Positions 1 to 64,000 of a stretch of DNA of 64,000 nt are shown piece by piece. Both the position numbers and the translations under genes were made by a program. The first letter of the stretch is position 1; each line of letters opens with the position of its first letter. Source of the DNA: Pandoraea pneumonica (GTDB taxonomy: Bacteria; Pseudomonadota; Gammaproteobacteria; Burkholderiales; Burkholderiaceae). The stretch lies in contig NZ_CABPSK010000002.1 in the NCBI RefSeq assembly GCF_902459645.1, positions 1,178,001-1,242,000 on the forward strand, written 5' to 3'. A model generated the notes under the pieces. That model was not told where the DNA came from, ran no database searches, and worked only from the letters and a program-made list of their open reading frames with translations.

Positions 1-547
1 TGCCGAACACGAACAGGCCGCCGAGGAACAGGAATACTACGATCGCTGCGACCTTGATCGACGCGAACCAGAATTCGAATTCACCGTACGACGCGACGGA
101 CACGAGATTGGTTAGCGTCAGCACGACGAGCAGCACGAGGCTGATGGCCCATGCAGGAATATCCGGCAGCCAGAACTGGATCAGGTTCGCCCCTGCCACC
201 GCTTCGACGGCGACCACGATCACCCAGAAGTACCAATACATCCAGCCGGTCAGAAAACCGGCGAGTTCGCCGCCCACCGGCTTGTCGCTAAATGCCATGC
301 GGGCGTACTCGTAGAACGAACCCACGGCAGGCAGCGCGCACGCCATTTCGCCCAGCATGCGCATGACCAGCACGACGAGCGCACCGGTAATCAGAAACGA
401 GAGCACAGCGGCCGGACCGGCCGCATGCACGACTACACCACTGCCGACAAAGAGCCCGGCACCGATCACGCCACCGAGCGCAATCATGCTCATGTGGCGC
501 TGCTTCAGGCTCGAATGCAGCTTTGCACCGTTGTCATGACCGGCCAT
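1..547 (-). CDS. amino-acid permease (APC/AAT family), 3' part cut by window edge
   Basis: Translating the minus strand from the ATG at 547 gives 182 residues with no stop before the left edge, so only the N-terminal portion is present. Residues 25-31 read GGVIGAG, the glycine-rich motif in the first membrane helix of amino acid-polyamine-organocation permeases, followed by alternating hydrophobic helices and the GEMA...GSFYEYA segment typical of the AAT (GABA/basic amino acid/aromatic) subfamily. A GGGAGG ribosome site lies just upstream of the ATG. Predicted role is proton-coupled uptake of an amino acid across the inner membrane. The substrate cannot be assigned from this part. Confidence 0.9.
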   Translation of the reverse strand, partial: MAGHDNGAKLHSSLKQRHMSMIALGGVIGAGLFVGSGVVVHAAGPAAVLSFLITGALVVLVMRMLGEMACALPAVGSFYEYARMAFSDKPVGGELAGFLTGWMYWYFWVIVVAVEAVAGANLIQFWLPDIPAWAISLVLLVVLTLTNLVSVASYGEFEFWFASIKVAAIVVFLFLGGLFVFG

Positions 548-733
548 GGTGACCTCCCATGGGGTGTACGACGAAACCGCCATCGATGATGAGAAGACGA
601 ACGTCGCTGAGGGAAGACGGGGAGAGTTCGGGGGAATGGAAACTACGGGGGGACGCAGCAAAATGCCGCTCGCGGGCAAGCTGCCCGCGTTGCAATGTCT
701 CGACTGCCACACAACCTCCTGAATACATTGTTG

Positions 734-768
734 GGCGTCAGGTGCGGCTGGGGGAGCCGCCCTGCGCC
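734..768. terminator. imperfect hairpin downstream of tauC
   Basis: The blocks GGCG, CAGG and GCGGCT pair with AGCCGC, CCTG and CGCC around a five-base loop, with two single-base bulges. It lies just beyond the stop of the tauC gene. A short T-rich run follows only on the plus strand, so it is a weak intrinsic terminator for the tau operon. Otherwise 548-791 holds only the promoter region of the permease. Confidence 0.4.
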
Positions 769-791
769 TTCTTTAATGACCGACTGACCGC

Positions 792-1721
792 TTACACCTT
801 GCCTTTCCAGGGCACGAGCACACGCTCGAGATAACGCATGATCAGATCGAAGCCGAAGGCGAAGAAACCGATCACGATGATCCCCATGATCACGATGTCC
901 GACGCGAGAAACTCCGCCGCGTTAAGCACCATGAAACCGAGGCCGCTGGATGCCGCCACCATTTCGGCGGCCACCAGCGTGGTCCAGCCCACGCCGATGC
1001 CGATGCGCATGCCGGTAAAGATTTCCGGCAACGCAGACTTCACAATCACGTGCATCACGATCTGACGCGGGGTTGCGCCCATCGAATACGCCGCGTGAAT
1101 CTGTTCCATCGATACCGAGCGCACGCCAGCACGCGCCGCAATGGCGAGCGGGGCGAAGATGGCCAGATAAATGAGGAACACTTTGGAAAACTCGCCGATG
1201 CCGAACCAGATGATCACGAGCGGCAGGTATGCCAGCGGCGGCAACGGACGGTAGAACTCGATAGGCGGATCGAACACGCCGCGCCCGATGCGCGACACCC
1301 CCATCAAAATGCCCACCGGAATGGCAGTGACACACGCCAATGCGAATGCGCCGAAGACGCGATAGAGGCTTGCGAGCGTGTGCTGCCAGAGCGTAGAGCC
1401 AGCGAAACCTTCGGTCGAAACCTGAATGAATTTCTCGACGATGGCGCGCGGTCCCGGCAGAAACAGCGGCTTGATCATGCCGGACGACGTAATGCCGATC
1501 CAGATCAGCAGCAACACAATCACCGTCACGACGCTGATGAGCAGGCTGGGGCCCTGACCGGGCGCGCCGAACGATTCGCCCGCCTTGACGGGACGCGGTG
1601 CAAACATGCGCGCAATCGGGCCGCGCTGGCGGCGTACACGCGGGCTGGGCGTGGCCGCAGCGGTGGTGGGTGCGGAGACCGGCGGATGCGCGGGGCTGGT
1701 AGCAACGGGTTTGGTCATCAT
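792..1721 (-). CDS. tauC: taurine/aliphatic sulfonate ABC transporter permease
   Basis: 309-residue inner-membrane permease of the TauC/SsuC family. A Pro/Arg-rich cytoplasmic extension (1-58) precedes six hydrophobic segments. Residues about 210-232 carry the EAA loop (SMGATPRQ...ALPEI) that docks with the ATPase. It is the last gene of a minus-strand tauA-tauB-tauC operon, 24 bases after tauB. With its partners it would import taurine or a related sulfonate as a sulfur or carbon source. Family (nitrate/sulfonate/taurine type) is clear. Taurine as substrate is inferred from the adjacent MocR regulator resembling TauR; another alkanesulfonate is possible. Confidence 0.88.
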   Translation of the reverse strand: MMTKPVATSPAHPPVSAPTTAAATPSPRVRRQRGPIARMFAPRPVKAGESFGAPGQGPSLLISVVTVIVLLLIWIGITSSGMIKPLFLPGPRAIVEKFIQVSTEGFAGSTLWQHTLASLYRVFGAFALACVTAIPVGILMGVSRIGRGVFDPPIEFYRPLPPLAYLPLVIIWFGIGEFSKVFLIYLAIFAPLAIAARAGVRSVSMEQIHAAYSMGATPRQIVMHVIVKSALPEIFTGMRIGIGVGWTTLVAAEMVAASSGLGFMVLNAAEFLASDIVIMGIIVIGFFAFGFDLIMRYLERVLVPWKGKV

Positions 1722-1745
1722 GATGGCAACGGCTCCTGCGCGGAA

Positions 1746-2567
1746 TCAGGCAGCGACCGTGTCGGCGGACGCAGAGGTCTGGCCGGCACGTTCGTCGCCA
1801 TAAATGATGCTGAGTACGGTTTCGCGCATGGCGATGAAGTCCGGGCTCGACTTGATGGCGCGCGCGTCACGGCTTTCGAGATAGCGCTTATTGAAGTCGA
1901 GTTCGTAGGTATGCGTGATGCGCCCGGGGCGCGGCGACATGACGATCAGGCGGCTGGCGAGGAAGAGCGCTTCTTCCACGCTGTGCGTGATGAAGAAAAT
2001 CATCTTGCCGGTCTCGCGCCACACGTCGAGCAGCAGTTCCTGAATCGTTTCGCGCGTGAGGGCATCGAGCGCGGCCATCGGCTCGTCCATGAGCAGCATC
2101 GACGGGTTGCAAGTCAGCGCCCGTGCAATCCCCACGCGCTGCTGCATGCCGCCCGAGAGCTGGTAAATCATGTGGTTGTGGAAGTCTTGCAAGCCCACGA
2201 GAGCGAGGTTGCGTGCGGCGCGCGCACGCCGCTCTTGCTTGGACACGCCTTGCAGTTTCAGGCCGAATTCGGTGTTCTCCATGACGCTGAGCCATGGCAG
2301 CAGCGCATGTTTCTGGAACACCACGCCACGGTCGGCACCGGGGCCTTCGATCGGCGCGTCGCCGAGCAGCAGTTCGCCCGAAGTCGGCGCGATAAAGCCT
2401 GCCATCAAGCTAAGCAGCGTGGTCTTGCCGCAGCCCGACGCGCCGAGCGCCACGACGAAGTCGCCGGGCGCGATGGTCAGATCGACGTGGGCGAGTGCCT
2501 GTACTTGCTCGCCAGCACGCCGGCCGGGATACACGACGCTGACGTCGTTGACGATGAGTTGTTCCAT
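1746..2567 (-). CDS. tauB: taurine/sulfonate ABC transporter ATP-binding protein
   Basis: 273-residue ABC ATPase: Walker [10 protein letters not shown] at 42-50, Q-loop near 85, signature LSGGM at 137-141, Walker B LLMDEP at 158-163, and the H-loop in [10 protein letters not shown]. Start chosen at the ATG at 2567 because AGGAGAAGG lies at ideal spacing before it; an in-frame ATG eight codons upstream lacks such a site. It powers the TauC permease at the cytoplasmic face. Order substrate-binding protein, ATPase, permease matches taurine/sulfonate operons. Confidence 0.9.
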
Positions 2568-2640
2568 GAAGCCCTTCTCCTGTCGATCCATCGATCGGGG
2601 AGGGGCTGCCGCGCGCTGTGCGTGGCGGCCCCGGCACGGC

Positions 2641-3699
2641 TTACTTCAGCTTGAGTGCGGCGTCGACGTAGCGCGACGTGACGTACGGCGTGTAATCGGC
2701 CTTGACCTCGTTGATCTTCTGCTGGCTCTTGAGGAAGTCGGCCGTGTCCTTGAGGGCCTTGGCAGCGCGGCTGTCTTTGCCGCCGCCCAGCCATTCGGCC
2801 GACGCTTGCTGCTGCGCCGACGGGTAGGCATAGAGCGAGAGCGCACCGGGCACGTCTTCCGGTTTGCCGCCGATCGTCTTCACGATGGCTTTGACTTGCG
2901 GTGAGGTGGCCGTCCAAGCAGCCTGATGCTGGCGATAGGCGGCGTCGGCATCGGCGATCACCTTCACAAACTTCGCCATGAAGTCGGCGTTGGCCTCACC
3001 CCACTTGCGATCTACCGCAATGCCGTCGAACGTCGGCTTGCCTTGCTTCGACAACTCGCCGGACGTGATGAGTACATGGCCGGTCTGCTTGATCTGGGCG
3101 AGCGCCGGGTCCCACACGTAAGCCGCATCGATGTCGCCGCGCTCCCACGCCGCCACGATCTGATTCGGCTGCATGTTGAGCACCTGGACTTCCGTCGGCT
3201 TGATGCCCCATTGCTGCAAGGCAAACATCGTGTGGTAGTGGGTGGTCGAGACGAACGGCACGCCGATCTTCTTGCCCTTGAGGTCGGCCGGCGTCTTGAT
3301 GTTCGACGCGTTGCGCACCACCATGGCCTCGGCCTGATTGATGTCGTCGAGGATCCAGAACAGTTGCAGATCCAGCCCCTGCGAAACTGCCGCAGCCATC
3401 GGGCTGGAGCCCAGCACGCCGATCTTGATGTCGCCCGAGGCGAGTGCGGTGGCGACCTTGGCCCCCGATTCGAATTGGCGCCAGTGAATCTTGTACCCCG
3501 TGGCCTTTTCGAATTCGCCGCTGGCCATTGCCACCAGCCACGGATCGACGATCTGCTGATACGCGATCGTCACCTCCTTGTCCTGCGCTTGCGCAGTGGC
3601 CGGTGCCGCCAGGCCGAGTGCCAATACCCCAGGCAACGCGGCTGCCGCCAACGCCGTGGCAGCGAACACCCGTCGCAGCCGGTTCGGAAGTCCTTTCAT
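2641..3699 (-). CDS. tauA: taurine/sulfonate ABC transporter periplasmic binding protein
   Basis: 352 residues beginning with a signal peptide (basic RRLRR start, Ala/Leu-rich core, probable cleavage after AQA at about 38), then a SsuA/TauA/NMT1-type periplasmic binding fold (KEVTIAYQ... strand start, [20 protein letters not shown] hinge region). It captures the sulfonate in the periplasm and delivers it to TauBC. It is the first gene of the operon, divergent from the MocR-type regulator, and the shared 299-bp intergenic region should hold both promoters. The substrate is inferred from family and context. Confidence 0.88.
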
Positions 3700-3816
3700 G
3701 GTTCACCTCTAATCGATAGGTTGTCGGTGGAACACTTTCGGGTTGACGCTGTAAGCGTTACGAATCGGCGTCAGGTGAGTGCATCATTGCCGCGCGTATT
3801 TTTGTTCGTTAGAGCC

Positions 3817-3920
3817 AGTTGGCCGCATTTGATGATGCCAACTGAACCAATTTCACCGAAATCCCCCGCAAAGCCGCATGAATGCTGGAATCGGGGTCAA
3901 TGGAGCCAGACTGGGGATAA
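3817..3920. promoter_or_regulatory. candidate TauR operator region between tauA and tauR
   Basis: In the 3700-3998 divergent intergenic region, AGTTGGC (3817-3823) and GCCAACT (3837-3843) form a perfect 7-bp inverted repeat with a 13-base spacer. Two CTGG-headed decamers start at 3885 (CTGGAATCGG) and 3911 (CTGGGGATAA), 26 bp apart on the same strand. From memory TauR-type MocR regulators bind direct repeats resembling CTGGACYTAA, and the second decamer keeps the CTGG...TAA frame. The assignment is inference. Confidence 0.35.
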
Positions 3921-3998
3921 ACCCGCATTCGGAATTAACGTCACCGTCCCATGAGTAATAATTGACGCTCTTGAAGTAACAAGAAGAGAGGGGACGCG

Positions 3999-5573
3999 AT
4001 GTCGAGCCGGATTTCTGCGGCAATGTGGAACCAGTTGTTTTTGATGTCGGCGCGCGCGGGCATGGGTTTGCAGAGTCAGATTCGCCAGATGCTGGTGTCG
4101 GCGATTCTCGACGAGCGACTGATGCGAGGTGCTGCGGTGCCGTCGTCGCGCGAACTGGCCGAAGGGCTGGGCGTGGCGCGCAACACGGTGGTGTTGGCGT
4201 ATCAGCAATTGGTCGACGAGGGGTATTTGATCGCGCGCGAACGGCGCGGTTACTTCGTCAATGGCGACATCCTCGCGCCTCGGGTGGGCACGCAAAGTGT
4301 CGAATCACGCGACGCGGCGCACGGGAGTGCGGGGGCGTCAGGCGATCTACCAGCGGGCGTGGACGCTGGCACCATCGCACCGCTCGCACCGCTGACGCCC
4401 GACTGGGAGGGGCGCTACGTGGTGCGGCCGTCGGGCCAGCGCAACATCGTCAAACCCATCGACTGGCAGCAGTACCAGTACCCGTTCATTTACGGGCAGT
4501 TCGATCCCACGATGTTCCCCACGGCCGACTGGCGCGAATGCTGCCAGAAGGCGCTCACGGTCATGGAGATTCGCGACTGGGCGCCCGACATGATTGCGCG
4601 CGACGACGAGACGCTGATTCAGCAGATTCGAACGCGTGTGCTGCCGCGCCGTGGCGTATGGGCCGATGCCGATGAGATCGTGCTGACCAATGGCGCACAG
4701 CAGGCGCTGTACCTGCTGGCGGATTTGCTTGTCGGCGCGCGCACGACCGTGGGCATCGAAGACCCCGGGTATCCCGACGCACGCAATATTTTCGCGATAC
4801 GTACCCCGAAGCTGATTGGCTTGCCGGTCGACGAATTCGGCGTGCCGGTCGACGACAACCTGTCGCAATGCGACTACGTGTACGTGACGCCTTCGCATCA
4901 GTGTCCGACCACGACGACGATGCCGCTGGCGCATCGCGAGGCATTGCTGCGGCGTGCAGAAACCGAAGATTTCGTGTTGATCGAGGACGATTACGAGAGC
5001 GAGAACAGCTATTCGGACATTCCGATACCGGCGTTGAAGAGTCTGGATCGCAGCGATCGCGTGATTTACATCGGCAGCTTATCGAAGTCGTTCGCGCCGG
5101 GGCTGCGGCTTGGCTATATCGTGGCGCCCGCGACGCTTGTGGCGGAATTGCGTGCGCTGCGCCGGTTGATGATTCGTCACCCGTCGGCGTTTATTCAGCG
5201 CTCGTTCTCGTTGTTTCTCGCGCTGGGGCACCACGATGCGCTGTTGCGGCGTCTGGCCGATACCTACGCCAAACGGGCCGAGGTACTGACCGCTGCGCTT
5301 AGCACGCACATGCCGGAGGCGTCATTCGTGCGCGTGAAGGGCGGGGCATCGTGTTGGGTGCGCGGCCCGGAGGGACTCAACGCGAATTTGCTCGCGCTGC
5401 GGGCCAAGGCGCGCGGCATCCTGATCGAGCCGGGGGACGTGTTCTTCATGGGCGAGACGCCACCGCGCAACATGTTCCGGCTCGGCTTTTCGTCGATTCG
5501 TTCGGAACACATCGAGGCTGGCATCATCGCCCTCGCGCAGGTGATGCGCGAGACGATGGCCGAGGCGGCGTGA
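3999..5573 (+). CDS. tauR: MocR-type (GntR wHTH plus aminotransferase-like) regulator, TauR-like
   Basis: 524 residues: winged helix about 20-90 (PSSRELAEGLGVARNT, recognition helix), Ala/Gly-rich linker about 95-130, then a fold-type I aminotransferase domain. Lys363 in GSLSKSFAPGLRLGY is the expected pyridoxal-phosphate lysine. AGAGGGG precedes the ATG. MocR proteins sense PLP and an amino compound and usually control the adjacent divergent operon, here the taurine-type transporter, so activation of tauABC by taurine is likely. Length is ordinary for the family. The name TauR rests on context; EhuR/PdxR-like specificity is possible. Confidence 0.8.
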   Translation: MSSRISAAMWNQLFLMSARAGMGLQSQIRQMLVSAILDERLMRGAAVPSSRELAEGLGVARNTVVLAYQQLVDEGYLIARERRGYFVNGDILAPRVGTQSVESRDAAHGSAGASGDLPAGVDAGTIAPLAPLTPDWEGRYVVRPSGQRNIVKPIDWQQYQYPFIYGQFDPTMFPTADWRECCQKALTVMEIRDWAPDMIARDDETLIQQIRTRVLPRRGVWADADEIVLTNGAQQALYLLADLLVGARTTVGIEDPGYPDARNIFAIRTPKLIGLPVDEFGVPVDDNLSQCDYVYVTPSHQCPTTTTMPLAHREALLRRAETEDFVLIEDDYESENSYSDIPIPALKSLDRSDRVIYIGSLSKSFAPGLRLGYIVAPATLVAELRALRRLMIRHPSAFIQRSFSLFLALGHHDALLRRLADTYAKRAEVLTAALSTHMPEASFVRVKGGASCWVRGPEGLNANLLALRAKARGILIEPGDVFFMGETPPRNMFRLGFSSIRSEHIEAGIIALAQVMRETMAEAA

Positions 5574-5574
5574 C

Positions 5575-5615
5575 GACGCCGGGTGATTCGGCGTCGGCGT
5601 TGGCGTTTTAACGCC
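5575..5615. terminator. two stacked hairpins in the convergent gap after tauR
   Basis: GACGCCG (5575-5581) pairs with CGGCGTC (5589-5595) across a seven-base loop, followed by the palindrome GGCGTTTTAACGCC (5602-5615). They fill the 48-bp gap between two convergent genes and could terminate both transcripts, although no long T-run is present. Confidence 0.5.
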
Positions 5616-5621
5616 GGAGGA

Positions 5622-6107
5622 TTACGCGCGGGTATTCACGCCGAACGTCTCGCCCTGATGCTTGAGCAGAATGTCGAGCGCTGTTTGCAAGCGCTTGGCA
5701 TTCTCGGGTTCGTTGCGCGACTGGGCCGCAGCGATCCCTTGGCGGGCACGGTCAGTGAAGTCGATGCGCTGGGTGTCGGTCTCGGCAGGCACTTCGATGC
5801 CCGTGTCGACCGAAATCTTCATGGTCATGGCCATCAACGGCGCGCTGTCGTCGAGCGTCATCTTGCCGCTGCGAATCTGTGCGTTGGTCCAGTCGCGCAA
5901 TTGCTGCCGGGTCATGTTCGTGAAGTCGATTTGCGCAGCGTCGGTGTTCTGCGCTGAGGTCGTGCTACCCGTTTGCGATGCCGTCTGCGTCTTTGCTGAG
6001 GCGGCCAGCGCGGCAGCGAACGACGCGCTGGCGCTTTCGTTGCGCTTGGCCGTTGCGGAGTACGTGTTGTTCGCGCCGAGGTAGCTCACACCACTATCAA
6101 TTTTCAT
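5622..6107 (-). CDS. hypothetical protein, Ser/Thr/Ala-rich N-terminus
   Basis: 161 residues with no family I recognise. The ATG at 6107 follows AAAGGAC at good spacing; the longer in-frame extension to 6224 lacks such a site. The first 60 residues are rich in Ser, Thr, Ala and Gln with no hydrophobic segment, suggesting a flexible or exported N-terminus. The second half is charged and probably helical (TRQQLRDWTNAQIRSGKMTLDD, then a C-terminal helix). No signal peptide or membrane segment is visible. It stands alone between tauR (convergent) and a glutathione transferase gene. The N-terminal composition is like that of type III secreted or flagellar-associated proteins, but this is only an impression. 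Confidence 0.7.
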   Translation of the reverse strand: MKIDSGVSYLGANNTYSATAKRNESASASFAAALAASAKTQTASQTGSTTSAQNTDAAQIDFTNMTRQQLRDWTNAQIRSGKMTLDDSAPLMAMTMKISVDTGIEVPAETDTQRIDFTDRARQGIAAAQSRNEPENAKRLQTALDILLKHQGETFGVNTRA

Positions 6108-6230
6108 AGCCGTCCTTTCAGCAATCCTAATGATCCGATGCAGAACCGCATTCGTTCTGTCTGCTGAAACGAAATCTACAACAAGTGATGCGGATGTGCC
6201 AGCGTCACAAGGGCTCGCTTTCACACCCTT

Positions 6231-6860
6231 TCAAGGCGCGCCATTGCGGCCATAGAGACGAAAGCCTTCGCGCTGCGAGAGCCGTTCGTAGTACGCCGTC
6301 ACGGCTGCCAGTGGCGGATGATCGATAGGCGTGCTGAACCAGCGATGGACCGACAAGCCGATAGGGATGTCCGCTAGCGTGAACGTGTCGCCGCACACGA
6401 ACGCTTGCGTGGTTTGCAGTTGTTGATCGAGCACGGTCATCAACTCGCACCAGCGCTTGATGCTCGCGTCGCGCGTCGCCGGGTTGTCGTAGCCCGGTGC
6501 CTGCCGAACCAGCGACATAAAGGGGTAGCGCCACGCGGGGTTCAGATCGGCGGCTTGCCAGTCGATCCACTGATCGGCGCGGGCGCGCTCACGGGGGGCT
6601 GTGGGATAGAGCGCGTTGTCGCCGCGCGTCGCGGCAAGGTAGCGCAGGATGCTGTTCGATTCCCACATCACGAAGCCGCCGTCGTCGATGACCGGCACCA
6701 TGCGGTTCGGGTTCATCGCGACGAACGCCGGGGTGTCGAGCGGCAACGTACTCGTGGCATCGCCCCATGGCTCGGGAACGAACGGCGTGTCGAGTTCGTG
6801 GCAAAGCCAATACACTTTTCGCACGTTGATGGACGACGCCCGGCCGAGTACGCGAAGCAT
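6231..6860 (-). CDS. glutathione S-transferase family protein
   Basis: 209 residues, usual GST length. The N-terminal thioredoxin-like domain (1-80) starts with LRVLGRASSINVRKV and has the glutathione-binding stretch NRMVPVIDDGGFVMWESNSILRYLA at about 54-77, with Val-Pro-Val and Glu-Ser positions conserved. The C-terminal helical domain carries the N-capping segment FTLADIPIGLSVHRW. A soluble cytoplasmic enzyme conjugating or reducing electrophiles with glutathione; the substrate is unknown. It stands alone on the minus strand, upstream of the hypothetical gene and downstream of a cupin gene. Confidence 0.9.
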   Translation of the reverse strand: MLRVLGRASSINVRKVYWLCHELDTPFVPEPWGDATSTLPLDTPAFVAMNPNRMVPVIDDGGFVMWESNSILRYLAATRGDNALYPTAPRERARADQWIDWQAADLNPAWRYPFMSLVRQAPGYDNPATRDASIKRWCELMTVLDQQLQTTQAFVCGDTFTLADIPIGLSVHRWFSTPIDHPPLAAVTAYYERLSQREGFRLYGRNGAP

Positions 6861-6897
6861 GAGAACCCCTTGTGTTGGATAGCGGATGCGTTCGATT

Positions 6898-7410
6898 CTA
6901 GCGGCGTTCGACGCGTCCGAGCCGTTCGATCAGCGCCTGATGTGCAGGCCATTGCGCCGCGAGTGCGGCCGGGTCGGCCATCTCGAAGTCTTCGAATGCG
7001 AATCCGGGGGCGACCGTACACCCGACCAGCGAGTAGCTCGTGGACGGTGCCGGTTGTGCCGCGAACCAGTGTCCGGCGCGAACGACATATTGCAAGTGCT
7101 CGCCGTTCGCGATGTCGGCGCCGAGGCATGTCGTCGTCAACTTGCCAGCAGGGTCGATCTCGTGAATCCAGAGCGTGCCACCGAGATGGAAGTGCCAAAT
7201 CTCGTCGCTGCGAATGCGGTGGAACGCGGAGAAATCGTCCGCTTCCAGTAAGTAGAGAATCGCCGTGGAGATACTGCGGGCGCCGGAGAATCCGTCCGGC
7301 AGCGCCTGCGCGACAATCGTGTCAGAGGCGCGATACGTTTCGCGATAGTGCCCGCCTTCTGGATGCGGCAATAACCCTAGAGACGTAACGAGTTCGGCGG
7401 CAGATGGCAT
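6898..7410 (-). CDS. cupin family protein (DUF985)
   Basis: 170-residue single-domain cupin. Residues about 15-40 contain PHPEGGHYRETYRA, and the SAFHRIRSDEIWHFHLGGTLWIHEI segment is the DUF985 signature, with His and Glu positions of a jelly-roll metal or ligand site. Start placed at the ATG at 7410 because AGGAG sits seven bases upstream; a start seven codons earlier lacks a ribosome site. Members of this family are small cytosolic sugar- or metabolite-binding cupins of uncertain function. No operon partner is evident. Confidence 0.88.
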   Translation of the reverse strand: MPSAAELVTSLGLLPHPEGGHYRETYRASDTIVAQALPDGFSGARSISTAILYLLEADDFSAFHRIRSDEIWHFHLGGTLWIHEIDPAGKLTTTCLGADIANGEHLQYVVRAGHWFAAQPAPSTSYSLVGCTVAPGFAFEDFEMADPAALAAQWPAHQALIERLGRVERR

Positions 7411-7517
7411 GGGGGGCTCCTGACTTGGCATTGAGATCGTTGAGACGAGGGCGCCGCTTATCGTTCGCAGGTATGAACGGCAAGCGGCGCGCCCATTTCA
7501 GCAATGTAAATCAGATC

Positions 7518-9389
7518 CTAGTAGACGAGTTGCGCGTTGATGTCGCGCAGCACGGCCAGGCCCAGCTTTCTAAAGGCGGGATATTGCTCGGGTGCGATTG
7601 TCATGCCGGTGGGCGTGAGACGCAGCGTTCGCGTCACCGTGAGCACGCGGCCGTTGGCCTTGTAGCTCGACCGATAGCTGCCAAGCGGCGAATCGATACT
7701 TACGGGCTTCGGCAAATTCGCCAGCTTGACCTGCTTGGGCAGCGTGATGATGGTCGTTTCTGTCACCTGGCGGCCAGCAAGCGGCATCGCGAAATCGCGC
7801 GATTCCACGCTCATCGCGGTGAAGGTGGAGGCGATGTTGACGAACCCGGACAGCCCGCGTGGCACTTGCATCGCACCGGGGCCGGGAAGTTGCACGTAGC
7901 CGGGCTGTTCAAACGCAGTCTGATACGCGAAGGGTTTGGCGAAATCGCGCGGGTCGCCATGCGTGAAGTCGCCCTGACCGCTGCGACCGCCCGCGCTCAG
8001 CATCTGACTGGCCAGCGTGGACGTCGTGCCTGCGGGAACCGACGCGAAGATTTGGCGCGACACCCAGTCGAACATGCCGCTCGTCGCAATCTCTCCGGTG
8101 CCCTTCAGATTGCCGTCGTCGTCGAGCACCACGCGCGTGGTGATGTCGATGCGAGCGTTCTCGGGGGTATTGGCGGGCAAGGTCACCATCTTGGCGCGCC
8201 CAGTGCCGTCGTCGGCGACGAGTGCCAACTTGCCGGCCTCGGTGACGGGCAATGTGCCGAAGCGAGCGACGCTCGCGGTCGAATCCACGAAGAGATTGAA
8301 TTCCGGCAGATAGGTGATCGCGTGATTGAAGACGCCCAGCGGCGCCGCTACCTTCGGCAGCCAGTATCCGGTGCCGGCGTTCACGAGCACCGGGCTGCTC
8401 TTGATGCCCTTGGCGGCGAGCAGGGATTCGAGCAGCGTGACGTGGTCTTTGCAGTCGCCGTATTTTGCGTCGAGGATGGCAGACGCCTCGTGCGGCACGA
8501 CACCCCCAAAGGCCAGATAAACGCCGACATAGCGCACGTTCTTGGTGACCCATTCGTACAGGATCTGCGCTTGCTTGCGACGGTCGGTCACCCCTTGGGT
8601 GAGGCTATCGGCCAACGTCTGAATGGCCGGTGTCACTGCAGCCTTGGGAAGTGCGCGTTCGTTATAAGCAGCCGCGACAGACGCGAAGTCGGGGAACGTC
8701 GTGATCGCGACACGCGGGCTGTGATCCACCAGCGCGACCGAGCCGGGTTCCGGCGCGTGGGCTGGGGTGTTGGCGAGCGTCCACTGCCATTGCTGCGTGT
8801 CGGGATTGGTAGACGTTTGCAGGCCGCCTTGCATGTCGATCGCATCGACATTCAGTTTCAGCGTGGCAGGCGCGCGCACGACGAGGCGAACCGACTGATA
8901 AGGCTTGTCTACGCCGAAATACTCGATGGCGGAGAATTGGCCGGGGAAGAGCGCTTGACGCTGCGTATAGCGCGTTTTCAAGGTCAGCGTGGCGCCGATT
9001 TCGGTGGCCGGGAAGATGACAGTCTTGACCTTGCCGTCATCGAACATCGGTGCGCCGGCGCTTTCGCGGCTTTGTTGCACGATGATCTTGTCGGCAGCCA
9101 CGTCGATACGCTTGCCGTCCTTCGTGGTGGTATAGGCGTCCTCGACAGCGAGATCTTGCAACGACGTGCTATACCGCATCGCGACTTGGCTATTCGCCTT
9201 GACCGCGCGGTCGGTCTCCAGACGGAAGTGTCGTGTCTCTTCGCGGGTGAAGGTGCCGTCGGCGTTGATGTCGTAGATGACCTCGTCGGCAAGCACGGTG
9301 ACGTCCGGCTCGAAGGCGGCGGCGTGTGCAAGGGCGCACGTGCCGATCGTCCCCAATATTGCAACTACCCCGTAAATGAATTGGCGCAT
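7518..9389 (-). CDS. DUF3857 and transglutaminase-like domain protein, exported
   Basis: 623 residues. Residues 1-23 form a signal peptide ending ALAHA. DUF3857 covers roughly 40-220. A transglutaminase-like core spans about 255-390, with Cys313 in AKYGDCKDH and a His-containing strand (GVFNHAITYLPEFNLFVDST) completing the usual Cys-His-Asp set. The C-terminal third is a beta-rich DUF2569/3858-like segment. Expected in the periplasm or envelope. Biochemical function of this architecture is not settled; protein cross-linking or peptidase-like activity is inferred from the intact triad. It lies downstream of the orphan nuoA-like gene on the same strand. Confidence 0.85.
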   Translation of the reverse strand: MRQFIYGVVAILGTIGTCALAHAAAFEPDVTVLADEVIYDINADGTFTREETRHFRLETDRAVKANSQVAMRYSTSLQDLAVEDAYTTTKDGKRIDVAADKIIVQQSRESAGAPMFDDGKVKTVIFPATEIGATLTLKTRYTQRQALFPGQFSAIEYFGVDKPYQSVRLVVRAPATLKLNVDAIDMQGGLQTSTNPDTQQWQWTLANTPAHAPEPGSVALVDHSPRVAITTFPDFASVAAAYNERALPKAAVTPAIQTLADSLTQGVTDRRKQAQILYEWVTKNVRYVGVYLAFGGVVPHEASAILDAKYGDCKDHVTLLESLLAAKGIKSSPVLVNAGTGYWLPKVAAPLGVFNHAITYLPEFNLFVDSTASVARFGTLPVTEAGKLALVADDGTGRAKMVTLPANTPENARIDITTRVVLDDDGNLKGTGEIATSGMFDWVSRQIFASVPAGTTSTLASQMLSAGGRSGQGDFTHGDPRDFAKPFAYQTAFEQPGYVQLPGPGAMQVPRGLSGFVNIASTFTAMSVESRDFAMPLAGRQVTETTIITLPKQVKLANLPKPVSIDSPLGSYRSSYKANGRVLTVTRTLRLTPTGMTIAPEQYPAFRKLGLAVLRDINAQLVY

Positions 9390-9451
9390 GTTCTTTGTGT
9401 GTGGAAATGGGATGCCGCCGTGACGCTACCCGATTCACATGAACAAGCGAT

Positions 9452-9472
9452 GACTCGGCGTCGGACCGAGTC
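9452..9472. terminator. hairpin between orphan nuoA and DUF3857 gene
   Basis: GACTCGG and CCGAGTC form a perfect 7-bp stem with a seven-base loop immediately downstream of the stop codon of the nuoA-like gene. No T-run follows on the minus strand, so it is a weak or Rho-assisted terminator at best. Confidence 0.4.
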
Positions 9473-9477
9473 AGATC

Positions 9478-9837
9478 CTATTCCCACTCAAGCGCCTTCT
9501 TGCCCCATTCGTACGCAAAACCCAACGCGAGAATAAAGAGGAAGAACATCATCGCGATGAAGCCCGGCCAGCCCACTTCCCGCATGGAGACGGCCCACGG
9601 AATCGTGAAGGCCAACTCGATATCGAAGACGATGAAGAAGATCGCCACGCGATAAAAGCGAACATCGAATTGTTTGCGCGCATCGCCAAACGCATTGAAG
9701 CCGCATTCGTATGCCGAGTTCTTTTCGGCGTCCGGCCGGTGCGGACGGATGGGCTTCGCGACAAACAACAGCGCCGTGCCCATCAGCAAGGCCACTAGCA
9801 GAAACAGCAGGGCAGGGAAGTACTCGGAGAGGTCCAC
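9478..9837 (-). CDS. NADH-quinone oxidoreductase subunit A-like protein (orphan)
   Basis: 119 residues with three hydrophobic helices (about 6-28, 64-86, 92-112) and the hallmark NuoA/NdhC segment SAYECGFNAFGDARKQFDVRFY on the loop between helix 1 and 2, followed by IFFIVFDIELAF. Start taken at the GTG at 9837, because TAGGAGG lies five bases before it; the longer reading frame to 9945 has no ribosome site. NuoA normally sits first in a large complex I operon, but here no nuo gene is adjacent: neighbours are sugE and a DUF3857 gene. It may be a second, divergent copy. Confidence 0.88.
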   Translation of the reverse strand: MDLSEYFPALLFLLVALLMGTALLFVAKPIRPHRPDAEKNSAYECGFNAFGDARKQFDVRFYRVAIFFIVFDIELAFTIPWAVSMREVGWPGFIAMMFFLFILALGFAYEWGKKALEWE

Positions 9838-9967
9838 CGGGCCTCCTAAAAGGAAGATTGCGGGAAGGGGATGTGGCGCACTTTCGGTGTCATTCGAATG
9901 ACACCCGTGCCACCGACACGCGCGTTGGCGCGAGGGTTCCGCCAACGCCGTGTTTTTGGGAAAAATC

Positions 9968-10282
9968 CTAAGAGGCGAGCTTCATCAGCACGAGCCCGCT
10001 CACGATGAGCACGGCGGCGAGAAGTCGTAAGGCACTGGCGGATTCACCGAGCACGAGAACGCCGACGGTAAATGCGCCGATGGCACCGATGCCGGTCCAG
10101 ATGGTGTATGCCGTGCCGAGGGGAAGCGTCTTCATGGAGACCGACAGCAAACCGAAGCTGGCGGCCATGGTGACGAGGGTGATGACGGAGGGGACCCACT
10201 TCGTGAAGCCCGCAGACTGCTTCATCGTAAAGGCCCAGACGATCTCGAGCAGGCCCGCAAACAGCAAATATATCCAAGCCAT
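9968..10282 (-). CDS. gdx: SMR-family guanidinium exporter (SugE/Gdx)
   Basis: 104 residues, four membrane helices, standard SMR length. Glu13 in LLEIVWAF is the essential proton/substrate-coupling acid, and the WAFTMKQS and GTAYTIWTGIGAIGA segments match the SugE branch rather than EmrE. SugE homologues of this branch were shown to export guanidinium as dual-topology dimers. The guanidine-II riboswitch in its leader supports that role here. AGGAG precedes the ATG. Annotation as a quaternary ammonium resistance protein is the older name. Confidence 0.92.
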   Translation of the reverse strand: MAWIYLLFAGLLEIVWAFTMKQSAGFTKWVPSVITLVTMAASFGLLSVSMKTLPLGTAYTIWTGIGAIGAFTVGVLVLGESASALRLLAAVLIVSGLVLMKLAS

Positions 10283-10284
10283 AC

Positions 10285-10354
10285 GGCTCTCCTATTTGGG
10301 TAGAGCCGGGCCGTCCCGGATTGTGTTGCCAGCAGGCTGAGGTCGTCCTCAGCC
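10285..10354 (-). ncRNA. guanidine-II (mini-ykkC) riboswitch upstream of sugE/gdx
   Basis: On the minus strand two short stem-loops stand in tandem. P1 (10354-10335) is an 8-bp stem GGCTGAGG/CCTCAGCC with loop ACGA. P2 (10319-10306) is a 5-bp stem CCGGG/CCCGG with loop ACGG. The linker is 15 bases. Two hairpins with ACGR loops define the mini-ykkC RNA, and its usual target is an SMR exporter, exactly the gene that follows. GGCTCT (10307-10302, overlapping the 3' arm of P2) can pair with AGAGCC (10290-10285), which contains part of the AGGAG site. This suggests guanidine binding stabilises P2 and releases the ribosome site. Confidence 0.9.
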
Positions 10355-10392
10355 CTGAACTATAGCAAAGTTGGTCACTAAAGTGCGTGCAC

Positions 10393-11619
10393 TTAGAGCA
10401 TGCGTTCTATGGCGTCGACCGCGTTGCGCAGGCCATTTTCCGCGCACATTTGCGCGCCGAGTGCCTGCGCACGCGTGCGTGTGGTGGCACGTTCGGCGAA
10501 TTCGATACTTCGGGCCAGTGAGGTGGCGCGCAACGCACGGCCGTTCAATGCGTCGACTGCGACACCCGCGCGGCGCAGTCTGTCGGCCCAGAAAAACTGA
10601 TCGCCGGTAAATGGCACGGCAACGGATGGCACGCCCGCACGCGTGGCCGAATGCGACGTTCCCGAGCCGCCGTGGTGAACGACGAGCGAAGTCTGCGGAA
10701 ACAACCAGTCGTGTGGCGTGTCGCCAATCACATGGAAATTGGATGGCAGTGCTGAACTGTTCGCACCGCTCCAACCCGGGTAGAACAGCGCACGGCGGCC
10801 TGCCACGGCCGTGACGATTTCGGCAAGCGACTTGTCCGCATCGAACCCCGTCATGCTGCCGAAGCCGATGTACATCGGCGCTTCACCTGCGGCGAGAAAT
10901 TCGGTGAGTGCTGGTGGCGCGACCCAGTCGACCGACGGCGACACCCATTGCCCGCAGATTTGTGCGTTTTCGGGCCAATCGTCTGGCCGGGGGACCAGAC
11001 TCGGGGAGATGCCGTACAGCATCGGGTGTTGCGTCCAGAGCTCGCGTCGCGGCGGAAGTCCACAAATGGCAGCGCGCGCGGCGTTGGTTTTTTCGCGGAA
11101 GGCGCGCCACAGCATCTGGTTCACGAACTGCTGACTCGCGCGGTTGAGGAACCCCGGCACCCATTTGGGCGGTAAGAAGGGCGACGCGAATGCGCTTGTG
11201 GGGGAGATGGGGATCAGGCCTGTGCCGATTGCTTTGATGCCGAGATGTTCCGCCGCAGAAAGCCCGACAAAGGCAGCAAGGCCCGACACGATGATGGCAT
11301 CGCAGCCTTCGCCTGCACGGACGATGGCGTTGAGCCAAGCCTGTGCGTGCGTGTTGGCGATGCGGGCGAGCGCGCCCGCGATGTTCGATACGCCGCGCTT
11401 GCCTGCGACAACGTTCGAGATCGCAAGCTCAGGTTGCAGCGTGCCCTTGATATCGCCCGCCAGTGCAATGGTGGGAACGCCAAGACCGTGAGCGGCACCG
11501 AGCGTGGCGCGATCGGCCAGCAAACATGCTTCGTGACCGGCATCCATCAAGGCCCGGCACAGCATCGCCAGCGGTCGGGTGTCGCCTTCCGTGCCATACG
11601 TTGCGACGGCGAATTTCAT
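10393..11619 (-). CDS. UGT/MGT-type glycosyltransferase
   Basis: 408 residues, two Rossmann-like halves of the GT-B fold. The N-terminus MKFAVATYGTEGDTRPL is the typical acceptor-domain start, and the C-terminal donor domain contains LVVHHGGSGTSHSATRAGVPSVAVPFTGDQFFWA, the nucleotide-sugar signature of GT1/GT28-like enzymes (macrolide, sterol and rhamnosyl transferases). The enzyme is probably cytoplasmic, moving a sugar from an NDP-sugar to a small lipophilic acceptor. Its ATG overlaps the stop of the upstream LysR gene (ATGA), so they are translationally coupled. Acceptor unknown. A divergent MFS exporter suggests a glycosylate-and-export or xenobiotic detoxification role. Confidence 0.85.
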   Translation of the reverse strand: MKFAVATYGTEGDTRPLAMLCRALMDAGHEACLLADRATLGAAHGLGVPTIALAGDIKGTLQPELAISNVVAGKRGVSNIAGALARIANTHAQAWLNAIVRAGEGCDAIIVSGLAAFVGLSAAEHLGIKAIGTGLIPISPTSAFASPFLPPKWVPGFLNRASQQFVNQMLWRAFREKTNAARAAICGLPPRRELWTQHPMLYGISPSLVPRPDDWPENAQICGQWVSPSVDWVAPPALTEFLAAGEAPMYIGFGSMTGFDADKSLAEIVTAVAGRRALFYPGWSGANSSALPSNFHVIGDTPHDWLFPQTSLVVHHGGSGTSHSATRAGVPSVAVPFTGDQFFWADRLRRAGVAVDALNGRALRATSLARSIEFAERATTRTRAQALGAQMCAENGLRNAVDAIERML

Positions 11620-12542
11620 GAGGTTCTGTCTCCGGGGCGGGCGGCAGCATCTTTCTTGAGTTCGTCGGTCAATGCGTCCTGAATCAGCGCCACCGGGCGA
11701 ACAAGTCGTGAGGGCAGCGCGCCGTGGACGAGCCAGACGTTGAGGCCGCTGCGGAACTCTGGCACGTCGACGATTTGCAGTGCCTCATGATGGGGGCTGC
11801 GGGCCAGCACTTCGGGTGCTGCGAGCCCGACGCCCAAACCCCGCGCAACGAGCGACAGTTGCAACTCGGAGCCGAACGCTTCGACGGCCACATGGAACGG
11901 CAACCCTGCTGTCACCATCGCGCGGCTTAGCGCCGAGCGCATGCCGCAGCCGTCCTGATTGAGCACCCACGGATGCTCGGACAATTCGGCGAGCGTGGCG
12001 GACTTATCGGCAAGACCTAACGCGCGCGGCGCCACCACCACCGTGGGCTTGTGCGCGAGCAGCGTCGATGTCAGGCCTTCGGGTATCACGGCAGCGTCGG
12101 GCAGCAGCACGATGGCGGCGTCCACCTTGCCGCGCTCGACGTTCTGCAACAGGCCCGGCGACCAGCCTGCCGTCACGCGAAGCGTCAGCTTGGGAAAGGC
12201 GGCACGCAAGCGGTCGATCGGCTGCTCAAGCGCCAGTTCCGACAGAAACGGCGGCACGCCGATGTTGAATTCACCGGTGGGTTCGTTATCGGGGGAGGCC
12301 ACAGCCATCAAGTCGTCGACGGCACGCAGCACCGTACGCGCGAGGGCGTAGACCTCGTTGCCGGCGGCGGTCGGCTTGAGCGGTTTGCTCTGGCGGTCGA
12401 GCAGTTCGACGCCCAGCATTTTTTCCAGATTCTGTACGCGACGCGTCAAACCCGGTTGCGTCAGGAAAAGCTTCTCCGACGCCCGCACCATCGATTCGCT
12501 CTCGACCACTGCCACGAAAGCCTGCAAGTCATGTGTGTTCAA
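11616..12542 (-). CDS. LysR-family transcriptional regulator
   Basis: 308 residues: winged helix-turn-helix at about 1-65 (LQAFVAVVESESMVRASEKLFLTQPGLTRRVQNLEKMLGVELLDR) and a periplasmic-binding-like effector domain from about 90. It is first in a two-gene operon with the glycosyltransferase (4-bp overlap) and divergent from the MFS gene, with 94 bp of AT-rich intergenic sequence (12543-12636) likely holding its operator. The ligand is unknown. Confidence 0.9.
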   Translation of the reverse strand: MNTHDLQAFVAVVESESMVRASEKLFLTQPGLTRRVQNLEKMLGVELLDRQSKPLKPTAAGNEVYALARTVLRAVDDLMAVASPDNEPTGEFNIGVPPFLSELALEQPIDRLRAAFPKLTLRVTAGWSPGLLQNVERGKVDAAIVLLPDAAVIPEGLTSTLLAHKPTVVVAPRALGLADKSATLAELSEHPWVLNQDGCGMRSALSRAMVTAGLPFHVAVEAFGSELQLSLVARGLGVGLAAPEVLARSPHHEALQIVDVPEFRSGLNVWLVHGALPSRLVRPVALIQDALTDELKKDAAARPGDRTS

Positions 12543-12636
12543 AACAAACTCGCATAATCAATATGAACATAATTCAATTGTGGCATAACGTTGGCGTTTC
12601 TACAATCAGCCGGACCGACTCAATGGATCCGGAAAA

Positions 12637-13941
12637 ATGACGCAGCCACCTACCGTTTGTACGCGCAACTTCGCCACGCCCTCGCCACTACCGTCAACTG
12701 TGTCGCCACCGCCTTCGGCCGCGCCTGAGGGGGCAGGCCTTAGCCGACAAATGACGCTTTTCTTCGCGGCGGCCGTCGGCATCATCATTTTGAATTTGTC
12801 CGCTGCGCAGCCACTGACCGGCCCCGTGAGCCACGCGCTGAATTTGCCGGTCGGGCTGTCGGGCCTGATCGCGATGCTGCCGCAACTGGGGTATGCGGCG
12901 GGCTTGCTGCTGCTCGTGCCGTTATGCGATTTGCTTGAGAATCGCCGCCTCATCGTGGTGACGCTGACGTGCTGTGCGGCATTTTTGGCGGTGTCTGCGC
13001 TCTCGCATTCGGGATGGGTGTTTCTGGCCTCGGTATTTCTCGCGGGTGCTACGTCGAGCGTGATTCAGATGCTCGTCCCGATGGCGGCATCGATGGCACC
13101 GGAGCAACGGCGCGGCCAAGCGATTGGCAACGTGATGAGCGGGTTGATGCTTGGGATTCTGCTCTCGCGTCCGCTTGCGAGTTTGATTACGGGCACGTTT
13201 GGATGGCGGGTGTTCTTCGGCATCGAGGCGGTCGCCGACGCCTTGCTCGCGGTGGTGCTGTATCTCCGGTTGCCGAATCACGCGCCGCATGCTGGCGCGA
13301 GTTATCCGGCCTTGCTGCGCTCGCTGTGGACGCTGCTGCGCACGGAGCCCGTATTGCAACGTCGCTCTTTGCAGGCGGCGCTGGCACTCGGCGCGTTCAG
13401 CGCGTTCTGGACAGCCATTGCGTTGCGACTCGCGCAGCCGCCGTTCTCGCTCGGTATGCAGGGGATTGCCGTGTTCGCGCTAGCGGGCGCCTCGGGGGCC
13501 ATTGTGACGCCGCTTGCCGGGTATCTCGGCGACCGTGGCGCGGGCCACGCGACGCAGATTGTTTCGCACATTGTGATGATTGTCGCCGTGCTGATGCTCG
13601 GCGCGGCGGGCGCGGGGTGGGGCGGTTTCTCGCCGGTGTCGCATCCCGTGCTGGCATTGGCGATGCTCGTCGCCGGGGCCGCAGCGCTCGACGCGGGCGT
13701 CATCACCGACCAGACGCTCGGACGCCGCGCGGTCAACCTGCTGAACCCTGCGGCGCGCGGCCGGTTGAACGCGCTCTTCGTCGGCATCTTCTTCGTGGGC
13801 GGCGCGATCGGTGCGGCGCTCTCGGGAGCCGCTTGGGCATGGGCCGGATGGAGCGGCGTGTGTGTGGTCGTGCTGGGGTTTGCCGTTGCGCTGTTGTTAG
13901 TCGGCTGGCTGGATCGCGCCTCGCAAGGGCGTCGTGTGTGA
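12637..13941 (+). CDS. MFS transporter, drug-efflux type
   Basis: 434 residues with about 12 hydrophobic segments. A loop after helix 2 has the MFS motif-A-like PLCDLLENRRL, and a Pro/Ser-rich cytoplasmic N-terminus of about 35 residues precedes the first helix. The family looks like the YnfM/bicyclomycin-type exporter branch (QPLTGPVSHALNLPVGLSGLIAMLPQLGYAAGLLLLVPL). It is divergent from the LysR-glycosyltransferase operon and probably controlled by that LysR. Its 3' end overlaps the convergent AraC gene by 45 bp. The ATG at 12637 is used; an internal start closer to helix 1 is possible. Confidence 0.87.
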   Translation: MTQPPTVCTRNFATPSPLPSTVSPPPSAAPEGAGLSRQMTLFFAAAVGIIILNLSAAQPLTGPVSHALNLPVGLSGLIAMLPQLGYAAGLLLLVPLCDLLENRRLIVVTLTCCAAFLAVSALSHSGWVFLASVFLAGATSSVIQMLVPMAASMAPEQRRGQAIGNVMSGLMLGILLSRPLASLITGTFGWRVFFGIEAVADALLAVVLYLRLPNHAPHAGASYPALLRSLWTLLRTEPVLQRRSLQAALALGAFSAFWTAIALRLAQPPFSLGMQGIAVFALAGASGAIVTPLAGYLGDRGAGHATQIVSHIVMIVAVLMLGAAGAGWGGFSPVSHPVLALAMLVAGAAALDAGVITDQTLGRRAVNLLNPAARGRLNALFVGIFFVGGAIGAALSGAAWAWAGWSGVCVVVLGFAVALLLVGWLDRASQGRRV

Positions 13942-14826
13942 GGTGACGGCGCTCGCTGCGATATCGCGCGGCGTAGCGCCGAGCACGCGCTTCATCCACG
14001 TGGCCATATGGCTCTGATGCGAGAAGCCGGTGTCGAGCGCGATTTGGCTCACGCTCAACCGGCCCTCGATCAGCAGGGCCTTCGCCCGTTCCAGACGGCG
14101 CTGCACGACGTACCGGTGCACGGGCAAGCCCATCGTTTCGCGAAACAGCACTTTGAAATGGGGGACGCTCAGATCGACGAGGGCCGCGAGTTCTGTGAGC
14201 GAAAGGCGCTCGTCGAGATGGGCTTCGACGTAGTCGATGACGCGTGCGGCGGCGCGTGCCGACAGGGTGCGGCGCTTGCGATCGGACTGGGGTTCTGCAT
14301 TGGCTGCCCCGCCGGTACTGGCCAGCCGTACGATCATCGCAGTGCAAAGGCTCTCGGCGTAGAGGGGATCGGAGGCGTCGTCGGCTTCGAGTTCTGCCTG
14401 CAAGGCCCACGCCATTTGCTGAAAGCGTGCGTCGCGCCATTGGAAGTGCGGGCGAATCAGCGCGTCTGACGACTTCAGGCCGAGTTGATCGTAGGTGTTA
14501 CGAACGAAGTCGGCAGCAAACCAGATGCTGAGGATGGTGCAATCGGCGTCGTCGGACCAAACGCCCGCCATGCCCGCAGGAACGACGTCGGCGTCGCCGT
14601 GGGACTGAATGCGTGCCTTCGGCGCTCCTTCGCATCGACAGACCGCGTTGACAGGCTTGCCCACGTGGACCCCGACCCGATGATGCGAGAACGCCGGAAT
14701 GCGATGTTCACCGGCGGCGACGCGGAACAACTCGGCACCGAAGCCCGACCACCCGAGCGACGAGCTCGAAAGCAGGCTTTTGCGCTGCCCGGAGTGCGGA
14801 ATCAACGTTGTGTGAGATGCCTTCAT
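13897..14826 (-). CDS. AraC-family transcriptional regulator
   Basis: 309 residues. The C-terminal 100 residues hold two helix-turn-helix units: LSLTELAALVDLSVPHFKVLFRETMGLPVHRYVVQRRLERAKALL, then LSVSQIALDTGFSHQSHMATWMKRVLGATPRDI. The N-terminal region (1-190) is a cupin-like effector domain (AAGEHRIPAFSHHRVGVHVG...). It converges on and overlaps the MFS gene by 45 bp and is divergent from the NmrA-like gene at 15018, its likely target together with itself. Confidence 0.9.
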   Translation of the reverse strand: MKASHTTLIPHSGQRKSLLSSSSLGWSGFGAELFRVAAGEHRIPAFSHHRVGVHVGKPVNAVCRCEGAPKARIQSHGDADVVPAGMAGVWSDDADCTILSIWFAADFVRNTYDQLGLKSSDALIRPHFQWRDARFQQMAWALQAELEADDASDPLYAESLCTAMIVRLASTGGAANAEPQSDRKRRTLSARAAARVIDYVEAHLDERLSLTELAALVDLSVPHFKVLFRETMGLPVHRYVVQRRLERAKALLIEGRLSVSQIALDTGFSHQSHMATWMKRVLGATPRDIAASAVTSHTTPLRGAIQPAD

Positions 14827-15017
14827 TGCCTGCCCCGTGCTTCTCGATGTGATGCCGCATTTTGCTGCAAATTCCTCGCGCGTGCTGGTGGTGATGCGGG
14901 CAGGGCGATGGGCGGGCTTAGGTTGTCATCCGAATGTGATGGGGAACATCCGTCCGTGTGAGTTTTTCGTCGTGAGGCTTCGTAGACTCAAGATCCATGA
15001 ATGAGAGGCGATGGACT

Positions 15018-15917
15018 ATGTACGTCATCTTTGGTGCATCGGGAAAAGTGGGCCGCGCGACGGTCGCGGCGCTGCGGAACGTTGGGCAGGCGGTGCGTGC
15101 CGCGGTGCGTGATCCGGCGCAACACGACGCATTGAGGCGTCTTGGCTGCGAGGTGGTGCGAGCAGATCTCGACGACGAGGCGTCGGTGCGAAAGGCGCTC
15201 GACGGTGCGCACTCGGTGCAACTGCTTTGCCCGGTCGCGCACCACGCCTCGGACCCGGAAACTGCGATGCGGCACACCGTGAACACGACTGCGCGTGCGT
15301 TGCGAGGGCATCCGCATCTCCATGTCGTGGCGTTGTCCGATTACGGCGCGGAGTTGCCGGGCGACTCGGGGATCACGAGGTTGTTCCGCGAACTGGAAGC
15401 GGCGTATCGCGAGGTTGTGCCGCGCCTGACGCTTCTGCGCTCGGCGGAACACATGCAGAACTGGGTACGTGTGATGCCCGCGGCACTCGCTTCCGGGCGG
15501 TTGCCGAGCTTTCATCATCCGATCGACAGGCCATTTCCGACGGTGTCGGCCAGTGATGTCGGCGTCGTCGCGGCGCAGCTTCTGCGCGAAGGGCATGACG
15601 AAAACGGCGTTCGCGTGGTGAGTATCGAAGGCCCGCGCCGGTATCACGCGGGCGAGGTGGCGCAAGCGTTGAGCGAACTCAGCGGCAGAGAGATCACCGC
15701 CGTCGCGCTGCCGCGCACCGAGTGGAACGCCGTGCTCGCGCGCGCAGGGCTGAACGCCAATCTGGCGCGGCTCGTGATCGGCACCTACGACGCGCAGAAT
15801 GCTGGCCGCATCGACGTGGAAGCGGGGAGCGAGCGGCGCTTCGGCACCACCGAGTTGCGCGATGTGTTGAACGGCTACTGGTCCGCGAGCGCCACGCGGG
15901 CGGCGCCATCGCCTTAA
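15018..15917 (+). CDS. NmrA-like NAD(P)-binding protein (atypical SDR)
   Basis: 299 residues beginning MYVIFGASGKVGRATVAAL, with the GxxGxxG dinucleotide-binding motif at 7-13, then a Rossmann fold of the NmrA/QOR2 subgroup (LRRLGCEVVRADLDDEASVRKALDGAHSVQLLCPV). The catalytic Tyr-Lys pair of classical SDRs is not evident, as in other NmrA-like proteins, which act as quinone reductases or redox sensors. Start set at the ATG at 15018, after GAGAGG, since the fold begins there; a start seven codons earlier is less likely. It is divergent from the AraC regulator and followed 11 bp later by a 63-residue gene. Confidence 0.85.
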   Translation: MYVIFGASGKVGRATVAALRNVGQAVRAAVRDPAQHDALRRLGCEVVRADLDDEASVRKALDGAHSVQLLCPVAHHASDPETAMRHTVNTTARALRGHPHLHVVALSDYGAELPGDSGITRLFRELEAAYREVVPRLTLLRSAEHMQNWVRVMPAALASGRLPSFHHPIDRPFPTVSASDVGVVAAQLLREGHDENGVRVVSIEGPRRYHAGEVAQALSELSGREITAVALPRTEWNAVLARAGLNANLARLVIGTYDAQNAGRIDVEAGSERRFGTTELRDVLNGYWSASATRAAPSP

Positions 15918-15928
15918 AGGAGTTTCGA

Positions 15929-16120
15929 ATGCAGTCCTGTCCCATCACGTGCGCCACACGACAATACATGGCGAAATCCCGCACTGCCGCGAAGCAAACC
16001 GCTTCGGCACCGCCTCTTTACCGTGTGCTTGAGGCGACCGCTAAGACGCTACGTTGGGCGGCGCTGGAGGAATTGCTGAGCGCGATTCCCGATAGCAACG
16101 ACGACTTCGGCATCTCGTAG
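15929..16120 (+). CDS. small hypothetical protein (63 residues)
   Basis: A strong AAAGGAG site seven bases before the ATG at 15929 and a position 11 bp after the preceding stop support a real gene co-transcribed with the NmrA-like gene. The protein has a basic, Ser/Ala-rich N-terminus (residues 14-28) and a C-terminal amphipathic helix (YRVLEATAKTLRWAALEELLSAI) ending in an acidic tail DSNDDFGIS. No membrane segment and no family recognised. Confidence 0.7.
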   Translation: MQSCPITCATRQYMAKSRTAAKQTASAPPLYRVLEATAKTLRWAALEELLSAIPDSNDDFGIS

Positions 16121-16128
16121 CACGTCGG

Positions 16129-16593
16129 CTATTTCAGCGGAATAAGCGTCGCACGGTCGACTTCCACTGCGGTCACGGCGTTTTGCGGTGAGCCGTCGAT
16201 CAGTTTGTCGGAGTAGGTCAGGTAGACGAGCGTGTTGCGGGCTTTATCCACCATGCGCACGATTCGCAGCTTTTTGAATAGCGGCGAGAGGCTTTCCGAG
16301 AAGACTTCTTCTTCCTTCGGCAGCGGGCCGGTGAACGAGATGGGGCCGACCGGGCGGCAGGCGATCGACGCTTCGGCCTTATCCTCAGCCAGTCCGACCA
16401 TGCCCTTCACGCCGCCCGTCTTTGCGCGGGATACGTAGCAGGTGATGCCGCGCACTTTCGGGTCGTCGTAGGCGTCGACGACAATCTTGTGATCCGGGCC
16501 AAGCCACTGGAACGCGGTGCTCACATCGCCAATCTTTTCCGCGTGAGCCCAAGTCGCGGCAACGGTTAGCGCCAGCGCGATTGCAATCTTCAT
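16129..16593 (-). CDS. creA: CreA family protein, exported
   Basis: 154 residues. Signal peptide of 18 residues (MKIAIALALTVAATWAHA), then the conserved CreA body: EKIGDVSTAFQWLGPDHKIVVDAYDDPKVRGITCYVSRA (cysteine in a conserved ITCYVS motif) and ASIACRPVGPISF. CreA is a widespread periplasmic protein of unknown biochemical role that takes its name from the E. coli creABCD locus. It is convergent with the small gene at 15929 with only 8 bp between stops. No CreBCD partners are present. Confidence 0.93.
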   Translation of the reverse strand: MKIAIALALTVAATWAHAEKIGDVSTAFQWLGPDHKIVVDAYDDPKVRGITCYVSRAKTGGVKGMVGLAEDKAEASIACRPVGPISFTGPLPKEEEVFSESLSPLFKKLRIVRMVDKARNTLVYLTYSDKLIDGSPQNAVTAVEVDRATLIPLK

Positions 16594-16765
16594 GTTCGTA
16601 TCCGTTTCGTGTCGGTTCGCCGTCGCCAGCGGCCGCGATCATCGCGAGCCATGCGCTACGACACGCGGATTCTACTCGCGTCGGATGTGGCCTGTGTGAC
16701 GTGGACGGTGGCGCATGTCGAAGCAGATGCCCGCGCGATCGCTTGCTTGCGATCACTGGCGGGAC

Positions 16766-17239
16766 TCAAGCCTCGTTGATCTCTTGTTGCAGAATCTCCA
16801 TCCAACGCGCCTGATCCTTCTCGCGGATCATTCGGATCTTCCATTCAGGCGCGTCGATATCCTTCACGACCAAAACGAAATGGCTCAGCGAATCGGCGTG
16901 TGCCTTCGCACGTAGCGCGTTACCCACGTTCTGCGCCGCACCCGACGCGCCACCGAATGCCGTGACGTGCGTCGGCCCGGCGTGTACCTTGCTGGCCTTC
17001 CAACTGCGGATATCGCTGAAGGGATACGTCTTCATGCGCCACTTCTCGGCGACGGTGACGCATTTCGTGGCCGGGTTCAGCACGATACCGCTGTCACCGA
17101 AGAAAAACGTATATCCCTGACCGTCCTGCAAGCCCGCAGCGGCCAGCATGTCCGTTTTCAAATTCCGTTTGCGCAGCACGTGCCATACCGGCAGACCGAC
17201 CAAGCAGACGAGAAAGAGCAGCGTTACGAAGGTACTCAT
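16766..17239 (-). CDS. membrane-anchored hypothetical protein (DUF4755-like)
   Basis: 157 residues. One N-terminal membrane helix (3-20, TFVTLLFLVCLVGLPVWHV) is followed by a basic stretch and a soluble domain with repeated beta strands (GYTFFFGDSGIVLNPATKCVTVAEKWRMKTYPFSDIRSWKA) and an amphipathic C-terminal helix (DQARWMEILQQEIN). The pattern matches DUF4755 proteins, whose function is unknown. It lies between the creA and outer-membrane protein genes on the same strand but spaced too far for a tight operon. Confidence 0.75.
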   Translation of the reverse strand: MSTFVTLLFLVCLVGLPVWHVLRKRNLKTDMLAAAGLQDGQGYTFFFGDSGIVLNPATKCVTVAEKWRMKTYPFSDIRSWKASKVHAGPTHVTAFGGASGAAQNVGNALRAKAHADSLSHFVLVVKDIDAPEWKIRMIREKDQARWMEILQQEINEA

Positions 17240-17272
17240 CGTTATCTCTCCGGTATTCCATTCTTCGTGGTA

Positions 17273-17899
17273 TCAGAACTGGTACTGGGCACCGAGTGTG
17301 AACATATCCGCTTTGATGCCGACGTTATCGCCGTTCGAGCCTGCGGCGAAGTGGTCGTAATCGGCGCGCAGGTGCAGGTGCGGCGTCACTTTGTACTTCA
17401 CGCCCGCACCGAAAGTGACGTGTCCCTTGACGCCCATGTTGTCGTACGAATCTTTTGAATTGAATCCGCCGATGCTCGCGCCGGTTTCTTGCGAGCGATT
17501 GGCGAGGACGCTGTAACCGACCTTGCCGAAAACACTGAATGCATCGGTGATCGGATACGAGACGATCGCATCGACAAAGCCGCCAAGCGCGGTCAGCTTG
17601 TTCTGCCGACCATTGCTGAACTCGACCTTATCGGCCCCGAGATCGACGAAGCCGGTCTCCAGCGCCAGGTAGTCGTTGAACTGATAACCCGCGTACACCT
17701 TGAAGCCAAACCGATTGCGATTCTGCGTGTAGGTCAGCGGCGGGATGGCGATATCGCTGTCGCTGCCTGTGATGTTCGACAAACCGGCAGAAGCGCCCAG
17801 ATAGAAGCCATGCGAGTTGTCCGGAGTTTCGGCGGCAATACCGAGGGCGGGCAGCGTCGTCAACAAGCAGGTCAGGGCGGCGATGGTCTGTTTTTTCAT
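17273..17899 (-). CDS. outer-membrane beta-barrel protein (OmpA-like/OmpW-like porin fold)
   Basis: 208 residues from the ATG at 17899: signal peptide 1-22 (MKKQTIAALTCLLTTLPALGIA), then eight predicted amphipathic strands with alternating aromatic residues (GFYLGASAGLSNIT, FGFKVYAGYQFNDYLALETGFVDLG, AFSVFGKVGYSVLA, GVKGHVTFGAGVKYKV, HLHLRADYDHF) and a C-terminal phenylalanine (LGAQYQF) recognised by the BAM complex. The longer frame to 18064 is not supported by composition or a ribosome site. A small outer-membrane barrel; cargo unknown. Region 17900-18107 has its promoter and no further gene. Confidence 0.88.
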   Translation of the reverse strand: MKKQTIAALTCLLTTLPALGIAAETPDNSHGFYLGASAGLSNITGSDSDIAIPPLTYTQNRNRFGFKVYAGYQFNDYLALETGFVDLGADKVEFSNGRQNKLTALGGFVDAIVSYPITDAFSVFGKVGYSVLANRSQETGASIGGFNSKDSYDNMGVKGHVTFGAGVKYKVTPHLHLRADYDHFAAGSNGDNVGIKADMFTLGAQYQF

Positions 17900-18107
17900 T
17901 GTCGTAGTTCGAAGGATGATTGGCCCTGGATCGTGTGGCGACCAGACGGCGCACGAACATGCGCAGGCCGCCCCGTGACGGCGGGCGCACGGGTGTGGGC
18001 TGGAGGAGATCGTAGGAGGGGGCGCTCGCGCGGACAATCGCTCAGGCGACGGTGCGCGACTCAACCCGTGAGCGATGCCGGATCAACCGGCACCGTCATG
18101 GCGGGCC

Positions 18108-18758
18108 TTACTGGGCCGGAGATTGGGGCAGATTCAGCGCGGCGAAGCGAATCAACTCGGCGTTGGTATCGAGGTTGAGCTTGCGTTTGATGTTGGTGCG
18201 GTGGGTCTCGACGGTATTCGCGCTGCGGCCGATTCGTTCCGCGATTTGCTGCTTCTTCATCCCCTGACCGATAAAGCCGAGAATTTCGATTTCACGCGTC
18301 GACAACATACCCAGCGGCGAGGTCGATTGCGGTGCCAAGCCTCGCGCGCGGCGCAGCAGTCGCTGTTGGACATCGGGCGGGAAGTACGGCACGCCGCGCA
18401 GCACCGAGGCAATCGCGTCGAGAATCGTGCGTCCCGCGTTGGCTTTGTTGACGTACCCCATGGCACCGGCCAGCGCGGCGGGTTCGGCATAGGCGGCGTC
18501 GGAATGCATCGAGATACAGACGACGGCGGTTTGCGGAAACTCTCGCGCAATCGTGCCGATCAGCGGCAGCGTGAGCGCGTCGCCGAGCATCAGGTCGACC
18601 AGCGCCACGTCGGGACGATGCGCACGCACCGCCGCCAAACCCTCGGCCTCATCGCCCGCCTGCGCTAACACGCGGTAGTTGGGCGACGCGTGCAACAGCG
18701 TCACGAGGCCATCGCGCACGATGGGGTGATCGTCGATAAGGACAAGGGTGTGGGACAT
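18108..18758 (-). CDS. NarL/FixJ-type response regulator
   Basis: 216 residues: receiver domain 1-120 with acidic pair Asp9-Asp10 and phospho-acceptor Asp55 (VALVDLML), Lys in GYVNKANA, then a LuxR-type HTH at about 145-205 (LSTREIEILGFIGQGMKKQQIAERI...NTVETHRTNIKRKL). It is the output partner of the histidine kinase encoded 51 bp upstream on the same strand. A TGCCGG-ATCAA-CCGGCA hairpin at 18076-18092 follows the gene. Confidence 0.93.
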   Translation of the reverse strand: MSHTLVLIDDHPIVRDGLVTLLHASPNYRVLAQAGDEAEGLAAVRAHRPDVALVDLMLGDALTLPLIGTIAREFPQTAVVCISMHSDAAYAEPAALAGAMGYVNKANAGRTILDAIASVLRGVPYFPPDVQQRLLRRARGLAPQSTSPLGMLSTREIEILGFIGQGMKKQQIAERIGRSANTVETHRTNIKRKLNLDTNAELIRFAALNLPQSPAQ

Positions 18759-18809
18759 GTCAGGTTGGCTGCATATCGAGGTCGTGCGCCAAGGGCGCGA
18801 CGGCCGGGG

Positions 18810-20543
18810 TTACTTCACTTCGACAATGACGCCGCCGTCGGGCCCTCGGCGGAAGTCTGCCCGCATGCCGAGCAATTGGGCTCGCGAGCGAATACTGCGC
18901 AATCCTACGCTAGTCGTTGGCAGATCGGAAACGTCGATATTGCCCGGCAGCCCGATGCCATCGTCTCGCACGGTCAGTGCAATGCGCCCGTCGATATCCA
19001 GAAGTTGCACGTCGATACGGCGCGCCCGGCCATGGCGCAGAGCATTGGAGATCGACTCCTGCACGATGCGGTAAAGGTGCAACGAGGCGTCTTGCGAAAG
19101 CAGCTCGGTGTCGTAGGAGAGGTCGAGGTGGCAGCCGTCGGGGAGTAGTCGTCCTATCTCGTCGCAGAGCTCACGCAGCGCTGCGCCGAGGTCATGAGGC
19201 GAGCCGTCGAATGGGGTCAGCCCTCGCGACAGCGTGCGAATGGTCGCGATGCTGCCTTCGACGATTTTGGCGATCTTGTCTATTGACTGGCGATGGACGT
19301 CGTCCGAAGCCGCTGGCGAAGAGTGCGCGAGCGTTTCGAGCATGAGCGACGCACCGGTGAGTTTCTGCCCCAGATCGTCGTGCAGTTCACGGCCGATGCG
19401 CTGGCGCTCTCGCTCGCCTTGCCGGGCGAGTTCCTGCTCGGCTTGGAGGCGTTCGCGCAGCAGCCGGTCGACCTGATCGCGCGTGCTGGCGAGTGAAGCC
19501 GATTGCGACGTGACCGTGGTGCTCAATTGGCGCTGCGAAGCGAGCAGCAGGTAGATGACCGCTGCGCTGATAACGCTTAGCAGGATGCCGACGGAATAAC
19601 CGATGGCTTGAATGTGGGCGCCGATGGGGTCTTTGAAGCGATCCTTAGCGACGGTGAAATCCAGTTCGAAGACACGGTCGGCGACGAAGAATGAGCGCTT
19701 TATTCTGGCCACGGATGCGGCGGGGGCAAGGGTGCTATCGCCGAGACGATAGAGCGTTCGCCGCGTGGGGAGCTCGGCTTCGCCCGACAGCGGCAGTGAG
19801 CGGAACGTGAGCGCGAGATATTGCCGGTCGGCGGCAGGAATCGCTTCATGGATCAGCGTAGGGCAGTCGACAAAAATGCCCACCGAACCGGCAAAGGCCT
19901 GCATCCGGGCGCCCGGTGGCGGGATGGTGGCGGAGCGGTAGATCGCCAGACGAATGCCGAGCCCTGCACCGGGCTTGTCGTCGAGTTGGGGAATGGCAAG
20001 TCCCGACGTGACGGCAGTGGCCGATTCCGCGACCTGTCGCGTCACCGACTCGGGATAGTTCATGTAGATATCCCGGCCGAGATAAACCGTGTGTGGCGAC
20101 GAATCGAACCGAACGACGAGACGATGCGGCAACGTCGTCGCCTTCGGGAAGATGGTGAAGTTGGTCAGGTGCTCGGTTTGCCGAATCTGGCGCTCGTAGC
20201 GCGCTGTGTCGGCAGTAGCGATGAACTCGTTGAAATTGATGTTGACGAGCGCGGGGAAGCGATCGTGAATGCGCAGGGCGTCGTGATAAGCGAGAAACTG
20301 GCGCGTCGTCGGGGCGCCTGTCACCGACCAGAGACCACGCAGACCGAGCAGGATGTCCGTGTATCGCAGCAACTGCACTTGCACCTTATTGCTGGCGTCC
20401 GTCGCGAACTCGTTAAAGCGCAGATCCGCCGCCGCCTGAGTGCGCGCGGCAAGCTCGCTCACGACCAGATGGCTCACGCCAAGCAGCGTAAGAAAGACGG
20501 TGAAGGCGATAGCCAACGGCAAATGGGAGAGGCGTCGGATCAC
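18810..20543 (-). CDS. CHASE-domain sensor histidine kinase (HisKA_3 type)
   Basis: 577 residues counted from the GTG at 20543, which places the first membrane helix (LPLAIAFTVFLTLLGVSHLV) at the start; an alternative TTG at 20636 would add 31 residues without homology-like features. A periplasmic CHASE domain of about 270 residues (RFPALVNINFNEFIA...) is followed by helix 2 (AIGYSVGILLSVISAAVIYLLLA), a coiled coil, the HisKA_3 box ERQRIGRELHDDLGQKL (phospho-His about 388) and an HATPase_c domain (DGIGLP, then GLRSIRSRAQLLG). It senses an extracytoplasmic ligand, often an adenine- or peptide-like molecule in CHASE proteins, and signals to the NarL-type regulator. No clear ribosome site was seen for either start. 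Confidence 0.88.
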   Translation of the reverse strand: MIRRLSHLPLAIAFTVFLTLLGVSHLVVSELAARTQAAADLRFNEFATDASNKVQVQLLRYTDILLGLRGLWSVTGAPTTRQFLAYHDALRIHDRFPALVNINFNEFIATADTARYERQIRQTEHLTNFTIFPKATTLPHRLVVRFDSSPHTVYLGRDIYMNYPESVTRQVAESATAVTSGLAIPQLDDKPGAGLGIRLAIYRSATIPPPGARMQAFAGSVGIFVDCPTLIHEAIPAADRQYLALTFRSLPLSGEAELPTRRTLYRLGDSTLAPAASVARIKRSFFVADRVFELDFTVAKDRFKDPIGAHIQAIGYSVGILLSVISAAVIYLLLASQRQLSTTVTSQSASLASTRDQVDRLLRERLQAEQELARQGERERQRIGRELHDDLGQKLTGASLMLETLAHSSPAASDDVHRQSIDKIAKIVEGSIATIRTLSRGLTPFDGSPHDLGAALRELCDEIGRLLPDGCHLDLSYDTELLSQDASLHLYRIVQESISNALRHGRARRIDVQLLDIDGRIALTVRDDGIGLPGNIDVSDLPTTSVGLRSIRSRAQLLGMRADFRRGPDGGVIVEVK

Positions 20544-20763
20544 GATGCAAGTAGGCGCGATGGAAACTGGACGCCATCTTGCCGGGGAGCGGGCTTTGGG
20601 GCAAGTGGGGGATGACAATCGGCTCGACTCGGGCAAGTGTGAACTGTTGATGCGGGTTGCAGAAATCGCCCAAATCTAGGTACGCAAATCTTACAAGTCG
20701 CGGAATTAGAGAAGGCAGGTGCTACGCTTCAGCGCTTTAACGCCTAAGTAATTTGTCATAAAG

Positions 20764-21654
20764 ATGCTATGGACTACGAACAGTATGCCGGATGTAAATG
20801 TTATCGACGGTCAAGCAACTGATACATCGATATCAAGCGTCATCGCATTGGGCACCATCTTGGTTTCCGTCACGTTCTTTCTTGAGATAGTAGTTTTCTG
20901 GTTTCTCAACGGTCACGAAGCGATGGATATCGTAGATGGCATGTCGAAGCGAGCATTGCGACTGCTGGTTGTTGACGCTACGGCGCGCGCGGCGTTGTTA
21001 CTGGCGGGCGTTGGATTGCTGTGTCGAAAGCCTTGGGCGATGCCGCTCTACGTATGGACCGTAGTGGTGTGGACGCTAGCGGTGGCATGGCTCTTTTACC
21101 TCATCATTGCTGTCGTGAATCTGCCCATATATGGATGTGTGAGCGCATTGTTGTACAACGAAGCGGTCTCGAATCGGCGTGATGTACCCGGGGTCAAGGT
21201 AAGTCTGACTTCGCGTGACACGGTTTCAGTGATCTGTCTGTCGCTTTCGTGTGCGGTCCATTTCTGGGCAGTGATGATCAGCGTGCCACGCGATTTCTTT
21301 GGGGAGCAACTGACTCCGCTGGGATATCAGGGGTATCTGTTTCTGCTTGCCCCTATGTTCTTCATTGCAGGTGTCGGGTTCTCGCGTAAAGGAAACCGTC
21401 TTTGGAGCGCGAGCAAGTCACTGACGGTGTTTTCCTTCTCATTATCCGTCGCCCTCATTTCGAACACTGTTTCGAACACATCCCTGCACAAATACATGCC
21501 CGAATCGATTCCACGCGGGGAGATGCCGATTCTCGCGATGAGTTGGTACGCCGTGGAAATCAGCGTAATTGCGATTGTTCTGTCAGGCCTCTTGCATTTC
21601 CTGCGCTCAAGAGCGTTGAGAAGATCTCAGGCAAAACCATCTCCTAGTCTCTAA
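20764..21654 (+). CDS. hypothetical polytopic membrane protein
   Basis: 296 residues with about seven or eight hydrophobic segments (for example 20-45, 62-84, 93-125, 158-178, 195-214, 228-246, 266-286) and short polar loops. No motif I recognise. Base composition is visibly less GC-rich than its neighbours and codon use is more even, suggesting acquisition by transfer. Either the ATG at 20764 or the one at 20785 may be the start; neither has a strong ribosome site. Its 3' end overlaps the convergent IclR gene by 11 bp. Confidence 0.65.
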   Translation: MLWTTNSMPDVNVIDGQATDTSISSVIALGTILVSVTFFLEIVVFWFLNGHEAMDIVDGMSKRALRLLVVDATARAALLLAGVGLLCRKPWAMPLYVWTVVVWTLAVAWLFYLIIAVVNLPIYGCVSALLYNEAVSNRRDVPGVKVSLTSRDTVSVICLSLSCAVHFWAVMISVPRDFFGEQLTPLGYQGYLFLLAPMFFIAGVGFSRKGNRLWSASKSLTVFSFSLSVALISNTVSNTSLHKYMPESIPRGEMPILAMSWYAVEISVIAIVLSGLLHFLRSRALRRSQAKPSPSL

Positions 21655-22408
21655 ACGTCTTCGCCGTCTCTTCCGCAGCAAACCTGAGTTCGGGCTCGAA
21701 CGCGAGCAAGTCGTCGAGCGTGAGGCGTCCGACCGGCGCCTGCACGGCGATCGCCGCGCAGGCGCGATTGCGGTTGAGCATCACCGGCACCGCAATCGCG
21801 ATCAGTCCTTGCAGATGTTCCTGATTGTTGATGCCCATCTTGCGGCGGCGGGTGCGCGCAAGTTCAGAGCGCAATTCGCTCCGGTCTGTGAACGTGCGCT
21901 CCGAGAAACGCCGCAAAGGCAGCGTCTCGATCAGGCGCTCGCGTCGCTCTTTCGGCAAGAAGCTCATCAGCAGCTTTCCGCTCGCCGAGCAATGCAGCGG
22001 CACGTGCGAGCCCGGTTGAAGATGCATGCGCAGCGGCCATTCCGTCTCTACGCGGTCCACATAAATCACGTCGTTGCCCGAGAGCATCGTGAGGTTGCAC
22101 GTCTCGCCGATGCGCACGACCAACTGTTGTAACAGCCCATGACGTGCCGCTGCCGGGCCGGTTTGCATCAGCACGTTGATCGCCAGCGCCCGCACGCGCG
22201 GCGAGCACTCGTAGCGCCGGTCGTCGGCGCTGCGGGTGATGAGCCACGCATCTTTGAGCTGCGTCAGGATGCGATGCACCGTCTGCTTGGGTAACCCCAG
22301 CGCGTTCACCAGATCCATCATCGACAGCGGTCCGCCTGCCGTAGCCAACGTCTCCAATACCCGAAACGCCCGCACTGCCGCAGCGTTCGATTGATTCGAT
22401 GCCGTCAT
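21644..22408 (-). CDS. sauR: IclR-family regulator of sulfoacetate genes
   Basis: 254 residues from the ATG at 22408, chosen for the AAAGGAG site upstream. Winged helix at about 10-70 (AFRVLETLATAGGPLSMMDLVNALGLPKQTVHRILTQL) and a GAF-like IclR effector domain from about 90 (VIYVDRVETEWPLRMHLQPGSHVPLHCSASGKLLMSFL). It is divergent from sauS-sauT-sauU, the arrangement described for sulfoacetate degradation in Cupriavidus necator H16, so control of that operon by sulfoacetate or its CoA ester is likely. The symbol rests on gene context. Confidence 0.8.
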   Translation of the reverse strand: MTASNQSNAAAVRAFRVLETLATAGGPLSMMDLVNALGLPKQTVHRILTQLKDAWLITRSADDRRYECSPRVRALAINVLMQTGPAAARHGLLQQLVVRIGETCNLTMLSGNDVIYVDRVETEWPLRMHLQPGSHVPLHCSASGKLLMSFLPKERRERLIETLPLRRFSERTFTDRSELRSELARTRRRKMGINNQEHLQGLIAIAVPVMLNRNRACAAIAVQAPVGRLTLDDLLAFEPELRFAAEETAKTFRD

Positions 22409-22497
22409 GTTCGTCTCCTTTGCGCGTAGCCGTCCGTGCGGCAACGCGTCGCTAAAGGTGATTCTGCATCGGTTTCATTATTTTTGCGGACTTCCTT

Positions 22498-22553
22498 CGG
22501 TCCCGAATATCGAGACGACCGGTACACCCCCGCGTTGTGTCCGGTTTGTCCGG
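22498..22553. promoter_or_regulatory. candidate SauR operator between sauR and sauS
   Basis: The 237-bp divergent region holds CGGTC (22498-22502) facing GACCG (22517-22521) and a 9-bp-spaced direct repeat TGTCCGG at 22538-22544 and 22547-22553. IclR-family regulators bind short palindromes upstream of the operons they control. Which element matters cannot be decided from sequence alone. Confidence 0.3.
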
Positions 22554-22645
22554 GAATTTGAGACCTGCGACGCGACCGCGCTGACTAGATTGGTGACAAG
22601 CAAGACACACCAACGACAGGCACCCAGCGCAACAGGAGACACCCC

Positions 22646-24106
22646 ATGAATTCACGGGCTTTCGGAGCCGATATCCATCCGTCCGGCGCAGCAGCAGCGA
22701 CGACAGCGCAAGACGTCGATCGTCAGGTGGCGGCGCTAGTCGCCCGTGCTAGAACGGCACAGCGCGATTTTGTCCGCGGCGGTCAGCAGGCGCTCGATAC
22801 CGCGGCGTGCGCCGCAGCGTGGGCGATCATGGAATCCACACGGAACCGGCAACTCGCAGAGCTTGCCGTGCACGACACCGGGTTGGGCAACGTCGAGGAC
22901 AAGATCCAGAAGAACTTCCGCAAGACACTGGGCCTGCTGCGCGATCTGCACGGGCGCAAGACGCACGGCGTGATCGCCGAGGACACGCAAAAAGGCATCG
23001 TAGAAATTGCTCGCCCGGTCGGTGTCGTCGCGGCGATCACGCCATCGACGAACCCGGCGGCAACGCCCGCGAACAAGATCGTCAACGCGCTCAAATGCGG
23101 CAATGCAGTCATCGTGGCCCCGTCTCCGAAAGGCCACTCGGCCTGCGCGCTGTTGCTCAAGTTCATTCACGCAGAACTTGCCAAAGCCAACCTCTCGCCG
23201 GACCTCGTGCAAATGCTGCCCGATCCCGTGACGAAAGCGGCGACCGCCGCGCTCATGCGACAGGCCGACCTGATTGTCGCCACCGGGTCGCAAGCCAACG
23301 TGCGCATGGCTTACACCAGCGGCACGCCCGCATTCGGTGTGGGGGCGGGGAATGTGGCGTCGATTGTGACGGCGAGCGCCGATCTGCAAGATGCTGCCAA
23401 CAAGATTGCCCGCTCGAAGACGTTCGATAACGCGACGAGTTGCTCATCGGAGAACAGCATCGTGATTGAGGGCGGCGTGTACGACGCGATGATTGACGCG
23501 CTTCGCGCCGCAGGCGGTGCGGTGCTCAATGCGAACCAAAAGCGCGCCTTGCAGGACGTGATGTGGGTAGAGGGCAAGCTCTCGGGGAATTGCACGGCGA
23601 AGTCGGCGCAGGTCATTGCGCAATTGGCTGGCCTCCACGATGTTGCGGCCCAGCACCCGGCGTTCTTGATGGTGGAGGAGTCGGGCGCGGGCACGGATTA
23701 TCCGTTTTCGGGCGAAAAGCTCTCCCCGGTGCTGACCGTCTATCGCGCACAGGACTTTAGCGATGCGATATCGCTGGTCGAGCGCATCTACGCCTATATG
23801 GGCGCGGGGCATTCCGTCGGCTTACACGGCGCAGATCGAACGCAGGCAGTGCAATTGGGCGAGACGTTGCCGGTCGCGCGCGTGATCGTCAATCAGGCGC
23901 ACTGCTTCGCCACTGGTGGGAATTTCGACAATGGATTGCCGTTCTCGCTGTCGATGGGATGCGGCACGTGGGGGCGCAACAACTTCACCGACAACCTGAA
24001 CTATCGCCAGTACCTGAACGTGACGCGCGTGGCGTACCCGATTGAGGCCACCGTCCCTGAAGTCGACGACTTGCTGGGAGATTACTTCGGGAGGTTCGGA
24101 CGATGA
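22646..24106 (+). CDS. sauS: sulfoacetaldehyde dehydrogenase (acylating)
   Basis: 486-residue member of the CoA-acylating aldehyde dehydrogenase group (as in AdhE N-domain, PduP, EutE). Visible landmarks: NAD-binding region PVGVVAAITPSTNPAATPANKIVNALKCGNAVIV at about 122-156, glycine motif GTPAFGVGAGNV, and the catalytic Cys in ATSCSSENS at about 270. SauS reduces sulfoacetyl-CoA to sulfoacetaldehyde and CoA with NADPH. Assignment follows from the full sauRSTU gene order here. Its stop overlaps the start of sauT (ATGA), showing translational coupling. No xsc gene for the next step lies in this window. Confidence 0.85.
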   Translation: MNSRAFGADIHPSGAAAATTAQDVDRQVAALVARARTAQRDFVRGGQQALDTAACAAAWAIMESTRNRQLAELAVHDTGLGNVEDKIQKNFRKTLGLLRDLHGRKTHGVIAEDTQKGIVEIARPVGVVAAITPSTNPAATPANKIVNALKCGNAVIVAPSPKGHSACALLLKFIHAELAKANLSPDLVQMLPDPVTKAATAALMRQADLIVATGSQANVRMAYTSGTPAFGVGAGNVASIVTASADLQDAANKIARSKTFDNATSCSSENSIVIEGGVYDAMIDALRAAGGAVLNANQKRALQDVMWVEGKLSGNCTAKSAQVIAQLAGLHDVAAQHPAFLMVEESGAGTDYPFSGEKLSPVLTVYRAQDFSDAISLVERIYAYMGAGHSVGLHGADRTQAVQLGETLPVARVIVNQAHCFATGGNFDNGLPFSLSMGCGTWGRNNFTDNLNYRQYLNVTRVAYPIEATVPEVDDLLGDYFGRFGR

Positions 24107-25773
24107 ACGCGCCCATGAACCAGCAGTTGGCCGCCAACGTCACGGCGCGCGAATTGGCTTTCGAGCCGCCGCGTACGGTGCGAGATTTGATCGAAATGCA
24201 GGCGAAGGTATTCGATGCCAAGCCATTTCTTCTGACGACCGGCGATGGCGTAGCGGAATCTGCCGGTATGCGCGGCACCGAAACGCCGACGCTAACGTTT
24301 GCTTCCGTGCGTGACGATTGTCGTGCGCTCGCGCAGCGGTTCGCAGAAGCGGGATTGCAATCGGGCGACATCGTGTCGGTTTGTATGGGCAACGGCCCTC
24401 AGACCGCGCGCATTATTCTTGCCGCCATGTACAGCGGACTCATCGTCAATCCGATCAATCTGCTGTGTCAGCCCGCGCAGTTGCAATACATCGTGGAGCA
24501 TTCGGACACGCGACTGGTCTTTGTGTCCGACACGATGTTGCCAGCACTATCGCAAGCCATCGACGCTGCGCGTGTGCAGGGAATGACAAGGCCAGTCGGT
24601 GTGGCTTGCACATCGCCGGAGGCGATGGCGCTCCCCAACATCCCGCGCCTTGGAGAGGCGACTGCGCCGCAACCATCGCAGCCACCGCAGCCCCCGATGA
24701 GCGACGTTGCACTGCTGATGTACACGTCCGGTACGACAGGTGTGCCCAAAGGCGTGCTGCTCACGCATCGAAACCTGCTGGCCAACGCGGCTTTCATCAG
24801 CGCGGAGCATTGCCTGACTTCAGACGACCGTGTGCTCGCGTCGCTGCCGCTCTATCACATCAACGGGCTGGTGGTGACGTTGTTCACGCCGCTCTTTCAT
24901 GGCGGGTCGGTTGTCATGGCCCCGCGCTTTTCTGCAAGCACCTTCTGGCGCGATGTCACGGCAACGCAGTGCTCGTGGATCAACGTCGTGCCGACCATCG
25001 TCGCGTATCTGCTCGACGGCGAGGTGCCCGAGCGGTCAGCGTTGAGCGCGCTCCGCTTTTGCCGCAGCGCGTCGGCGGCGTTGCCGGGCGATCATCATCG
25101 GGCGTTCGAAGCGCGCTTTGGCATCGGCATCATCGAGACGATGGGGATGACGGAGACGGCAGCGCCCGTGTTCAGCAACCCGATCGACGCAGGGCGACGC
25201 CGCGTGGGCAGCATCGGATTGCCGTCAGGAGGACAAGCGAAGGTCGTCAGACGCGATGGCACACAAACCGAAGTCGGTGAGACGGGCGAGTTGGTATTGC
25301 TCGGCGCGCAAGTCATGCGCGGCTACTACAAACGCCCGGACGAGACAGCGGCTGCGTTCACGCCCGACGGCTGGTTACGCACCGGTGACCTGGGCTATTG
25401 CGACGGCGACGGGTACTTCTACATCACTGGGCGGGCAAAGGAATTGATCATCAAGGGCGGCGAAAACATTGCGCCGCGCGAGATCGACGAAGCGCTGCTA
25501 CGCCACCCGGGCGTGCTCGATGCCGCCGCAGTCGGTGTGCCGGATGCGGCTTACGGGCAGGAAATCGTGGCGTTCGTCGTGGTGCGCGAGCGCGGTAGCG
25601 GCAGTGACGGCACCGACTCGCCACACTTCATCCCGCCCGATGCCGACGCTTTGCGCGAACACTGTCTGAAGACGCTCGGCCGCTACAAAACACCGAAGGA
25701 GTTTCGCTTTGTCACCGACTTGCCGCGTGGGCCGTCGGGCAAGGTGCAACGGCTGAAGTTGCTGCAAAGCTAA
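24103..25773 (+). CDS. sauT: sulfoacetate-CoA ligase (AMP-forming)
   Basis: 556-residue acyl-adenylating enzyme. The P-loop-like motif YTSGTTGVPKGVLLTHRN lies at about 206-223, the A5 motif MGMTETAAPVFSNP at about 346, A7 GWLRTGDLGY at about 424, the hinge GRAKELIIKGGENIAPREIDE at about 444-464, and the C-terminal catalytic Lys in PSGKVQRLKLL. It activates sulfoacetate to sulfoacetyl-CoA at the cost of ATP to AMP. It is overlapped with sauS and followed after 127 bp by the transporter. Proline-rich inserts (about 187-200, PQPSQPPQPPMSD) mark a linker unusual for the family. Confidence 0.83.
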   Translation: MNAPMNQQLAANVTARELAFEPPRTVRDLIEMQAKVFDAKPFLLTTGDGVAESAGMRGTETPTLTFASVRDDCRALAQRFAEAGLQSGDIVSVCMGNGPQTARIILAAMYSGLIVNPINLLCQPAQLQYIVEHSDTRLVFVSDTMLPALSQAIDAARVQGMTRPVGVACTSPEAMALPNIPRLGEATAPQPSQPPQPPMSDVALLMYTSGTTGVPKGVLLTHRNLLANAAFISAEHCLTSDDRVLASLPLYHINGLVVTLFTPLFHGGSVVMAPRFSASTFWRDVTATQCSWINVVPTIVAYLLDGEVPERSALSALRFCRSASAALPGDHHRAFEARFGIGIIETMGMTETAAPVFSNPIDAGRRRVGSIGLPSGGQAKVVRRDGTQTEVGETGELVLLGAQVMRGYYKRPDETAAAFTPDGWLRTGDLGYCDGDGYFYITGRAKELIIKGGENIAPREIDEALLRHPGVLDAAAVGVPDAAYGQEIVAFVVVRERGSGSDGTDSPHFIPPDADALREHCLKTLGRYKTPKEFRFVTDLPRGPSGKVQRLKLLQS

Positions 25774-25809
25774 CGGCTTGCCATTGCGGTGAAACACCGC
25801 GTGGCCCCG

Positions 25810-25845
25810 CATTACCCGCATTACCCGCATTACCAGAATTACCCG
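25810..25845 (+). repeat. four tandem copies of a 9-bp unit between sauT and sauU
   Basis: The unit CATTACCCG occurs exactly at 25810 and 25819 and with one or two changes at 25828 (CATTACCAG) and 25837 (AATTACCCG). It sits in the 127-bp gap before sauU, upstream of its ribosome site. Slippage could alter the spacing in this gap. A regulatory role is speculative. Confidence 0.85.
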
Positions 25846-25900
25846 GCAGGACACGATCGCAAGTGCACGACACGTGCGACGTAAATACATAGGAGACAAC

Positions 25901-27277
25901 ATGGACAAGCGTTCCGGTCGCGTGAAGACGCGCCACATCATTCTTGCGGTCATGTGCCTGATGTATTTCATCTCGTACATCGATCGTGTGAACATCGCCG
26001 TCGCTGGCCCGTTTATTCGACAGGAGATGGGGTTGACCACGGTGCAGTTGGGCTTGGTCTTCTCGGCGTTTGCGTATCCGTATGCCGCGATGCAAATTTT
26101 CGGCGGATGGTTGGCGGATCGTTACGGACCAAAACTGGTGCTGACCGTGCTGTCGTTGATCTGGGGCGCGGCAACGCTTGCCACCGGGTTTGCCGGAAGT
26201 ATTGCGATGTTGGTCGCGTTGCGTTTCTTACTGGGTATTGGCGAAGGCGGTGCCTTTCCGACGGCGACGCGCGCCTTTACTTACTGGATGCCCGTAGCGG
26301 AGCGCGGATTCGCGCAGGGCATTACGCACAGCTTTGCGCGGCTGGGCGGTGCGATTACGCCGCCCGTGGTGCTCGCCATTGTGGTGGCCTTCGGATGGCG
26401 CGAAGCGTTTATCGTGCTGGGCGTGGTGAGCCTTGCATGGACCGTGCTCTACATGAAGGTGTTCACCAATACGCCGGATCAGCACCGCCGCATGACGGCA
26501 GAAGAGACGGCGGAGATCGGCTACAAAGCAGGCGAGTGCGAGCGGGTGAAACGTGCCGCGACGCCGTGGCGCAAGCTTGTGCGCCGGATGTGGCTCGTAA
26601 CGTTCGTCGATTTCTGCTACGGCTGGCTGTTGTGGGTGTATCTGACGTGGATGCCGTCGTATTTGCGCGAGTCGCAGGGGTTCGATCTCAAGCAACTGGC
26701 GCTCTTCACCGCACTGCCGTTGCTCGCTGGCGTGGTAGGCGACACGCTCGGCGGGGTGATCTCCGACAAGCTCTATAAAGCGACGGGACGGCTACGTTTC
26801 GCCCGCGTTTCGGTGCTGGTGGTTGGCATGGGGGGATCGTTGGCGTTCCTGCTGCCAATGACGATGGTGTCGAATCCGATGACGGCCGTGCTGCTGCTCT
26901 CGGCGTCGTTTTTCTTTCTCGAAATCACCAACCCGGTGCTGTGGACGTTGCCGCTCGATATCGCGGGCAAGTATGCCGGTACGGCCGGCGGCATGATGAA
27001 CACCGGTTTCGGCTTGGCCGGGATGATCTCACCGGTGGCCTTCGGGTACTTGATCGAGACGACCGGCAGCTATAACGTGCCGTTCGCCATTTCGGCGGCG
27101 TTGCTTGGCGTGGGCGTCGTTGCCGCACTGTTTATCGACACCAGTAAAACGGTGGAGAGGGATGAGGCGGATGCCGCGCGCGACGAGCCTACTGGCGTGA
27201 TGGACACCGCGCCGCTTTGGGTCGCCGTCGGGCCGCAACGGCACCCGTTGCGTCGCCCGTTGCGCTGGCGGCGGTGA
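25901..27277 (+). CDS. sauU: MFS sulfoacetate transporter
   Basis: 458 residues from the ATG at 25901, which follows TAGGAGA; the longer frame from 25874 lacks a ribosome site. Twelve membrane helices, MFS signature GWLADRYGPKLVL after helix 2, and the anion:cation symporter pattern FISYIDRVNIAVAGPFI near the N-terminus. SauU imports sulfoacetate in C. necator. It is the third gene of the operon with sauS and sauT. The C-terminal 50 residues are hydrophilic. Confidence 0.85.
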   Translation: MDKRSGRVKTRHIILAVMCLMYFISYIDRVNIAVAGPFIRQEMGLTTVQLGLVFSAFAYPYAAMQIFGGWLADRYGPKLVLTVLSLIWGAATLATGFAGSIAMLVALRFLLGIGEGGAFPTATRAFTYWMPVAERGFAQGITHSFARLGGAITPPVVLAIVVAFGWREAFIVLGVVSLAWTVLYMKVFTNTPDQHRRMTAEETAEIGYKAGECERVKRAATPWRKLVRRMWLVTFVDFCYGWLLWVYLTWMPSYLRESQGFDLKQLALFTALPLLAGVVGDTLGGVISDKLYKATGRLRFARVSVLVVGMGGSLAFLLPMTMVSNPMTAVLLLSASFFFLEITNPVLWTLPLDIAGKYAGTAGGMMNTGFGLAGMISPVAFGYLIETTGSYNVPFAISAALLGVGVVAALFIDTSKTVERDEADAARDEPTGVMDTAPLWVAVGPQRHPLRRPLRWRR

Positions 27278-27318
27278 GGGGTATGCTCTCGGGGAATCTG
27301 CCACTTATCGGATCGCCC

Positions 27319-27888
27319 ATGACTGAACGCCCTCATGAGTTCCTTGACCAGAACGCGTGGGAACACTGGTTGACGCAACACGGTGAGACGTCGGCCGGAA
27401 TATGGCTGCGTCTTGCCAAGAAGGGGAAGGGACCGCCGTCGTTGACTTACGGGCAAGCGGTAGAGAGTGCCCTTTGTCACGGTTGGATCGATGGGCAGAA
27501 GAAGGCGGAAAGCGACGACTATTGGCTGCAACGCTTTACGCCGCGCACCGCAAAAAGCATCTGGTCGAAGCTCAACTGCGACCGGGTCGAGGCGCTGATT
27601 GCCGCTGGCAGGATGCTTCCCTCGGGCATGCGAGAAATCGAGAGAGCCAAAGCCGATGGCCGATGGGCGGCGGCTTATACATCGCCCAGCAATTCGGTTG
27701 TGCCCGATGACCTGCAAGCGGCACTCGATGCCAACCCCAAGGCTAGCGCGTTCTTTGCGACGCTAAGCGGCCGCAACCGCTACGCCATCTTGTTTCGGCT
27801 GCAAAACGCTAAGCGGCCGGAAACACGCCTGCGCAAGATCGAAGAATTCGTCGGTATGCTGGGTCGCGGCGAAACCATTCACCCGTGA
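27319..27888 (+). CDS. YdeI/OmdA family protein
   Basis: 189 residues of the YdeI family (conserved EHWLTQHGETSAGIWLRLAKKGKG, SALCHGWIDGQKK, YWLQRFTPRTAKSIWSKLN and C-terminal RIRKIEEFV-like helix). Members have been linked in Firmicutes and enterobacteria to protection from bacteriocins or antimicrobial peptides, but the mechanism is unsettled. Start at the ATG at 27319 gives the family's usual N-terminus; an in-frame ATG at 27283 has GAGGGG too close to be convincing. Stands alone downstream of sauU. Confidence 0.8.
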   Translation: MTERPHEFLDQNAWEHWLTQHGETSAGIWLRLAKKGKGPPSLTYGQAVESALCHGWIDGQKKAESDDYWLQRFTPRTAKSIWSKLNCDRVEALIAAGRMLPSGMREIERAKADGRWAAAYTSPSNSVVPDDLQAALDANPKASAFFATLSGRNRYAILFRLQNAKRPETRLRKIEEFVGMLGRGETIHP

Positions 27889-27949
27889 TCCGGGAGCGCA
27901 CCCACCCCGTGTCGAAACACACTGCACACAGGGTGGGTGGCCCGCCTGC

Positions 27950-28258
27950 TTAGCCGCCGGTGCCAGCGGTGGCACGCGCATCGGCGATGGTCTTGTCCCG
28001 CTCAGCCTTGGCCTGCGCGACCTTGTCGTTATAAACCTTCTTCGCGGCAGCGACCTTACGGTCATAGGCCTTGTTCGCTGCGCGGATCCGGTTATGCATC
28101 TGCACCAACGCGTCGTTGCTCTGACCGGCAGCAGCCGGTGCCATGGCGGCCGGTGCTGCGGGGGCTGGGGCCGGGGCGGCCGCAGGCGTCTGCGACCAAG
28201 CGGCACCGCTCGCCAGCACGGCAGTGAGAAGGACGGGGATGAAAAAGACCTGTTTCAT
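27950..28258 (-). CDS. small exported Ala/Pro-rich coiled-coil protein
   Basis: 102 residues. Signal peptide 1-22 (MKQVFFIPVLLTAVLASGAAWS), then a Pro-Ala linker (about 24-44) and a highly charged helix (ALVQMHNRIRAANKAYDRKVAAAKKVYNDKVAQAKAERDKTIADA) with heptad-like spacing. Probably a periplasmic structural or stress-related protein; no named family recognised. GGAGAA precedes the ATG. Confidence 0.75.
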   Translation of the reverse strand: MKQVFFIPVLLTAVLASGAAWSQTPAAAPAPAPAAPAAMAPAAAGQSNDALVQMHNRIRAANKAYDRKVAAAKKVYNDKVAQAKAERDKTIADARATAGTGG

Positions 28259-28453
28259 AGTGCATTCTCCAGAGTTGTGAGTCGGGAACCTGCGTGGATA
28301 ACGCCTGCTGCGGTCATCGGCCGTGGCATCAGAATCCGCCGGGTGCTGTTGGTCGGCGGCGGTGGCGACTGCGCATCGGTAGCCGTTTGCACGGGCGGCA
28401 AAACTCTCCGGTCTCAGGGAGTCTTACGCCAGTTGGGACGAGATTCCATAGGG

Positions 28454-28477
28454 AAAAGGGGCAATTTGGACTGCCCC
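28454..28477 (-). terminator. rho-independent terminator of the downstream LysR gene
   Basis: On the minus strand GGGGCA (28477-28472) pairs with TGCCCC (28463-28458) across an eight-base loop and is followed directly by TTTT. It lies 36 bp after the stop of the LysR gene at 28514. Apart from this, 28259-28513 shows only the promoter area of the small exported protein. Confidence 0.75.
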
Positions 28478-28513
28478 TATGGGTAATGCGCCTTGCGATC
28501 GGCACGACCGCGG

Positions 28514-29401
28514 TCAGCGATGTCGGGGCGCTAAAGCGTTGGGGTGCTGACCAACGATGTCGAAAAACGCCCGGACCATGCGCGTCTCGCGTCTTTCCGC
28601 GAGGCAGACCATGTGCACGTGCGTGCGAATCGCGGCGTCGCTGATGTGCACCGCGTGCAGTCCGGGTCCGGGGACGAATTCGACTTCGGAAACGGTGGCG
28701 ATGCCAAGGTTCTGGATGACGGCCTCACGGATGATCTCGCGGCTTGCCACCTCCATCACAACGTCGGCTTCGACATTGGCGCGCTTGAGCGCGTTTTCCA
28801 GCGCTTTTCGGGTGGTGGACCCCTGTTCGCGCAGAATTAGCTTCTCACCTGCTAGTTCGGCGATCTTGATCGACTTGCGCTTCGCGAAGCGATGGTTCGT
28901 CGAGCAGAAGATCACGACAGGATGGTCGGTGTAGGGAATCGAGACGAAGCGGTCGTCGCTGGCAACTTGCGCGAGTACGCCGACATCGGCGCTGTAGTCC
29001 ACCAGTCGGTCGAGAACGTCCTGCGAGTTGCCGGTGCTCACCGAGACTTTGATGCCCGGATAGCGTTGGTGGAACGCCGCGAGCATGGCCGTCACCTGCG
29101 CGGGGCCGACCGCCGCCACGCGCAGATGGCCGGTACGCAGTTCGCCAGACTCGCGCAGTAACTGGAGCGCCTCGCCTTCCAGACTGAACATCTGACGCGA
29201 AATCGCCAGCAGTCTCTGGCCGACTTCCGTCGTCAAAACGCGTCGGCCGGTCCGGTGGAATAGCTCGACCTTATACAACTCCTCCAGTTGACCGACCTGA
29301 GTGGTCACGGTCGGCTGGCTCACGTGCAGACTTTGCGCCGCCGCAGTGAAGCTCCCCGTTGTCGCTACGGCATGGAAGGAACGCAGTTGTGTCAGTCGCA
29401 T
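28514..29401 (-). CDS. LysR-family transcriptional regulator
   Basis: 295 residues from the ATG at 29401. Winged helix 1-65 (RLTQLRSFHAVATTGSFTAAAQSLHVSQPTVTTQVGQLEELYKVELFHR) and effector domain from about 90. A five-codon longer start is possible. It is divergent from metR with 192 bp between. No adjacent metabolic target is evident on its own strand. Confidence 0.9.
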   Translation of the reverse strand: MRLTQLRSFHAVATTGSFTAAAQSLHVSQPTVTTQVGQLEELYKVELFHRTGRRVLTTEVGQRLLAISRQMFSLEGEALQLLRESGELRTGHLRVAAVGPAQVTAMLAAFHQRYPGIKVSVSTGNSQDVLDRLVDYSADVGVLAQVASDDRFVSIPYTDHPVVIFCSTNHRFAKRKSIKIAELAGEKLILREQGSTTRKALENALKRANVEADVVMEVASREIIREAVIQNLGIATVSEVEFVPGPGLHAVHISDAAIRTHVHMVCLAERRETRMVRAFFDIVGQHPNALAPRHR

Positions 29402-29578
29402 GACGAAGACCCTCAATTCGGTTGCGGCGATTATATAGAGCGTATGAATGGGTTTGCCGAAAAATCAGGCACCGGTGAATGGGTAACCATCAACCGATGG
29501 TGATGCCGTGGGGACTCGGCTCGGCTGGCGGGTAGGGGAAGGAATGATGAACTAGAATATCGCTATCTCAATAAAACA

Positions 29579-29591
29579 TGAATTTCATTCA
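29579..29591. promoter_or_regulatory. MetR-type operator overlapping the metR translation start region
   Basis: TGAATTTCATTCA exactly fits the MetR consensus TGAA-N5-TTCA and ends two bases before the metR ATG. MetR is known to repress its own gene, and this placement would block transcription or initiation. Confidence 0.75.
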
Positions 29592-29593
29592 TC

Positions 29594-30484
29594 ATGCTCG
29601 ATCGTATTCATCTGTCCATCGTGCAGGAAGTGGAAAAGCAGGGTTCGCTGACTGCGGCCGCAGGCGTGCTGCACGTGACGCAATCGGCGCTTAGCCACAG
29701 CATGAAAAAACTGGAGCAGCAGTTGGGCACCGACATCTGGCTGCGCGAAGGTCGCAGCCTGCGCCTGACGCAGGCTGGGCAATATCTGCTGGCGGTGGCC
29801 AATCGGGTATTGCCCCAACTGAGTTTGGCCGAAGACCGCTTGCGGCAGTTCGCGCAAGGCGAGCGGGGTGCGCTTCGCATCGGCATGGAGTGCCACCCTT
29901 GCTATCAGTGGCTGTTGAAAGTCGTGTCGCCGTATTTGGCGGCGTGGCCGGATGTGGATGTCGACGTCAAACAAAAATTCCAATTTGGCGGCATCGGTGC
30001 GCTGTTCGGTTACGAGATCGATCTGTTGGTCACGCCCGATCCGCTGGATAAGCCCGGCCTCGTCTTCGAACCTGTTTTCGACTATGAACAAGTCTTGGTC
30101 GTGGCGGGCAACCACAAGCTGGCCAAAGAGGAATACATCAAGCCCAAGCAACTCACCGACGAGGTACTGGTGGCCTACCCGGTGCCGATCGACCGACTGG
30201 ACATCTACAGCATGTTCCTCACGCCGGCGGGCATCACGCCCAAACGGCATAAGGCGATCGAGACGACCGACATCATGTTGCAAATGGTCGCGAGCGGTCG
30301 CGGCGTGGCGGCGTTGCCGCGCTGGCTGGTGCTGGAATACGCGGACACGATGGATGTGGTGCCCGTTCGGCTTGGCAAGCACGGGATTGCCAAAAACATC
30401 TATCTGGGCGCGCGCGAGTCGGACATGGACATCGATTATCTGCGTGCCTTTATCGAGCAAGCGAAAGGGCCTGCTACGGCCTGA
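29594..30484 (+). CDS. metR: MetR-type LysR regulator of methionine genes
   Basis: 296 residues: winged helix 1-62 (LSIVQEVEKQGSLTAAAGVLHVTQSALSHSMKKLEQQLGTDIWLREGR) with the MetR-like recognition helix and an effector domain (LRIGMECHPCYQWLLKVVSPYL) matching MetR, which uses homocysteine as co-inducer. It precedes mesX and mesD on the same strand, and the MetR box at its own start supports the name. Likely controls the downstream methionine synthase genes. Confidence 0.88.
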   Translation: MLDRIHLSIVQEVEKQGSLTAAAGVLHVTQSALSHSMKKLEQQLGTDIWLREGRSLRLTQAGQYLLAVANRVLPQLSLAEDRLRQFAQGERGALRIGMECHPCYQWLLKVVSPYLAAWPDVDVDVKQKFQFGGIGALFGYEIDLLVTPDPLDKPGLVFEPVFDYEQVLVVAGNHKLAKEEYIKPKQLTDEVLVAYPVPIDRLDIYSMFLTPAGITPKRHKAIETTDIMLQMVASGRGVAALPRWLVLEYADTMDVVPVRLGKHGIAKNIYLGARESDMDIDYLRAFIEQAKGPATA

Positions 30485-30494
30485 CATGTCGCAG

Positions 30495-30631
30495 GACCGG
30501 GCTCCATGAGTGAAGCTCATAAGACCATGAGAACTTATCCATTTTCATGACGCCCGGTCGGACACGATAATTCGAGCCTCTTAGCCGTCGACGCCGATTC
30601 CGCAACGGAATCCTGAACTCGCGAGTCGGCG
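30495..30631 (+). promoter_or_regulatory. highly structured leader/operator region upstream of mesX
   Basis: GACCGGGC (30495-30502) and GCCCGGTC (30552-30559) are perfect complements enclosing ATGAG-TGAAG-CTCAT (30506-30520) and ATGA...TCAT (30527-30530, 30545-30548), so the RNA could form a three-way junction. A second module has CGCCGA (30592-30597) paired with TCGGCG (30626-30631) around TTCCG-CAA-CGGAA (30598-30610) and CTCGCGAG (30618-30625). CCATGAG is also repeated at 30504 and 30525, two helical turns apart. No known riboswitch class recognised. Operator palindromes are the alternative. Confidence 0.45.
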
Positions 30632-30654
30632 CAAAAATCAGGCATCGGATTACC

Positions 30655-31638
30655 ATGAGTCAAGCTTTCACATTTGCCATCAAGCGCATTCGTTTCGATG
30701 AGGACTATCGTCCCTCGGACAACACGCGCATCACGACCAACTTCGCTAACTTGGCTCGCGGAAGCAGCCGCCAAGAGAACCTGCGCAACACGTTTCGGAT
30801 GATCGACAACAGGTTCAATGCATTGGCGCATTGGGATAACCCGAAAGGCGATCGTTACACCGTCAATCTCGAAATCGTTTCCGTCGAGATGAGCATCGAT
30901 GGCGAAAACAGTGGCAATTCGCTTCCGCTGATCGAGATTCTGAAAACGAATATCGTCGACCGTAAGACTGGCGAGCGCATCGAGGGCATTGCGGGGAACA
31001 ACTTCTCGTCCTACGTGCGGGATTACGACTTCAGCGTGCTGCTGCTCGAGCACAACAAGGGGCGGCCCGCGTTCGGCACCCCCGAGAAATTTGGCGATCT
31101 GCACGGGAAGCTATTCAAGGCCTTCGTGAATTCGGACGCCTACCGGGGCAACTTCAAAAAGCCGCCTGTGATTTGCCTGAGCGTGTCGAGCAGCCGCACC
31201 TATCGCCGCACGGCAAATCGACATCCGGTGCTGGGCGTCGAGTATCTGCAAGACGAATACTCGCTAACCGACGAGTACTTCCAGAAGATGGGGCTGAAGG
31301 TGCGTTATTTCATGCCGCCGAATAGCGTGGCGCCTTTGGCTTTCTATTTCTCCGGCGATTTGCTTGCCGATTACAACAGCCTTGAGTTGATCGGCACCAT
31401 CAGCACGATGGACACCTTCCAGAAGATTTACCGACCCGAGATTTACAACGCGAATTCAGCGGCAGGGGAGTCCTATCAGCCGAGTTTGAAGCACGAGGAT
31501 TTTTCGCTGACGCGCATTGTGTACGACCGGGAAGAACGCAGCCGGTTGGCGATTGAGCAGGGACGGTTTGTCGAGGAGAACTTCATCAAGCCGTACCAAA
31601 ACGTTCTCGAGCAGTGGTCTGCTAACTACGCTCATTAA
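30655..31638 (+). CDS. mesX: MesX, DUF1852 partner of methionine synthase MesD
   Basis: 327 residues, full DUF1852 length. Conserved stretches include FAIKRIRFDEDYRPSDNTRITTNFANLARG near the N-terminus and YRRTANRHPVLGVEYLQDEYSLTDEYFQKMGL. DUF1852 genes accompany the short MetE-like MesD genes and were shown by genetics in other bacteria to be required for MesD function in an oxygen-dependent, folate-independent methionine synthesis. The biochemical role of MesX is unknown. It lies 28 bp before mesD, with metR upstream, forming a compact methionine locus. Confidence 0.88.
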   Translation: MSQAFTFAIKRIRFDEDYRPSDNTRITTNFANLARGSSRQENLRNTFRMIDNRFNALAHWDNPKGDRYTVNLEIVSVEMSIDGENSGNSLPLIEILKTNIVDRKTGERIEGIAGNNFSSYVRDYDFSVLLLEHNKGRPAFGTPEKFGDLHGKLFKAFVNSDAYRGNFKKPPVICLSVSSSRTYRRTANRHPVLGVEYLQDEYSLTDEYFQKMGLKVRYFMPPNSVAPLAFYFSGDLLADYNSLELIGTISTMDTFQKIYRPEIYNANSAAGESYQPSLKHEDFSLTRIVYDREERSRLAIEQGRFVEENFIKPYQNVLEQWSANYAH

Positions 31639-31666
31639 TTCATCGAAAACACCAAGAAAATCCATC

Positions 31667-32695
31667 ATGAAGAAATTGTTGCCGACCTCGACTGCTGGCA
31701 GTCTGCCGAAACCCTCTTGGCTCGCCGAGCCGGAGAAGCTCTGGTCGCCCTGGAAGTTGCAGGGTGACGAGTTGATCGACGGCAAGCGCGACGCTTTGCG
31801 TTTGTCGCTGCAAGAACAACAACATGCCGGTATCGATATCGTCAGCGACGGCGAGCAAACGCGTCAGCATTTTGTGACGACGTTTATCGAGCACCTCGAC
31901 GGCGTCGATTTTGAGAACCGCCAGACCGTTCGGATTCGCGATCGATACGATGCGAGCGTGCCCACGGTGGTGGGAGCGGTGGCTCGGCGTAAGCCGGTGT
32001 TTGTCGAGGACGCCAAGTTCCTGCGCTCGCAAACGAAGCAACCCATTAAATGGGCGCTGCCGGGCCCCATGACGATGATCGATACGCTTTACGACGATCA
32101 CTACAAGAGCCGTGAAAAGCTGGCTTGGGAGTTCGCCAAGATTCTCAATCAGGAAGCGAAAGAGTTGGAGGCTGCTGGCGTCGACATCATTCAATTCGAC
32201 GAGCCCGCATTCAACGTCTTCTTCGACGAAGTGAATGAGTGGGGCGTCGCTACGCTGGAACGAGCCATCGAAGGGCTCAAGTGCGAAACGGCCGTGCATA
32301 TTTGCTACGGCTATGGCATCAAAGCCAATACCGATTGGAAAAAGACACTGGGCTCGGAGTGGCGGCAGTATGAGGAAGCCTTCCCCAAACTGCAAAAGTC
32401 GAACATCGATATCGTCTCGCTGGAATGTCACAACTCGCATGTGCCGATCGACCTGATTGAACTCATTCGAGGCAAGAAGGTGATGGTCGGGGCTATCGAT
32501 GTGGCATCCGAGACCATTGAAACGCCGGAGGAAGTCGCCGCGACGTTGCGCAAAGCCCTCCAGTTTGTCGATGCAGACAAGCTCTATCCGTGCACCAATT
32601 GCGGCATGGCCCCGTTGCCCCGCAGCGTCGCACGAGGCAAGTTGAATGCGCTAAGTGCAGGTGCGGAAATCGTGCGCCGAGAACTCTCGAATTAA
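31667..32695 (+). CDS. mesD: folate-independent methionine synthase (MetE C-terminal type)
   Basis: 342 residues, covering only the catalytic C-terminal barrel of cobalamin-independent methionine synthase; the N-terminal folate-binding half of MetE (about 750 residues in total) is missing. Visible features: TSTAGSLPKP start, VSDGEQTRQHF, IIQFDEPAFN, VHICYGYG (zinc His-Cys) and PCTNCGMAPLPR (second zinc Cys). The ATG at 31667 follows mesX by 28 bp. Pairing with DUF1852 places it in the MesD family, which methylates homocysteine without methyltetrahydrofolate; the methyl donor is not known to me. Confidence 0.88.
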   Translation: MKKLLPTSTAGSLPKPSWLAEPEKLWSPWKLQGDELIDGKRDALRLSLQEQQHAGIDIVSDGEQTRQHFVTTFIEHLDGVDFENRQTVRIRDRYDASVPTVVGAVARRKPVFVEDAKFLRSQTKQPIKWALPGPMTMIDTLYDDHYKSREKLAWEFAKILNQEAKELEAAGVDIIQFDEPAFNVFFDEVNEWGVATLERAIEGLKCETAVHICYGYGIKANTDWKKTLGSEWRQYEEAFPKLQKSNIDIVSLECHNSHVPIDLIELIRGKKVMVGAIDVASETIETPEEVAATLRKALQFVDADKLYPCTNCGMAPLPRSVARGKLNALSAGAEIVRRELSN

Positions 32696-32716
32696 TTCGG
32701 GATGACGTTGGAAGTG

Positions 32717-32737
32717 CTGCACCGGGGGCCGGTGCAG
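32717..32737 (+). terminator. GC-rich hairpin after mesD
   Basis: CTGCACCGG and CCGGTGCAG form a perfect 9-bp stem with a GGG loop, 21 bp after the mesD stop, in the convergent gap before the hydrolase gene. No T-run follows, so termination strength is uncertain. Confidence 0.55.
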
Positions 32738-32760
32738 CCGATATCAGCGGGGCATCCAGG

Positions 32761-33687
32761 TCAATGAAGTGTTTTGACTGGATTGGCGGTGAACTCAATT
32801 AAATGCGCTGCCACTTCGTCCGGGCATTCCTCCATGACGAAATGTCCGCAGTCGGCCAGCACATGGCCTTGCACGTTTACCGCGATGCGTTTCATCGTGT
32901 CGAATAGCATTGACCCCACACCGAATTGCCCGCCCAGCGCCATGACCGGCATCTCAAGCATCCGCGTTGCGCGCGCCCGATTCGCGGCAAGCGCCTCCTG
33001 CGAAAACGACTCGCGATAGTAGGCGAACGCCGTTCTTGTCCCTCCCGGCTGTACATAGGCGCGGGTGTATTCGTCGATGACGGTGGGCGTGAAGACCCAT
33101 GGCCGCGCTGCCTTCTGGGAAAACAGCCACGCCAAGTACTCACGCTCGTGTCCGCGCACGAGGATCTCGGGTAGGTCGGGAATGCGGTTGAAGGCGAAAT
33201 GCCAGGTTCGATTGTTGAGCTCGTCAGAGGGAATCTCCGACCCCGGCATCGGTGAAATGCCCGGCAGCGCCGCGTCGAACAACGACAGCGTGCGAACGTC
33301 GTCAGGAAAGTCTGCGGCATAGGCGTAGGCGATCCACGCGCCGACATCGTGCGACGCCACATCGAGTCTGGTGTCTTTCGTCAGCCCCAGCGCTTGCACG
33401 AATCGGTGGATTTCGGCGGCAACCACGCCGGGCGTGAACCCCTGCGAAGGATGCGCGGAATCGCCCATGCCGCGCGGGTCGATGGCAATCACTCTACGTC
33501 CCGCTCTCGCGAGCTTAGGAATGACATCGCGCCACGCATACCAGCTTTCCGGCCAGCCAGGAATCAGCAGAATTGGCGCACCGGCGCCAGCTTCAACATA
33601 GTGGAGCCGGACGCCATCGATGTTGATCAGCTTGTGGTGTATCTCGATGTTGTTATCGCGAGGATCGGGCGAATTATTTGTAGTCAT
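32761..33687 (-). CDS. alpha/beta hydrolase (epoxide hydrolase/haloacetate dehalogenase type)
   Basis: 308 residues. The oxyanion motif is ILLIPGWPESWYAWRDVIP (HGWP-like with Pro replacing His), the nucleophile elbow VASHDVGAW carries Asp, the cap domain includes WVFTPTVIDEYTRAY, and the catalytic His lies in DCGHFVMEECPDEVA. An Asp nucleophile indicates epoxide hydrolases and haloalkanoate dehalogenases. GGAAC precedes the ATG. It follows a TetR gene on the same strand by 56 bp, so the two probably form an inducible unit for a xenobiotic or signal. Confidence 0.87.
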   Translation of the reverse strand: MTTNNSPDPRDNNIEIHHKLINIDGVRLHYVEAGAGAPILLIPGWPESWYAWRDVIPKLARAGRRVIAIDPRGMGDSAHPSQGFTPGVVAAEIHRFVQALGLTKDTRLDVASHDVGAWIAYAYAADFPDDVRTLSLFDAALPGISPMPGSEIPSDELNNRTWHFAFNRIPDLPEILVRGHEREYLAWLFSQKAARPWVFTPTVIDEYTRAYVQPGGTRTAFAYYRESFSQEALAANRARATRMLEMPVMALGGQFGVGSMLFDTMKRIAVNVQGHVLADCGHFVMEECPDEVAAHLIEFTANPVKTLH

Positions 33688-33713
33688 ATCGGTTCCAAAA
33701 TAAACAAAAGAAC

Positions 33714-33731
33714 GCCATGGATCCCCATGGC
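33714..33731. promoter_or_regulatory. palindrome between tetR-type gene and hydrolase gene
   Basis: GCCATGG and CCATGGC form a perfect 7-bp inverted repeat with a four-base centre in the 56-bp gap between the regulator and hydrolase. It may be a second operator or an attenuating hairpin; its sequence differs from the operator at 34361. Confidence 0.4.
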
Positions 33732-33743
33732 ACGGTCAAATGT

Positions 33744-34355
33744 TCAGTCGATGATTTTCATTGCCATATCGAGAATGGCCTTGTCGCGATGGTCGCGATG
33801 CGCGTCGCTTTTCCCGACGACTCTTAGCCCCTGCAAGAAGCAGAGCAACGCTTCTGCCGCCGCCTTGGTGTTGAGGTCGGCACGGATAGAACCGTCTTTG
33901 ATGCCGATCCGTATGAGCTCCGATAACGTGCGCTCGAGGTATTTCAGCGCCTGTTCGAACATGTGCACGATGTCGGGGTCGATCACGGTGGCTTCGAGTC
34001 CTGTCGCGACCACTAGGCAGCCGAGTCGCCCCGGCTCTCCCCGCGATTGCTCAAGATAGTGGGCAAGCAGCTTTGCCACGCGCTCGCGCCCCGACCCTTC
34101 GCCGCTTGCGATCACCCGGATCCGTTCGTGCCCGAGACTGACGTAGCGTTCGAGCGCGGCAACGTACACAGACTTCTTGTCCGCGAACGCTTTGTACAAG
34201 CTGCCCCGCGTGAGTCCGGTCGCATCGACCAGATCGGCAATTGAGCTTGCGCCAAAGCCGCGCTGCCTGAATAGCGCGATGGCGAGATCGACGACTTCGT
34301 CGTAGTCAAACTCCCTTGGTCGTCCGCGGCCCGGCTTGCTGATAATGGCAGTCAT
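33744..34355 (-). CDS. TetR-family regulator
   Basis: 203 residues from the ATG at 34355. HTH at about 10-57 (RGRPREFDYDEVVDLAIALFRQRGFGASSIADLVDATGLTRGSLYKAFADKKSVYVAAL) and a helical ligand domain of the TetR_C_16/YcdC-like type. It lies upstream of the hydrolase gene (same strand) and divergent from a LysR gene. The operator-like inverted repeat at 34361-34388 is just upstream of the start codon, indicating autorepression. Confidence 0.9.
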   Translation of the reverse strand: MTAIISKPGRGRPREFDYDEVVDLAIALFRQRGFGASSIADLVDATGLTRGSLYKAFADKKSVYVAALERYVSLGHERIRVIASGEGSGRERVAKLLAHYLEQSRGEPGRLGCLVVATGLEATVIDPDIVHMFEQALKYLERTLSELIRIGIKDGSIRADLNTKAAAEALLCFLQGLRVVGKSDAHRDHRDKAILDMAMKIID

Positions 34356-34360
34356 GGGCG

Positions 34361-34388
34361 GATTATGGATCACATCGTTCCCATAATC
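34361..34388. promoter_or_regulatory. TetR operator, perfect 8-bp inverted repeat
   Basis: GATTATGG (34361-34368) and CCATAATC (34381-34388) are perfect complements separated by 12 bases and start 6 bp upstream of the TetR-type start codon. Symmetry, AT content and position fit a self-regulated TetR operator. Confidence 0.6.
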
Positions 34389-34521
34389 AAGTGGAGCCAC
34401 GGCCAGAGACATTCAGCCGCCGCCATTCGAAATATTTGATATGGCATCATTGGCGGCTCTATGCGTACCGCTGCGCCGAATCGCATGCGTGCGCAGCCAC
34501 TCACTCTACGAACGCTTCCTC

Positions 34522-35424
34522 ATGGAACTGCGCCACCTTAGATACTTCGTCGCTGTGGCCGAGGCCAGGAGCTTCCGCGTGGCGGCGGAGCGCATTCACA
34601 TCACCCAGCCAGCCATTACGCGGCAAATTCAGGATCTTGAAGCCGAGGTCGGGGCCGCGCTCTTTGAACGCAATTCGATGGGCGTGACGCTCACGCCTGC
34701 CGGCGCGCATGTGCTGAAAGACGTTCGCGGCATCCTGGACAAGCTGGAGGACACGGTGCGTTCGGCCCGCAAGATCGGCGCGGGGCTGGCCGGCAGCCTC
34801 AGAGTCGGATTTGTCGAAAACGTGGGCTGGGATGGTCTAGTGCCCGATGCCTTTGCGCTTTTCCAACAACAAGCTCCCGAACTCCAACTGCAATTGGTGC
34901 CGTCAAACTCGCCGGAGCAGATTCAGCAAATTGAGTCGGACACGCTCGATGGTGGATTCATCTACTCGTTCGACCCGTTGCCGCCGTCGTTGCGCGTGCT
35001 GCCGCTGCAAAACCGGCGCACCGCGTTGGCGATTCCACGCCAATGGGCATGGCCGACAGACGTACCGGTCGCAGCATCGGCATTGAACGACACACCCTTC
35101 GTCGCCTTTCCCCGCCATACGTACCCTGCCTACTACGATCATTTGATCCAGCAGTGCCAGCGTGCCGGATTGACGCTCGACATCGTGCAGGAAGTGACGA
35201 CCGAAGCGGCGATTCTCTCGCTGGTGTCAGCAGGCATCGGTGCCGCGATCGTCAACGCGAGCAACAAAAATCGACCTCCCGCCCGCGTGGAATTTATCGA
35301 CATCGACGATCTGGAGATTCGACTGCCGCTTGTCTTCGCGTATGCACCCGAGAACCGGAATCCCGCATTAGCGCGATTTCTCAAGCTGCTAGACGCGCTG
35401 CGGTCCGAGTCGTCGCCAGACTAG
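34522..35424 (+). CDS. LysR-family transcriptional regulator
   Basis: 300 residues from the ATG at 34522 (MELRHLRYFVAVAEARSFRVAAERIHITQPAITRQIQDLEAEVGAALFER), the canonical LysR start; the longer frame from 34441 has no helix-turn-helix content before that. Effector domain resembles the BenM/CatM group (LRVGFVENVGWDGLVPDAFALFQQQAPELQLQL). It is 132 bp upstream of the deacylase-MFS-hydrolase genes on the same strand and may activate them. Confidence 0.88.
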   Translation: MELRHLRYFVAVAEARSFRVAAERIHITQPAITRQIQDLEAEVGAALFERNSMGVTLTPAGAHVLKDVRGILDKLEDTVRSARKIGAGLAGSLRVGFVENVGWDGLVPDAFALFQQQAPELQLQLVPSNSPEQIQQIESDTLDGGFIYSFDPLPPSLRVLPLQNRRTALAIPRQWAWPTDVPVAASALNDTPFVAFPRHTYPAYYDHLIQQCQRAGLTLDIVQEVTTEAAILSLVSAGIGAAIVNASNKNRPPARVEFIDIDDLEIRLPLVFAYAPENRNPALARFLKLLDALRSESSPD

Positions 35425-35556
35425 TCAACGCCCGCGCACCGGGCGATGCCTGAAAGGCATCGCCAATGCAGAAAACGGCATTGGCGCGCTTTATTGTGGC
35501 TATTCATCATCAAGCTCATGGAATGGATTCCGATTTGATGATGGAGACGCAAGCGA

Positions 35557-36570
35557 ATGAGCCCGCAACAATCCCGAATTACCGCCAGTATCGACTTCGA
35601 TCAGGACGGATTTCAGACAGGCACGCTCCGAGTGCCTCACTCGGTCGATCGATCCGCCTACGGACATATTCCGATTCCGATTGCCGTGCGCAAGCAAGGC
35701 GAGGGGCCGACGGTACTGCTGACAGGCGGAAATCACGGCGATGAGTACGAGGGGCCGGTGGCGTTGATGAAGCTGTTGCAACGGCTTCCCGCCATGCAGA
35801 TCAACGGCCGAATCATTGTCATGCCCGGCCTGAATTTTCCGGCATATCTCGCTGGCAGGCGAACGAGCCCTATCGACGGTGCCAACATGAACCGGGTGTT
35901 TCCCGGGAAGCGCGACGGCACGATCACAGAAATGATCGCGCACTACGTCGATACCGAACTGTTCCCGCGCGCTGACTTCATTTTCGATATTCACTCCGGC
36001 GGGCAGTCGTTCGATCACTTCCCGACGCTGCTCGTCTATCCTCCCAAAGATCGGGGCACGCGGGCCTACTACATGGGGTTGATCGAGGCATTTGGGTCAC
36101 CCCATGCGATGGTCATGGACCTGCTCGGAGAGGACCGCACGTACGGTGCCGCCGTCGAGCGGCAAGGCAAGCTGTTTCTGTGCGGCGAATTTGGCGGATT
36201 CGGCACGTGTAACCCGAGAAATCTGCCCATCGTCGAAGGCGGCCTCGATCGTTTGCTGGTTGCGCTTGGCATCACCTCATCGACCAGTCTCGATCTTCCC
36301 CCGGCGCGCACGGCGTACATGAAAGTCGAGGGGCATCAACATTATGTGTTCGCCTCGCTCGGCGGCATCTACGAGCCAGCCGTTTCGTTGGGCGACTGGG
36401 TGAACGAGGGCGATATTGCTGCACGAGTCTTCAATCCGCATGCCCCTTGGGAAGCACCGCGCGTCGTGCATTTTGCAGGACGCGGCCGCGTGGTCTGTCT
36501 GCGTTCGTTTGCGGGCGTTGAGGCCGGTGATTGTTTGGTGGTCCTCGCGGACAGCACCGACGTCGCCTGA
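35557..36570 (+). CDS. succinylglutamate desuccinylase/aspartoacylase family deacylase (DoeB-like)
   Basis: 337 residues of the M14-related zinc deacylase family. Zinc motif GGNHGDEYEGP (His and Glu ligands) at about 61-71, substrate Arg/Asn in GANMNRVFPG at about 107-116, third zinc ligand and catalytic region FDIHSGGQSFDH at about 145-156, then a C-terminal beta-rich domain (GGIYEPAVSLGDWVNEGDIAARVF). Closest in layout to N-acetyl-diaminobutyrate deacetylase DoeB of ectoine degradation, but no other ectoine gene is here, so the acyl-amino acid substrate is undefined. Followed by a transporter 15 bp later, suggesting uptake and hydrolysis of one compound. Confidence 0.8.
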   Translation: MSPQQSRITASIDFDQDGFQTGTLRVPHSVDRSAYGHIPIPIAVRKQGEGPTVLLTGGNHGDEYEGPVALMKLLQRLPAMQINGRIIVMPGLNFPAYLAGRRTSPIDGANMNRVFPGKRDGTITEMIAHYVDTELFPRADFIFDIHSGGQSFDHFPTLLVYPPKDRGTRAYYMGLIEAFGSPHAMVMDLLGEDRTYGAAVERQGKLFLCGEFGGFGTCNPRNLPIVEGGLDRLLVALGITSSTSLDLPPARTAYMKVEGHQHYVFASLGGIYEPAVSLGDWVNEGDIAARVFNPHAPWEAPRVVHFAGRGRVVCLRSFAGVEAGDCLVVLADSTDVA

Positions 36571-36585
36571 TACGGAGAGATCATC

Positions 36586-37905
36586 GTGTCCATGACCACC
36601 TCGCTGCCTATCGAAAACGCCAAACACGCCGAAGACGCGCTGTTCCGTAGGATTTCGCTGCGTCTGCTTCCGTTTCTGACGGTCTGCTATATGTTTGCGT
36701 TTCTCGACCGCATTAATGTCGGGTTTGCCAAACTTCAGATGCAGTCCAGTCTCGATCTGTCGGATGCGGCGTACGGGTTTGGCGCTGGCATTTTTTTTAT
36801 CGGCTACGTGTTGTTGGAGATTCCCAGTAACCTCCTGCTGCCGAAGGTCGGTGCCCGGCGGACGATGGCACGCATCATGGTGCTGTGGGGCCTCACGTCG
36901 GCGGGCATGATGTTTGTGCGCGACCCGCTCAGTTTTTACGTGCTGCGTTTTCTGCTCGGCGCGTTCGAAGCAGGCTTTGCTCCGGGCATGATTCTGTACC
37001 TGACGTACTGGTTTCCCGGGGCGCGCATGGGCAAGACGATGGCGATCGTGATGGCGGCGGGGCCGATTGGCGGATTGGTGGGCGGGCCTGCATCGACAAT
37101 TGTGATGACAGCGCTCGCAGGGGTGCAGGGGCTGGCCGGTTGGCAATGGATGTTTATCGTCGAAGGCTTGCCGTGCGTGTTGTTGGGTATTGTTGCTTGG
37201 TTCTGGCTGACCGATCGGCCCGACGACGCGAACTGGCTGACGCCGGACGAAAAGTCGCTGCTTCGCGTGTCGACCGCAGGGGGGATTGCACACGGCGGCA
37301 CCGTTGGCGGACTGCTTAAGGCGGTACAGGACCGTCGTGTGCTCGGCCTCGCACTGAGCAATTTCTGCGTTATTTGCGGCATCTACGCCGTCAGCTTCTG
37401 GCTGCCGACGATTCTCAATGCCGCGGGAATGACGGACACACGTGCGGTCGGATGGTGGTCCGCGCTACCGTACGTGGTTTCGTTAGTTGCGATGTATGCG
37501 CTGTCGGTGCGATCGGATCGGCACGGCGAACGACGATGGCACTATGCGGTGGCGAGCGTGGTGGGGGCGGTTGCGCTACTCGTGGCAAGCCGGTATTCGT
37601 CCGTGTTTGCTGTGGCATTGGCTGCAATGACCGTCGCTACCGCGTCGATGTGGGCAGCGTACACCGTGTTGTGGGCGATTCCCGGCGAGTACATGAAAGG
37701 AAACGTGGCGCCCGGGGGTATCGCGCTCGTGAATGTGCTCGGCGTGTTGGGCGGATTTTTCAGTCCGGTGCTGATCGGCGCGATCAAATCGCTGACGGGC
37801 AGTCTGGAATCGGGGCTGCTGCCGATGGTCGGGCTGATGCTGCTCGGCGCAGTCGTTATGGTGTTGAATCGGTTTCCTGACGCAACAGTCAGTGAGCGGT
37901 GCTAA
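36586..37905 (+). CDS. MFS transporter, anion:cation symporter type
   Basis: 439 residues with 12 helices. The N-terminal pattern RLLPFLTVCYMFAFLDRINVGFAKLQM is characteristic of the ACS family (tartrate, phthalate, hexuronate carriers). Start is GTG at 36586 after GGAGAG, or the ATG two codons later. Co-transcribed with the preceding deacylase and probably the metallo-hydrolase that follows after 31 bp. It should import an organic anion, presumably the deacylase substrate. Confidence 0.87.
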   Translation: MSMTTSLPIENAKHAEDALFRRISLRLLPFLTVCYMFAFLDRINVGFAKLQMQSSLDLSDAAYGFGAGIFFIGYVLLEIPSNLLLPKVGARRTMARIMVLWGLTSAGMMFVRDPLSFYVLRFLLGAFEAGFAPGMILYLTYWFPGARMGKTMAIVMAAGPIGGLVGGPASTIVMTALAGVQGLAGWQWMFIVEGLPCVLLGIVAWFWLTDRPDDANWLTPDEKSLLRVSTAGGIAHGGTVGGLLKAVQDRRVLGLALSNFCVICGIYAVSFWLPTILNAAGMTDTRAVGWWSALPYVVSLVAMYALSVRSDRHGERRWHYAVASVVGAVALLVASRYSSVFAVALAAMTVATASMWAAYTVLWAIPGEYMKGNVAPGGIALVNVLGVLGGFFSPVLIGAIKSLTGSLESGLLPMVGLMLLGAVVMVLNRFPDATVSERC

Positions 37906-37936
37906 AAATTTTGACGACTAAGGTCGAATATCCCAT

Positions 37937-38812
37937 ATGAAAAATCCCCTCACTTATCGCGTCGGTAGTGCAACCGTGACTCGGATTGACGAAACGACGT
38001 TCTCGCTGCCGCCTGAAGTCTTGTTCACGGACTGGGACGTAGCATCCGAAAACCTGCTGAGCGCAAAGCTGTCGTCAGCAAGTCTCGATATTGAGCAACG
38101 GCGGGTATGCATGCGCACTCATTTGTGGGTAGTGGAGATCAACGGTCTGACCGTTGTCGTCGACACGGGCATCGGAAATGACAAGGAGAGACCTTTCAGT
38201 GCGCTCTTCGATCGACTCGACAACCCAGTGCTCGAGCGCCTCAACGCTGCGGGATTTAGCACTGAGCAGGTCGATTACGTGCTGACGACGCATTTGCACG
38301 TGGACCACGTGGGGTGGAACACGCACAGGAAAGATGGCCGCTGGCAGCCAGTCTTCGAGAATGCGACCTACGTGTTCGGTCAGCGTGAGCTAGATTTCTT
38401 TGCGACGCAGGAGGGTGAACCTCGCCGCATGGTGTTCGACGACAGCGTCAAGCCGATCATCGACGCGGGGCAGGCGCGCGTGGTGCCAGACGTCGCTTGC
38501 GAAGTCGCCGAGGGCATTCGCTTTCTTCCGACGCCCGGGCACAGCATCGGGCATATGGCGATCGAAATGGTTTCTCACGGGCAGACGGCACTGTTCACAG
38601 GAGACGTTATGCACAGTCCTTTACAGGTCTATCGTCCGGCGTGGAATTCGACGTTTTGCCGGAGTCAGGAGGAGGCGCGTGCCTCACGCTCGTGGCTGCT
38701 CGATCATGCGGCGAGGACGGAATCGATCGTCTTCCCGGCGCACTTTCCGGAAGGATCCGCTGGCAGGATTCTGGCGAATTCCCACGGCTTCGAATGGCGA
38801 TATCTCGCCTAA
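37937..38812 (+). CDS. metallo-beta-lactamase fold hydrolase
   Basis: 291 residues. The zinc site reads TTHLHVDHVGWN (HxHxDH) at about 117-128, with further ligands in TPGHSIGHM, TGDVMHS and FPAHFPEGS. The N-terminal strand order and HxHxDH motif fit the lactonase/glyoxalase II-like branch, which includes quorum-quenching lactonases, but specificity cannot be read. It ends the putative deacylase-MFS-hydrolase operon. Region 38813-38992 after it holds nothing I can identify. Confidence 0.88.
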   Translation: MKNPLTYRVGSATVTRIDETTFSLPPEVLFTDWDVASENLLSAKLSSASLDIEQRRVCMRTHLWVVEINGLTVVVDTGIGNDKERPFSALFDRLDNPVLERLNAAGFSTEQVDYVLTTHLHVDHVGWNTHRKDGRWQPVFENATYVFGQRELDFFATQEGEPRRMVFDDSVKPIIDAGQARVVPDVACEVAEGIRFLPTPGHSIGHMAIEMVSHGQTALFTGDVMHSPLQVYRPAWNSTFCRSQEEARASRSWLLDHAARTESIVFPAHFPEGSAGRILANSHGFEWRYLA

Positions 38813-38992
38813 GCGACGCTTGTATTGGGCGTGGTCTCCAACTGAATTCGGGTGACAAACCAATCGACGAAAAGATCCGGCATACCTGCCATTTGATACA
38901 GACCGCAATGCATCGTGCGCCCAACGGCGCCCGCTCCCGACCCCGAGCGGCCGTCGGATTACCTCGAAGCCGTGGTTTGCGTCGTCAGGCCT

Positions 38993-39406
38993 TCAACCGT
39001 GGGGCGGAACGGCTTCCGGGTCCATCCACATCACCTCCCAGATATGGCCGTCCGGATCCTCAAAACTGCGTCCGTACATGACGCCGAAATCCTGGACAGG
39101 CGTGGGGTCCGCCTTGCCGCCTGCGTCGGTCGCCTTCTCAACGAGTTCAGACACCTCTGCCCGCCCTCCTGCTGACAGACACAGTAATACCTGTGCATCT
39201 GTGTGCGCGTCGACGATTCGCTTCCGCGTGAACTGGCGCCATTTGTCATGGGTAAGCAACATGACGTAGATCGTCTCGGAGATCACCATGCACGCCGCGG
39301 TTTCATCGGTGAACGCAGGGTTGTTGACCGCGCCGATGGCCTCGTAGAAGGCCTTGGAGCGCCTCAGGTCTGTTACAGGCAAGTTGATGAAAATCTGATT
39401 GTTCAT
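38993..39406 (-). CDS. VOC family protein (glyoxalase/dioxygenase superfamily)
   Basis: 137 residues, one VOC unit of two beta-alpha-beta-beta-beta modules: INLPVTDLRRSKAFYEAIGAVNN start, ACMVISETIYVMLLT, and C-terminal YGRSFEDPDGHIWEVMWMDPEAVP carrying the usual Glu metal ligand. Resembles the lactoylglutathione lyase-like YaeR/PhnB-type proteins. Substrate unknown. Stands alone. Confidence 0.88.
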   Translation of the reverse strand: MNNQIFINLPVTDLRRSKAFYEAIGAVNNPAFTDETAACMVISETIYVMLLTHDKWRQFTRKRIVDAHTDAQVLLCLSAGGRAEVSELVEKATDAGGKADPTPVQDFGVMYGRSFEDPDGHIWEVMWMDPEAVPPHG

Positions 39407-39566
39407 GATCCGGCTTCCTGAATTTGAGCAATATACGAACTTTGTCTATTGATGTGAGCCATGAAGAGATTGCCATAGCACCTTATCGACTCGCCCAAGT
39501 GGCGGGAAGTCCGCGGTTTGCAACGAGGCGTTGCGAAACTGGAACGGTGTCGCCGGACACAGGGAA

Positions 39567-40538
39567 TCAGGCGGTGGACGGATCGGATGGCCACCTTGCG
39601 CGCATCAGCTCAAGGAAGACACGCACGGCGGACGTCATGCCGCGCCGACTGGGGTACATGACGTAAAGCGTGGCCGGGCGCGAGCGTACGCCTTGCAGCA
39701 CAGGCACCAGTTGGCCGTCATCGATAGCGTCTTGGCAAAGGTAGGCCGGCAACTGTGCCATGCCGGCGCCGTGCAGCGCGAGTTCGCGAATGGCCAGCAG
39801 GTTGTCTACAGCAATGACCGGCGTGAGAGCGATATCGATTGGCTTATCGTCTTTGTCGACGAACTGCCATGGCCGGGGATTTGCCAGTGTGCCCTGCGCG
39901 AGGCAGGGGTAGCCAGACAACTCGTCGAGGCGCGCGGGCGGGCCGTCGGCTTCCAGCAACGACGAATGGGCCACGACGATCGACGCCGACGTCGCCACCG
40001 GAATGGCGATGACGTCCTCTGAGGCGAGGGGCACGACGGCCGCGCGGATGACCAGGTCCAGTCGCTCCTCGGCCAGGTCGACAAAGCGATTCGAGAGCGT
40101 CAACTGCACCCGCACGCCCGGGTGCGCGCGCGCAAATTCGGCCAAGATCGGCGGGAGCATGGTCTCGGCAATCAGCACGGAGGTATGAAGGTGGATCACG
40201 CCAGATGGCTCCGCCACGGAGCTGCGCGTGAGAGCGCCGATCTTGTCAACGTGCACGGCCGCCTCCCGTGCGTGCGCAAGCACCTCCTCGCCAACCGGCG
40301 TGAGGCCGAAGACTTGCCCCGACCGGTGTAGCAGTCGCACGCCGAGCGCGCGCTCGAGTGTCGCCACCCGGCGGGATAGCCGCGACTTGGCGATGCCGGT
40401 CTGCCGCTCAGCGGCGCTGAATCCGCCAGCATCGACCACGAGGGTGAAGAGCAGCAAGTCGTCGAGATGTGCGCCGCTGCTATGCAGCACAAGGGCGGAT
40501 TCTCTATAGACGGTGGAGGCCGCAAGGGGACCTGGCAT
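39567..40538 (-). CDS. LysR-family transcriptional regulator
   Basis: 323 residues from the ATG at 40538. The winged helix begins only at about 25 (HLDDLLLFTLVVDAGGFSAAERQTGIAKSRLSRRVATLERALGVRLLHRSG), so a start closer to it (GTG within SALVLHSSG) is possible. Effector region similar to the DsdC/AphB-like LysR cluster. No operon partner is visible: downstream is the VOC gene after 160 bp. Confidence 0.85.
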   Translation of the reverse strand: MPGPLAASTVYRESALVLHSSGAHLDDLLLFTLVVDAGGFSAAERQTGIAKSRLSRRVATLERALGVRLLHRSGQVFGLTPVGEEVLAHAREAAVHVDKIGALTRSSVAEPSGVIHLHTSVLIAETMLPPILAEFARAHPGVRVQLTLSNRFVDLAEERLDLVIRAAVVPLASEDVIAIPVATSASIVVAHSSLLEADGPPARLDELSGYPCLAQGTLANPRPWQFVDKDDKPIDIALTPVIAVDNLLAIRELALHGAGMAQLPAYLCQDAIDDGQLVPVLQGVRSRPATLYVMYPSRRGMTSAVRVFLELMRARWPSDPSTA

Positions 40539-40647
40539 AGGGGGCAAAGGCGCGGGGCCGCGAGGTTACGGGAAAAACAGATGCTACCGTCCCGACGGAC
40601 GGCTGAGAAGGTTGTGATCCACCCTTATCAACGCCTACTCGGAACAA

Positions 40648-41067
40648 TCACTCAAGGTCGCTCACTGCAAGCTCGAAACCTTCGTCGAGCCATCCGGTGA
40701 CACCGCCGATCATCACCTTCACTGGCCGTCCCAACTGCGCCAGTCGGATGGCGCCGCGCGTTGCGCCATTGCAGTGCGGTCCCGCGCAGTAGGTGACGAA
40801 GAGCGTGTCGTGCGAATAGTCGGCAAGCTTCGACTCGATGATCTTGCCGTGCATCAAGTTCACGGCGCCAGGAATGTGGCCGCGAGCAAACAGCGCCGGG
40901 CTTCGAACATCGAGCAACACGAAGCCGGGTGACCCGCTGGCCAGTGCACTGGCAACATCGGAGCAATCGGTTTCAAATTGCAGCGACGCGCGAAAGTGGG
41001 CAAGTGCCGCGGTGCTCTCGGCGGCGGGGATGGCGGTGACGGCGTTGTTTTCGCTGAGCGTGGACAT
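40648..41067 (-). CDS. rhodanese-like domain protein
   Basis: 139 residues, single rhodanese domain: FVLLDVRSPALFARGHIPGAVNLMHGKI, then the active-site loop YCAGPHCNGATRGAIRLAQLG with a candidate sulfur-accepting Cys, ending GGVTGWLDEGFEL. A cytoplasmic sulfurtransferase. It is divergent from ftrA with 126 bp between, an arrangement common in Burkholderia-type genomes, so FtrA probably controls it. Confidence 0.88.
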   Translation of the reverse strand: MSTLSENNAVTAIPAAESTAALAHFRASLQFETDCSDVASALASGSPGFVLLDVRSPALFARGHIPGAVNLMHGKIIESKLADYSHDTLFVTYCAGPHCNGATRGAIRLAQLGRPVKVMIGGVTGWLDEGFELAVSDLE

Positions 41068-41172
41068 AGGTTCGGTCGAAGATAAATGCGGTACGCGTGG
41101 TGCCCGGGTAGCGCGATTCGGGAGCCCTCATTTTGCCGTTGCACCGTCAAGCCGATAAGTGTCGGAAATGAC

Positions 41173-41188
41173 AATGTCCGGTAACATT
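41173..41188. promoter_or_regulatory. inverted repeat before ftrA start
   Basis: AATGT and ACATT flank a six-base centre and end 5 bp before the ftrA ATG, in the 126-bp region shared with the divergent rhodanese gene. A plausible FtrA operator for autoregulation; short and unproven. Confidence 0.3.
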
Positions 41189-41193
41189 GCGCC

Positions 41194-42168
41194 ATGGAAA
41201 ATCGTCTCGTCGTTGCGTTGGCTTATGACCGGCTCTGTACGTTTGAATTTGGCTGCGTCACGGAATTGTTCGCACTGGAGCGCCCCGAACTCGGCGTCGA
41301 CTGGTACCGCTTCAGCGTTTGCGCTATCGAGCCCGGACCGCTGCGCGCGGCTGGCGGCATCACCGTCGCCGCGCCTTACGCACTCAAGCGACTCGACAGC
41401 GCTGACACGATCGTGGTGCCCGGATGGCGCGATCCGGATGAACTGCCGCCTGAGGCGTTGCTGAAGAAGATTCGCGCGGCCCATCGGCGCGGTGCGCGTC
41501 TTTGCTCGATCTGTTCCGGCGTATTTGTATTGGCGGCGGCCGGCGTGCTCGACGGCAAGACGGTGACGACTCACTGGCGCTACGCCGAGAAACTACAGCA
41601 GCGGTACCCGAATTTATGCGTGCAGTCGGACGCGCTGTATGTCGACGAAGGTCAGATCATTACGTCGGCGGGATCGGCGGCGGGGCTCGACATGCTCCTC
41701 CATCTGGTACGACGCGATTACGGAAGCGCAGTGGCCAATCGGGTTGCCCAGCGGCTTGTGGTGCCTCCGCACCGTGAGGGCGGTCAGGCGCAGTTTGTGC
41801 CACGACCGATGCCGCGCGACGAAAGCGGACGTCTGGCGAAGTTGATCGACTGGGTACGCCAACACCCGGCCTTACCGCACACCCTACGCTCGCTTGCCGA
41901 ACGCGCGGCGATGAGTCCGCGCACCTTACAGCGGCATTTTCAGGACGCTACCGGCATGGCGCCCTATGAATGGCTGACGCACGAGCGTGTGGCGGTGGCG
42001 CGAGAGCTGCTCGAAGCGCAACCGTCAATGCCGATGCTGCGCATCGCCGAGCTGGCAGGTTTCGGGTCTGAAGAATCGATGCGCAGACACTTTCGACGCA
42101 TCGCCCATACGAGTCCGGCCGCCTATCGGGAGAAGTTTGGTCATGACGCTCGGACGCGGAAGGGTTGA
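41194..42168 (+). CDS. ftrA: GlxA/FtrA-type AraC regulator with DJ-1/PfpI domain
   Basis: 324 residues. N-terminal DJ-1/PfpI-like domain (1-185) with the nucleophile-elbow analogue SICSGVFVLAAAGVLDGKTVTTHW at about 107-130, then two AraC HTH units (TLRSLAERAAMSPRTLQRHFQDATGMAPYEWLTHERVAVARELLEA and MLRIAELAGFGSEESMRRHFRRIAHTSPAAYREKF). Matches the transcriptional activator annotated FtrA in Burkholderiaceae. Divergent from a rhodanese gene. The effector is unknown. Confidence 0.87.
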   Translation: MENRLVVALAYDRLCTFEFGCVTELFALERPELGVDWYRFSVCAIEPGPLRAAGGITVAAPYALKRLDSADTIVVPGWRDPDELPPEALLKKIRAAHRRGARLCSICSGVFVLAAAGVLDGKTVTTHWRYAEKLQQRYPNLCVQSDALYVDEGQIITSAGSAAGLDMLLHLVRRDYGSAVANRVAQRLVVPPHREGGQAQFVPRPMPRDESGRLAKLIDWVRQHPALPHTLRSLAERAAMSPRTLQRHFQDATGMAPYEWLTHERVAVARELLEAQPSMPMLRIAELAGFGSEESMRRHFRRIAHTSPAAYREKFGHDARTRKG

Positions 42169-42209
42169 GGGGGAAAGGTGTACGGTGTCCGGCGGGCGAT
42201 TTGGAGAGG

Positions 42210-42258
42210 TGGCTGCCGTTCTTTAAGGGCGGCTTTTGACCCAAAGTGGCCGCTCAGG
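42210..42258 (+). repeat. cassette-spacer repeat, copy 0 (left boundary of array)
   Basis: Contains the 3' core TTGACCCAAAGTGGCCGCTCA, close to copies 4 and 7. GCGGC (42229-42233) pairs with GCCGC (42249-42253). It lies 42 bp beyond the ftrA stop and 34 bp before the first array gene. Confidence 0.6.
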
Positions 42259-42291
42259 ATGTCACATAGCTGTCCTTCGTACACTCCCGTT

Positions 42292-42729
42292 TTACTCGAC
42301 TTCGATCCACTGCACTCGGACATCGGGCAAAGCAAGAACGTCTAGCAGATCGTTCATGCAGACGATCGAAAAGTGTTGGCGATTCTCAGTGCCAGGCAAG
42401 TTCATATACTGCGATAGCCACGCAGAATTTTCGACGATGACTGCCGGGAGGACCCATTGACTCCATTCTCTCGCTTGGCACTTGGGCCTTGATCGAGCCG
42501 ATGACTGAATGACAGAGCCGTGGAACTCCTCTATCCATTGCAGACCTATGACGCCCGAAAAGCATAGCTCCAAGTCCGGCTTCTGCGGTTCGGTGCCAGT
42601 ATTTAGAAGAGAAAAGCGCATCACGACTCGGAGTTCATCGCGTGTATTGAACTGAAATTCGAGATCGGGGCAAGGGAAGTCCACTTCCGCTAACGCCTCC
42701 CAATGCATCGCTCTTTCGGACATACTCAT
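42292..42729 (-). CDS. hypothetical protein, array gene 1
   Basis: 145 residues from the ATG at 42729; an ATG two codons on is equally possible, and the longer frame to 42843 would run back into a spacer repeat. Acidic, beta-rich, no membrane segment (EFQFNTRDELRVVMRFSLLNTGTEPQKPDLELCFSGVIGLQWIEEFHGS). No family recognised; its size and composition resemble immunity-type proteins. Less GC-rich than ftrA next door. Repeat copy 0 follows its stop. Confidence 0.65.
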   Translation of the reverse strand: MSMSERAMHWEALAEVDFPCPDLEFQFNTRDELRVVMRFSLLNTGTEPQKPDLELCFSGVIGLQWIEEFHGSVIQSSARSRPKCQAREWSQWVLPAVIVENSAWLSQYMNLPGTENRQHFSIVCMNDLLDVLALPDVRVQWIEVE

Positions 42730-42793
42730 TTCCGTTTTCTCGAAACGCGGCGAGGAGCAGGACATTATTCTCGACGATTCCTGAATTGATGCC

Positions 42794-42832
42794 GAACGGC
42801 CGGAACCGGCCGCAAGCAGGTGCTTGCCGAAC
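42794..42832 (+). repeat. cassette-spacer repeat, copy 1 (degenerate)
   Basis: The core CCGGCCGCAAGCAG aligns with CCGACCCGAAGCAG of copy 2; the 5' half is reduced to GAACGGCCGGAA. Lies between array genes 1 and 2. Confidence 0.45.
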
Positions 42833-42873
42833 GACACGGCCATGCATTTATGGTTAAGGCTGGCGCGAGATCG

Positions 42874-43215
42874 TTACGACGCGCTGCTATCCGTCACCAG
42901 CAACGGGTTAACCACCTCTATGATTTCGGCTTGTCCGATTACTCGCGCTCCCTCTGCAACGTCCAATACGCGACCGGTCCAGAGTGTATGTGGATAGGCC
43001 TCCGGTGTACTCAGCCAGACCTCGGCCAAGCACTGCTCGCGTGTTGCCAAGCTACGCCCCTCCGCGAACTCGTGATGGGCTGACGACCAATAGTCTGGCA
43101 GGATTTCGTAGATCGGACGATAGCCCGTCCGGACGTGCTTTACAGTGCCCTCGTGTGTAAGCGCGGTCAGCATGAACATCACCAGCAAGTCGGGTGGTCG
43201 GATTGGACGGCTCAT
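42874..43215 (-). CDS. EF-Tu domain 3-like small protein, array gene 2
   Basis: 113 residues. The pattern HVRTGYRPIYEI...STPEAYPHTLWTGRVLDVAEGARVIGQAEIIEVVNP resembles the third beta-barrel of elongation factor Tu (R-GYRP near the start, G-R-V-GxAxI near the end) without any GTPase domain. AGGAACC precedes the ATG. Such stand-alone barrels are known as small hypothetical proteins; a decoy, immunity or RNA-binding role is speculation. Flanked by repeat copies 1 and 2. Confidence 0.65.
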   Translation of the reverse strand: MSRPIRPPDLLVMFMLTALTHEGTVKHVRTGYRPIYEILPDYWSSAHHEFAEGRSLATREQCLAEVWLSTPEAYPHTLWTGRVLDVAEGARVIGQAEIIEVVNPLLVTDSSAS

Positions 43216-43293
43216 GTAGTGGTTCCTGAAAGCTTGTACAGGAGAACGACATTCAAATTGTCGCCGATCCAGACGTCGTTCTCGGTAGACCGC

Positions 43294-43355
43294 GTCTGCT
43301 CCGACAGCCGCCCGACGCGGTCGGCTGAAGCCGACCCGAAGCAGCCTTACGAATT
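43294..43355 (+). repeat. cassette-spacer repeat, copy 2
   Basis: CTGCT (43296-43300) pairs with AGCAG near the end, enclosing a perfect hairpin GTCGGC-TGAA-GCCGAC (43320-43335). The core CCGACCCGAAGCAG is shared with copies 1 and 7. Lies between array genes 2 and 3. Confidence 0.65.
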
Positions 43356-43434
43356 TTCCACAAGCAGACGTTCAAAATGGCTTCTCGTGGACCGCTTGTA
43401 ATTTTTTGCCTCCCAACAAGAATGGGAACGCAGG

Positions 43435-43845
43435 ATGAACCCGATTCTGCAGGACCTACAAACAGCGTTTATGAACGAGTTGCAATCTCGCTACGACCAG
43501 ACTGGCCGAGGATTGCAGCTTTCAACAAACGACATTGACCGCTGGACCGAGATTGTTGGATCGACGACACGGCACGCATACGATGTGATCGCTCGCCATC
43601 TAGCGGTCGGGTTTCATGAGCGCCGATACCCTTTTTGGTTCTGTGACGCAGTCGTAAACGCGGTTATCGCTTTCGTTTATGACGATTTTTTCCAGAGGGG
43701 AGAAGACTTCCCCGCTTTGTTTTACAAAATCTATTTGGCGTTCGATGCAGGCGAAGTTGAGCGAGAGGGGATGGATCCGATTGAGGTCTACACGCGCCCC
43801 ATGATTGAGGAAATTGTTCGCAATCTAGCCGAAGAGGCTGGATGA
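43435..43845 (+). CDS. hypothetical protein, array gene 3 (inverted relative to others)
   Basis: 136 residues, acidic, helical and aromatic-rich (ERRYPFWFCDAVVNAVIAFVYDDFFQRGEDFPALFYKIYLAFDAGE), no signal or membrane anchor. No family recognised; looks like the small acidic immunity or DUF-type proteins of polymorphic toxin loci. It is the only plus-strand gene of the array. Its stop codon abuts repeat copy 3. Confidence 0.7.
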   Translation: MNPILQDLQTAFMNELQSRYDQTGRGLQLSTNDIDRWTEIVGSTTRHAYDVIARHLAVGFHERRYPFWFCDAVVNAVIAFVYDDFFQRGEDFPALFYKIYLAFDAGEVEREGMDPIEVYTRPMIEEIVRNLAEEAG

Positions 43846-43910
43846 CTGTTCATGGCCGGATGCAGGCAAATGCGAGAGGCGGTTTTCGACTCGGAGCGGA
43901 CATTAGAAAC
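43844..43910 (+). repeat. cassette-spacer repeat, copy 3
   Basis: Begins GACTGTTCATGGCCGG and ends TTCGACTCGGAGCGGACATT, aligning with copies 4 and 7 over its whole length of about 67 bp. It begins within the stop codon of array gene 3. Confidence 0.65.
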
Positions 43911-43982
43911 ACAAGACTTGCGAGGCCCGCCCGTTTTGTATTCCTCTGATAGTGATGCGATCCAGATACGTGTTTTGTCGGG

Positions 43983-44420
43983 CTACGATCCGTTGGACAC
44001 TGAGGCCATGCAGTCAATCTGAGTTTGGGGAGAGCTCAACGCCTGACATTTTTTTAGCTCAGGTGCCAAGACCTCGAGACCCTTCATGGATTTCCCAAGC
44101 GTTTGATTCGCACATTCAACCCAGCGATACATGCGATGGGAGTGCATCGATAGCTCGTTGTGTTCGTACACGCTTTTGACGATTACTGGCAGCTTCGCCC
44201 GCGTTGCATCAGACTCGGGTATGCCAGCATTCATCACTGCCAACGCCACTTCTTCAGTTGCACCGTTGTCGCGAAGGTTAGTGGCAGTTGCAGCTGCCAA
44301 GCCAACCTTCTTACAGCTCTCCGATTTCAGAGCGCCCACCATGTCCACTTGGGCATGTGACACGACGGCGATCAAAAACAAGACGGAGCCAACAGCAATT
44401 TCATTCAATTTGCCAAACAT
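43983..44420 (-). CDS. hypothetical exported protein, array gene 4
   Basis: 145 residues from the ATG at 44420 (GGAGAG site upstream). Signal peptide of about 23 residues (MFGKLNEIAVGSVLFLIAVVSHA), then a helical domain with three or four cysteines (SESCKKVGLAAATATNLRDNG, RWVECANQTLGK, ELKKCQALSSPQTQIDC) suggesting disulfide bonds in the periplasm. No family recognised. Repeat copy 3 lies downstream and copy 4 upstream. Confidence 0.7.
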   Translation of the reverse strand: MFGKLNEIAVGSVLFLIAVVSHAQVDMVGALKSESCKKVGLAAATATNLRDNGATEEVALAVMNAGIPESDATRAKLPVIVKSVYEHNELSMHSHRMYRWVECANQTLGKSMKGLEVLAPELKKCQALSSPQTQIDCMASVSNGS

Positions 44421-44494
44421 TGATCTCTCCGAAACCATAAATACGGGGTTGAGTCCGACATTCTGCGTCGTACAGGGCCACCAAAATGATAGTA

Positions 44495-44561
44495 GATCCG
44501 CTCTTGGCCGATTTCGGCCGGTCGTGGGCGTCCGTTCCCGACCCAAAGCGGACATTCATCG
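44495..44561 (+). repeat. cassette-spacer repeat, copy 4
   Basis: TCCGCT (44497-44502) pairs with AGCGGA (44547-44552). Inside, GGCCGA faces TCGGCC and GGTCG faces CGACC. Best representative of the family, with a 3' end CGACCCAAAGCGGACATTCA. Lies between array genes 4 and 5. Confidence 0.75.
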
Positions 44562-44577
44562 CGAAGGGCGGTGCGCC

Positions 44578-45273
44578 TCAGTCCGATTCTGAACGAACCT
44601 GCGGGAATCGTTTGAGAGGAGAGAAATCCACTTTCCAGATGTCAAGTTCGAACAACTCGTCGTAATTGTCTAGCGACAACGCTACAAAGATTGGGACCCC
44701 ATCAGAATCAGGAAACTCCTCCCTGTAGATATCCTGACTGAGCACGCGCTCTTGATTTTGGGAGTCGAAGCGGAGGCTCCCCATCCCACCATCGTTCAAT
44801 TCTTCGACAAGGCACGTTGAGAGAGAAACGCCCACTTCAAGCTTCTGAGCTGTTCCTCGAAGCATATGTCTGATCAATGCAATCTCAGCTTCGTTTAGAG
44901 TTCTGAGCGTCTTGCCGTGGTGAACTGTCAGGAGAGGTGCGCGTACCGATTTTGGAGAGTAATCGGTGAATTTCGATACGACCCAATCGGCGTTCTCTTT
45001 ATCGTACGAGTTTGCAGTGATCGGCATCATGCTCAGTTCGTAAAGTTCATCCTTCCCATCAGGCATAACCTGCCACGCAGTCGGCTCGACACCATATGTT
45101 TGCTCTGCCTCCAGCTTGGCGTCATCCAATGTTGGATGCCAGTGGTCCCCTTCAACATCGCGAGTTGAAAAAGAAAAATACCGGATGAGAAGGACACCGT
45201 CGGTCAGCCCAAGGATCAGAACTGACTCAATTTCAGGCCACTCCGGCGAGTTGGCTTTTGCCCATATGCGCAT
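44578..45273 (-). CDS. hypothetical protein, array gene 5 (DUF6984-like C-terminal part)
   Basis: 231 residues from the ATG at 45273, with GGAGGC before it. The N-terminal half (about 1-100) resembles small beta-rich immunity-type domains (WPEIESVLILGLTDGVLLIRYFSFS). The C-terminal half has RTLNEAEIALIRHMLRGTAQKL...LVEELNDGGMGSLRF, the layout of DUF6984. A fusion of two modules is therefore likely. No membrane segment. Followed by repeat copy 4. Confidence 0.7.
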   Translation of the reverse strand: MRIWAKANSPEWPEIESVLILGLTDGVLLIRYFSFSTRDVEGDHWHPTLDDAKLEAEQTYGVEPTAWQVMPDGKDELYELSMMPITANSYDKENADWVVSKFTDYSPKSVRAPLLTVHHGKTLRTLNEAEIALIRHMLRGTAQKLEVGVSLSTCLVEELNDGGMGSLRFDSQNQERVLSQDIYREEFPDSDGVPIFVALSLDNYDELFELDIWKVDFSPLKRFPQVRSESD

Positions 45274-45333
45274 GGTTGCCTCCAATTTTCGCTCTCGCAC
45301 CGATCGTCGATGATCCAGTTCATCGCGTCGACG

Positions 45334-45400
45334 GTCCGCTTCTGGCCGATCTCTGCCGGTCGCAACGGCTCGCTTGCGACTTGTTGCGGACTTACAGTAA
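45334..45400 (+). repeat. cassette-spacer repeat, copy 5
   Basis: GTCCGC (45334-45339) pairs with GCGGAC (45386-45391) and GTCGCA (45359-45364) with TGCGAC (45375-45380), giving a long interrupted hairpin. The 5' half matches copies 4 and 7 (TGGCCGAT, GCCGGTCGC). Lies between array genes 5 and 6. Confidence 0.75.
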
Positions 45401-45420
45401 GGCCTGCGGTTGCCCCTTCT

Positions 45421-45762
45421 TCAACCCCAGGTTATGGCGCGGTTGAGGGCGGGTTCAAGGTCCACAAGTGGCATTTGTGTAGTAGGACTCATCGTCGCAA
45501 GTTGCTTGGCACAGTCGATATCGACACTCAGTTGTTCTGGCCGATGATTTCCCGGAAACTTCCTGACGACCAGATAAACCGTGTTCTCGCTAAGCCAAAC
45601 GCTCTTGTCCATTGACCAAGATTTGTCTTCAAACGAAAGTATGTACAGATGTCGCTCTGCATCCCAAATGCTTGGGCTGTACACCCAAAGCGAATGCCTT
45701 GCCTCCCAGACCTCAGCCTGTACTTGAAAGCGTCCGCTTGGTGAATTAGAGATTATTTCCAC
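45421..45762 (-). CDS. hypothetical protein, array gene 6
   Basis: 113 residues from a GTG at 45762 preceded by ACAGG. A longer frame to a TTG at 45840 would translate through repeat copy 6 and is unlikely. Beta-rich and aromatic (AEVWEARHSLWVYSPSIWDAERHLYILSFEDKSW). No family recognised. Followed by repeat copy 5. Confidence 0.6.
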   Translation of the reverse strand: MEIISNSPSGRFQVQAEVWEARHSLWVYSPSIWDAERHLYILSFEDKSWSMDKSVWLSENTVYLVVRKFPGNHRPEQLSVDIDCAKQLATMSPTTQMPLVDLEPALNRAITWG

Positions 45763-45783
45763 GTATTTTTGCCTGTTGGTTAG

Positions 45784-45814
45784 GTCCGCTCTTGGCCGAA
45801 AGCAGACGTCTGCC
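45784..45814 (+). repeat. cassette-spacer repeat, copy 6 (short form)
   Basis: GTCCGCTCTTGGCCGAAAGC followed by AGACGTCTGC: the 5' and 3' ends of the family joined with the middle missing. Lies between array genes 6 and 7. Confidence 0.65.
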
Positions 45815-45823
45815 TCACCATTG

Positions 45824-46231
45824 CTAGGGGTATGGGACAAACTCCGTCAGTTCCCCCCATCTCTGATGAAGCCTCAGTGACCTGCCATCAATCGTCACCC
45901 TGATCAAAAAATTGTTGTCGCAACGCAAGAGGACTTGGGTATCGGACAGTGCTTCGTGGGATTCAAGCAATGTCGTGTCGTACATCGCTCCAATGCTCTT
46001 CTCGTCCAACGTATTGAACTCACCATCGGTAAGCGTGACGCTCAAGGAGTCGTCCCCGCAATCCCAAGAAGTAACAATGAGATGCGAGCCTGCGCATGGG
46101 TACCACGCATCAAGGACGTACCCGAGAATCCATTTTCCTGTTGGCAGGCCGCAAAACAGCAGTTCACTCCTCAGGTCCCAGGAAGCGCGAGGCTCTTCGC
46201 GTTGTCTAAGTGCGATTTTGGTGGATGGCAT
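45824..46231 (-). CDS. hypothetical protein, array gene 7
   Basis: 135 residues, beta-rich and acidic in the second half (GDDSLSVTLTDGEFNTLDEKSIGAMYDTTLLESHEALSDTQVLLRCDNNFLIRVTIDG), with no signal or membrane segment. TAGGT lies before the ATG. No family recognised. Repeat copy 6 begins 10 bp after its stop. Confidence 0.68.
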   Translation of the reverse strand: MPSTKIALRQREEPRASWDLRSELLFCGLPTGKWILGYVLDAWYPCAGSHLIVTSWDCGDDSLSVTLTDGEFNTLDEKSIGAMYDTTLLESHEALSDTQVLLRCDNNFLIRVTIDGRSLRLHQRWGELTEFVPYP

Positions 46232-46292
46232 CTATATACCTACAAAACGGGGGCGATGGTTTTTTGACAACACTTTGGGATGCGAATTGAAC

Positions 46293-46360
46293 GACCGCTT
46301 CTAGCCAATTTCCGCCGGTCGCGGCGGACCGTTTCCGACCCCGAGCAGCCGTTCAGTCGG
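46293..46360 (+). repeat. cassette-spacer repeat, copy 7
   Basis: Full-length copy: GACCGCTTCTAGCCAATTTC start, GCCGGTCGCGGCGGACCGTT middle, CCGACCCCGAGCAGCCGTTCA end. The stop codon of array gene 8 lies inside its last bases. GGTCG faces CGACC internally. Confidence 0.75.
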
Positions 46361-46748
46361 TGCCTGATTTGGACTCACTTGATTCATAGCCTGCGAACGG
46401 CCCTACAAAGAGGAACCCCCTCGACAGCTTTTTGCGGACTTCTTTCTGGCTGGGAAAATACTCCGCGAACTCACTCCACGCTTGATTGACATATTCGTCC
46501 CACATCTTTGGGTCCAGTTCGTCAATCCTGCCGTCCGTGATGTCAACAACCTCGAAGCCGCGCCGCGTGATTTCCGAAACCGCGCTCCTTGCTGCTGTTT
46601 CGTGATTTGCCCCCGCGACAAAAACCGGCACACATGCCCCGATCATGTTGCTGGGCATTTCTTGATTTGCACCACGCTTGATGTGCAGCGTCATCCGAAA
46701 CAGCCCTGGCATTTCCTCTTCCTTCCTGTTCCCGAATATCCTGAGCAT
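46353..46748 (-). CDS. hypothetical protein, array gene 8
   Basis: 131 residues from the ATG at 46748 (GAGGAC upstream). Mixed alpha-beta, with NMIGACVPVFVAGANHETAARSAVSEITRRGFEVVDITDGRIDELDPKMWDEYVNQAWSEFAEYFPSQKEVRK, a small soluble domain with a helix-rich end. No named family recognised. It is the first gene of the minus-strand series, and its 3' end overlaps repeat copy 7. Confidence 0.7.
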   Translation of the reverse strand: MLRIFGNRKEEEMPGLFRMTLHIKRGANQEMPSNMIGACVPVFVAGANHETAARSAVSEITRRGFEVVDITDGRIDELDPKMWDEYVNQAWSEFAEYFPSQKEVRKKLSRGFLFVGPFAGYESSESKSGTD

Positions 46749-46791
46749 TGATCGTCCTCGTTGGAGCGCTTTTTGCGCAGCATACATGAGC

Positions 46792-46833
46792 GTCAGCGCT
46801 TGGCCGAAAGCGGTGGTAACACTTTGGCCGCTA
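46792..46833 (+). repeat. cassette-spacer repeat, copy 8 (right boundary of array)
   Basis: GTCAGCGCTTGGCCGAAAGCGG, a short form like copy 6, followed by TTTGGCCGCTAC that resembles copy 0. Lies upstream of array gene 8 with no further cassette to its right. Confidence 0.55.
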
Positions 46834-46956
46834 CACGGCCCGCGCCCGGCAGCGTGGCTTACGAGTCACCCCGACTCAGCTACGCCGCTACCGTTTCCAT
46901 CCCGATCAGCACCCCCTCCAAACCCCTACGCAACTTACGTGATAGAATCGTTGACT

Positions 46957-46971
46957 GATCAAACATTGATC
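46957..46971. promoter_or_regulatory. MarR-type operator before the DHA2 exporter gene
   Basis: GATCAA-ACA-TTGATC is a perfect 6-bp inverted repeat ending 11 bp before the exporter's ATG. Palindromes of this size and TTGA/TCAA content are typical MarR sites, and the operon ends with a MarR gene. Confidence 0.6.
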
Positions 46972-46981
46972 CGTCCAAAAA

Positions 46982-48577
46982 ATGCCTTCCAATCCGACCA
47001 CCCCGCATTCGGCGGGGCAGGTGTTGCCTTTCCGGCAGTCCATTGTGGCCATGCTTGGCCTCTGTTTCTGCACGATGTTGGTCGCGCTCGACCAGACCGT
47101 CGTCGGGACCGCGCTGCCGACCATCGTCGCTGAACTCAAGGGGTTCGAGTACTACGCGTGGGTCGCCACGTCGTATTTGCTCACCTCCGTCATTACCGTG
47201 CCGATCTTCGGACGGCTCGGCGATTACTACGGGCGAAAGCCGTTCGTCATCGCCGCTATCGTCGTCTTCACCGGGGCCTCGGTCCTATGCGGTGCCGCCA
47301 ATAGCATGCCGTTCCTCGTCATCGCCCGCGCGCTGCAGGGGATCGGCGGCGGCATGCTCGTGGGGACTGCCTTCGCCTGCATTCCTGAACTGTTCCCCGA
47401 TCCGCACGTCCGCCTGCGCTGGCAAGTCATGCTCAGCTCGGCATTCGGTATCGCCAACGCCATCGGCCCCTCGCTCGGCGGTTTTCTCACCGAAGCCTAC
47501 GGCTGGCGCTCCGTCTTTTATGTGAACCTGCCGGTCGGTTTGCTGGGGCTCTGGTTCGTTGCACGCCATCTGCCCCACATGCGCGCCGACGAGCACGGCA
47601 AAGCCAGCCTCGACTGGCTCGGCGCTTTGCTGATCGCCGCCGCACTCGGCAGCCTGCAAATGCTCGTCGAATGGCTCCCGGCCGATGGTTTCTCACGCGG
47701 CGTGTTTATTCTGCTCGTGGCCTTCGTCATCGCCTCGCTCGCGCTCTACTGGTGGGAACAACGCACGTCGCATCCGATTCTGCCGTTCGAAATGTTCCGA
47801 AACCCAAGTCTGGCGGCGCTCTTCGTGCTGTCGGTCTTCGGCGGTTTTGCGATGTTCGGCGTGCTGTTCTATGCGCCGCTGATGCTGCAAGGCGGCTTCG
47901 GTTTGTCGCCGCGTGAAACCGGGTTGCTGATTACGCCGATGGTGGTTTGCATCACCGTCGGCAGTATCGCCAATGGCCGCCTCATCACGCGCCTGCGTAA
48001 TCCGAACATGATGCTGTACGGCGGGTTTTTCCTGCTCGCTATTGCCTGCGCCGGTGTTATCACCACGCATCGCGGCACGCCGCATGGCCTTATCGCCACG
48101 TACATGCTGCTGGCTGGTCTCGGCCTCGGCTTTGTTCTGCCGAACCTCACGGTATTTGCGCAGGAAGTGGCCGGTCGCGCGCACCTTGGTATTGCAACCG
48201 CGCTCATGCAATCGCTGCGTATGATCGGCGGGATGCTGGGGACGGCAATCGTCGGCACGCTCGTGGGCCATAGCTATACGGCCCGCGTAAAGGAATCGCT
48301 CGCCGCTACCGGTGGTCAGCAATGGACCGCGCAACTCACCGATCCGCAGATTCTCGTGAATGCGCAAGCGCAGAACGATTTTCTGGCGACCGTCGCCCAT
48401 ATGGGGCAGAACGGTGCACTGCTGATCGAGGCGTCACGTACCGCGCTCGTCGGGGCAATTCACAACGGGCAGATGGTGTCGCTCGCGGCTGCGCTCGCCG
48501 GGCTTTGGTTCGTGCGCCGCGTGCCGCTCATTCGTCTGACCCGTGGTGCCAAACCGGCACCGCCCGCAGGGGAGTAA
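46982..48577 (+). CDS. MFS multidrug exporter, DHA2 (14-helix) family
   Basis: 531 residues with about 14 membrane helices. Motif LDQTVVGTALPTI after helix 1 (DHA2 motif D1), motif A GRLGDYYGRKP, and motif C-like GIANAIGPSLGGFL in helix 5, all typical of EmrB/QacA proton-driven efflux pumps. No strong ribosome site is visible before the ATG. Co-transcribed with the MarR gene that starts 5 bp after its stop. Substrates unknown. Confidence 0.9.
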   Translation: MPSNPTTPHSAGQVLPFRQSIVAMLGLCFCTMLVALDQTVVGTALPTIVAELKGFEYYAWVATSYLLTSVITVPIFGRLGDYYGRKPFVIAAIVVFTGASVLCGAANSMPFLVIARALQGIGGGMLVGTAFACIPELFPDPHVRLRWQVMLSSAFGIANAIGPSLGGFLTEAYGWRSVFYVNLPVGLLGLWFVARHLPHMRADEHGKASLDWLGALLIAAALGSLQMLVEWLPADGFSRGVFILLVAFVIASLALYWWEQRTSHPILPFEMFRNPSLAALFVLSVFGGFAMFGVLFYAPLMLQGGFGLSPRETGLLITPMVVCITVGSIANGRLITRLRNPNMMLYGGFFLLAIACAGVITTHRGTPHGLIATYMLLAGLGLGFVLPNLTVFAQEVAGRAHLGIATALMQSLRMIGGMLGTAIVGTLVGHSYTARVKESLAATGGQQWTAQLTDPQILVNAQAQNDFLATVAHMGQNGALLIEASRTALVGAIHNGQMVSLAAALAGLWFVRRVPLIRLTRGAKPAPPAGE

Positions 48578-48581
48578 GGGC

Positions 48582-49166
48582 ATGCCGACGCCACTCAAAC
48601 GTAATGTCATCCAGCAACTGAGCCTGACGTACCGCGCCATGATGAGCGCGTTCGACGCGCAGGTCGGGCATCCGCTGCCGCGCTGGCGAATCATCTACGC
48701 GCTGGCCGAGCGCGGCACTTGCTCGCAGAAATTCTTGGCGGAGCATTGCCGTCTCGACCCTGCGCAGCTCACCCGTCAGTTGCAGTCGATGGAAGCGCTC
48801 GGTTGGCTCACACGCGTGACGGATCCCGACGATAACCGGCTGACCAACGTCACGCTCACCGATGCAGGTAAGCAGGTACACGACGAAGCGACGCCGCGCC
48901 GTCAGGCCTTCTTCGATGACGCGCTCGACGGCATGAGCGCAGCCGATATCGCCGCGTTGGAAAACGCTTTGGTGCATCTCGAAGCGCGCTTCAAGTCGGT
49001 GTCGTCGCGGGCTCGCAGCGGTGAGGGCGCGGTGAAGGCGGCCATGAACGAAAGAGGAAGCGAGAAGGGCGGCGAGAAGGAACGCGCAAAGGTGAGCGAT
49101 GCGCAAGATGGCTCATCGGAGGCGTCAGCCGCAGCGCCGCGCAAACGGGCGTCGAAAGCCCGCTAA
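48582..49166 (+). CDS. MarR-family regulator
   Basis: 194 residues from the ATG at 48582 (GGAGTAAGGG upstream). Winged helix core VGHPLPRWRIIYALAERGTCSQKFLAEHCRLDPAQLTRQLQSMEALGWLTRVTDPDDNRLTNVTLTDAGKQV, with the conserved Asp-Arg of the wing. A Lys/Arg/Ser-rich tail of about 50 residues is longer than usual for MarR and looks disordered. Likely represses its own operon through the site at 46957-46971 and releases upon drug binding. Confidence 0.9.
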   Translation: MPTPLKRNVIQQLSLTYRAMMSAFDAQVGHPLPRWRIIYALAERGTCSQKFLAEHCRLDPAQLTRQLQSMEALGWLTRVTDPDDNRLTNVTLTDAGKQVHDEATPRRQAFFDDALDGMSAADIAALENALVHLEARFKSVSSRARSGEGAVKAAMNERGSEKGGEKERAKVSDAQDGSSEASAAAPRKRASKAR

Positions 49167-49211
49167 TTTTCCGGTTCGTCGCGCGCAGCAACTGCGCTAG
49201 CCGCAATGCAA

Positions 49212-49241
49212 GAAGCCGCCCCTCGGGGCGGCTTCTTTGTT
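49212..49241. terminator. strong bidirectional terminator
   Basis: GAAGCCGCCCC and GGGGCGGCTTC form an 11-bp stem with a tiny loop, followed by TTTGTTTT on the plus strand. It ends the MFS-marR operon and faces the convergent deaminase gene. Confidence 0.88.
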
Positions 49242-49263
49242 TTCAGTTACGCGGATTCAGCGA

Positions 49264-50535
49264 TCAGAAGAACGTCTGTACGATCTCGACGACGTTGAAG
49301 TCGCCATCGACCACCGGCAAATGACGCCACTTGTCGAACGTCAGGCAGGGGTGGGAGATGTCGAACGCGATCATGTCGCCCACTTGAATGTCGTCGCCCG
49401 GGGCGATCCGCAGATATGCGTGCTGATCCATCATGCCGGTGACTTCCCAATGCTCGGGCGTGGCACCCGGTGCTTTGTCCTTGCCCGGACGGAAGCGCTG
49501 CGCCGGTTCCGGCATGCCCGCATCGAACGCCGCGTCGCGCTTGCCCAGCGCAATGATCGCGCGCTCAGGCTCCGGAATCGACTGCACATACGCCCACAAC
49601 TGCAACGCCGGCTGAAGCTGCGAACGCATCTGCTTCGCGATCGGGTTGCGCGTGGCGATTTGTGCCTGCGCAGCCTTGTAGATCCCCACGTCGTGCGTGA
49701 GATAGCAGCCGGGGCGCAGCACCACGTCGAGCGGTGCGCCCACATCCTTGTTAGCGAACTCTTCGGCCACGATGTCGTACCACGCCGAGCCCGCGCCGGA
49801 GAGCACCGCCGGTGTGCGCTCGACACGGCCCGCAGCAATCAACTCGCGCGTGATGCCCACCGCCCGTTGCAGGAACGCGCGAATGTCGGCCTCGGTGCTC
49901 AGCACGCCCTCGTACACTTCGACGCCCGCCAGTTTGACCGCATCGTGGTACTGCGCGAGCGCGTCGAGCACCGCTTGTTGTTGTTCAGCGTCGCGCACGC
50001 CCGTACGCCCACCCGTCACGCCCAGTTCGATCAGCACTTGAATCTGCTGCTTACGCGCACGGAAGAACTCGCCCAGATGCGCGACAGCCGCCGCGGAATC
50101 CACCAGACAGAAGAACTCGAAGCTCGGGTCGTTCAGCAGGTCGGCAATCATCGTCATGTTGCGCTTGCCGACCAACTGGTTGGCCATCAGCACGCGGCGC
50201 ACGCCGTGGTGATACGCCGCATTGGTCTGCTGTGCCGTGGCAAGCGTAATGCCCCATGCACCGCCATCGAGTTGGCGGCGGAACAGCTTCGGCGCCATCG
50301 TCGTCTTGCCATGCGGGGCAAGCTTCACGCCGTACTCGTGGACGAAACGCTGCATCCACGCCAGGTTGTGACGAATCTTGTCTTCATAGAGCACCGCCGT
50401 GGGCAGACTCAGGTCTTCGTTCAGCAAATTCCAGCCGAGCCCGGTCGTGGCCGACGGTGTCAGCGCGGCATTCAATGCCCCGAGACCCTTGTTCAGGGTA
50501 TCGATCATGCCATGTTGATAGTTTGTATCAGTCAT
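49264..50535 (-). CDS. DSD-family PLP-dependent amino acid deaminase (D-serine dehydratase-like)
   Basis: 423 residues: N-terminal alanine-racemase-type barrel with the PLP Lys in VKLAPHGKTTMAPK at about 71-84, and a C-terminal D-serine dehydratase-like beta domain ending AFDISHPCLTFDKWRHLPVVD, whose His and Cys are the zinc ligands of the DSD1 family. These enzymes dehydrate D-serine or D-threonine to the 2-oxo acid and ammonia. Divergent from an RpiR regulator and a D-aminoacylase gene, supporting action on D-amino acids. The family also contains D-threonine aldolases, so the exact reaction is open. Confidence 0.83.
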   Translation of the reverse strand: MTDTNYQHGMIDTLNKGLGALNAALTPSATTGLGWNLLNEDLSLPTAVLYEDKIRHNLAWMQRFVHEYGVKLAPHGKTTMAPKLFRRQLDGGAWGITLATAQQTNAAYHHGVRRVLMANQLVGKRNMTMIADLLNDPSFEFFCLVDSAAAVAHLGEFFRARKQQIQVLIELGVTGGRTGVRDAEQQQAVLDALAQYHDAVKLAGVEVYEGVLSTEADIRAFLQRAVGITRELIAAGRVERTPAVLSGAGSAWYDIVAEEFANKDVGAPLDVVLRPGCYLTHDVGIYKAAQAQIATRNPIAKQMRSQLQPALQLWAYVQSIPEPERAIIALGKRDAAFDAGMPEPAQRFRPGKDKAPGATPEHWEVTGMMDQHAYLRIAPGDDIQVGDMIAFDISHPCLTFDKWRHLPVVDGDFNVVEIVQTFF

Positions 50536-50624
50536 TGAGAATTCTCCACGAAGAACACGCGGGCAACGCCTCGCTATTTGCCGAATGGCTCCTATAATAG
50601 CGTCGAATTACCAGCGTTTGACAA

Positions 50625-50645
50625 TTTTGTTATAAAGTAACAAAA
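50625..50645. promoter_or_regulatory. palindromic operator between deaminase and rpiR-type gene
   Basis: TTTTGTTA-TAAAG-TAACAAAA is a perfect 8-bp inverted repeat in the 164-bp divergent region. On the minus side TTGTCA and TATTAT promoter-like boxes lie next to it. RpiR-family proteins bind AT-rich palindromes of this kind, so it probably controls both transcription units. Confidence 0.7.
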
Positions 50646-50699
50646 ATTCGTTCCGAACCCAAAAACCGGCACCCGATCGGGGCCGCACCGACCCTATTC

Positions 50700-51581
50700 A
50701 TGACTGAGCCCTTCGATATCGTGACGCGCGTGGCAGAACGTAGCGACGCCCTGAGTCAAGCCGAGCGCAAAGTGGCGCAGGTCGTGCTCGAGGACGTGGC
50801 GGGGGCGGCGGCGTCATCGATCAACGTGCTCGCGGACCGCGCCGGTGTGAGCGAGGCCAGCGTCACGCGCTTTGCGAAGGCGATGGGCTGTCGCGACGTG
50901 CGCGATCTCAAGCTGCGTCTAGCGCAAGCCGCCGTGGTGGGGCAACGCTTCTTCGGTGCGAATGCCGCCAACGCGCAAGACGGCTCCGGCGAGACGATCG
51001 ACCGTATTGCCGACGATATTCAGACAACGCTACAGGTGCACCGCGCGCTCATCAAGCCGGATACCGTGCGGCGTGCGGCCGGACGCCTCGCCTCGGCGCG
51101 CATGATCTACGCGTTCGGCATGGGCGGCGGCTCGTCGCTGATGGCCGACGAGGCCCGTTACCGGCTGGTGCGTCTGGGCCGCCCGGTGGCGAGCTATCAG
51201 GACGCCGTGCTCGCGCGCATGGTGGCGGGCACGCTCAACCGTGAGGACGTGGTCCTCGCGTTCTCCGTGAGTGGTCACACGCCCGAGTTGCTCTCGGCGT
51301 GCGAGATCGCCCGCGAGTACGGTGCGCAGCTGATCGCGGTCACGGCGACCGGCTCGCCGCTGGCGGCGCTTGCCGACGAAGTGCTGCCGATTCGTGCGCT
51401 GGAAACCGATTTCATTTTTAAACCGTCGTCGTCGCGCTACGCGATGCTGCTGGCCATGGATGTGCTCGCCACGGAATTGGCGTTGCTGGCCAAGCCGCAG
51501 AGTCAGGCGCTGCTGCGACGGATCAAGTACGTGCTCGACACGCATCGGGGCGGCGGCGATCGCCAGCCTCTGGGAGATTGA
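50700..51581 (+). CDS. RpiR/MurR-family regulator (HTH plus SIS domain)
   Basis: 293 residues: HTH_6 at about 8-85 (LSQAERKVAQVVLEDVAGAAASSINVLADRAGVSEASVTRFAKAMGCRDVRDLKLRLAQ) and a SIS fold at about 125-265 (RMIYAFGMGGGSSLMADEARYRLVRLGRPVASYQD, ALAFSVSGHTPELLSACEIA). SIS domains of this family bind phosphosugars, but in D-amino-acid gene clusters of Proteobacteria RpiR proteins regulate the amidohydrolase operon. The TGA stop is separated by one base from the start of the next gene. Confidence 0.9.
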   Translation: MTEPFDIVTRVAERSDALSQAERKVAQVVLEDVAGAAASSINVLADRAGVSEASVTRFAKAMGCRDVRDLKLRLAQAAVVGQRFFGANAANAQDGSGETIDRIADDIQTTLQVHRALIKPDTVRRAAGRLASARMIYAFGMGGGSSLMADEARYRLVRLGRPVASYQDAVLARMVAGTLNREDVVLAFSVSGHTPELLSACEIAREYGAQLIAVTATGSPLAALADEVLPIRALETDFIFKPSSSRYAMLLAMDVLATELALLAKPQSQALLRRIKYVLDTHRGGGDRQPLGD

Positions 51582-51582
51582 T

Positions 51583-53076
51583 ATGACGGATACCCCTGCA
51601 AACCCGGTCGTCGTGGACACGATCATTGCCAATGTGTGCGTGGCGGACGGCTCCGGCGCGCCGATGTCCGACGCACGTTTCGACGTTGCGCTGCACGACG
51701 GGCGCATTCACACCATCGCCCCAGCTGGCACGCTCGCCAGTTGGCAGACAACACAGCGCATCGACGGCGCGGGGCAGGTGCTTAGCCCCGGCTTCATCGA
51801 CGTGCACACGCATGACGACACGAACGTCGTCCGGGCGCCGGAAATGACGCCGAAACTCTCGCAAGGGGTGACGACCGTAGTCGTCGGCAATTGCGGGATC
51901 AGCGCGTCGCCGGTATCGCTCAAAGGCGATCCGCCCGATCCGATGAATCTGCTCGGCGAGGCCGATGCGTTCCAGTACCCGACGTTCGCCGCTTACGTCG
52001 AGGCGCTCGAAAAGGCACAACCCGCCATTAACGTGGCGGCGCTGATCGGCCACACGGCGCTGCGCAGCAATCACATGGACCGGCTCGATCGCGCGGCCAC
52101 CGACGCCGAAATCGAAGGCATGCGCGCGCAGCTTCGCGAGGCCCTCGATCATGGGGCGTTGGGGCTGTCGACCGGTCTCGCCTACGCGAACGCCAACGCA
52201 GCGCCGACGGAAGAAGTCCTCGCGCTCGCGGAGCCGCTGGCGGAGGCAGGGGGGCTGTACGCAACACACCTGCGCACGGAATTCGCCGAGATTCTCGAAG
52301 CGCTCGACGAGGCGTTTCGCATCGGCCGTCATGCACGCGTGCCGGTCGTCGTCTCGCATTTGAAGTGCGCTGGTGTCGATAACTGGGGCCGCAGCGCTGA
52401 GATTCTCGACGCGCTGGACAAGGCGCAACGTTTTCAGCCGGTGGGCTGCGACTGCTACCCGTACACGGCCAGTTCCAGCACGCTCGATCTCAAGCAAGTG
52501 ACCGACGATTTCGACATTCTCGTGACCTGGTCGCAGCCGCATCCCGCGCAAGGCGGCAAGCTGCTCGCGACGATTGCCGAAGAATGGGGTGTCGATCTGA
52601 TGGAAGCGGCCAAGCGGCTGCAACCGGCGGGTGCCGTCTATCACTGCATGGAAGAAGACGACGTGCGCCGCATTCTGCGTCACCCGGCCACGGTCGTGGG
52701 TTCGGACGGTTTGCCGAACGACCCGCTGCCGCATCCGCGCCTTTGGGGCGCATTCCCTCGCGTGCTTGGCCGCTACAGCCGCGAGCAACAGTTGTTCCCG
52801 CTGGCCGAGGCCGTGCACAAGATGACCGGTTTGTCGGCAGAGCGTTTTGGGCTGACACAACGCGGTTTCGTGCGCGAAGGATATTGGGCGGATCTGGTGC
52901 TGTTCGATCCGGCAACGGTGGCCGATGCGGCCACGTTTACCGACCCGATGCAGCCCGCGTTCGGTATTGCGGCGGTGTGGGTAAATGGCGTGTTGTCGTG
53001 GCAAGACCGCGCCCCCACGTCGGCGGCGCGCTCGGGCCGCTTCGTGCGGCGCGGTACGCCGCAACCGGTTTTGTAA
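51583..53076 (+). CDS. N-acyl-D-amino-acid deacylase (amidohydrolase family)
   Basis: 497 residues. Metal motif IDVHTHDDTNV at about 67-77 and NCGIS with its conserved Cys at about 102-106 as in D-aminoacylases, HLRTEFAEILEALDEAFRIG, VSHLKCAG, and C-terminal GSDGLPNDPLPHPRLWG (metal Asp) and amidohydrolase end QRGFVREGYWADLVLFDP. Hydrolyses N-acyl-D-amino acids to D-amino acid and carboxylate. GGGAGA precedes the ATG at 51583. Lies one base after the RpiR gene and 35 bp before ridA, so it feeds D-amino acids to the divergent deaminase. Confidence 0.88.
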   Translation: MTDTPANPVVVDTIIANVCVADGSGAPMSDARFDVALHDGRIHTIAPAGTLASWQTTQRIDGAGQVLSPGFIDVHTHDDTNVVRAPEMTPKLSQGVTTVVVGNCGISASPVSLKGDPPDPMNLLGEADAFQYPTFAAYVEALEKAQPAINVAALIGHTALRSNHMDRLDRAATDAEIEGMRAQLREALDHGALGLSTGLAYANANAAPTEEVLALAEPLAEAGGLYATHLRTEFAEILEALDEAFRIGRHARVPVVVSHLKCAGVDNWGRSAEILDALDKAQRFQPVGCDCYPYTASSSTLDLKQVTDDFDILVTWSQPHPAQGGKLLATIAEEWGVDLMEAAKRLQPAGAVYHCMEEDDVRRILRHPATVVGSDGLPNDPLPHPRLWGAFPRVLGRYSREQQLFPLAEAVHKMTGLSAERFGLTQRGFVREGYWADLVLFDPATVADAATFTDPMQPAFGIAAVWVNGVLSWQDRAPTSAARSGRFVRRGTPQPVL

Positions 53077-53111
53077 TGACAGTTCAGGCAGTTTTGTCGA
53101 AAGGAGTGACG

Positions 53112-53504
53112 ATGAGCATCAAACGATATGGCGTAGAAGGCGGGCAGGGCACGGGCGGCCAGCGCATGCCCTTTGCACGGGCTACCGAAGCCGACGGTTT
53201 CCTGTTCGTCTCGGGACAGACCCCGATGAAAGACGGCGAAGTGATCGACGGCGGCATCGTCGCGCAGTCGCATCAGGCGATTCAGAACATGATCGCGATT
53301 CTCACGGAAGCCGGTTACGGCACCGAACACGTGATGCGCATCGGCGTGTGGCTGGACGACCCGCGCGATTTCGCCTCGTTCAACAAGGTCTTCAAGGAAT
53401 ACTTCGGCGATCATCCGCCGGCACGCGCTTGCGTGGTGTCGAGCATGGTCATCGACTGCAAGGTCGAAGTGGACTGCGTGGCGTATAAGAAACCTGCCGC
53501 CTGA
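53112..53504 (+). CDS. RidA family reactive imine deaminase
   Basis: 130 residues (usual length about 128). Features: RMPFARATEADGFLFVSGQTPMKDGEV, IQNMIAILTEAGYGTEHVMRIGVWLDDPRDFASFNKVF, and PPARACVVSSMVIDCKVEVDCVAYK with the conserved Arg and Glu of the active site. RidA hydrolyses 2-aminoacrylate and other enamines produced by PLP dehydratases such as the deaminase encoded in this cluster. AAGGAG precedes the ATG. Last gene before a strong terminator. Confidence 0.9.
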   Translation: MSIKRYGVEGGQGTGGQRMPFARATEADGFLFVSGQTPMKDGEVIDGGIVAQSHQAIQNMIAILTEAGYGTEHVMRIGVWLDDPRDFASFNKVFKEYFGDHPPARACVVSSMVIDCKVEVDCVAYKKPAA

Positions 53505-53529
53505 CGAGCACCGCAATACGCGTAAAAAG

Positions 53530-53554
53530 GCCGACCACTGTGTCGGCTTTTTTT
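53530..53554 (+). terminator. rho-independent terminator after ridA
   Basis: GCCGAC-CACTGT-GTCGGC followed by seven T residues, preceded by an A-run, is a textbook intrinsic terminator closing the rpiR-deacylase-ridA operon. The remaining 53555-53701 holds no gene I can support. Confidence 0.93.
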
Positions 53555-53701
53555 ATTGCCCCATTGCGCCAAGCGTTCGCCGCGTACCGGCGAGCGCGGA
53601 CACGTCAGTGTCGGTTCCGCAAAGTCTGCGGTCCAGCTTCGATGGAAATGGCAATTCTCGCGATGCAAGATGGCGCCTTCCATTCAACAAGGAGGCGGCC
53701 T

Positions 53702-54187
53702 GTGAGGACAGAGTCGATGGCAATGGGGACGGTGCCGTGCGTTACCGTCTTGTCATTGCGTAATGGCGCGGGTGGGGGCGGTGACGAGTTGTTCAATATC
53801 GAAGGGCTACCGTCGCCGGATGAGATGCGTTCGCACAATCGCGCAGGCCGGCGCGCGAGCAGCGGGTGCAATCGTTCGGCTTGGGTCGACGGATGGGCCG
53901 CGGTCGCGCTCACCACGTTCGGTTTGACAAGCTTGGCGGGAGCCGTCTACATCACGGCTTTCGGCGATACCTTCGATGAGAAAACAACGAACGCGACCAC
54001 CAACGAGCATCTTCGCTACATCGTGGGCGGGACGGTGGCCGGGGTGTCGGCGATTCTGATTGCGGTTGGATTGAAGCATGCCTGCCGATGCGTGCGAGCT
54101 CGACGTGGGGAGCCGACCGGGATGCCGGAGTGGCCAACACCTCACATCCCCCCTGTTCTGAGGAGCGCGACTAATGACTGCATCTAA
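53702..54187 (+). CDS. hypothetical membrane protein upstream of SycD-like chaperone
   Basis: 161 residues from the GTG at 53702, chosen because AAGGAGG sits six bases before it; upstream ATGs have no such site. Two hydrophobic segments (AAVALTTFGLTSLAGAVYITAF at about 66-87 and YIVGGTVAGVSAILIAVGL at about 105-123) flank a short polar loop, with hydrophilic ends. Its last 14 bases overlap the next gene, indicating translational coupling. The size and two-helix layout recall small translocator or membrane-effector proteins, but no family is recognised. Confidence 0.72.
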   Translation: MRTESMAMGTVPCVTVLSLRNGAGGGGDELFNIEGLPSPDEMRSHNRAGRRASSGCNRSAWVDGWAAVALTTFGLTSLAGAVYITAFGDTFDEKTTNATTNEHLRYIVGGTVAGVSAILIAVGLKHACRCVRARRGEPTGMPEWPTPHIPPVLRSATNDCI

Positions 54188-54695
54188 CTTCGAGGGCCTG
54201 GTCGGGCCGACTTCGACAAGCATCGCCAGCCAGATCGAGATCGCGCTGGAGACGATACGCGATGGGGAATCGCCACTGGCGGACCTGCCACTTCCCAAGC
54301 CCGGCGAGTGGGATGCCGCGCAGTGCGACGCGGTGTATCGATCCGGTTACGACGCATTCGAGCGTGGCGATTTCGCACACGCGATCGAGTGCTTTGCGCC
54401 GCTGCTCGCGTCTTGCCCGCGCGACCCGGATTACACCGCCGCCCTTGGGCAGGCGTTGTGCCGCGCGGGGAAAGCCGAGATCGCATTACCGCTGTTCATC
54501 GCGGCCGCAATGATTGACGAGACGGCACCCGAGCCGATGTATCGCGTGGGGGAGTGCTTGCTCAGACTCAGTCGCTGGGAGCCGGCGATCCGCGCGTTGA
54601 AGGAAACCCTCGTGCGTTGCGACGGGCGGCCGCAGCATGCACAGGTCGCCAATAAGACGCGGAAACATCTGACAACGATGGGTTGTTCCGTTTGA
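54174..54695 (+). CDS. TPR protein resembling SycD/LcrH type III secretion chaperones
   Basis: 173 residues. Three TPR-like helix pairs span about 55-165: AVYRSGYDAFERGDFAHAIECFAPLLASCPRDPDYTAALGQALCRAGKAEIALPLFIAAAMIDETAPEPMYRVGECLLRLSRWEPAIRALKETL, with the class II chaperone spacing including a P-x-A-E-C-L-like segment (PMYRVGECLL). GAGGAG precedes the ATG. No secretion apparatus genes lie nearby, so this may be a remote partner of a T3SS elsewhere or a repurposed TPR protein. Confidence 0.72.
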   Translation: MTASNFEGLVGPTSTSIASQIEIALETIRDGESPLADLPLPKPGEWDAAQCDAVYRSGYDAFERGDFAHAIECFAPLLASCPRDPDYTAALGQALCRAGKAEIALPLFIAAAMIDETAPEPMYRVGECLLRLSRWEPAIRALKETLVRCDGRPQHAQVANKTRKHLTTMGCSV

Positions 54696-54721
54696 GCGAT
54701 GCCGCCATCGCCCGCCGAAAA

Positions 54722-55549
54722 TTACTGGCGGGCGGTGCGCGCGTTGTCGGGCATCGGCAACGTGAAGTTGGTGCGGAACGGGTTGATGTCTAACCCGCCG
54801 CGCCGCGTATAGCGTGCGTACACGGCCAATTGGCTCGGTTTGCACTGACGCATGATGTCCATAAAGATGCCCTCGACGCACTGTTCGTGAAAGCCGGTGT
54901 GGCGGCGATACGAGATCACGTATTTGAGCAAGCCTTCCTGATCGATCGGCGCACCGATGTATCGGATCTGCAAGCTGCCCCAGTCGGGTTGTCCGGTCAC
55001 CGGGCAATTCGATTTGAGCAGGTTCGAGACCAGCGTTTCTTCCACATGCGGCTCGCCCTGGGCGGCTTTGAGCAGGGTCGCATCGGGCGCATAGATATCG
55101 GTGTCGATGTCGAGGCGGTCGACGAGCAGGCCGTCGAGTTCATCGAGCTCGAGCTTGCCGAAGCCGCCCGGTTCGACCAGTTTCACTTGCACCGATACGC
55201 CCGCCGCTTCCGACAGATCTTGCTGGATCAGTGCGCGTGCCGCGTCGGCGTTCGCCAATTTGGTTTGCGCGAACGAACCCAGATAAAGCTTGAACGACTT
55301 CGACTCGATGATGTTCGGCGAGTCGGCCGGCACGATGGCCGTGAGCAGCGCGATCTGCGGCTTGCCTTTCTCGTTGAGCCACGAGAGTTCGTAGCCGTTC
55401 CAGATGTCGGCGCCGAAGAAGGGCAGGGTGTCCGGCACACCGATGGCCGCGCGCGCGGGGGCACGGGCGATCGGAAACAGCAGGGACGGGTCGTACTGCT
55501 CGGTGTAGGCAACTTCTTTGCCCAGCGGAGATTGGTCAGGCGTTGTCAT
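54722..55549 (-). CDS. queF: NADPH-dependent 7-cyano-7-deazaguanine reductase, long form
   Basis: 275 residues, the fused two-domain (YqcD-type) QueF. The catalytic Cys lies in [18 protein letters not shown] at about 183-200, the conserved Glu in the [13 protein letters not shown] segment, and the QueF signature ESKSFKLYL with SKS at about 83. It reduces preQ0 to preQ1 for queuosine tRNA modification. The start at 55549 is five codons inside the longest frame and gives the usual N-terminus. It overlaps the 3' end of the upstream nucleotidase gene by 14 bp, implying coupled translation. The gap 54696-54721 separates it from the convergent TPR gene. Confidence 0.93.
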
Positions 55550-56459
55550 GATTTGCGATGCCACTGATGACGTGACCGGTCGGGGTGACCCGCGCGGCCG
55601 ACTCGCAGTGGCGTGTCTGATCGTCGAAAAAGAAATCGGGCTCGAACTCGCGCAGGAATGCGCCCTTGTCCAACCCGCCCAGAAACATGGCCTCGTCGAT
55701 GTCGATTTTCCAATCCATCAACGTGCGAATGGCGCGCTCGTGCGCCGGGGCCGAGCGCGCCGTCACGAGTGCCGTGCGAATCTTCACCGGCACTTCTTGT
55801 CCGGCGAGCGCTTGCAAGCGGTGCAGTGCCAGTAGTAGCGGCTTGAACGGACCCGGCGGCAGCGGCGTGGCGGCGCGCTCGGTTTCGTGCTGCTGAAACG
55901 CATCGAGCCCGTTGCGCTGGAAAACGCGCTCGGCCTCGTCGGAGAAGAGCACCGCGTCGCCATCGAATGCAATGCGAATCTCGTCAGGATGCAGTTCCGC
56001 TTTTTTGGCGGAGTCGGGGTACACGCGCGCCGCCGGGAAACCCGCCGTCAGCGCGCTGCGCACGTCGTTCTCGTTGGCCGAGAGGAAGAGGTGCGCGCCC
56101 AGTGCGTTGAGATACCCGAACGGATCGCGCCCGCGCGTGAACACGCCGCGCTCGATCTTCAACTCGACTTGCTTGGCCGAGCGGAAGACGCGCAGACCGC
56201 TCACGGGATCGTTGCGCGAGAGCACCACGACTTCTACGCGATGCTCGTCGCCCCGGTTGAACGCGAGCAGCTTCTGCACCAGCGGGAAGGCCACGCCGAC
56301 ACGCGCCGGGACGTCGAGCCTGTCGAGCTGGTACTGCATGTACGACTGGTCGTCGCCGCTCGCCACGCCGGTCTCATAGACGCGGTTCTCCTCCTCGAAG
56401 TCGAACAGCGCGCGCGAAGAGATCGCAACGACGAGCTTGTTTTCGAGCGTGATCGGCAT
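55536..56459 (-). CDS. cytosolic 5'-nucleotidase I-type protein
   Basis: 307 residues. NT5C1-type features: [20 protein letters not shown] at the start, [46 protein letters not shown], and [19 protein letters not shown] with the DGD motif for metal and phosphate binding, then [19 protein letters not shown]. Predicted to dephosphorylate nucleoside 5'-monophosphates. Its 14-bp overlap with queF suggests a link with deazapurine or nucleotide salvage, though this is inference. Confidence 0.87.
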
Positions 56460-56522
56460 GGCGGCGGACGGTTTCCTGTCGGTTTTCGTTGGTGATTTTC
56501 GTTTGCGGTATGAGGCGGCGGC

Positions 56523-58052
56523 TTACCCAAGGAACAGCTTGTACACGGGGTTGTCGCTTTCGTCCCAGTAAGGATAGCCGAGCGTGGCGAGGAAGTCGCG
56601 GAACGCCCCCTTGTCTTCGTCCGGCACCTGCATGCCCACGAGGATGTTGCTGTAGTCCGCCCCCTGATTCCGGTAATGGAACAGGCTGATGTTCCAGTTC
56701 GGGCTCATGGCCGACAGGAACTTCATCAACGCGCCCGGACGCTCGGGGAATTCAAAGCGGTACAGCACTTCATGGCTGGCCAGCGCAGAACGGCCGCCGA
56801 CCATGTACCGGATGTGCTGCTTCGAGAGTTCGTCGTTGGACAAGTCGAGCGTCGGGAAGCCATGACGCTCGAAACCCGCCTTGATGCGTGCCCCTTCGTC
56901 GCGGTTGTGCATCTGAATACCCACGAAGATGTGGGCGCTGGACGCTTCGCTAATTCGGTAGTTGAACTCGGTCACATTGCGGCTGCCCACCACTTCGGTG
57001 AAACGCTTGAAGCTGCCGCGTGCCTCGGGAATGGTCACGGCGAACACGGCTTCGCGCGCTTCACCGACTTCGGCGCGCTCGGCGACGAAGCGCAGGCGGT
57101 CGAAGTTCATATTGGCGCCGGAGGTGATCGCGACCAGCGTCTCGGCTTTGAGTTTTTCGCGCTCGGCGTAGAGCTTGGCACCGGCGACGGACAGCGCGCC
57201 CGACGGTTCGAGCACGCTGCGGGTGTCCTGAAACACGTCTTTGATGGCCGCGCAGAGCTGGTCGGTGTCGACGCGCACGACTTCATCGAGATACTTCTGG
57301 CACAGGCGGAAGGTTTCCGCGCCGACGTACTTCACGGCGGTACCGTCGGCGAAGAGGCCCACGTCGTTGAGCAGCACGCGCTCGCCTGCGTGGATCGACT
57401 GCGCCATGGCGTCCGAGTCGACCGATTGCACGCCGATCACTTTGATATCGGGGCGCACGGCTTTGACATAGGCGGCCACGCCAGCGGCCAGCCCGCCGCC
57501 GCCGATCGGCACGAAGATGGCATGCAGCGGGCCTTGGTGCTGGCGCAGAATTTCCATGCCGATGGTGCCCTGACCGGCGATGACTTCGGGGTCGTCGAAC
57601 GGCGGCACGAAGGTCAGGCCGCGTTCTTCCTGCAAGGTCATGGCGTGTGCGTAGGCGTCGCTGTACGAGTCGCCCGCGAGCACGACTTCGACGGCACGTC
57701 CGCCGTGGGTGCGTACGGCGTCGATCTTCACTTGCGGCGTGGTCACGGGCATGACGATGACGGCTTTGCAGCCCAGACGCGCCGCAGAATACGCCACGCC
57801 TTGCGCGTGGTTACCGGCCGAGGCGGTCAGCACGCCGCGCTCGCGCTCGGCCTCGCTCAGGCTCGCCATCTTGTTGTACGCGCCCCGAATCTTGAAGGAG
57901 AACACCGATTGGTTGTCTTCGCGCTTCAAGTAAATTCGATTGTGCAGCCGCATGGAGAGCGTGCGCGCCAATTCGAGTTCGCTTTCCTTGGCGACGTCGT
58001 AGACTTTTGCGGTGAGGATCTTCTTCAGATATTCGGGAGCTGCGTCGGACAT
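56523..58052 (-). CDS. ilvA: threonine ammonia-lyase, biosynthetic
   Basis: 509 residues, the usual IlvA length. PLP Lys in NQSVFSFKIRGAYNKMA at about 43-59, phosphate loop GGGGLAAGVAAYVKA at about 181, and two C-terminal regulatory ACT-like repeats (VGIQMHNRDEGARIKAGFERHGF and LYRFEFPERPGALMKFLSAMSPNWNISLFHYRNQGADYSNILVGMQV), so it is the allosteric anabolic form inhibited by isoleucine. It makes 2-oxobutanoate from threonine. It also generates reactive enamines that RidA proteins clear. Stands alone. Confidence 0.95.
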   Translation of the reverse strand: MSDAAPEYLKKILTAKVYDVAKESELELARTLSMRLHNRIYLKREDNQSVFSFKIRGAYNKMASLSEAERERGVLTASAGNHAQGVAYSAARLGCKAVIVMPVTTPQVKIDAVRTHGGRAVEVVLAGDSYSDAYAHAMTLQEERGLTFVPPFDDPEVIAGQGTIGMEILRQHQGPLHAIFVPIGGGGLAAGVAAYVKAVRPDIKVIGVQSVDSDAMAQSIHAGERVLLNDVGLFADGTAVKYVGAETFRLCQKYLDEVVRVDTDQLCAAIKDVFQDTRSVLEPSGALSVAGAKLYAEREKLKAETLVAITSGANMNFDRLRFVAERAEVGEAREAVFAVTIPEARGSFKRFTEVVGSRNVTEFNYRISEASSAHIFVGIQMHNRDEGARIKAGFERHGFPTLDLSNDELSKQHIRYMVGGRSALASHEVLYRFEFPERPGALMKFLSAMSPNWNISLFHYRNQGADYSNILVGMQVPDEDKGAFRDFLATLGYPYWDESDNPVYKLFLG

Positions 58053-58172
58053 GATTTAAGGCTTCTTCAGGTTAGGCACATCAGGAACAAAAGGACAATG
58101 ATAGACCAGCCCTTCCGCCGGGGCGGTCGCGCTTGGTCTCTCGGGAAAAAACGGGAAAGGGGAGTGCGCGCC

Positions 58173-58799
58173 CTAGCGAAGGTCGTCTGGGGTGTCGATG
58201 TCGCGCACGATTCCGGCGTCGTCGACATCGACGATCGTAATGTGCTCGCTAATCAACAACTCGCGCGCGCCGGTGTCGCCATCGAGGGCGGCCAGGCGTG
58301 AGGTATAAGCGGAACCGAAGGCGACCGGATGGCCGCGCTGTCCCTGATAACTCGGGGCGACGATCGCCTCGGGCGAGGTGAGCCCGTTAGCGATAGCGCG
58401 AATGGTATGCGGATTGATGTACGGCATGTCGGCCAGGGCGACCAGCCAGCCATCGAGGTCTTCGAGCCCGGGCGGCGGCGCTTCGTCGGTACCCGAGCGG
58501 ATACCGGCAGCGAGTGTCGCGCCCATGCCGCGCTTGGTGGCGTGGCTCATGACGACTTCGCAACCCGCCTGCAACAGCACGTTCTCCAACTCGGCCGAGT
58601 CCGGTCGCACTACCGCGATCACGCGCGGCAATACCGCCAGCAGCGCATGGGCGCTGGCGAGGGCAACGGGTCGGTTCAAGGGATCGCCGGGCAGCGGCGC
58701 GAGCAGCTTGTTCCGGCGCCCTGCCGCATCGAAGCGGGTACCGAGTCCGCCTGCCAGTAAAATGGCCACGGGCGGCGTCGAAGGTCGGGTCATGGGCAT
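58173..58799 (-). CDS. molybdenum-cofactor nucleotidyltransferase (MocA/MobA-like)
   Basis: 208 residues. Sugar-nucleotidyltransferase fold starting VAILLAGGLGTRFDAAGRRNKLL (G-rich nucleotide loop with Lys), GWLVALADMPYI (metal-binding Asp pair), and YQGQRGHPVAFGSAYTSRLAALDGDTGARELL typical of MocA, which adds CMP to molybdopterin for xanthine-dehydrogenase-type enzymes. A molybdenum hydroxylase operon (iorA-iorB) lies about 0.8 kb away on the same strand, which supports this function. Start may be the ATG at 58799 or two codons later. Confidence 0.85.
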   Translation of the reverse strand: MPMTRPSTPPVAILLAGGLGTRFDAAGRRNKLLAPLPGDPLNRPVALASAHALLAVLPRVIAVVRPDSAELENVLLQAGCEVVMSHATKRGMGATLAAGIRSGTDEAPPPGLEDLDGWLVALADMPYINPHTIRAIANGLTSPEAIVAPSYQGQRGHPVAFGSAYTSRLAALDGDTGARELLISEHITIVDVDDAGIVRDIDTPDDLR

Positions 58800-58932
58800 G
58801 CATTATGCGCCAGACTTTTTGTTTACGCCAAACGCGGGCACGCACGCAGGCCCCGCCCGTTGTACGACAGACACCGACCGGACGGTCGGTTTTCTTTGGT
58901 TTCGTTTTGTTTTTCGCTATCGCCGGAGTTGC

Positions 58933-59550
58933 ATGGAGTCGTTCATTTCGTGGCTGCTGGGAGCACTTGCGCTACCCGGCGTCGGCCTGCCCGCCGTCTT
59001 TCTGATCGCGTTTTTGTCGGCGACTTTGCTGCCGATGGGCTCGGAGCCCGCGCTGTTCGGCTATGTGGCGTTGAATCCGCACATGTTCTGGCCCGCGATC
59101 ATCGTCGCGAGCATCGGCAATACCGCCGGGGGCATGGTCGACTGGTGGATGGGGTTTGCCGCGCGGCGCGGCTATGTGCGGATCAAGGCGCGTCGGCGGG
59201 CGCATGCGCGTGCCGCGGCCGTGGCGGGTGCTGGGGCGGCGGGCGTCGAGGCCATGGTCGATCCCGGCGCTACCAAGCAAGCGGGCAACAAGGCCCCGAT
59301 GAACGAGCGATATCACCGCTGGATGCGCCGATTCGGGCCGCCGCTGCTCCTGCTCTCGTGGCTGCCTGTGGTCGGTGACCCGCTTTGCACGCTTGCCGGA
59401 TGGCTCCGGCTTTCATGGCGCGAATGCCTCGTCTACATCGCCATCGGCAAGACGCTGCGGTACCTCTTCATCACCTACCTGATGCTTCGGGTGCCCGAAT
59501 CGTTCTGGCAGGGGATCTTCGCGCCGTTCAAACATTTGCTGATCGGTTGA
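58933..59550 (+). CDS. DedA/VTT-family (YqaA-type) membrane protein
   Basis: 205 residues from the ATG at 58933 (CCGGAG upstream). N-terminal helix pair (GVGLPAVFLIAFLSATLLPMGSEPALFGYVALNP), then ASIGNTAGGMVDWWMGFAARRG with the VTT domain glycine motif, an Ala/Gly-rich cytoplasmic insertion (about 98-118) and RRFGPPLLLLSWLPVVGDPLCTLAGWLRLSW, the conserved re-entrant Arg/Pro region. DedA homologues are linked to lipid translocation, envelope integrity and cationic peptide tolerance. It lies convergent with the mocA-like gene and the hydroxylase. Confidence 0.87.
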   Translation: MESFISWLLGALALPGVGLPAVFLIAFLSATLLPMGSEPALFGYVALNPHMFWPAIIVASIGNTAGGMVDWWMGFAARRGYVRIKARRRAHARAAAVAGAGAAGVEAMVDPGATKQAGNKAPMNERYHRWMRRFGPPLLLLSWLPVVGDPLCTLAGWLRLSWRECLVYIAIGKTLRYLFITYLMLRVPESFWQGIFAPFKHLLIG

Positions 59551-59575
59551 CGGCGCGAAGGTGGTTATGTCGTCG

Positions 59576-61813
59576 TTAAGCTGTCGTTAGGTCGAACGGC
59601 AACGCACGCAACCGCTTTCCCGTGACAGCAAAGATGGCATTGGCATACGCCGGTGCCAGCGGCGGCAAGCCCGGCTCGCCCATCCCCGTCGGGGCATCGC
59701 CCGAACTCACGATGTGCACGCCGATCGCGGGCATGTCGGTCAGGCGCGCCACCATGTACTGATGGAAGTTGCTCTGCTCGACCTGCCCATCTTTCAACGT
59801 GATGGCCGCGCCCGGTAACGTCGTGCCCAATCCCATCAACGCCGCGCCCTCGACCTGCGCCGCGACCGTCAACGGATTGACCGCGAAGTTGCAATGCACG
59901 CCCGCCGTTGCACTCACCAAACGCGGCGTGCCGTTCTTCACTTCCGCTACCACCACGTACGCGACGACGGAATCGAACGACTCGTGAACGGCCACGCCCC
60001 ACGCCTGACCTGCCGGTAGCTTCGTTTTGCCATAGCCCGAACGCTCGACTGCTAGCGCCAGCGCTGCACGGTGACGGGGATGCTTGTCGCCCATCAAGGC
60101 GTATCGGTAGTCGACCGGATCTTTGCCAGCATTCTTCGCCAACTCGTCGATCAAGGTCTCCATCACGTACGCGGTGTGCGTGTTGCCCACCGAGCGCCAC
60201 CACAACACCGGCACATTGGCTTGCGGACTATGCAGCGTTAAACGCAACGGCACCGCGTACGGTGTGCCCGCCACGCCTTCCACGCTCGTGCTGTCGACAC
60301 CGTTCTTCACCATCATCTTTTCGAACGGCGTGCCCTGAAGAATCGACTGGCCCACGATGGTGTGATTCCACGCCAGCACGTTGCCCTTTGCATCGAGGCC
60401 GATCTCGGCACGGTGCACGTACATCGGGCGGTAGTAGCCGCCATGGATGTCGTCTTCGCGACTCCAAATCACCTTGACCGGCTCGCGATGGCCCGCACGC
60501 TTCCACGCTTTGGCCACCTGTGCGGCTTCGACGCCATAGTCGGAGGTCGGGACCGCGCGTCGGCCGAAACCGCCGCCCGCCATCAATGTGTGCAGCTTGA
60601 CCTGCTCCGGCTTGAGATCGAGCGTGTGAGCGATGGCCGCCTGATCGACAGTCTGGAACTGCGTTCCGGTCCACACTTCGGCACCCTTGTCGCTGAGCTG
60701 CACGGTGCAGTTCAACGGCTCCATGGGCGCGTGCGCGAGATACGGAAAGCTGTATTCGGCCACCAACGTTTTCGGCGCACCCTTGAGCTTCGAGACGTCG
60801 GCATCGATCGCCACGACGCCCGGGGTCTTCGCTAGTTCTTTGTACTTGGCGAGTTGTGCCGTCGTGTCGACGTGTTCGACGCCAGTCGTGTCCCACGTGG
60901 CGTTCAACGCGTCGCGGCCCGTTTTGGCTTGCCAGTAACCATCGGCAATCACGGTGACTGCGGTGCCGCCACGGTCGTCGGGAATTTCGAGCACGTCGCG
61001 CACGCCTTTGACCGCTTTGGCAGCCTTGGCGTCGAACGTTTTTACCTTCGCGCCGAATACCGGAGGACGCGCTACCACGGCCACCTTGAGGTTCGGCAGC
61101 TTGAAGTCCATGCCGTACATCGGCGTGCCGGTGGATTTCGCCCGCGCATCGAGTCGGCCCGTCGGCTTGCCCAGCAAGCGGAAGGTCGACGGGTCTTTGA
61201 GCTTGACGTCGGCGGGTACCGGCATCGTTTGCGCTTTCGCCGCGAGGCTGCCGAAGGTGGCGCGCTGGCCCTTGGGGCCGATGACAGCGCCATTTTCAGT
61301 GCGCAAGTCGGCGGGCGAGACTTTCCATTGCTGGGCGGCGGCGGCGATCAACATCGCGCGGGCCGATGCCCCAATGCGGCGGTATTGCAGCCACGAATGC
61401 GCCACTGAGCCGGAACCACCGGTCATCTGAATGCCGAACAGCGGGTCTTTGTAGACGTCAGCCGCCGGGGCCAGTTCGCTGCGCACTTTCGCCCAGTCGC
61501 AGTCGAGTTCTTCAGCGACCAGCATCGGCAGCGCCGTCTGCACGCCCTGCCCGAAGTCGAGACGGTTGACCTGAATGGTGACGGTGTCGTCCGGTGCGAT
61601 ACGCACGAACGCCGACGGCACGACCGGCGTGGCCGCTGGACCTTCGGCATGGGCCGAACGCACCGCCCCAGGCCACGACATCTCGAGCATCAGGCCGCCC
61701 GCTGCGACCGCCGAGGTTTTCAGAAACGCGCGACGGGATACACCGGCGTAATCGCCGATGCTCACGCCGGGACGTAAGGGCAAACGCAATCCGTTGAAAC
61801 GAAGTTCACGCAT
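59576..61813 (-). CDS. iorB: molybdopterin-dependent hydroxylase large subunit (isoquinoline 1-oxidoreductase beta-like)
   Basis: 745 residues from the ATG at 61813 (GAGGAG upstream). A Tat-type leader region (SRRAFLKTSAVAAGGLMLEMS, twin Arg at about 26-27) points to export in folded form. MoCo-binding segments: VNRLDFGQGVQTALPMLVAEELDCDW, GGSGSVAHSWLQYRRIGASARAML, MAGGGFGRRAV, and PTGMGEPGLPPLAPA near the C-terminus with the catalytic Glu. Members oxidise N-heterocycles or aldehydes with water as oxygen donor. It pairs with the 2Fe-2S subunit gene upstream. No cytochrome subunit follows. Substrate unknown. Confidence 0.87.
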   Translation of the reverse strand: MRELRFNGLRLPLRPGVSIGDYAGVSRRAFLKTSAVAAGGLMLEMSWPGAVRSAHAEGPAATPVVPSAFVRIAPDDTVTIQVNRLDFGQGVQTALPMLVAEELDCDWAKVRSELAPAADVYKDPLFGIQMTGGSGSVAHSWLQYRRIGASARAMLIAAAAQQWKVSPADLRTENGAVIGPKGQRATFGSLAAKAQTMPVPADVKLKDPSTFRLLGKPTGRLDARAKSTGTPMYGMDFKLPNLKVAVVARPPVFGAKVKTFDAKAAKAVKGVRDVLEIPDDRGGTAVTVIADGYWQAKTGRDALNATWDTTGVEHVDTTAQLAKYKELAKTPGVVAIDADVSKLKGAPKTLVAEYSFPYLAHAPMEPLNCTVQLSDKGAEVWTGTQFQTVDQAAIAHTLDLKPEQVKLHTLMAGGGFGRRAVPTSDYGVEAAQVAKAWKRAGHREPVKVIWSREDDIHGGYYRPMYVHRAEIGLDAKGNVLAWNHTIVGQSILQGTPFEKMMVKNGVDSTSVEGVAGTPYAVPLRLTLHSPQANVPVLWWRSVGNTHTAYVMETLIDELAKNAGKDPVDYRYALMGDKHPRHRAALALAVERSGYGKTKLPAGQAWGVAVHESFDSVVAYVVVAEVKNGTPRLVSATAGVHCNFAVNPLTVAAQVEGAALMGLGTTLPGAAITLKDGQVEQSNFHQYMVARLTDMPAIGVHIVSSGDAPTGMGEPGLPPLAPAYANAIFAVTGKRLRALPFDLTTA

Positions 61814-61830
61814 GGCAGTGTCTCCTCGCC

Positions 61831-62289
61831 TCAGGCCAGCGACGCGGCAGCGTCTTTGATCGCCGCGCGAATGCGCGCATAAGTGCCGCAGCGGCAAATG
61901 TTGCCCGCCATGGCCGCGTCGATCTGCTCGTCGTTAGGCTGTTTGTTGTCGCGCAGTAGTGCGGCGGCGGACATGATCTGGCCGCTCTGGCAATAACCGC
62001 ACTGGGGAACGTCGTGCTTGACCCACGCGTCTTGCACCGCTTTGCCGACGGCATCGGTGCCGACCGCTTCGATGGTCGTGACTTTTTTGCCCGCGACGGC
62101 GGACACAGGTGTGATGCAGCTACGAATGGCCGTGCCGTCGAGATGCACGGTGCAGGCGCCGCACAGCGCCATGCCGCACCCGAACTTGGTGCCGGTCATC
62201 GAGAGCGCATCGCGCAGGGTCCACAACAGGGGAGTGGCAGGGTCGACATCGACCTGCACGGGACGGCCGTTCAGTTGAAACGAGACCAT
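61831..62289 (-). CDS. iorA: 2Fe-2S subunit of the molybdenum hydroxylase
   Basis: 152 residues: plant-type [2Fe-2S] cluster [18 protein letters not shown] at about 38-55 and the second, C-terminal cluster [13 protein letters not shown]...[15 protein letters not shown] at about 98-140. Carries electrons from the molybdenum site of IorB. AAGAGG precedes the ATG at 62289. First gene of the two-gene operon; 17 bp separate its stop from iorB. Unlike IorB it has no Tat signal, so it must be co-exported or the complex is assembled before export. Confidence 0.92.
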
Positions 62290-62781
62290 AAGACACCTCT
62301 TGGCGGGTGAACGATTGGGGGATCGCGCCAACATACTCCTGTTCAAAGAATTTTTCAGCCCACGAATGCGGCTAAGTCGTTGTATTCAAACGGATATAGC
62401 GGTCCGTTTTAGCGGAAATCGGGTTTTGGTCGCCGCTTGGGCCGTTTGCGGCGAGTTCGTTGCGGAGCCGACGTGTTGCGGTGCAATGAAGTACAATTCG
62501 GCCTACATTCCCCTACCAACACTTTCCCAAGCCGGAAGAAAGATCTGGGCATGCGCATTTACTGCCACACCCCTCAGTGCTTCTGCTCGATGACCGAACA
62601 AAATTCGGCATTGACGTCTTCGCACGGCAGTCGTCGATCTCGCTGATCGTCCTTGCCGGCCCGCGCGCACCCGTCGCCAGCGGCCGGTAATTCCAAGCGC
62701 ATACCCGATTTTGACTTTCGGCGCGTCCCGCGAGACGAACGCCGACGGCGGATGCACCGCCGCATTGACGAGCCCGACAAG

Positions 62782-64000
62782 ATGAACGCACCCTTGCCTG
62801 CCTTCGAGCCGCACGACGCAAAACATGCCGTAGCCGCCCAACCCCCGCGACTGCGCGAAATTCCCTACAACTACACTTCGTTCTCGGACCGCGAGATCGT
62901 CATCCGTCTGCTGGGCGCCGACGCCTGGGACATTCTCGACGAACTCCGCGCAGAGCGCCGCACCGGTCGCTCGGCCCGCATGCTCTACGAAGTGCTGGGC
63001 GATATCTGGGTGGTTCGCCGCAATCCGTATCTTCAGGACGACCTGCTCGACAACCCGAAGCGCCGCAAGCTGCTTATCGACGCGCTCAATCACCGTCTGA
63101 CGGAAATCGACAAGCGTCGCCGCGCCGACGTGGCCGAGCACGCCGACACGCACGGCCGTGAGCGCGCCGCCCGCGTGGAGCAACTGGAAGTGGCCGCGCG
63201 CCGCGCCGTTGCCGATTTCGCCGGTGAGTTCGAGAAGATGGCGGAACTGCGCCGCCGCGCGAAGAAGGTACTGGGCCGCACGACGGCTCACGACAACATC
63301 AAGTTCGACGGTCTGTCGCGCGTCTCGCACGTGACGGACGCGACCGACTGGCGCGTGGAATACCCGTTCGTCGTGCTCACACCCGACACCGAAGCCGAAA
63401 TGGCATCGCTTGTGAAGGGCTGCTTCGAACTGGGGCTCACCGTCATTCCGCGTGGGGGCGGCACGGGCTACACGGGCGGCGCGATTCCGCTCACGCCGTT
63501 CTCGGCCGTCATCAATACCGAAAAGCTGGAACAACTCGACGAAGTCGAATACTCGGACCTGCCGGGTGTCGACAAGCCGGTGCCGACGATTTTCTCGGGC
63601 GCCGGTGTGGTCACGCGCCGCGTGGCAGAAGCCGCCGAGCGCGCTGGTCTGGTGTTCGCGGTGGACCCGACGTCGATCGACGCATCGTGCATCGGCGGCA
63701 ACGTCGCCATGAACGCCGGTGGCAAGAAAGCCGTGTTGTGGGGCACTGCGCTCGACAACCTCGCGTGGTGGCGCATGGTCGACCCGCAAGGTAACTGGCT
63801 CGAAGTCACGCGCCTCGATCACAACCTCGGCAAGATTCACGACATTCCGGTCGCCCGCTTCGAACTGAAATGGTTCGACGGCAATCAGGCCCCGGGCGCG
63901 GTGCTGCTCAAGACGGAATTGCTCGATATCGAAGGCAAGCGCTTCCGTAAGGAAGGCCTCGGCAAGGACGTGACGGACAAGTTCCTCGCAGGCCTGCCTG
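62782..64000 (+). CDS. FAD-linked oxidase, DUF3683 family, cut by right edge
   Basis: At least 406 residues with no stop up to the window end. The N-terminal DUF3683-type region ([64 protein letters not shown]) precedes a PCMH-type FAD-binding domain ([32 protein letters not shown]...[46 protein letters not shown]). D-lactate or 2-hydroxyacid dehydrogenase-like flavoprotein of large size (C-terminal iron-sulfur domain expected beyond the edge). Start ATG at 62782, or an ATG ten codons upstream. The 491-bp region 62290-62781 holds promoters and no gene I can support. Confidence 0.85.

Follow-up and report, generated by a model that had tools for sequence, protein, structure and literature searches.

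Integrons are the best-known bacterial platform on which small gene cassettes are stored and shuffled. Gene modules between short tyrosine-recombinase-type sites are also known from the dif/pdif islands of Acinetobacter, served by XerC/XerD, while the loxP site of phage P1, the target of Cre, has inverted arms on either side of an asymmetric spacer of 8 bp, and REP, BIME and MITE elements are palindromes lying between genes. Here we describe a locus of Pandoraea pneumonica, located in a 64-kb window (the whole stretch of DNA that was analysed), which shares features with each of these systems and which is probably a row of mobile gene cassettes in the chromosome, exchanged at lox/dif-like sites. 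No description of such arrays was found in the open-access literature.

Results

Genes and sites of the array

The predicted ORFs agree with an earlier note on this DNA, which had reported eight small genes, seven on the minus and one on the plus strand, between ftrA and a DHA2 exporter gene (Table 1). Its remarks on composition and novelty hold as well: in 500-bp windows the GC content is 0.50–0.57 across the array (ten windows) vs 0.56–0.68 in 14 windows of the flanks, where 10 reach at least 0.62, and only one of the eight products (DUF6984) has a Pfam match above the cut-off, with none matching NCBIfam or PADLOC at E <= 0.01. Cassette gene 3 is the sole gene of the array that runs against the direction of the sites. 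In cassette gene 4 translation of the site can yield a false N-terminus.

Table 1. Positions of the genes, site copies and mobile unit of the array, and of the candidate recombinase gene
Feature	Position	Strand	Remarks
ftrA-like gene	41194-42168	+	array flank
Site copy 0	42212..42252	-	HMM E 0.0003; last site of the array, adjoins ftrA
Cassette gene 1	42292..42732	-	ORF, 146 aa, no family
Cassette gene 2	42874..43215	-	ORF, 113 aa, no Pfam match above cut-off
Site copy 2	43301..43348	-	HMM E 0.002; degenerate
Cassette gene 3	43435..43845	+	ORF, 136 aa, no family
Site copy 3	43842..43904	-	HMM E 1e-10; in model seed
Cassette gene 4	43983..44420	-	ORF, 145 aa, no family
Site copy 4	44497..44556	-	HMM E 3e-15; in model seed
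Cassette gene 5	44578..45273	-	ORF, 231 aa, DUF6984, Pfam PF22480 E 5e-33
Site copy 5	45334..45393	-	HMM E 1e-11; in model seed
Cassette 6 mobile unit	45343..45799	-	in sister genome G015 beside other units, 95% identical
Cassette gene 6	45421..45768	-	ORF, 115 aa, no family
Site copy 6	45783..45810	-	HMM E 0.004; second core only
Cassette gene 7	45824..46231	-	ORF, 135 aa, no family above cut-off
Site copy 7	46290..46353	-	HMM E 4e-14; in model seed
Cassette gene 8	46353..46748	-	ORF, 131 aa, no family
Site copy 8 (putative exporter-side boundary site)	46791..46832 (copy 8: 46791-46816)	-	weak HMM, relatives
DHA2-type exporter gene	46982-48577	+	other array flank
Candidate Cre-like recombinase gene	C1:1106626-1107849		own genome; adjoins kfrA-type gene

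A consensus built from 452 copies at 128 loci resolves each repeat into one or two 30-bp sites (cores), composed of 11-bp inverted arms (AATGTCCGCTT / AAGCGGACATT) around an 8-bp asymmetric spacer, which reads TGGGTCGA in the first core and TCGGCCAG in the second. The genus-trained profile HMM identified seven copies in the whole 64-kb window at E < 0.01, all on the minus strand; every other match of this model in the window has E 0.28 or more, and none was obtained at E <= 0.05 in 20 block-shuffled windows. The detection of copies 3, 4, 5 and 7, which belong to the model seed, is partly circular, unlike the detection of the element in 27 of the 32 genus genomes (it is absent from G012, G018, G023, G025 and G030). 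Nine like-oriented copies had been proposed; apart from these seven, an eighth (copy 8) is backed by the alignment with relatives, and copy 1 (42760-42830) was not confirmed (best minus-strand E 4.9, plus-strand matches at E 0.27 and 0.75). A copy 80% identical to site copy 4 is present in a second array of the same genome.

Both ends of the array were compared with relatives. Two HMMs rate copy 8 weakly (E 0.29 and 4.3), and the TGGCCGA at 46801 marks the point from which five of the six sister genomes compared become like the window, with differing sequence before it; five different sequences precede this motif among the window and these five relatives, G022 and G015 sharing theirs, while G016 lacks the motif. 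On the basis of these alignments, we infer that the exporter-side boundary site may be the analogue of an attachment site, whose chromosomal half is kept in five of the six sister genomes. At the opposite end, copy 0 comprises mostly the first core; some relatives diverge from it inside the site, at model positions 4–13 or 49–54, and others only beyond it, at 75–87, which suggests that part of this copy belongs to the ftrA flank.

Distribution and orientation

The genome-wide scatter which the earlier note had named as an argument against cassettes is not what we found. In the P. pneumonica genome nine of the ten distinct site places fall in two arrays, and for 75 of the 124 places in the genus the nearest other one is no more than 6 kb away (1.6 expected). 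Neighbouring sites in the genus mostly point the same way (43 same-way neighbours vs 3 opposite), as do 67 of 70 pairs in a separate count. One-way arrays of these sites are present also in Lysobacter, Dyella, Caulobacter, Sphingomonas and others (195 same-way neighbours vs 2 opposite). In the Lysobacter-family and Dyella stretches that were mapped, genes have the opposite direction with respect to the site, and the longest ORF runs against the site in 22 of 67 units.

Exchange of single units

Single gene-plus-repeat units recur at 88–95% identity, with differing neighbours, in arrays of sister species, and such recurrence was found also between two arrays of one Dyella genome, with the identity beginning and stopping inside the repeat. 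The cassette 6 unit has both ends in site spacers with respect to G015, its downstream end being the second spacer of copy 5 (45343-45349, TGGCCGA on the plus strand), where the identity stops. Sister genome G027 has, at a distant position, a 90% identical counterpart of the cassette gene 1 unit; the ends of this counterpart are not clearly inside a site. Among 31 in-site breakpoints, which are not independent and whose estimates are drawn by the conserved spacers to their edges, 22 fall within one of the two spacers or at the base next to it and 9 elsewhere in the site. Single units appear to be exchanged at two fixed points, one per core. Sixteen further changepoints lie near sites but outside them, 12 at positions 75–87 (all in ftrA-flank comparisons) and 4 at -8 or -15; 4 of the total of 47, kept in the set, have poor inner alignment. 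Constancy of the array content, the other argument considered beforehand, is contradicted by these data: the content varies, single units occur in other arrays and the breakpoints lie in the repeat. The relatives compared comprise one genome per species, so that no gain or loss was seen at the level of strains.

Discussion

Proposed mechanism

We read the units as mobile gene cassettes because the breakpoint pattern is that of a residue of conservative site-specific recombination. A cassette would consist of a small, mostly orphan gene and a recombination site at the gene end, and a recombinase would exchange strands within the spacer. As the sites of an array point one way, such exchange would excise a unit as a circle or insert it at any site, including the boundary sites that adjoin ordinary genes; circular intermediates and the chemistry of a tyrosine recombinase are presumed. 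The idea of a new cassette type, made of gene-plus-site units without attC or integrase, is supported by the unit exchange, the clustering and the negative integron tests, while the gene-carrying palindromic repeat, offered in the same note as the alternative, fits less well because the moved unit brings one site-equivalent, not two. A broader proposal, which we advance tentatively, is that of a second, integron-independent cassette system in alpha-, beta- and gammaproteobacteria, in which small genes kept in one-way chromosomal arrays would be shuffled through lox-like 30-bp sites by a chromosomal Cre-like recombinase whose gene does not adjoin the arrays.

Search for the recombinase

No recombinase repeatably adjoins the arrays. 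The best candidate, itself rather doubtful, is a conserved Cre-like tyrosine recombinase, which exhibits the Cre fold with the full set of catalytic residues and has Cre as its nearest known structure (~20% identity). In 398 genomes of the phylum, sites occur in 4 of 10 genomes with a close homologue vs 41 of 388 others (p 0.018), and in 11 of 61 when every homologue at E <= 1e-15 is counted (p 0.08); a reversed control pattern gives one match in each of about ten genomes, so some of these 45 site genomes may be due to chance, and at least two site matches are present in 18 of the 45. Within the genus, the association of the protein with the sites is confounded, the four genomes with neither being the four smallest. 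Several site-bearing genomes lack the protein, namely those of Caulobacter sp. 17J80-11, Lysobacter soli, Dyella silvatica and two members of Burkholderiales. A serine recombinase of the resolvase family is not common to all genomes with sites: of 13 such genomes, 9 have PF00239 at E <= 1e-6.

Alternatively, the host XerC/XerD could use the sites as dif-like targets, as they do in the module islands of Acinetobacter, with no dedicated enzyme involved, which we consider unlikely. Proteins that we read as Xer-type are the sole tyrosine recombinases common to all 13 genomes surveyed, as judged from the two best-scoring matches in each, the 11-bp arms with a short spacer follow a dif-like design, and Acinetobacter modules make linear multi-module arrays, according to a published account (PMC12907356). 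However, Xer-like matches are present also in the five genus genomes that lack the sites. Moreover, by-eye comparison finds the arms unlike the dif half-sites, the spacer has 8 bp instead of 6, and the sites of Acinetobacter alternate in orientation, whereas the present ones do not.

Folding and the palindromic nature of the sites

Somewhat less probable still is that the repeats represent palindromic elements of REP or MITE type placed at the ends of genes, and that homologous recombination brought in the variable genes as ordinary content of genomic islands. Each core is indeed palindromic and the copies lie at gene ends; 49 of the 124 places in the genus are solo sites with no neighbour within 6 kb, larger genes (regulators, transporters) are found near some sites, and in Lysobacter arvi a site marks one end of an IS30-like element. 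Of the several copies said to fold, copies 4, 5 and 8 beat shuffles in single-strand DNA folding (z -2.5, -3.1 and -2.7), while copies 2, 3, 0 and 7 are weaker (z -1.7, -1.1, -0.7 and -0.2). Pairing may matter somewhat, since in three of the four stems tested compensatory changes are more numerous than in any shuffle, and in the fourth they tie with the best shuffle; against this, one-sided changes in the first core outnumber compensatory ones 469 to 31. A composite element would bring two whole repeats, in contrast to the single site-equivalent with spacer breakpoints that is seen; the common direction of neighbours (195 to 2) and the mean column identity of 69% (18 copies), poor for homologous recombination, also argue against this reading.

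A divergent integron, with cassettes whose non-canonical attC sites were left by an integron integrase (CALIN), is largely refuted and very improbable: it would account for the cassette layout, the orphan genes, the one-way array, the presence, as in attC, of two inverted simple sites in each element and the boundary site on the chromosome, but not one of 166 full-length sites contains the core pair RYYYAAC...GTTRRRY (shuffling predicts 0.26), the integron integrase model TIGR02249 passes its curated cut-off in 0 of 32 genus genomes, and the consensus fold of 18 copies has just 3 pairs. The earlier failure to see an attC core or an integrase gene is thereby borne out. The integrase search covered the genus genomes and controls, with weak matches in 32 of 32 and 14 of 14, respectively. 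In integron cassettes the own 5' end is complementary to the own 3' arm; for the present units this complementarity gave P 0.11 (n=10), and P 0.27 and 0.43 at other loci.

Comparison with known systems

If the arrays act like integrons with other sites, they would amount to a stock of unknown genes, present in many proteobacteria and overlooked because programs based on attC would miss these sites. With the site consensus, arrays can be searched for in any genome, and the candidate enzyme makes a direct test of excision possible. Annotation may benefit too, as a cassette gene (e.g. gene 4) can acquire a false N-terminus from a translated site.

As in integron cassettes and CALINs, small genes of unknown function stand in tandem with one site per gene in like orientation, units are exchanged at fixed points of the site, and there is a chromosomal boundary site. 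Unlike in integrons, the core is a sequence-conserved, lox/dif-like 30-bp site instead of a GTTRRRY-bearing attC that folds, some sites consist of one core, the direction of genes relative to the site varies between clades, and the genus has no integron integrase at the cut-off. The dif/pdif islands share the gene modules and the chromosomal multi-module arrays, but differ in arm sequence and spacer length, while the present arrays keep one orientation each and occur in many host genera; in a plasmid collection the window site had no match and the Lysobacter-type site one weak partial match. With Cre/loxP the sites have in common the inverted arms and the asymmetric 8-bp spacer between them, and the candidate has Cre as its closest known structure, but the arms are of 11 bp and not 13, the site sequence is unrelated, and the distantly similar candidate is encoded on the chromosome. 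Finally, REP, BIME and MITE elements are likewise palindromic, intergenic and placed at gene ends, whereas the present repeats are clustered in arrays of a single direction, where they flank the gene units that are exchanged.

Array content and gene products

The region between the ftrA-like gene and the DHA2-type exporter gene probably represents mobile gene cassettes, an interpretation of the earlier note that is supported by units (small genes with their sites) moved between arrays, breakpoints concentrated at site spacers and one-way arrays. ORF calling in the window bore out the eight small genes (seven minus, one plus), and their claimed lower GC was also found (0.50–0.57 in the array versus 0.56–0.68 in the flanks, with 10 of 14 flank windows at 0.62 or above). 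Most products were said to have no known family, in agreement with the assignment of a Pfam family (DUF6984) to one of the eight and of NCBIfam or PADLOC matches to none. Nine repeats in the same orientation had been claimed. The profile HMM analysis of the 64-kb window, with a seed containing four of the copies found, identified seven (E < 0.01), every one on the minus strand; there was no further match below E 0.28, and block shuffling of the window (20 times) yielded no hit at E <= 0.05. The HMM supports copy 8 only weakly, and its position was set by comparison with sister genomes; copy 1 was not confirmed by HMM in the window, so the array observation stands for seven to eight of the nine copies. 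The longest ORF of gene 4 begins within site 4 (MSALGRERT...), hence automatic annotation may assign a false N-terminus.

Site structure and distribution

The site consensus reads AATGTCCGCTTTGGGTCGAAAGCGGACATT, a variable stretch, then the second core GTCCGCTATCGGCCAGAAGCGGACATT. Each core is an inverted repeat flanking 8 bp, and the two are roughly inverted copies of one another; many copies have a single core. The spacers (GGGTCG, CGGCCA) match the arms in conservation across 452 non-overlapping copies drawn from 128 loci. The pattern scan of GTDB contigs matched at least 120 stretches, with Lysobacter, Dyella, Rhodanobacter, Caulobacter, Phenylobacterium, Sphingomonas, Massilia, Halomonas, Nitrospinaceae and others among the matches listed; in the 80 listed stretches together with 10 viral contigs, adjacent sites up to 3 kb apart run the same way in 195 cases versus 2 opposite, and 15 sites lie within 8 kb in a Dyella stretch. 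Nine site-bearing genomes, picked because loci were already known in them, contain 18 to 53 pattern matches each versus none with the reversed pattern. The phylum sample has matches in 45 of 398 genomes, two or more in 18 of these, and the reversed pattern matches once each in about 10 of the 398. In L154, L164 and L206 (Dyella and Lysobacter-family stretches) most genes have, with respect to the site, the reverse of the orientation seen in the genus of the window.

Within the genus, a model built from 18 copies (E <= 0.001) found repeats in 27 of 32 genomes, at 124 places (135 matches minus 11 opposite-strand duplicates). Ten distinct places belong to the own genome: the window (contig C2) accounts for five, a second array on contig C1 for four, and C4 has a solitary one. 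The repeat is clustered, contrary to the genome-wide scatter that the earlier note set as a refuting case: 75 of the 124 places have another repeat within 6 kb, versus a mean of 1.6 and a maximum of 8 in 500 trials of random placement; 49 are solitary. Neighbours within 6 kb run the same way in 43 cases versus 3. In the stretches retrieved, 70 pairs are no more than 5 kb apart and 67 of these share their orientation; there the longest ORF lies along the site direction in 45 of 67 ORF-containing units and against it in 22. The survey of 300 Burkholderiales genomes, at E <= 1e-8 and with stricter filters, found matches in five, the own genome among them.

Movement of units and breakpoints within sites

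The array content is not constant between relatives: single units recur elsewhere with other neighbours. The stretch from site 5 to the start of site 6 is 95% identical near ftrA in the sister genome G015, between other neighbours; identity starts directly after TCGGCCA and stops at TCGGCCA, and the outside sequence is unrelated. The ftrA-adjoining unit of G015 is also present in the own genome, within its second array; another unit of this array sits in the ftrA–exporter gap of G003, with its downstream break in the right arm of the first core. Gene 1 is 90% identical at a remote place in G027, its ends not clearly within a site. Towards the exporter gene, TGGCCGA marks the point from which five of the six sister genomes agree with the window; it is preceded by five different sequences, of which only G022 and G015 have one in common; the sixth, G016, is without this motif. 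A Dyella kyungheensis unit occurs in two arrays of one genome with both ends at the first-core spacer.

Changepoint mapping (homologous segments of at least 150 bases, 84% identity, 38 loci) placed 47 changepoints no more than 25 bases from a site, including four retained with poor inner alignment. Inside the site lie 31, of which 22 fall in the spacers plus or minus one base (20 of 64 positions), or 13 of 18 after related junctions were collapsed by hand; the p values (6e-6 and 4e-4) are only guides, because the events partly depend on one another and estimates are drawn towards the conserved spacers. The 16 outside lie at positions 75–87 (12, all from ftrA-flank comparisons) and at -8 or -15 (four). 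One site-equivalent per unit with a break in the spacer is the expected product of conservative site-specific recombination.

Alternative explanations

The arrays do not fit the definition of an integron: the attC box pair was found in none of 166 full-length sites and no protein exceeded the integron integrase cut-off in the 32 genus genomes, which upholds the absence of attC core and integrase noted for the window. Two proteins, which we read as XerC and XerD, account for the four weak integrase-model matches in the own genome, each match covering half of one protein. The consensus fold of the repeat has three pairs; compensatory changes are more numerous than in any of 200 shuffles for three of the four stems and as numerous as in the top shuffle for the remaining one, with 31 in the first core versus a shuffle mean of 17.4, but one-sided changes (469) dominate and the counts are uncorrected for lineage. 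Own-end complementarity is a known property of integrons; it was looked for at the sites here and not demonstrated. A composite transposon would bring two whole repeats, and the moved unit brings one site-equivalent.

Candidate enzymes and elements

Besides the cassettes, several recombinase genes and duplications were observed (table). The 1.26-kb IS-like stretch is, from its protein, presumably an IS30-type element; the sites may serve as targets for elements of this kind.

Coordinates of the features discussed (L handles denote sequence stretches)
Sequence	Positions	Feature
Window	45343-45799	Gene 6 with site 5 and the beginning of site 6
Window	43983-44555	Longest ORF of gene 4
L062 (sister genome G009)	5728-5842 and 8968-9081	Exporter-side boundary site and flank, duplicated about 3 kb apart, 97% identical
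L154 (Dyella kyungheensis)	6928-7230	151-bp site-bearing stretch, tandemly duplicated, 98.7%
L267	1447-3850	Conserved divergent pair, KfrA_N gene and Cre-like recombinase, chromosomal
L304 (Sphingomonas sediminicola)	9373-10521	Divergent Cre-like recombinase about 1.8 kb from site array (sites from 12292)
L272 (sister genome G022)	2712-3990	Integrase gene, presumably P4-type, ending about 30 bp before a site
L262-L265 (Dyella jiangningensis)		1.26-kb IS-like stretch recurring in arrays
L163 (Lysobacter arvi)		End of the 1.26-kb stretch coincides with a site

Comparison with known systems

A search of open-access papers found no description of such arrays among the titles listed. The system is not categorically new, since the principle of mobile gene cassettes is already known and the recombinase is only a candidate. 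The arrays here probably operate like integron cassettes (PMC8618304), but are without tested defining features of integrons. Their operation would also resemble that of the Acinetobacter dif module islands (PMC12907356).
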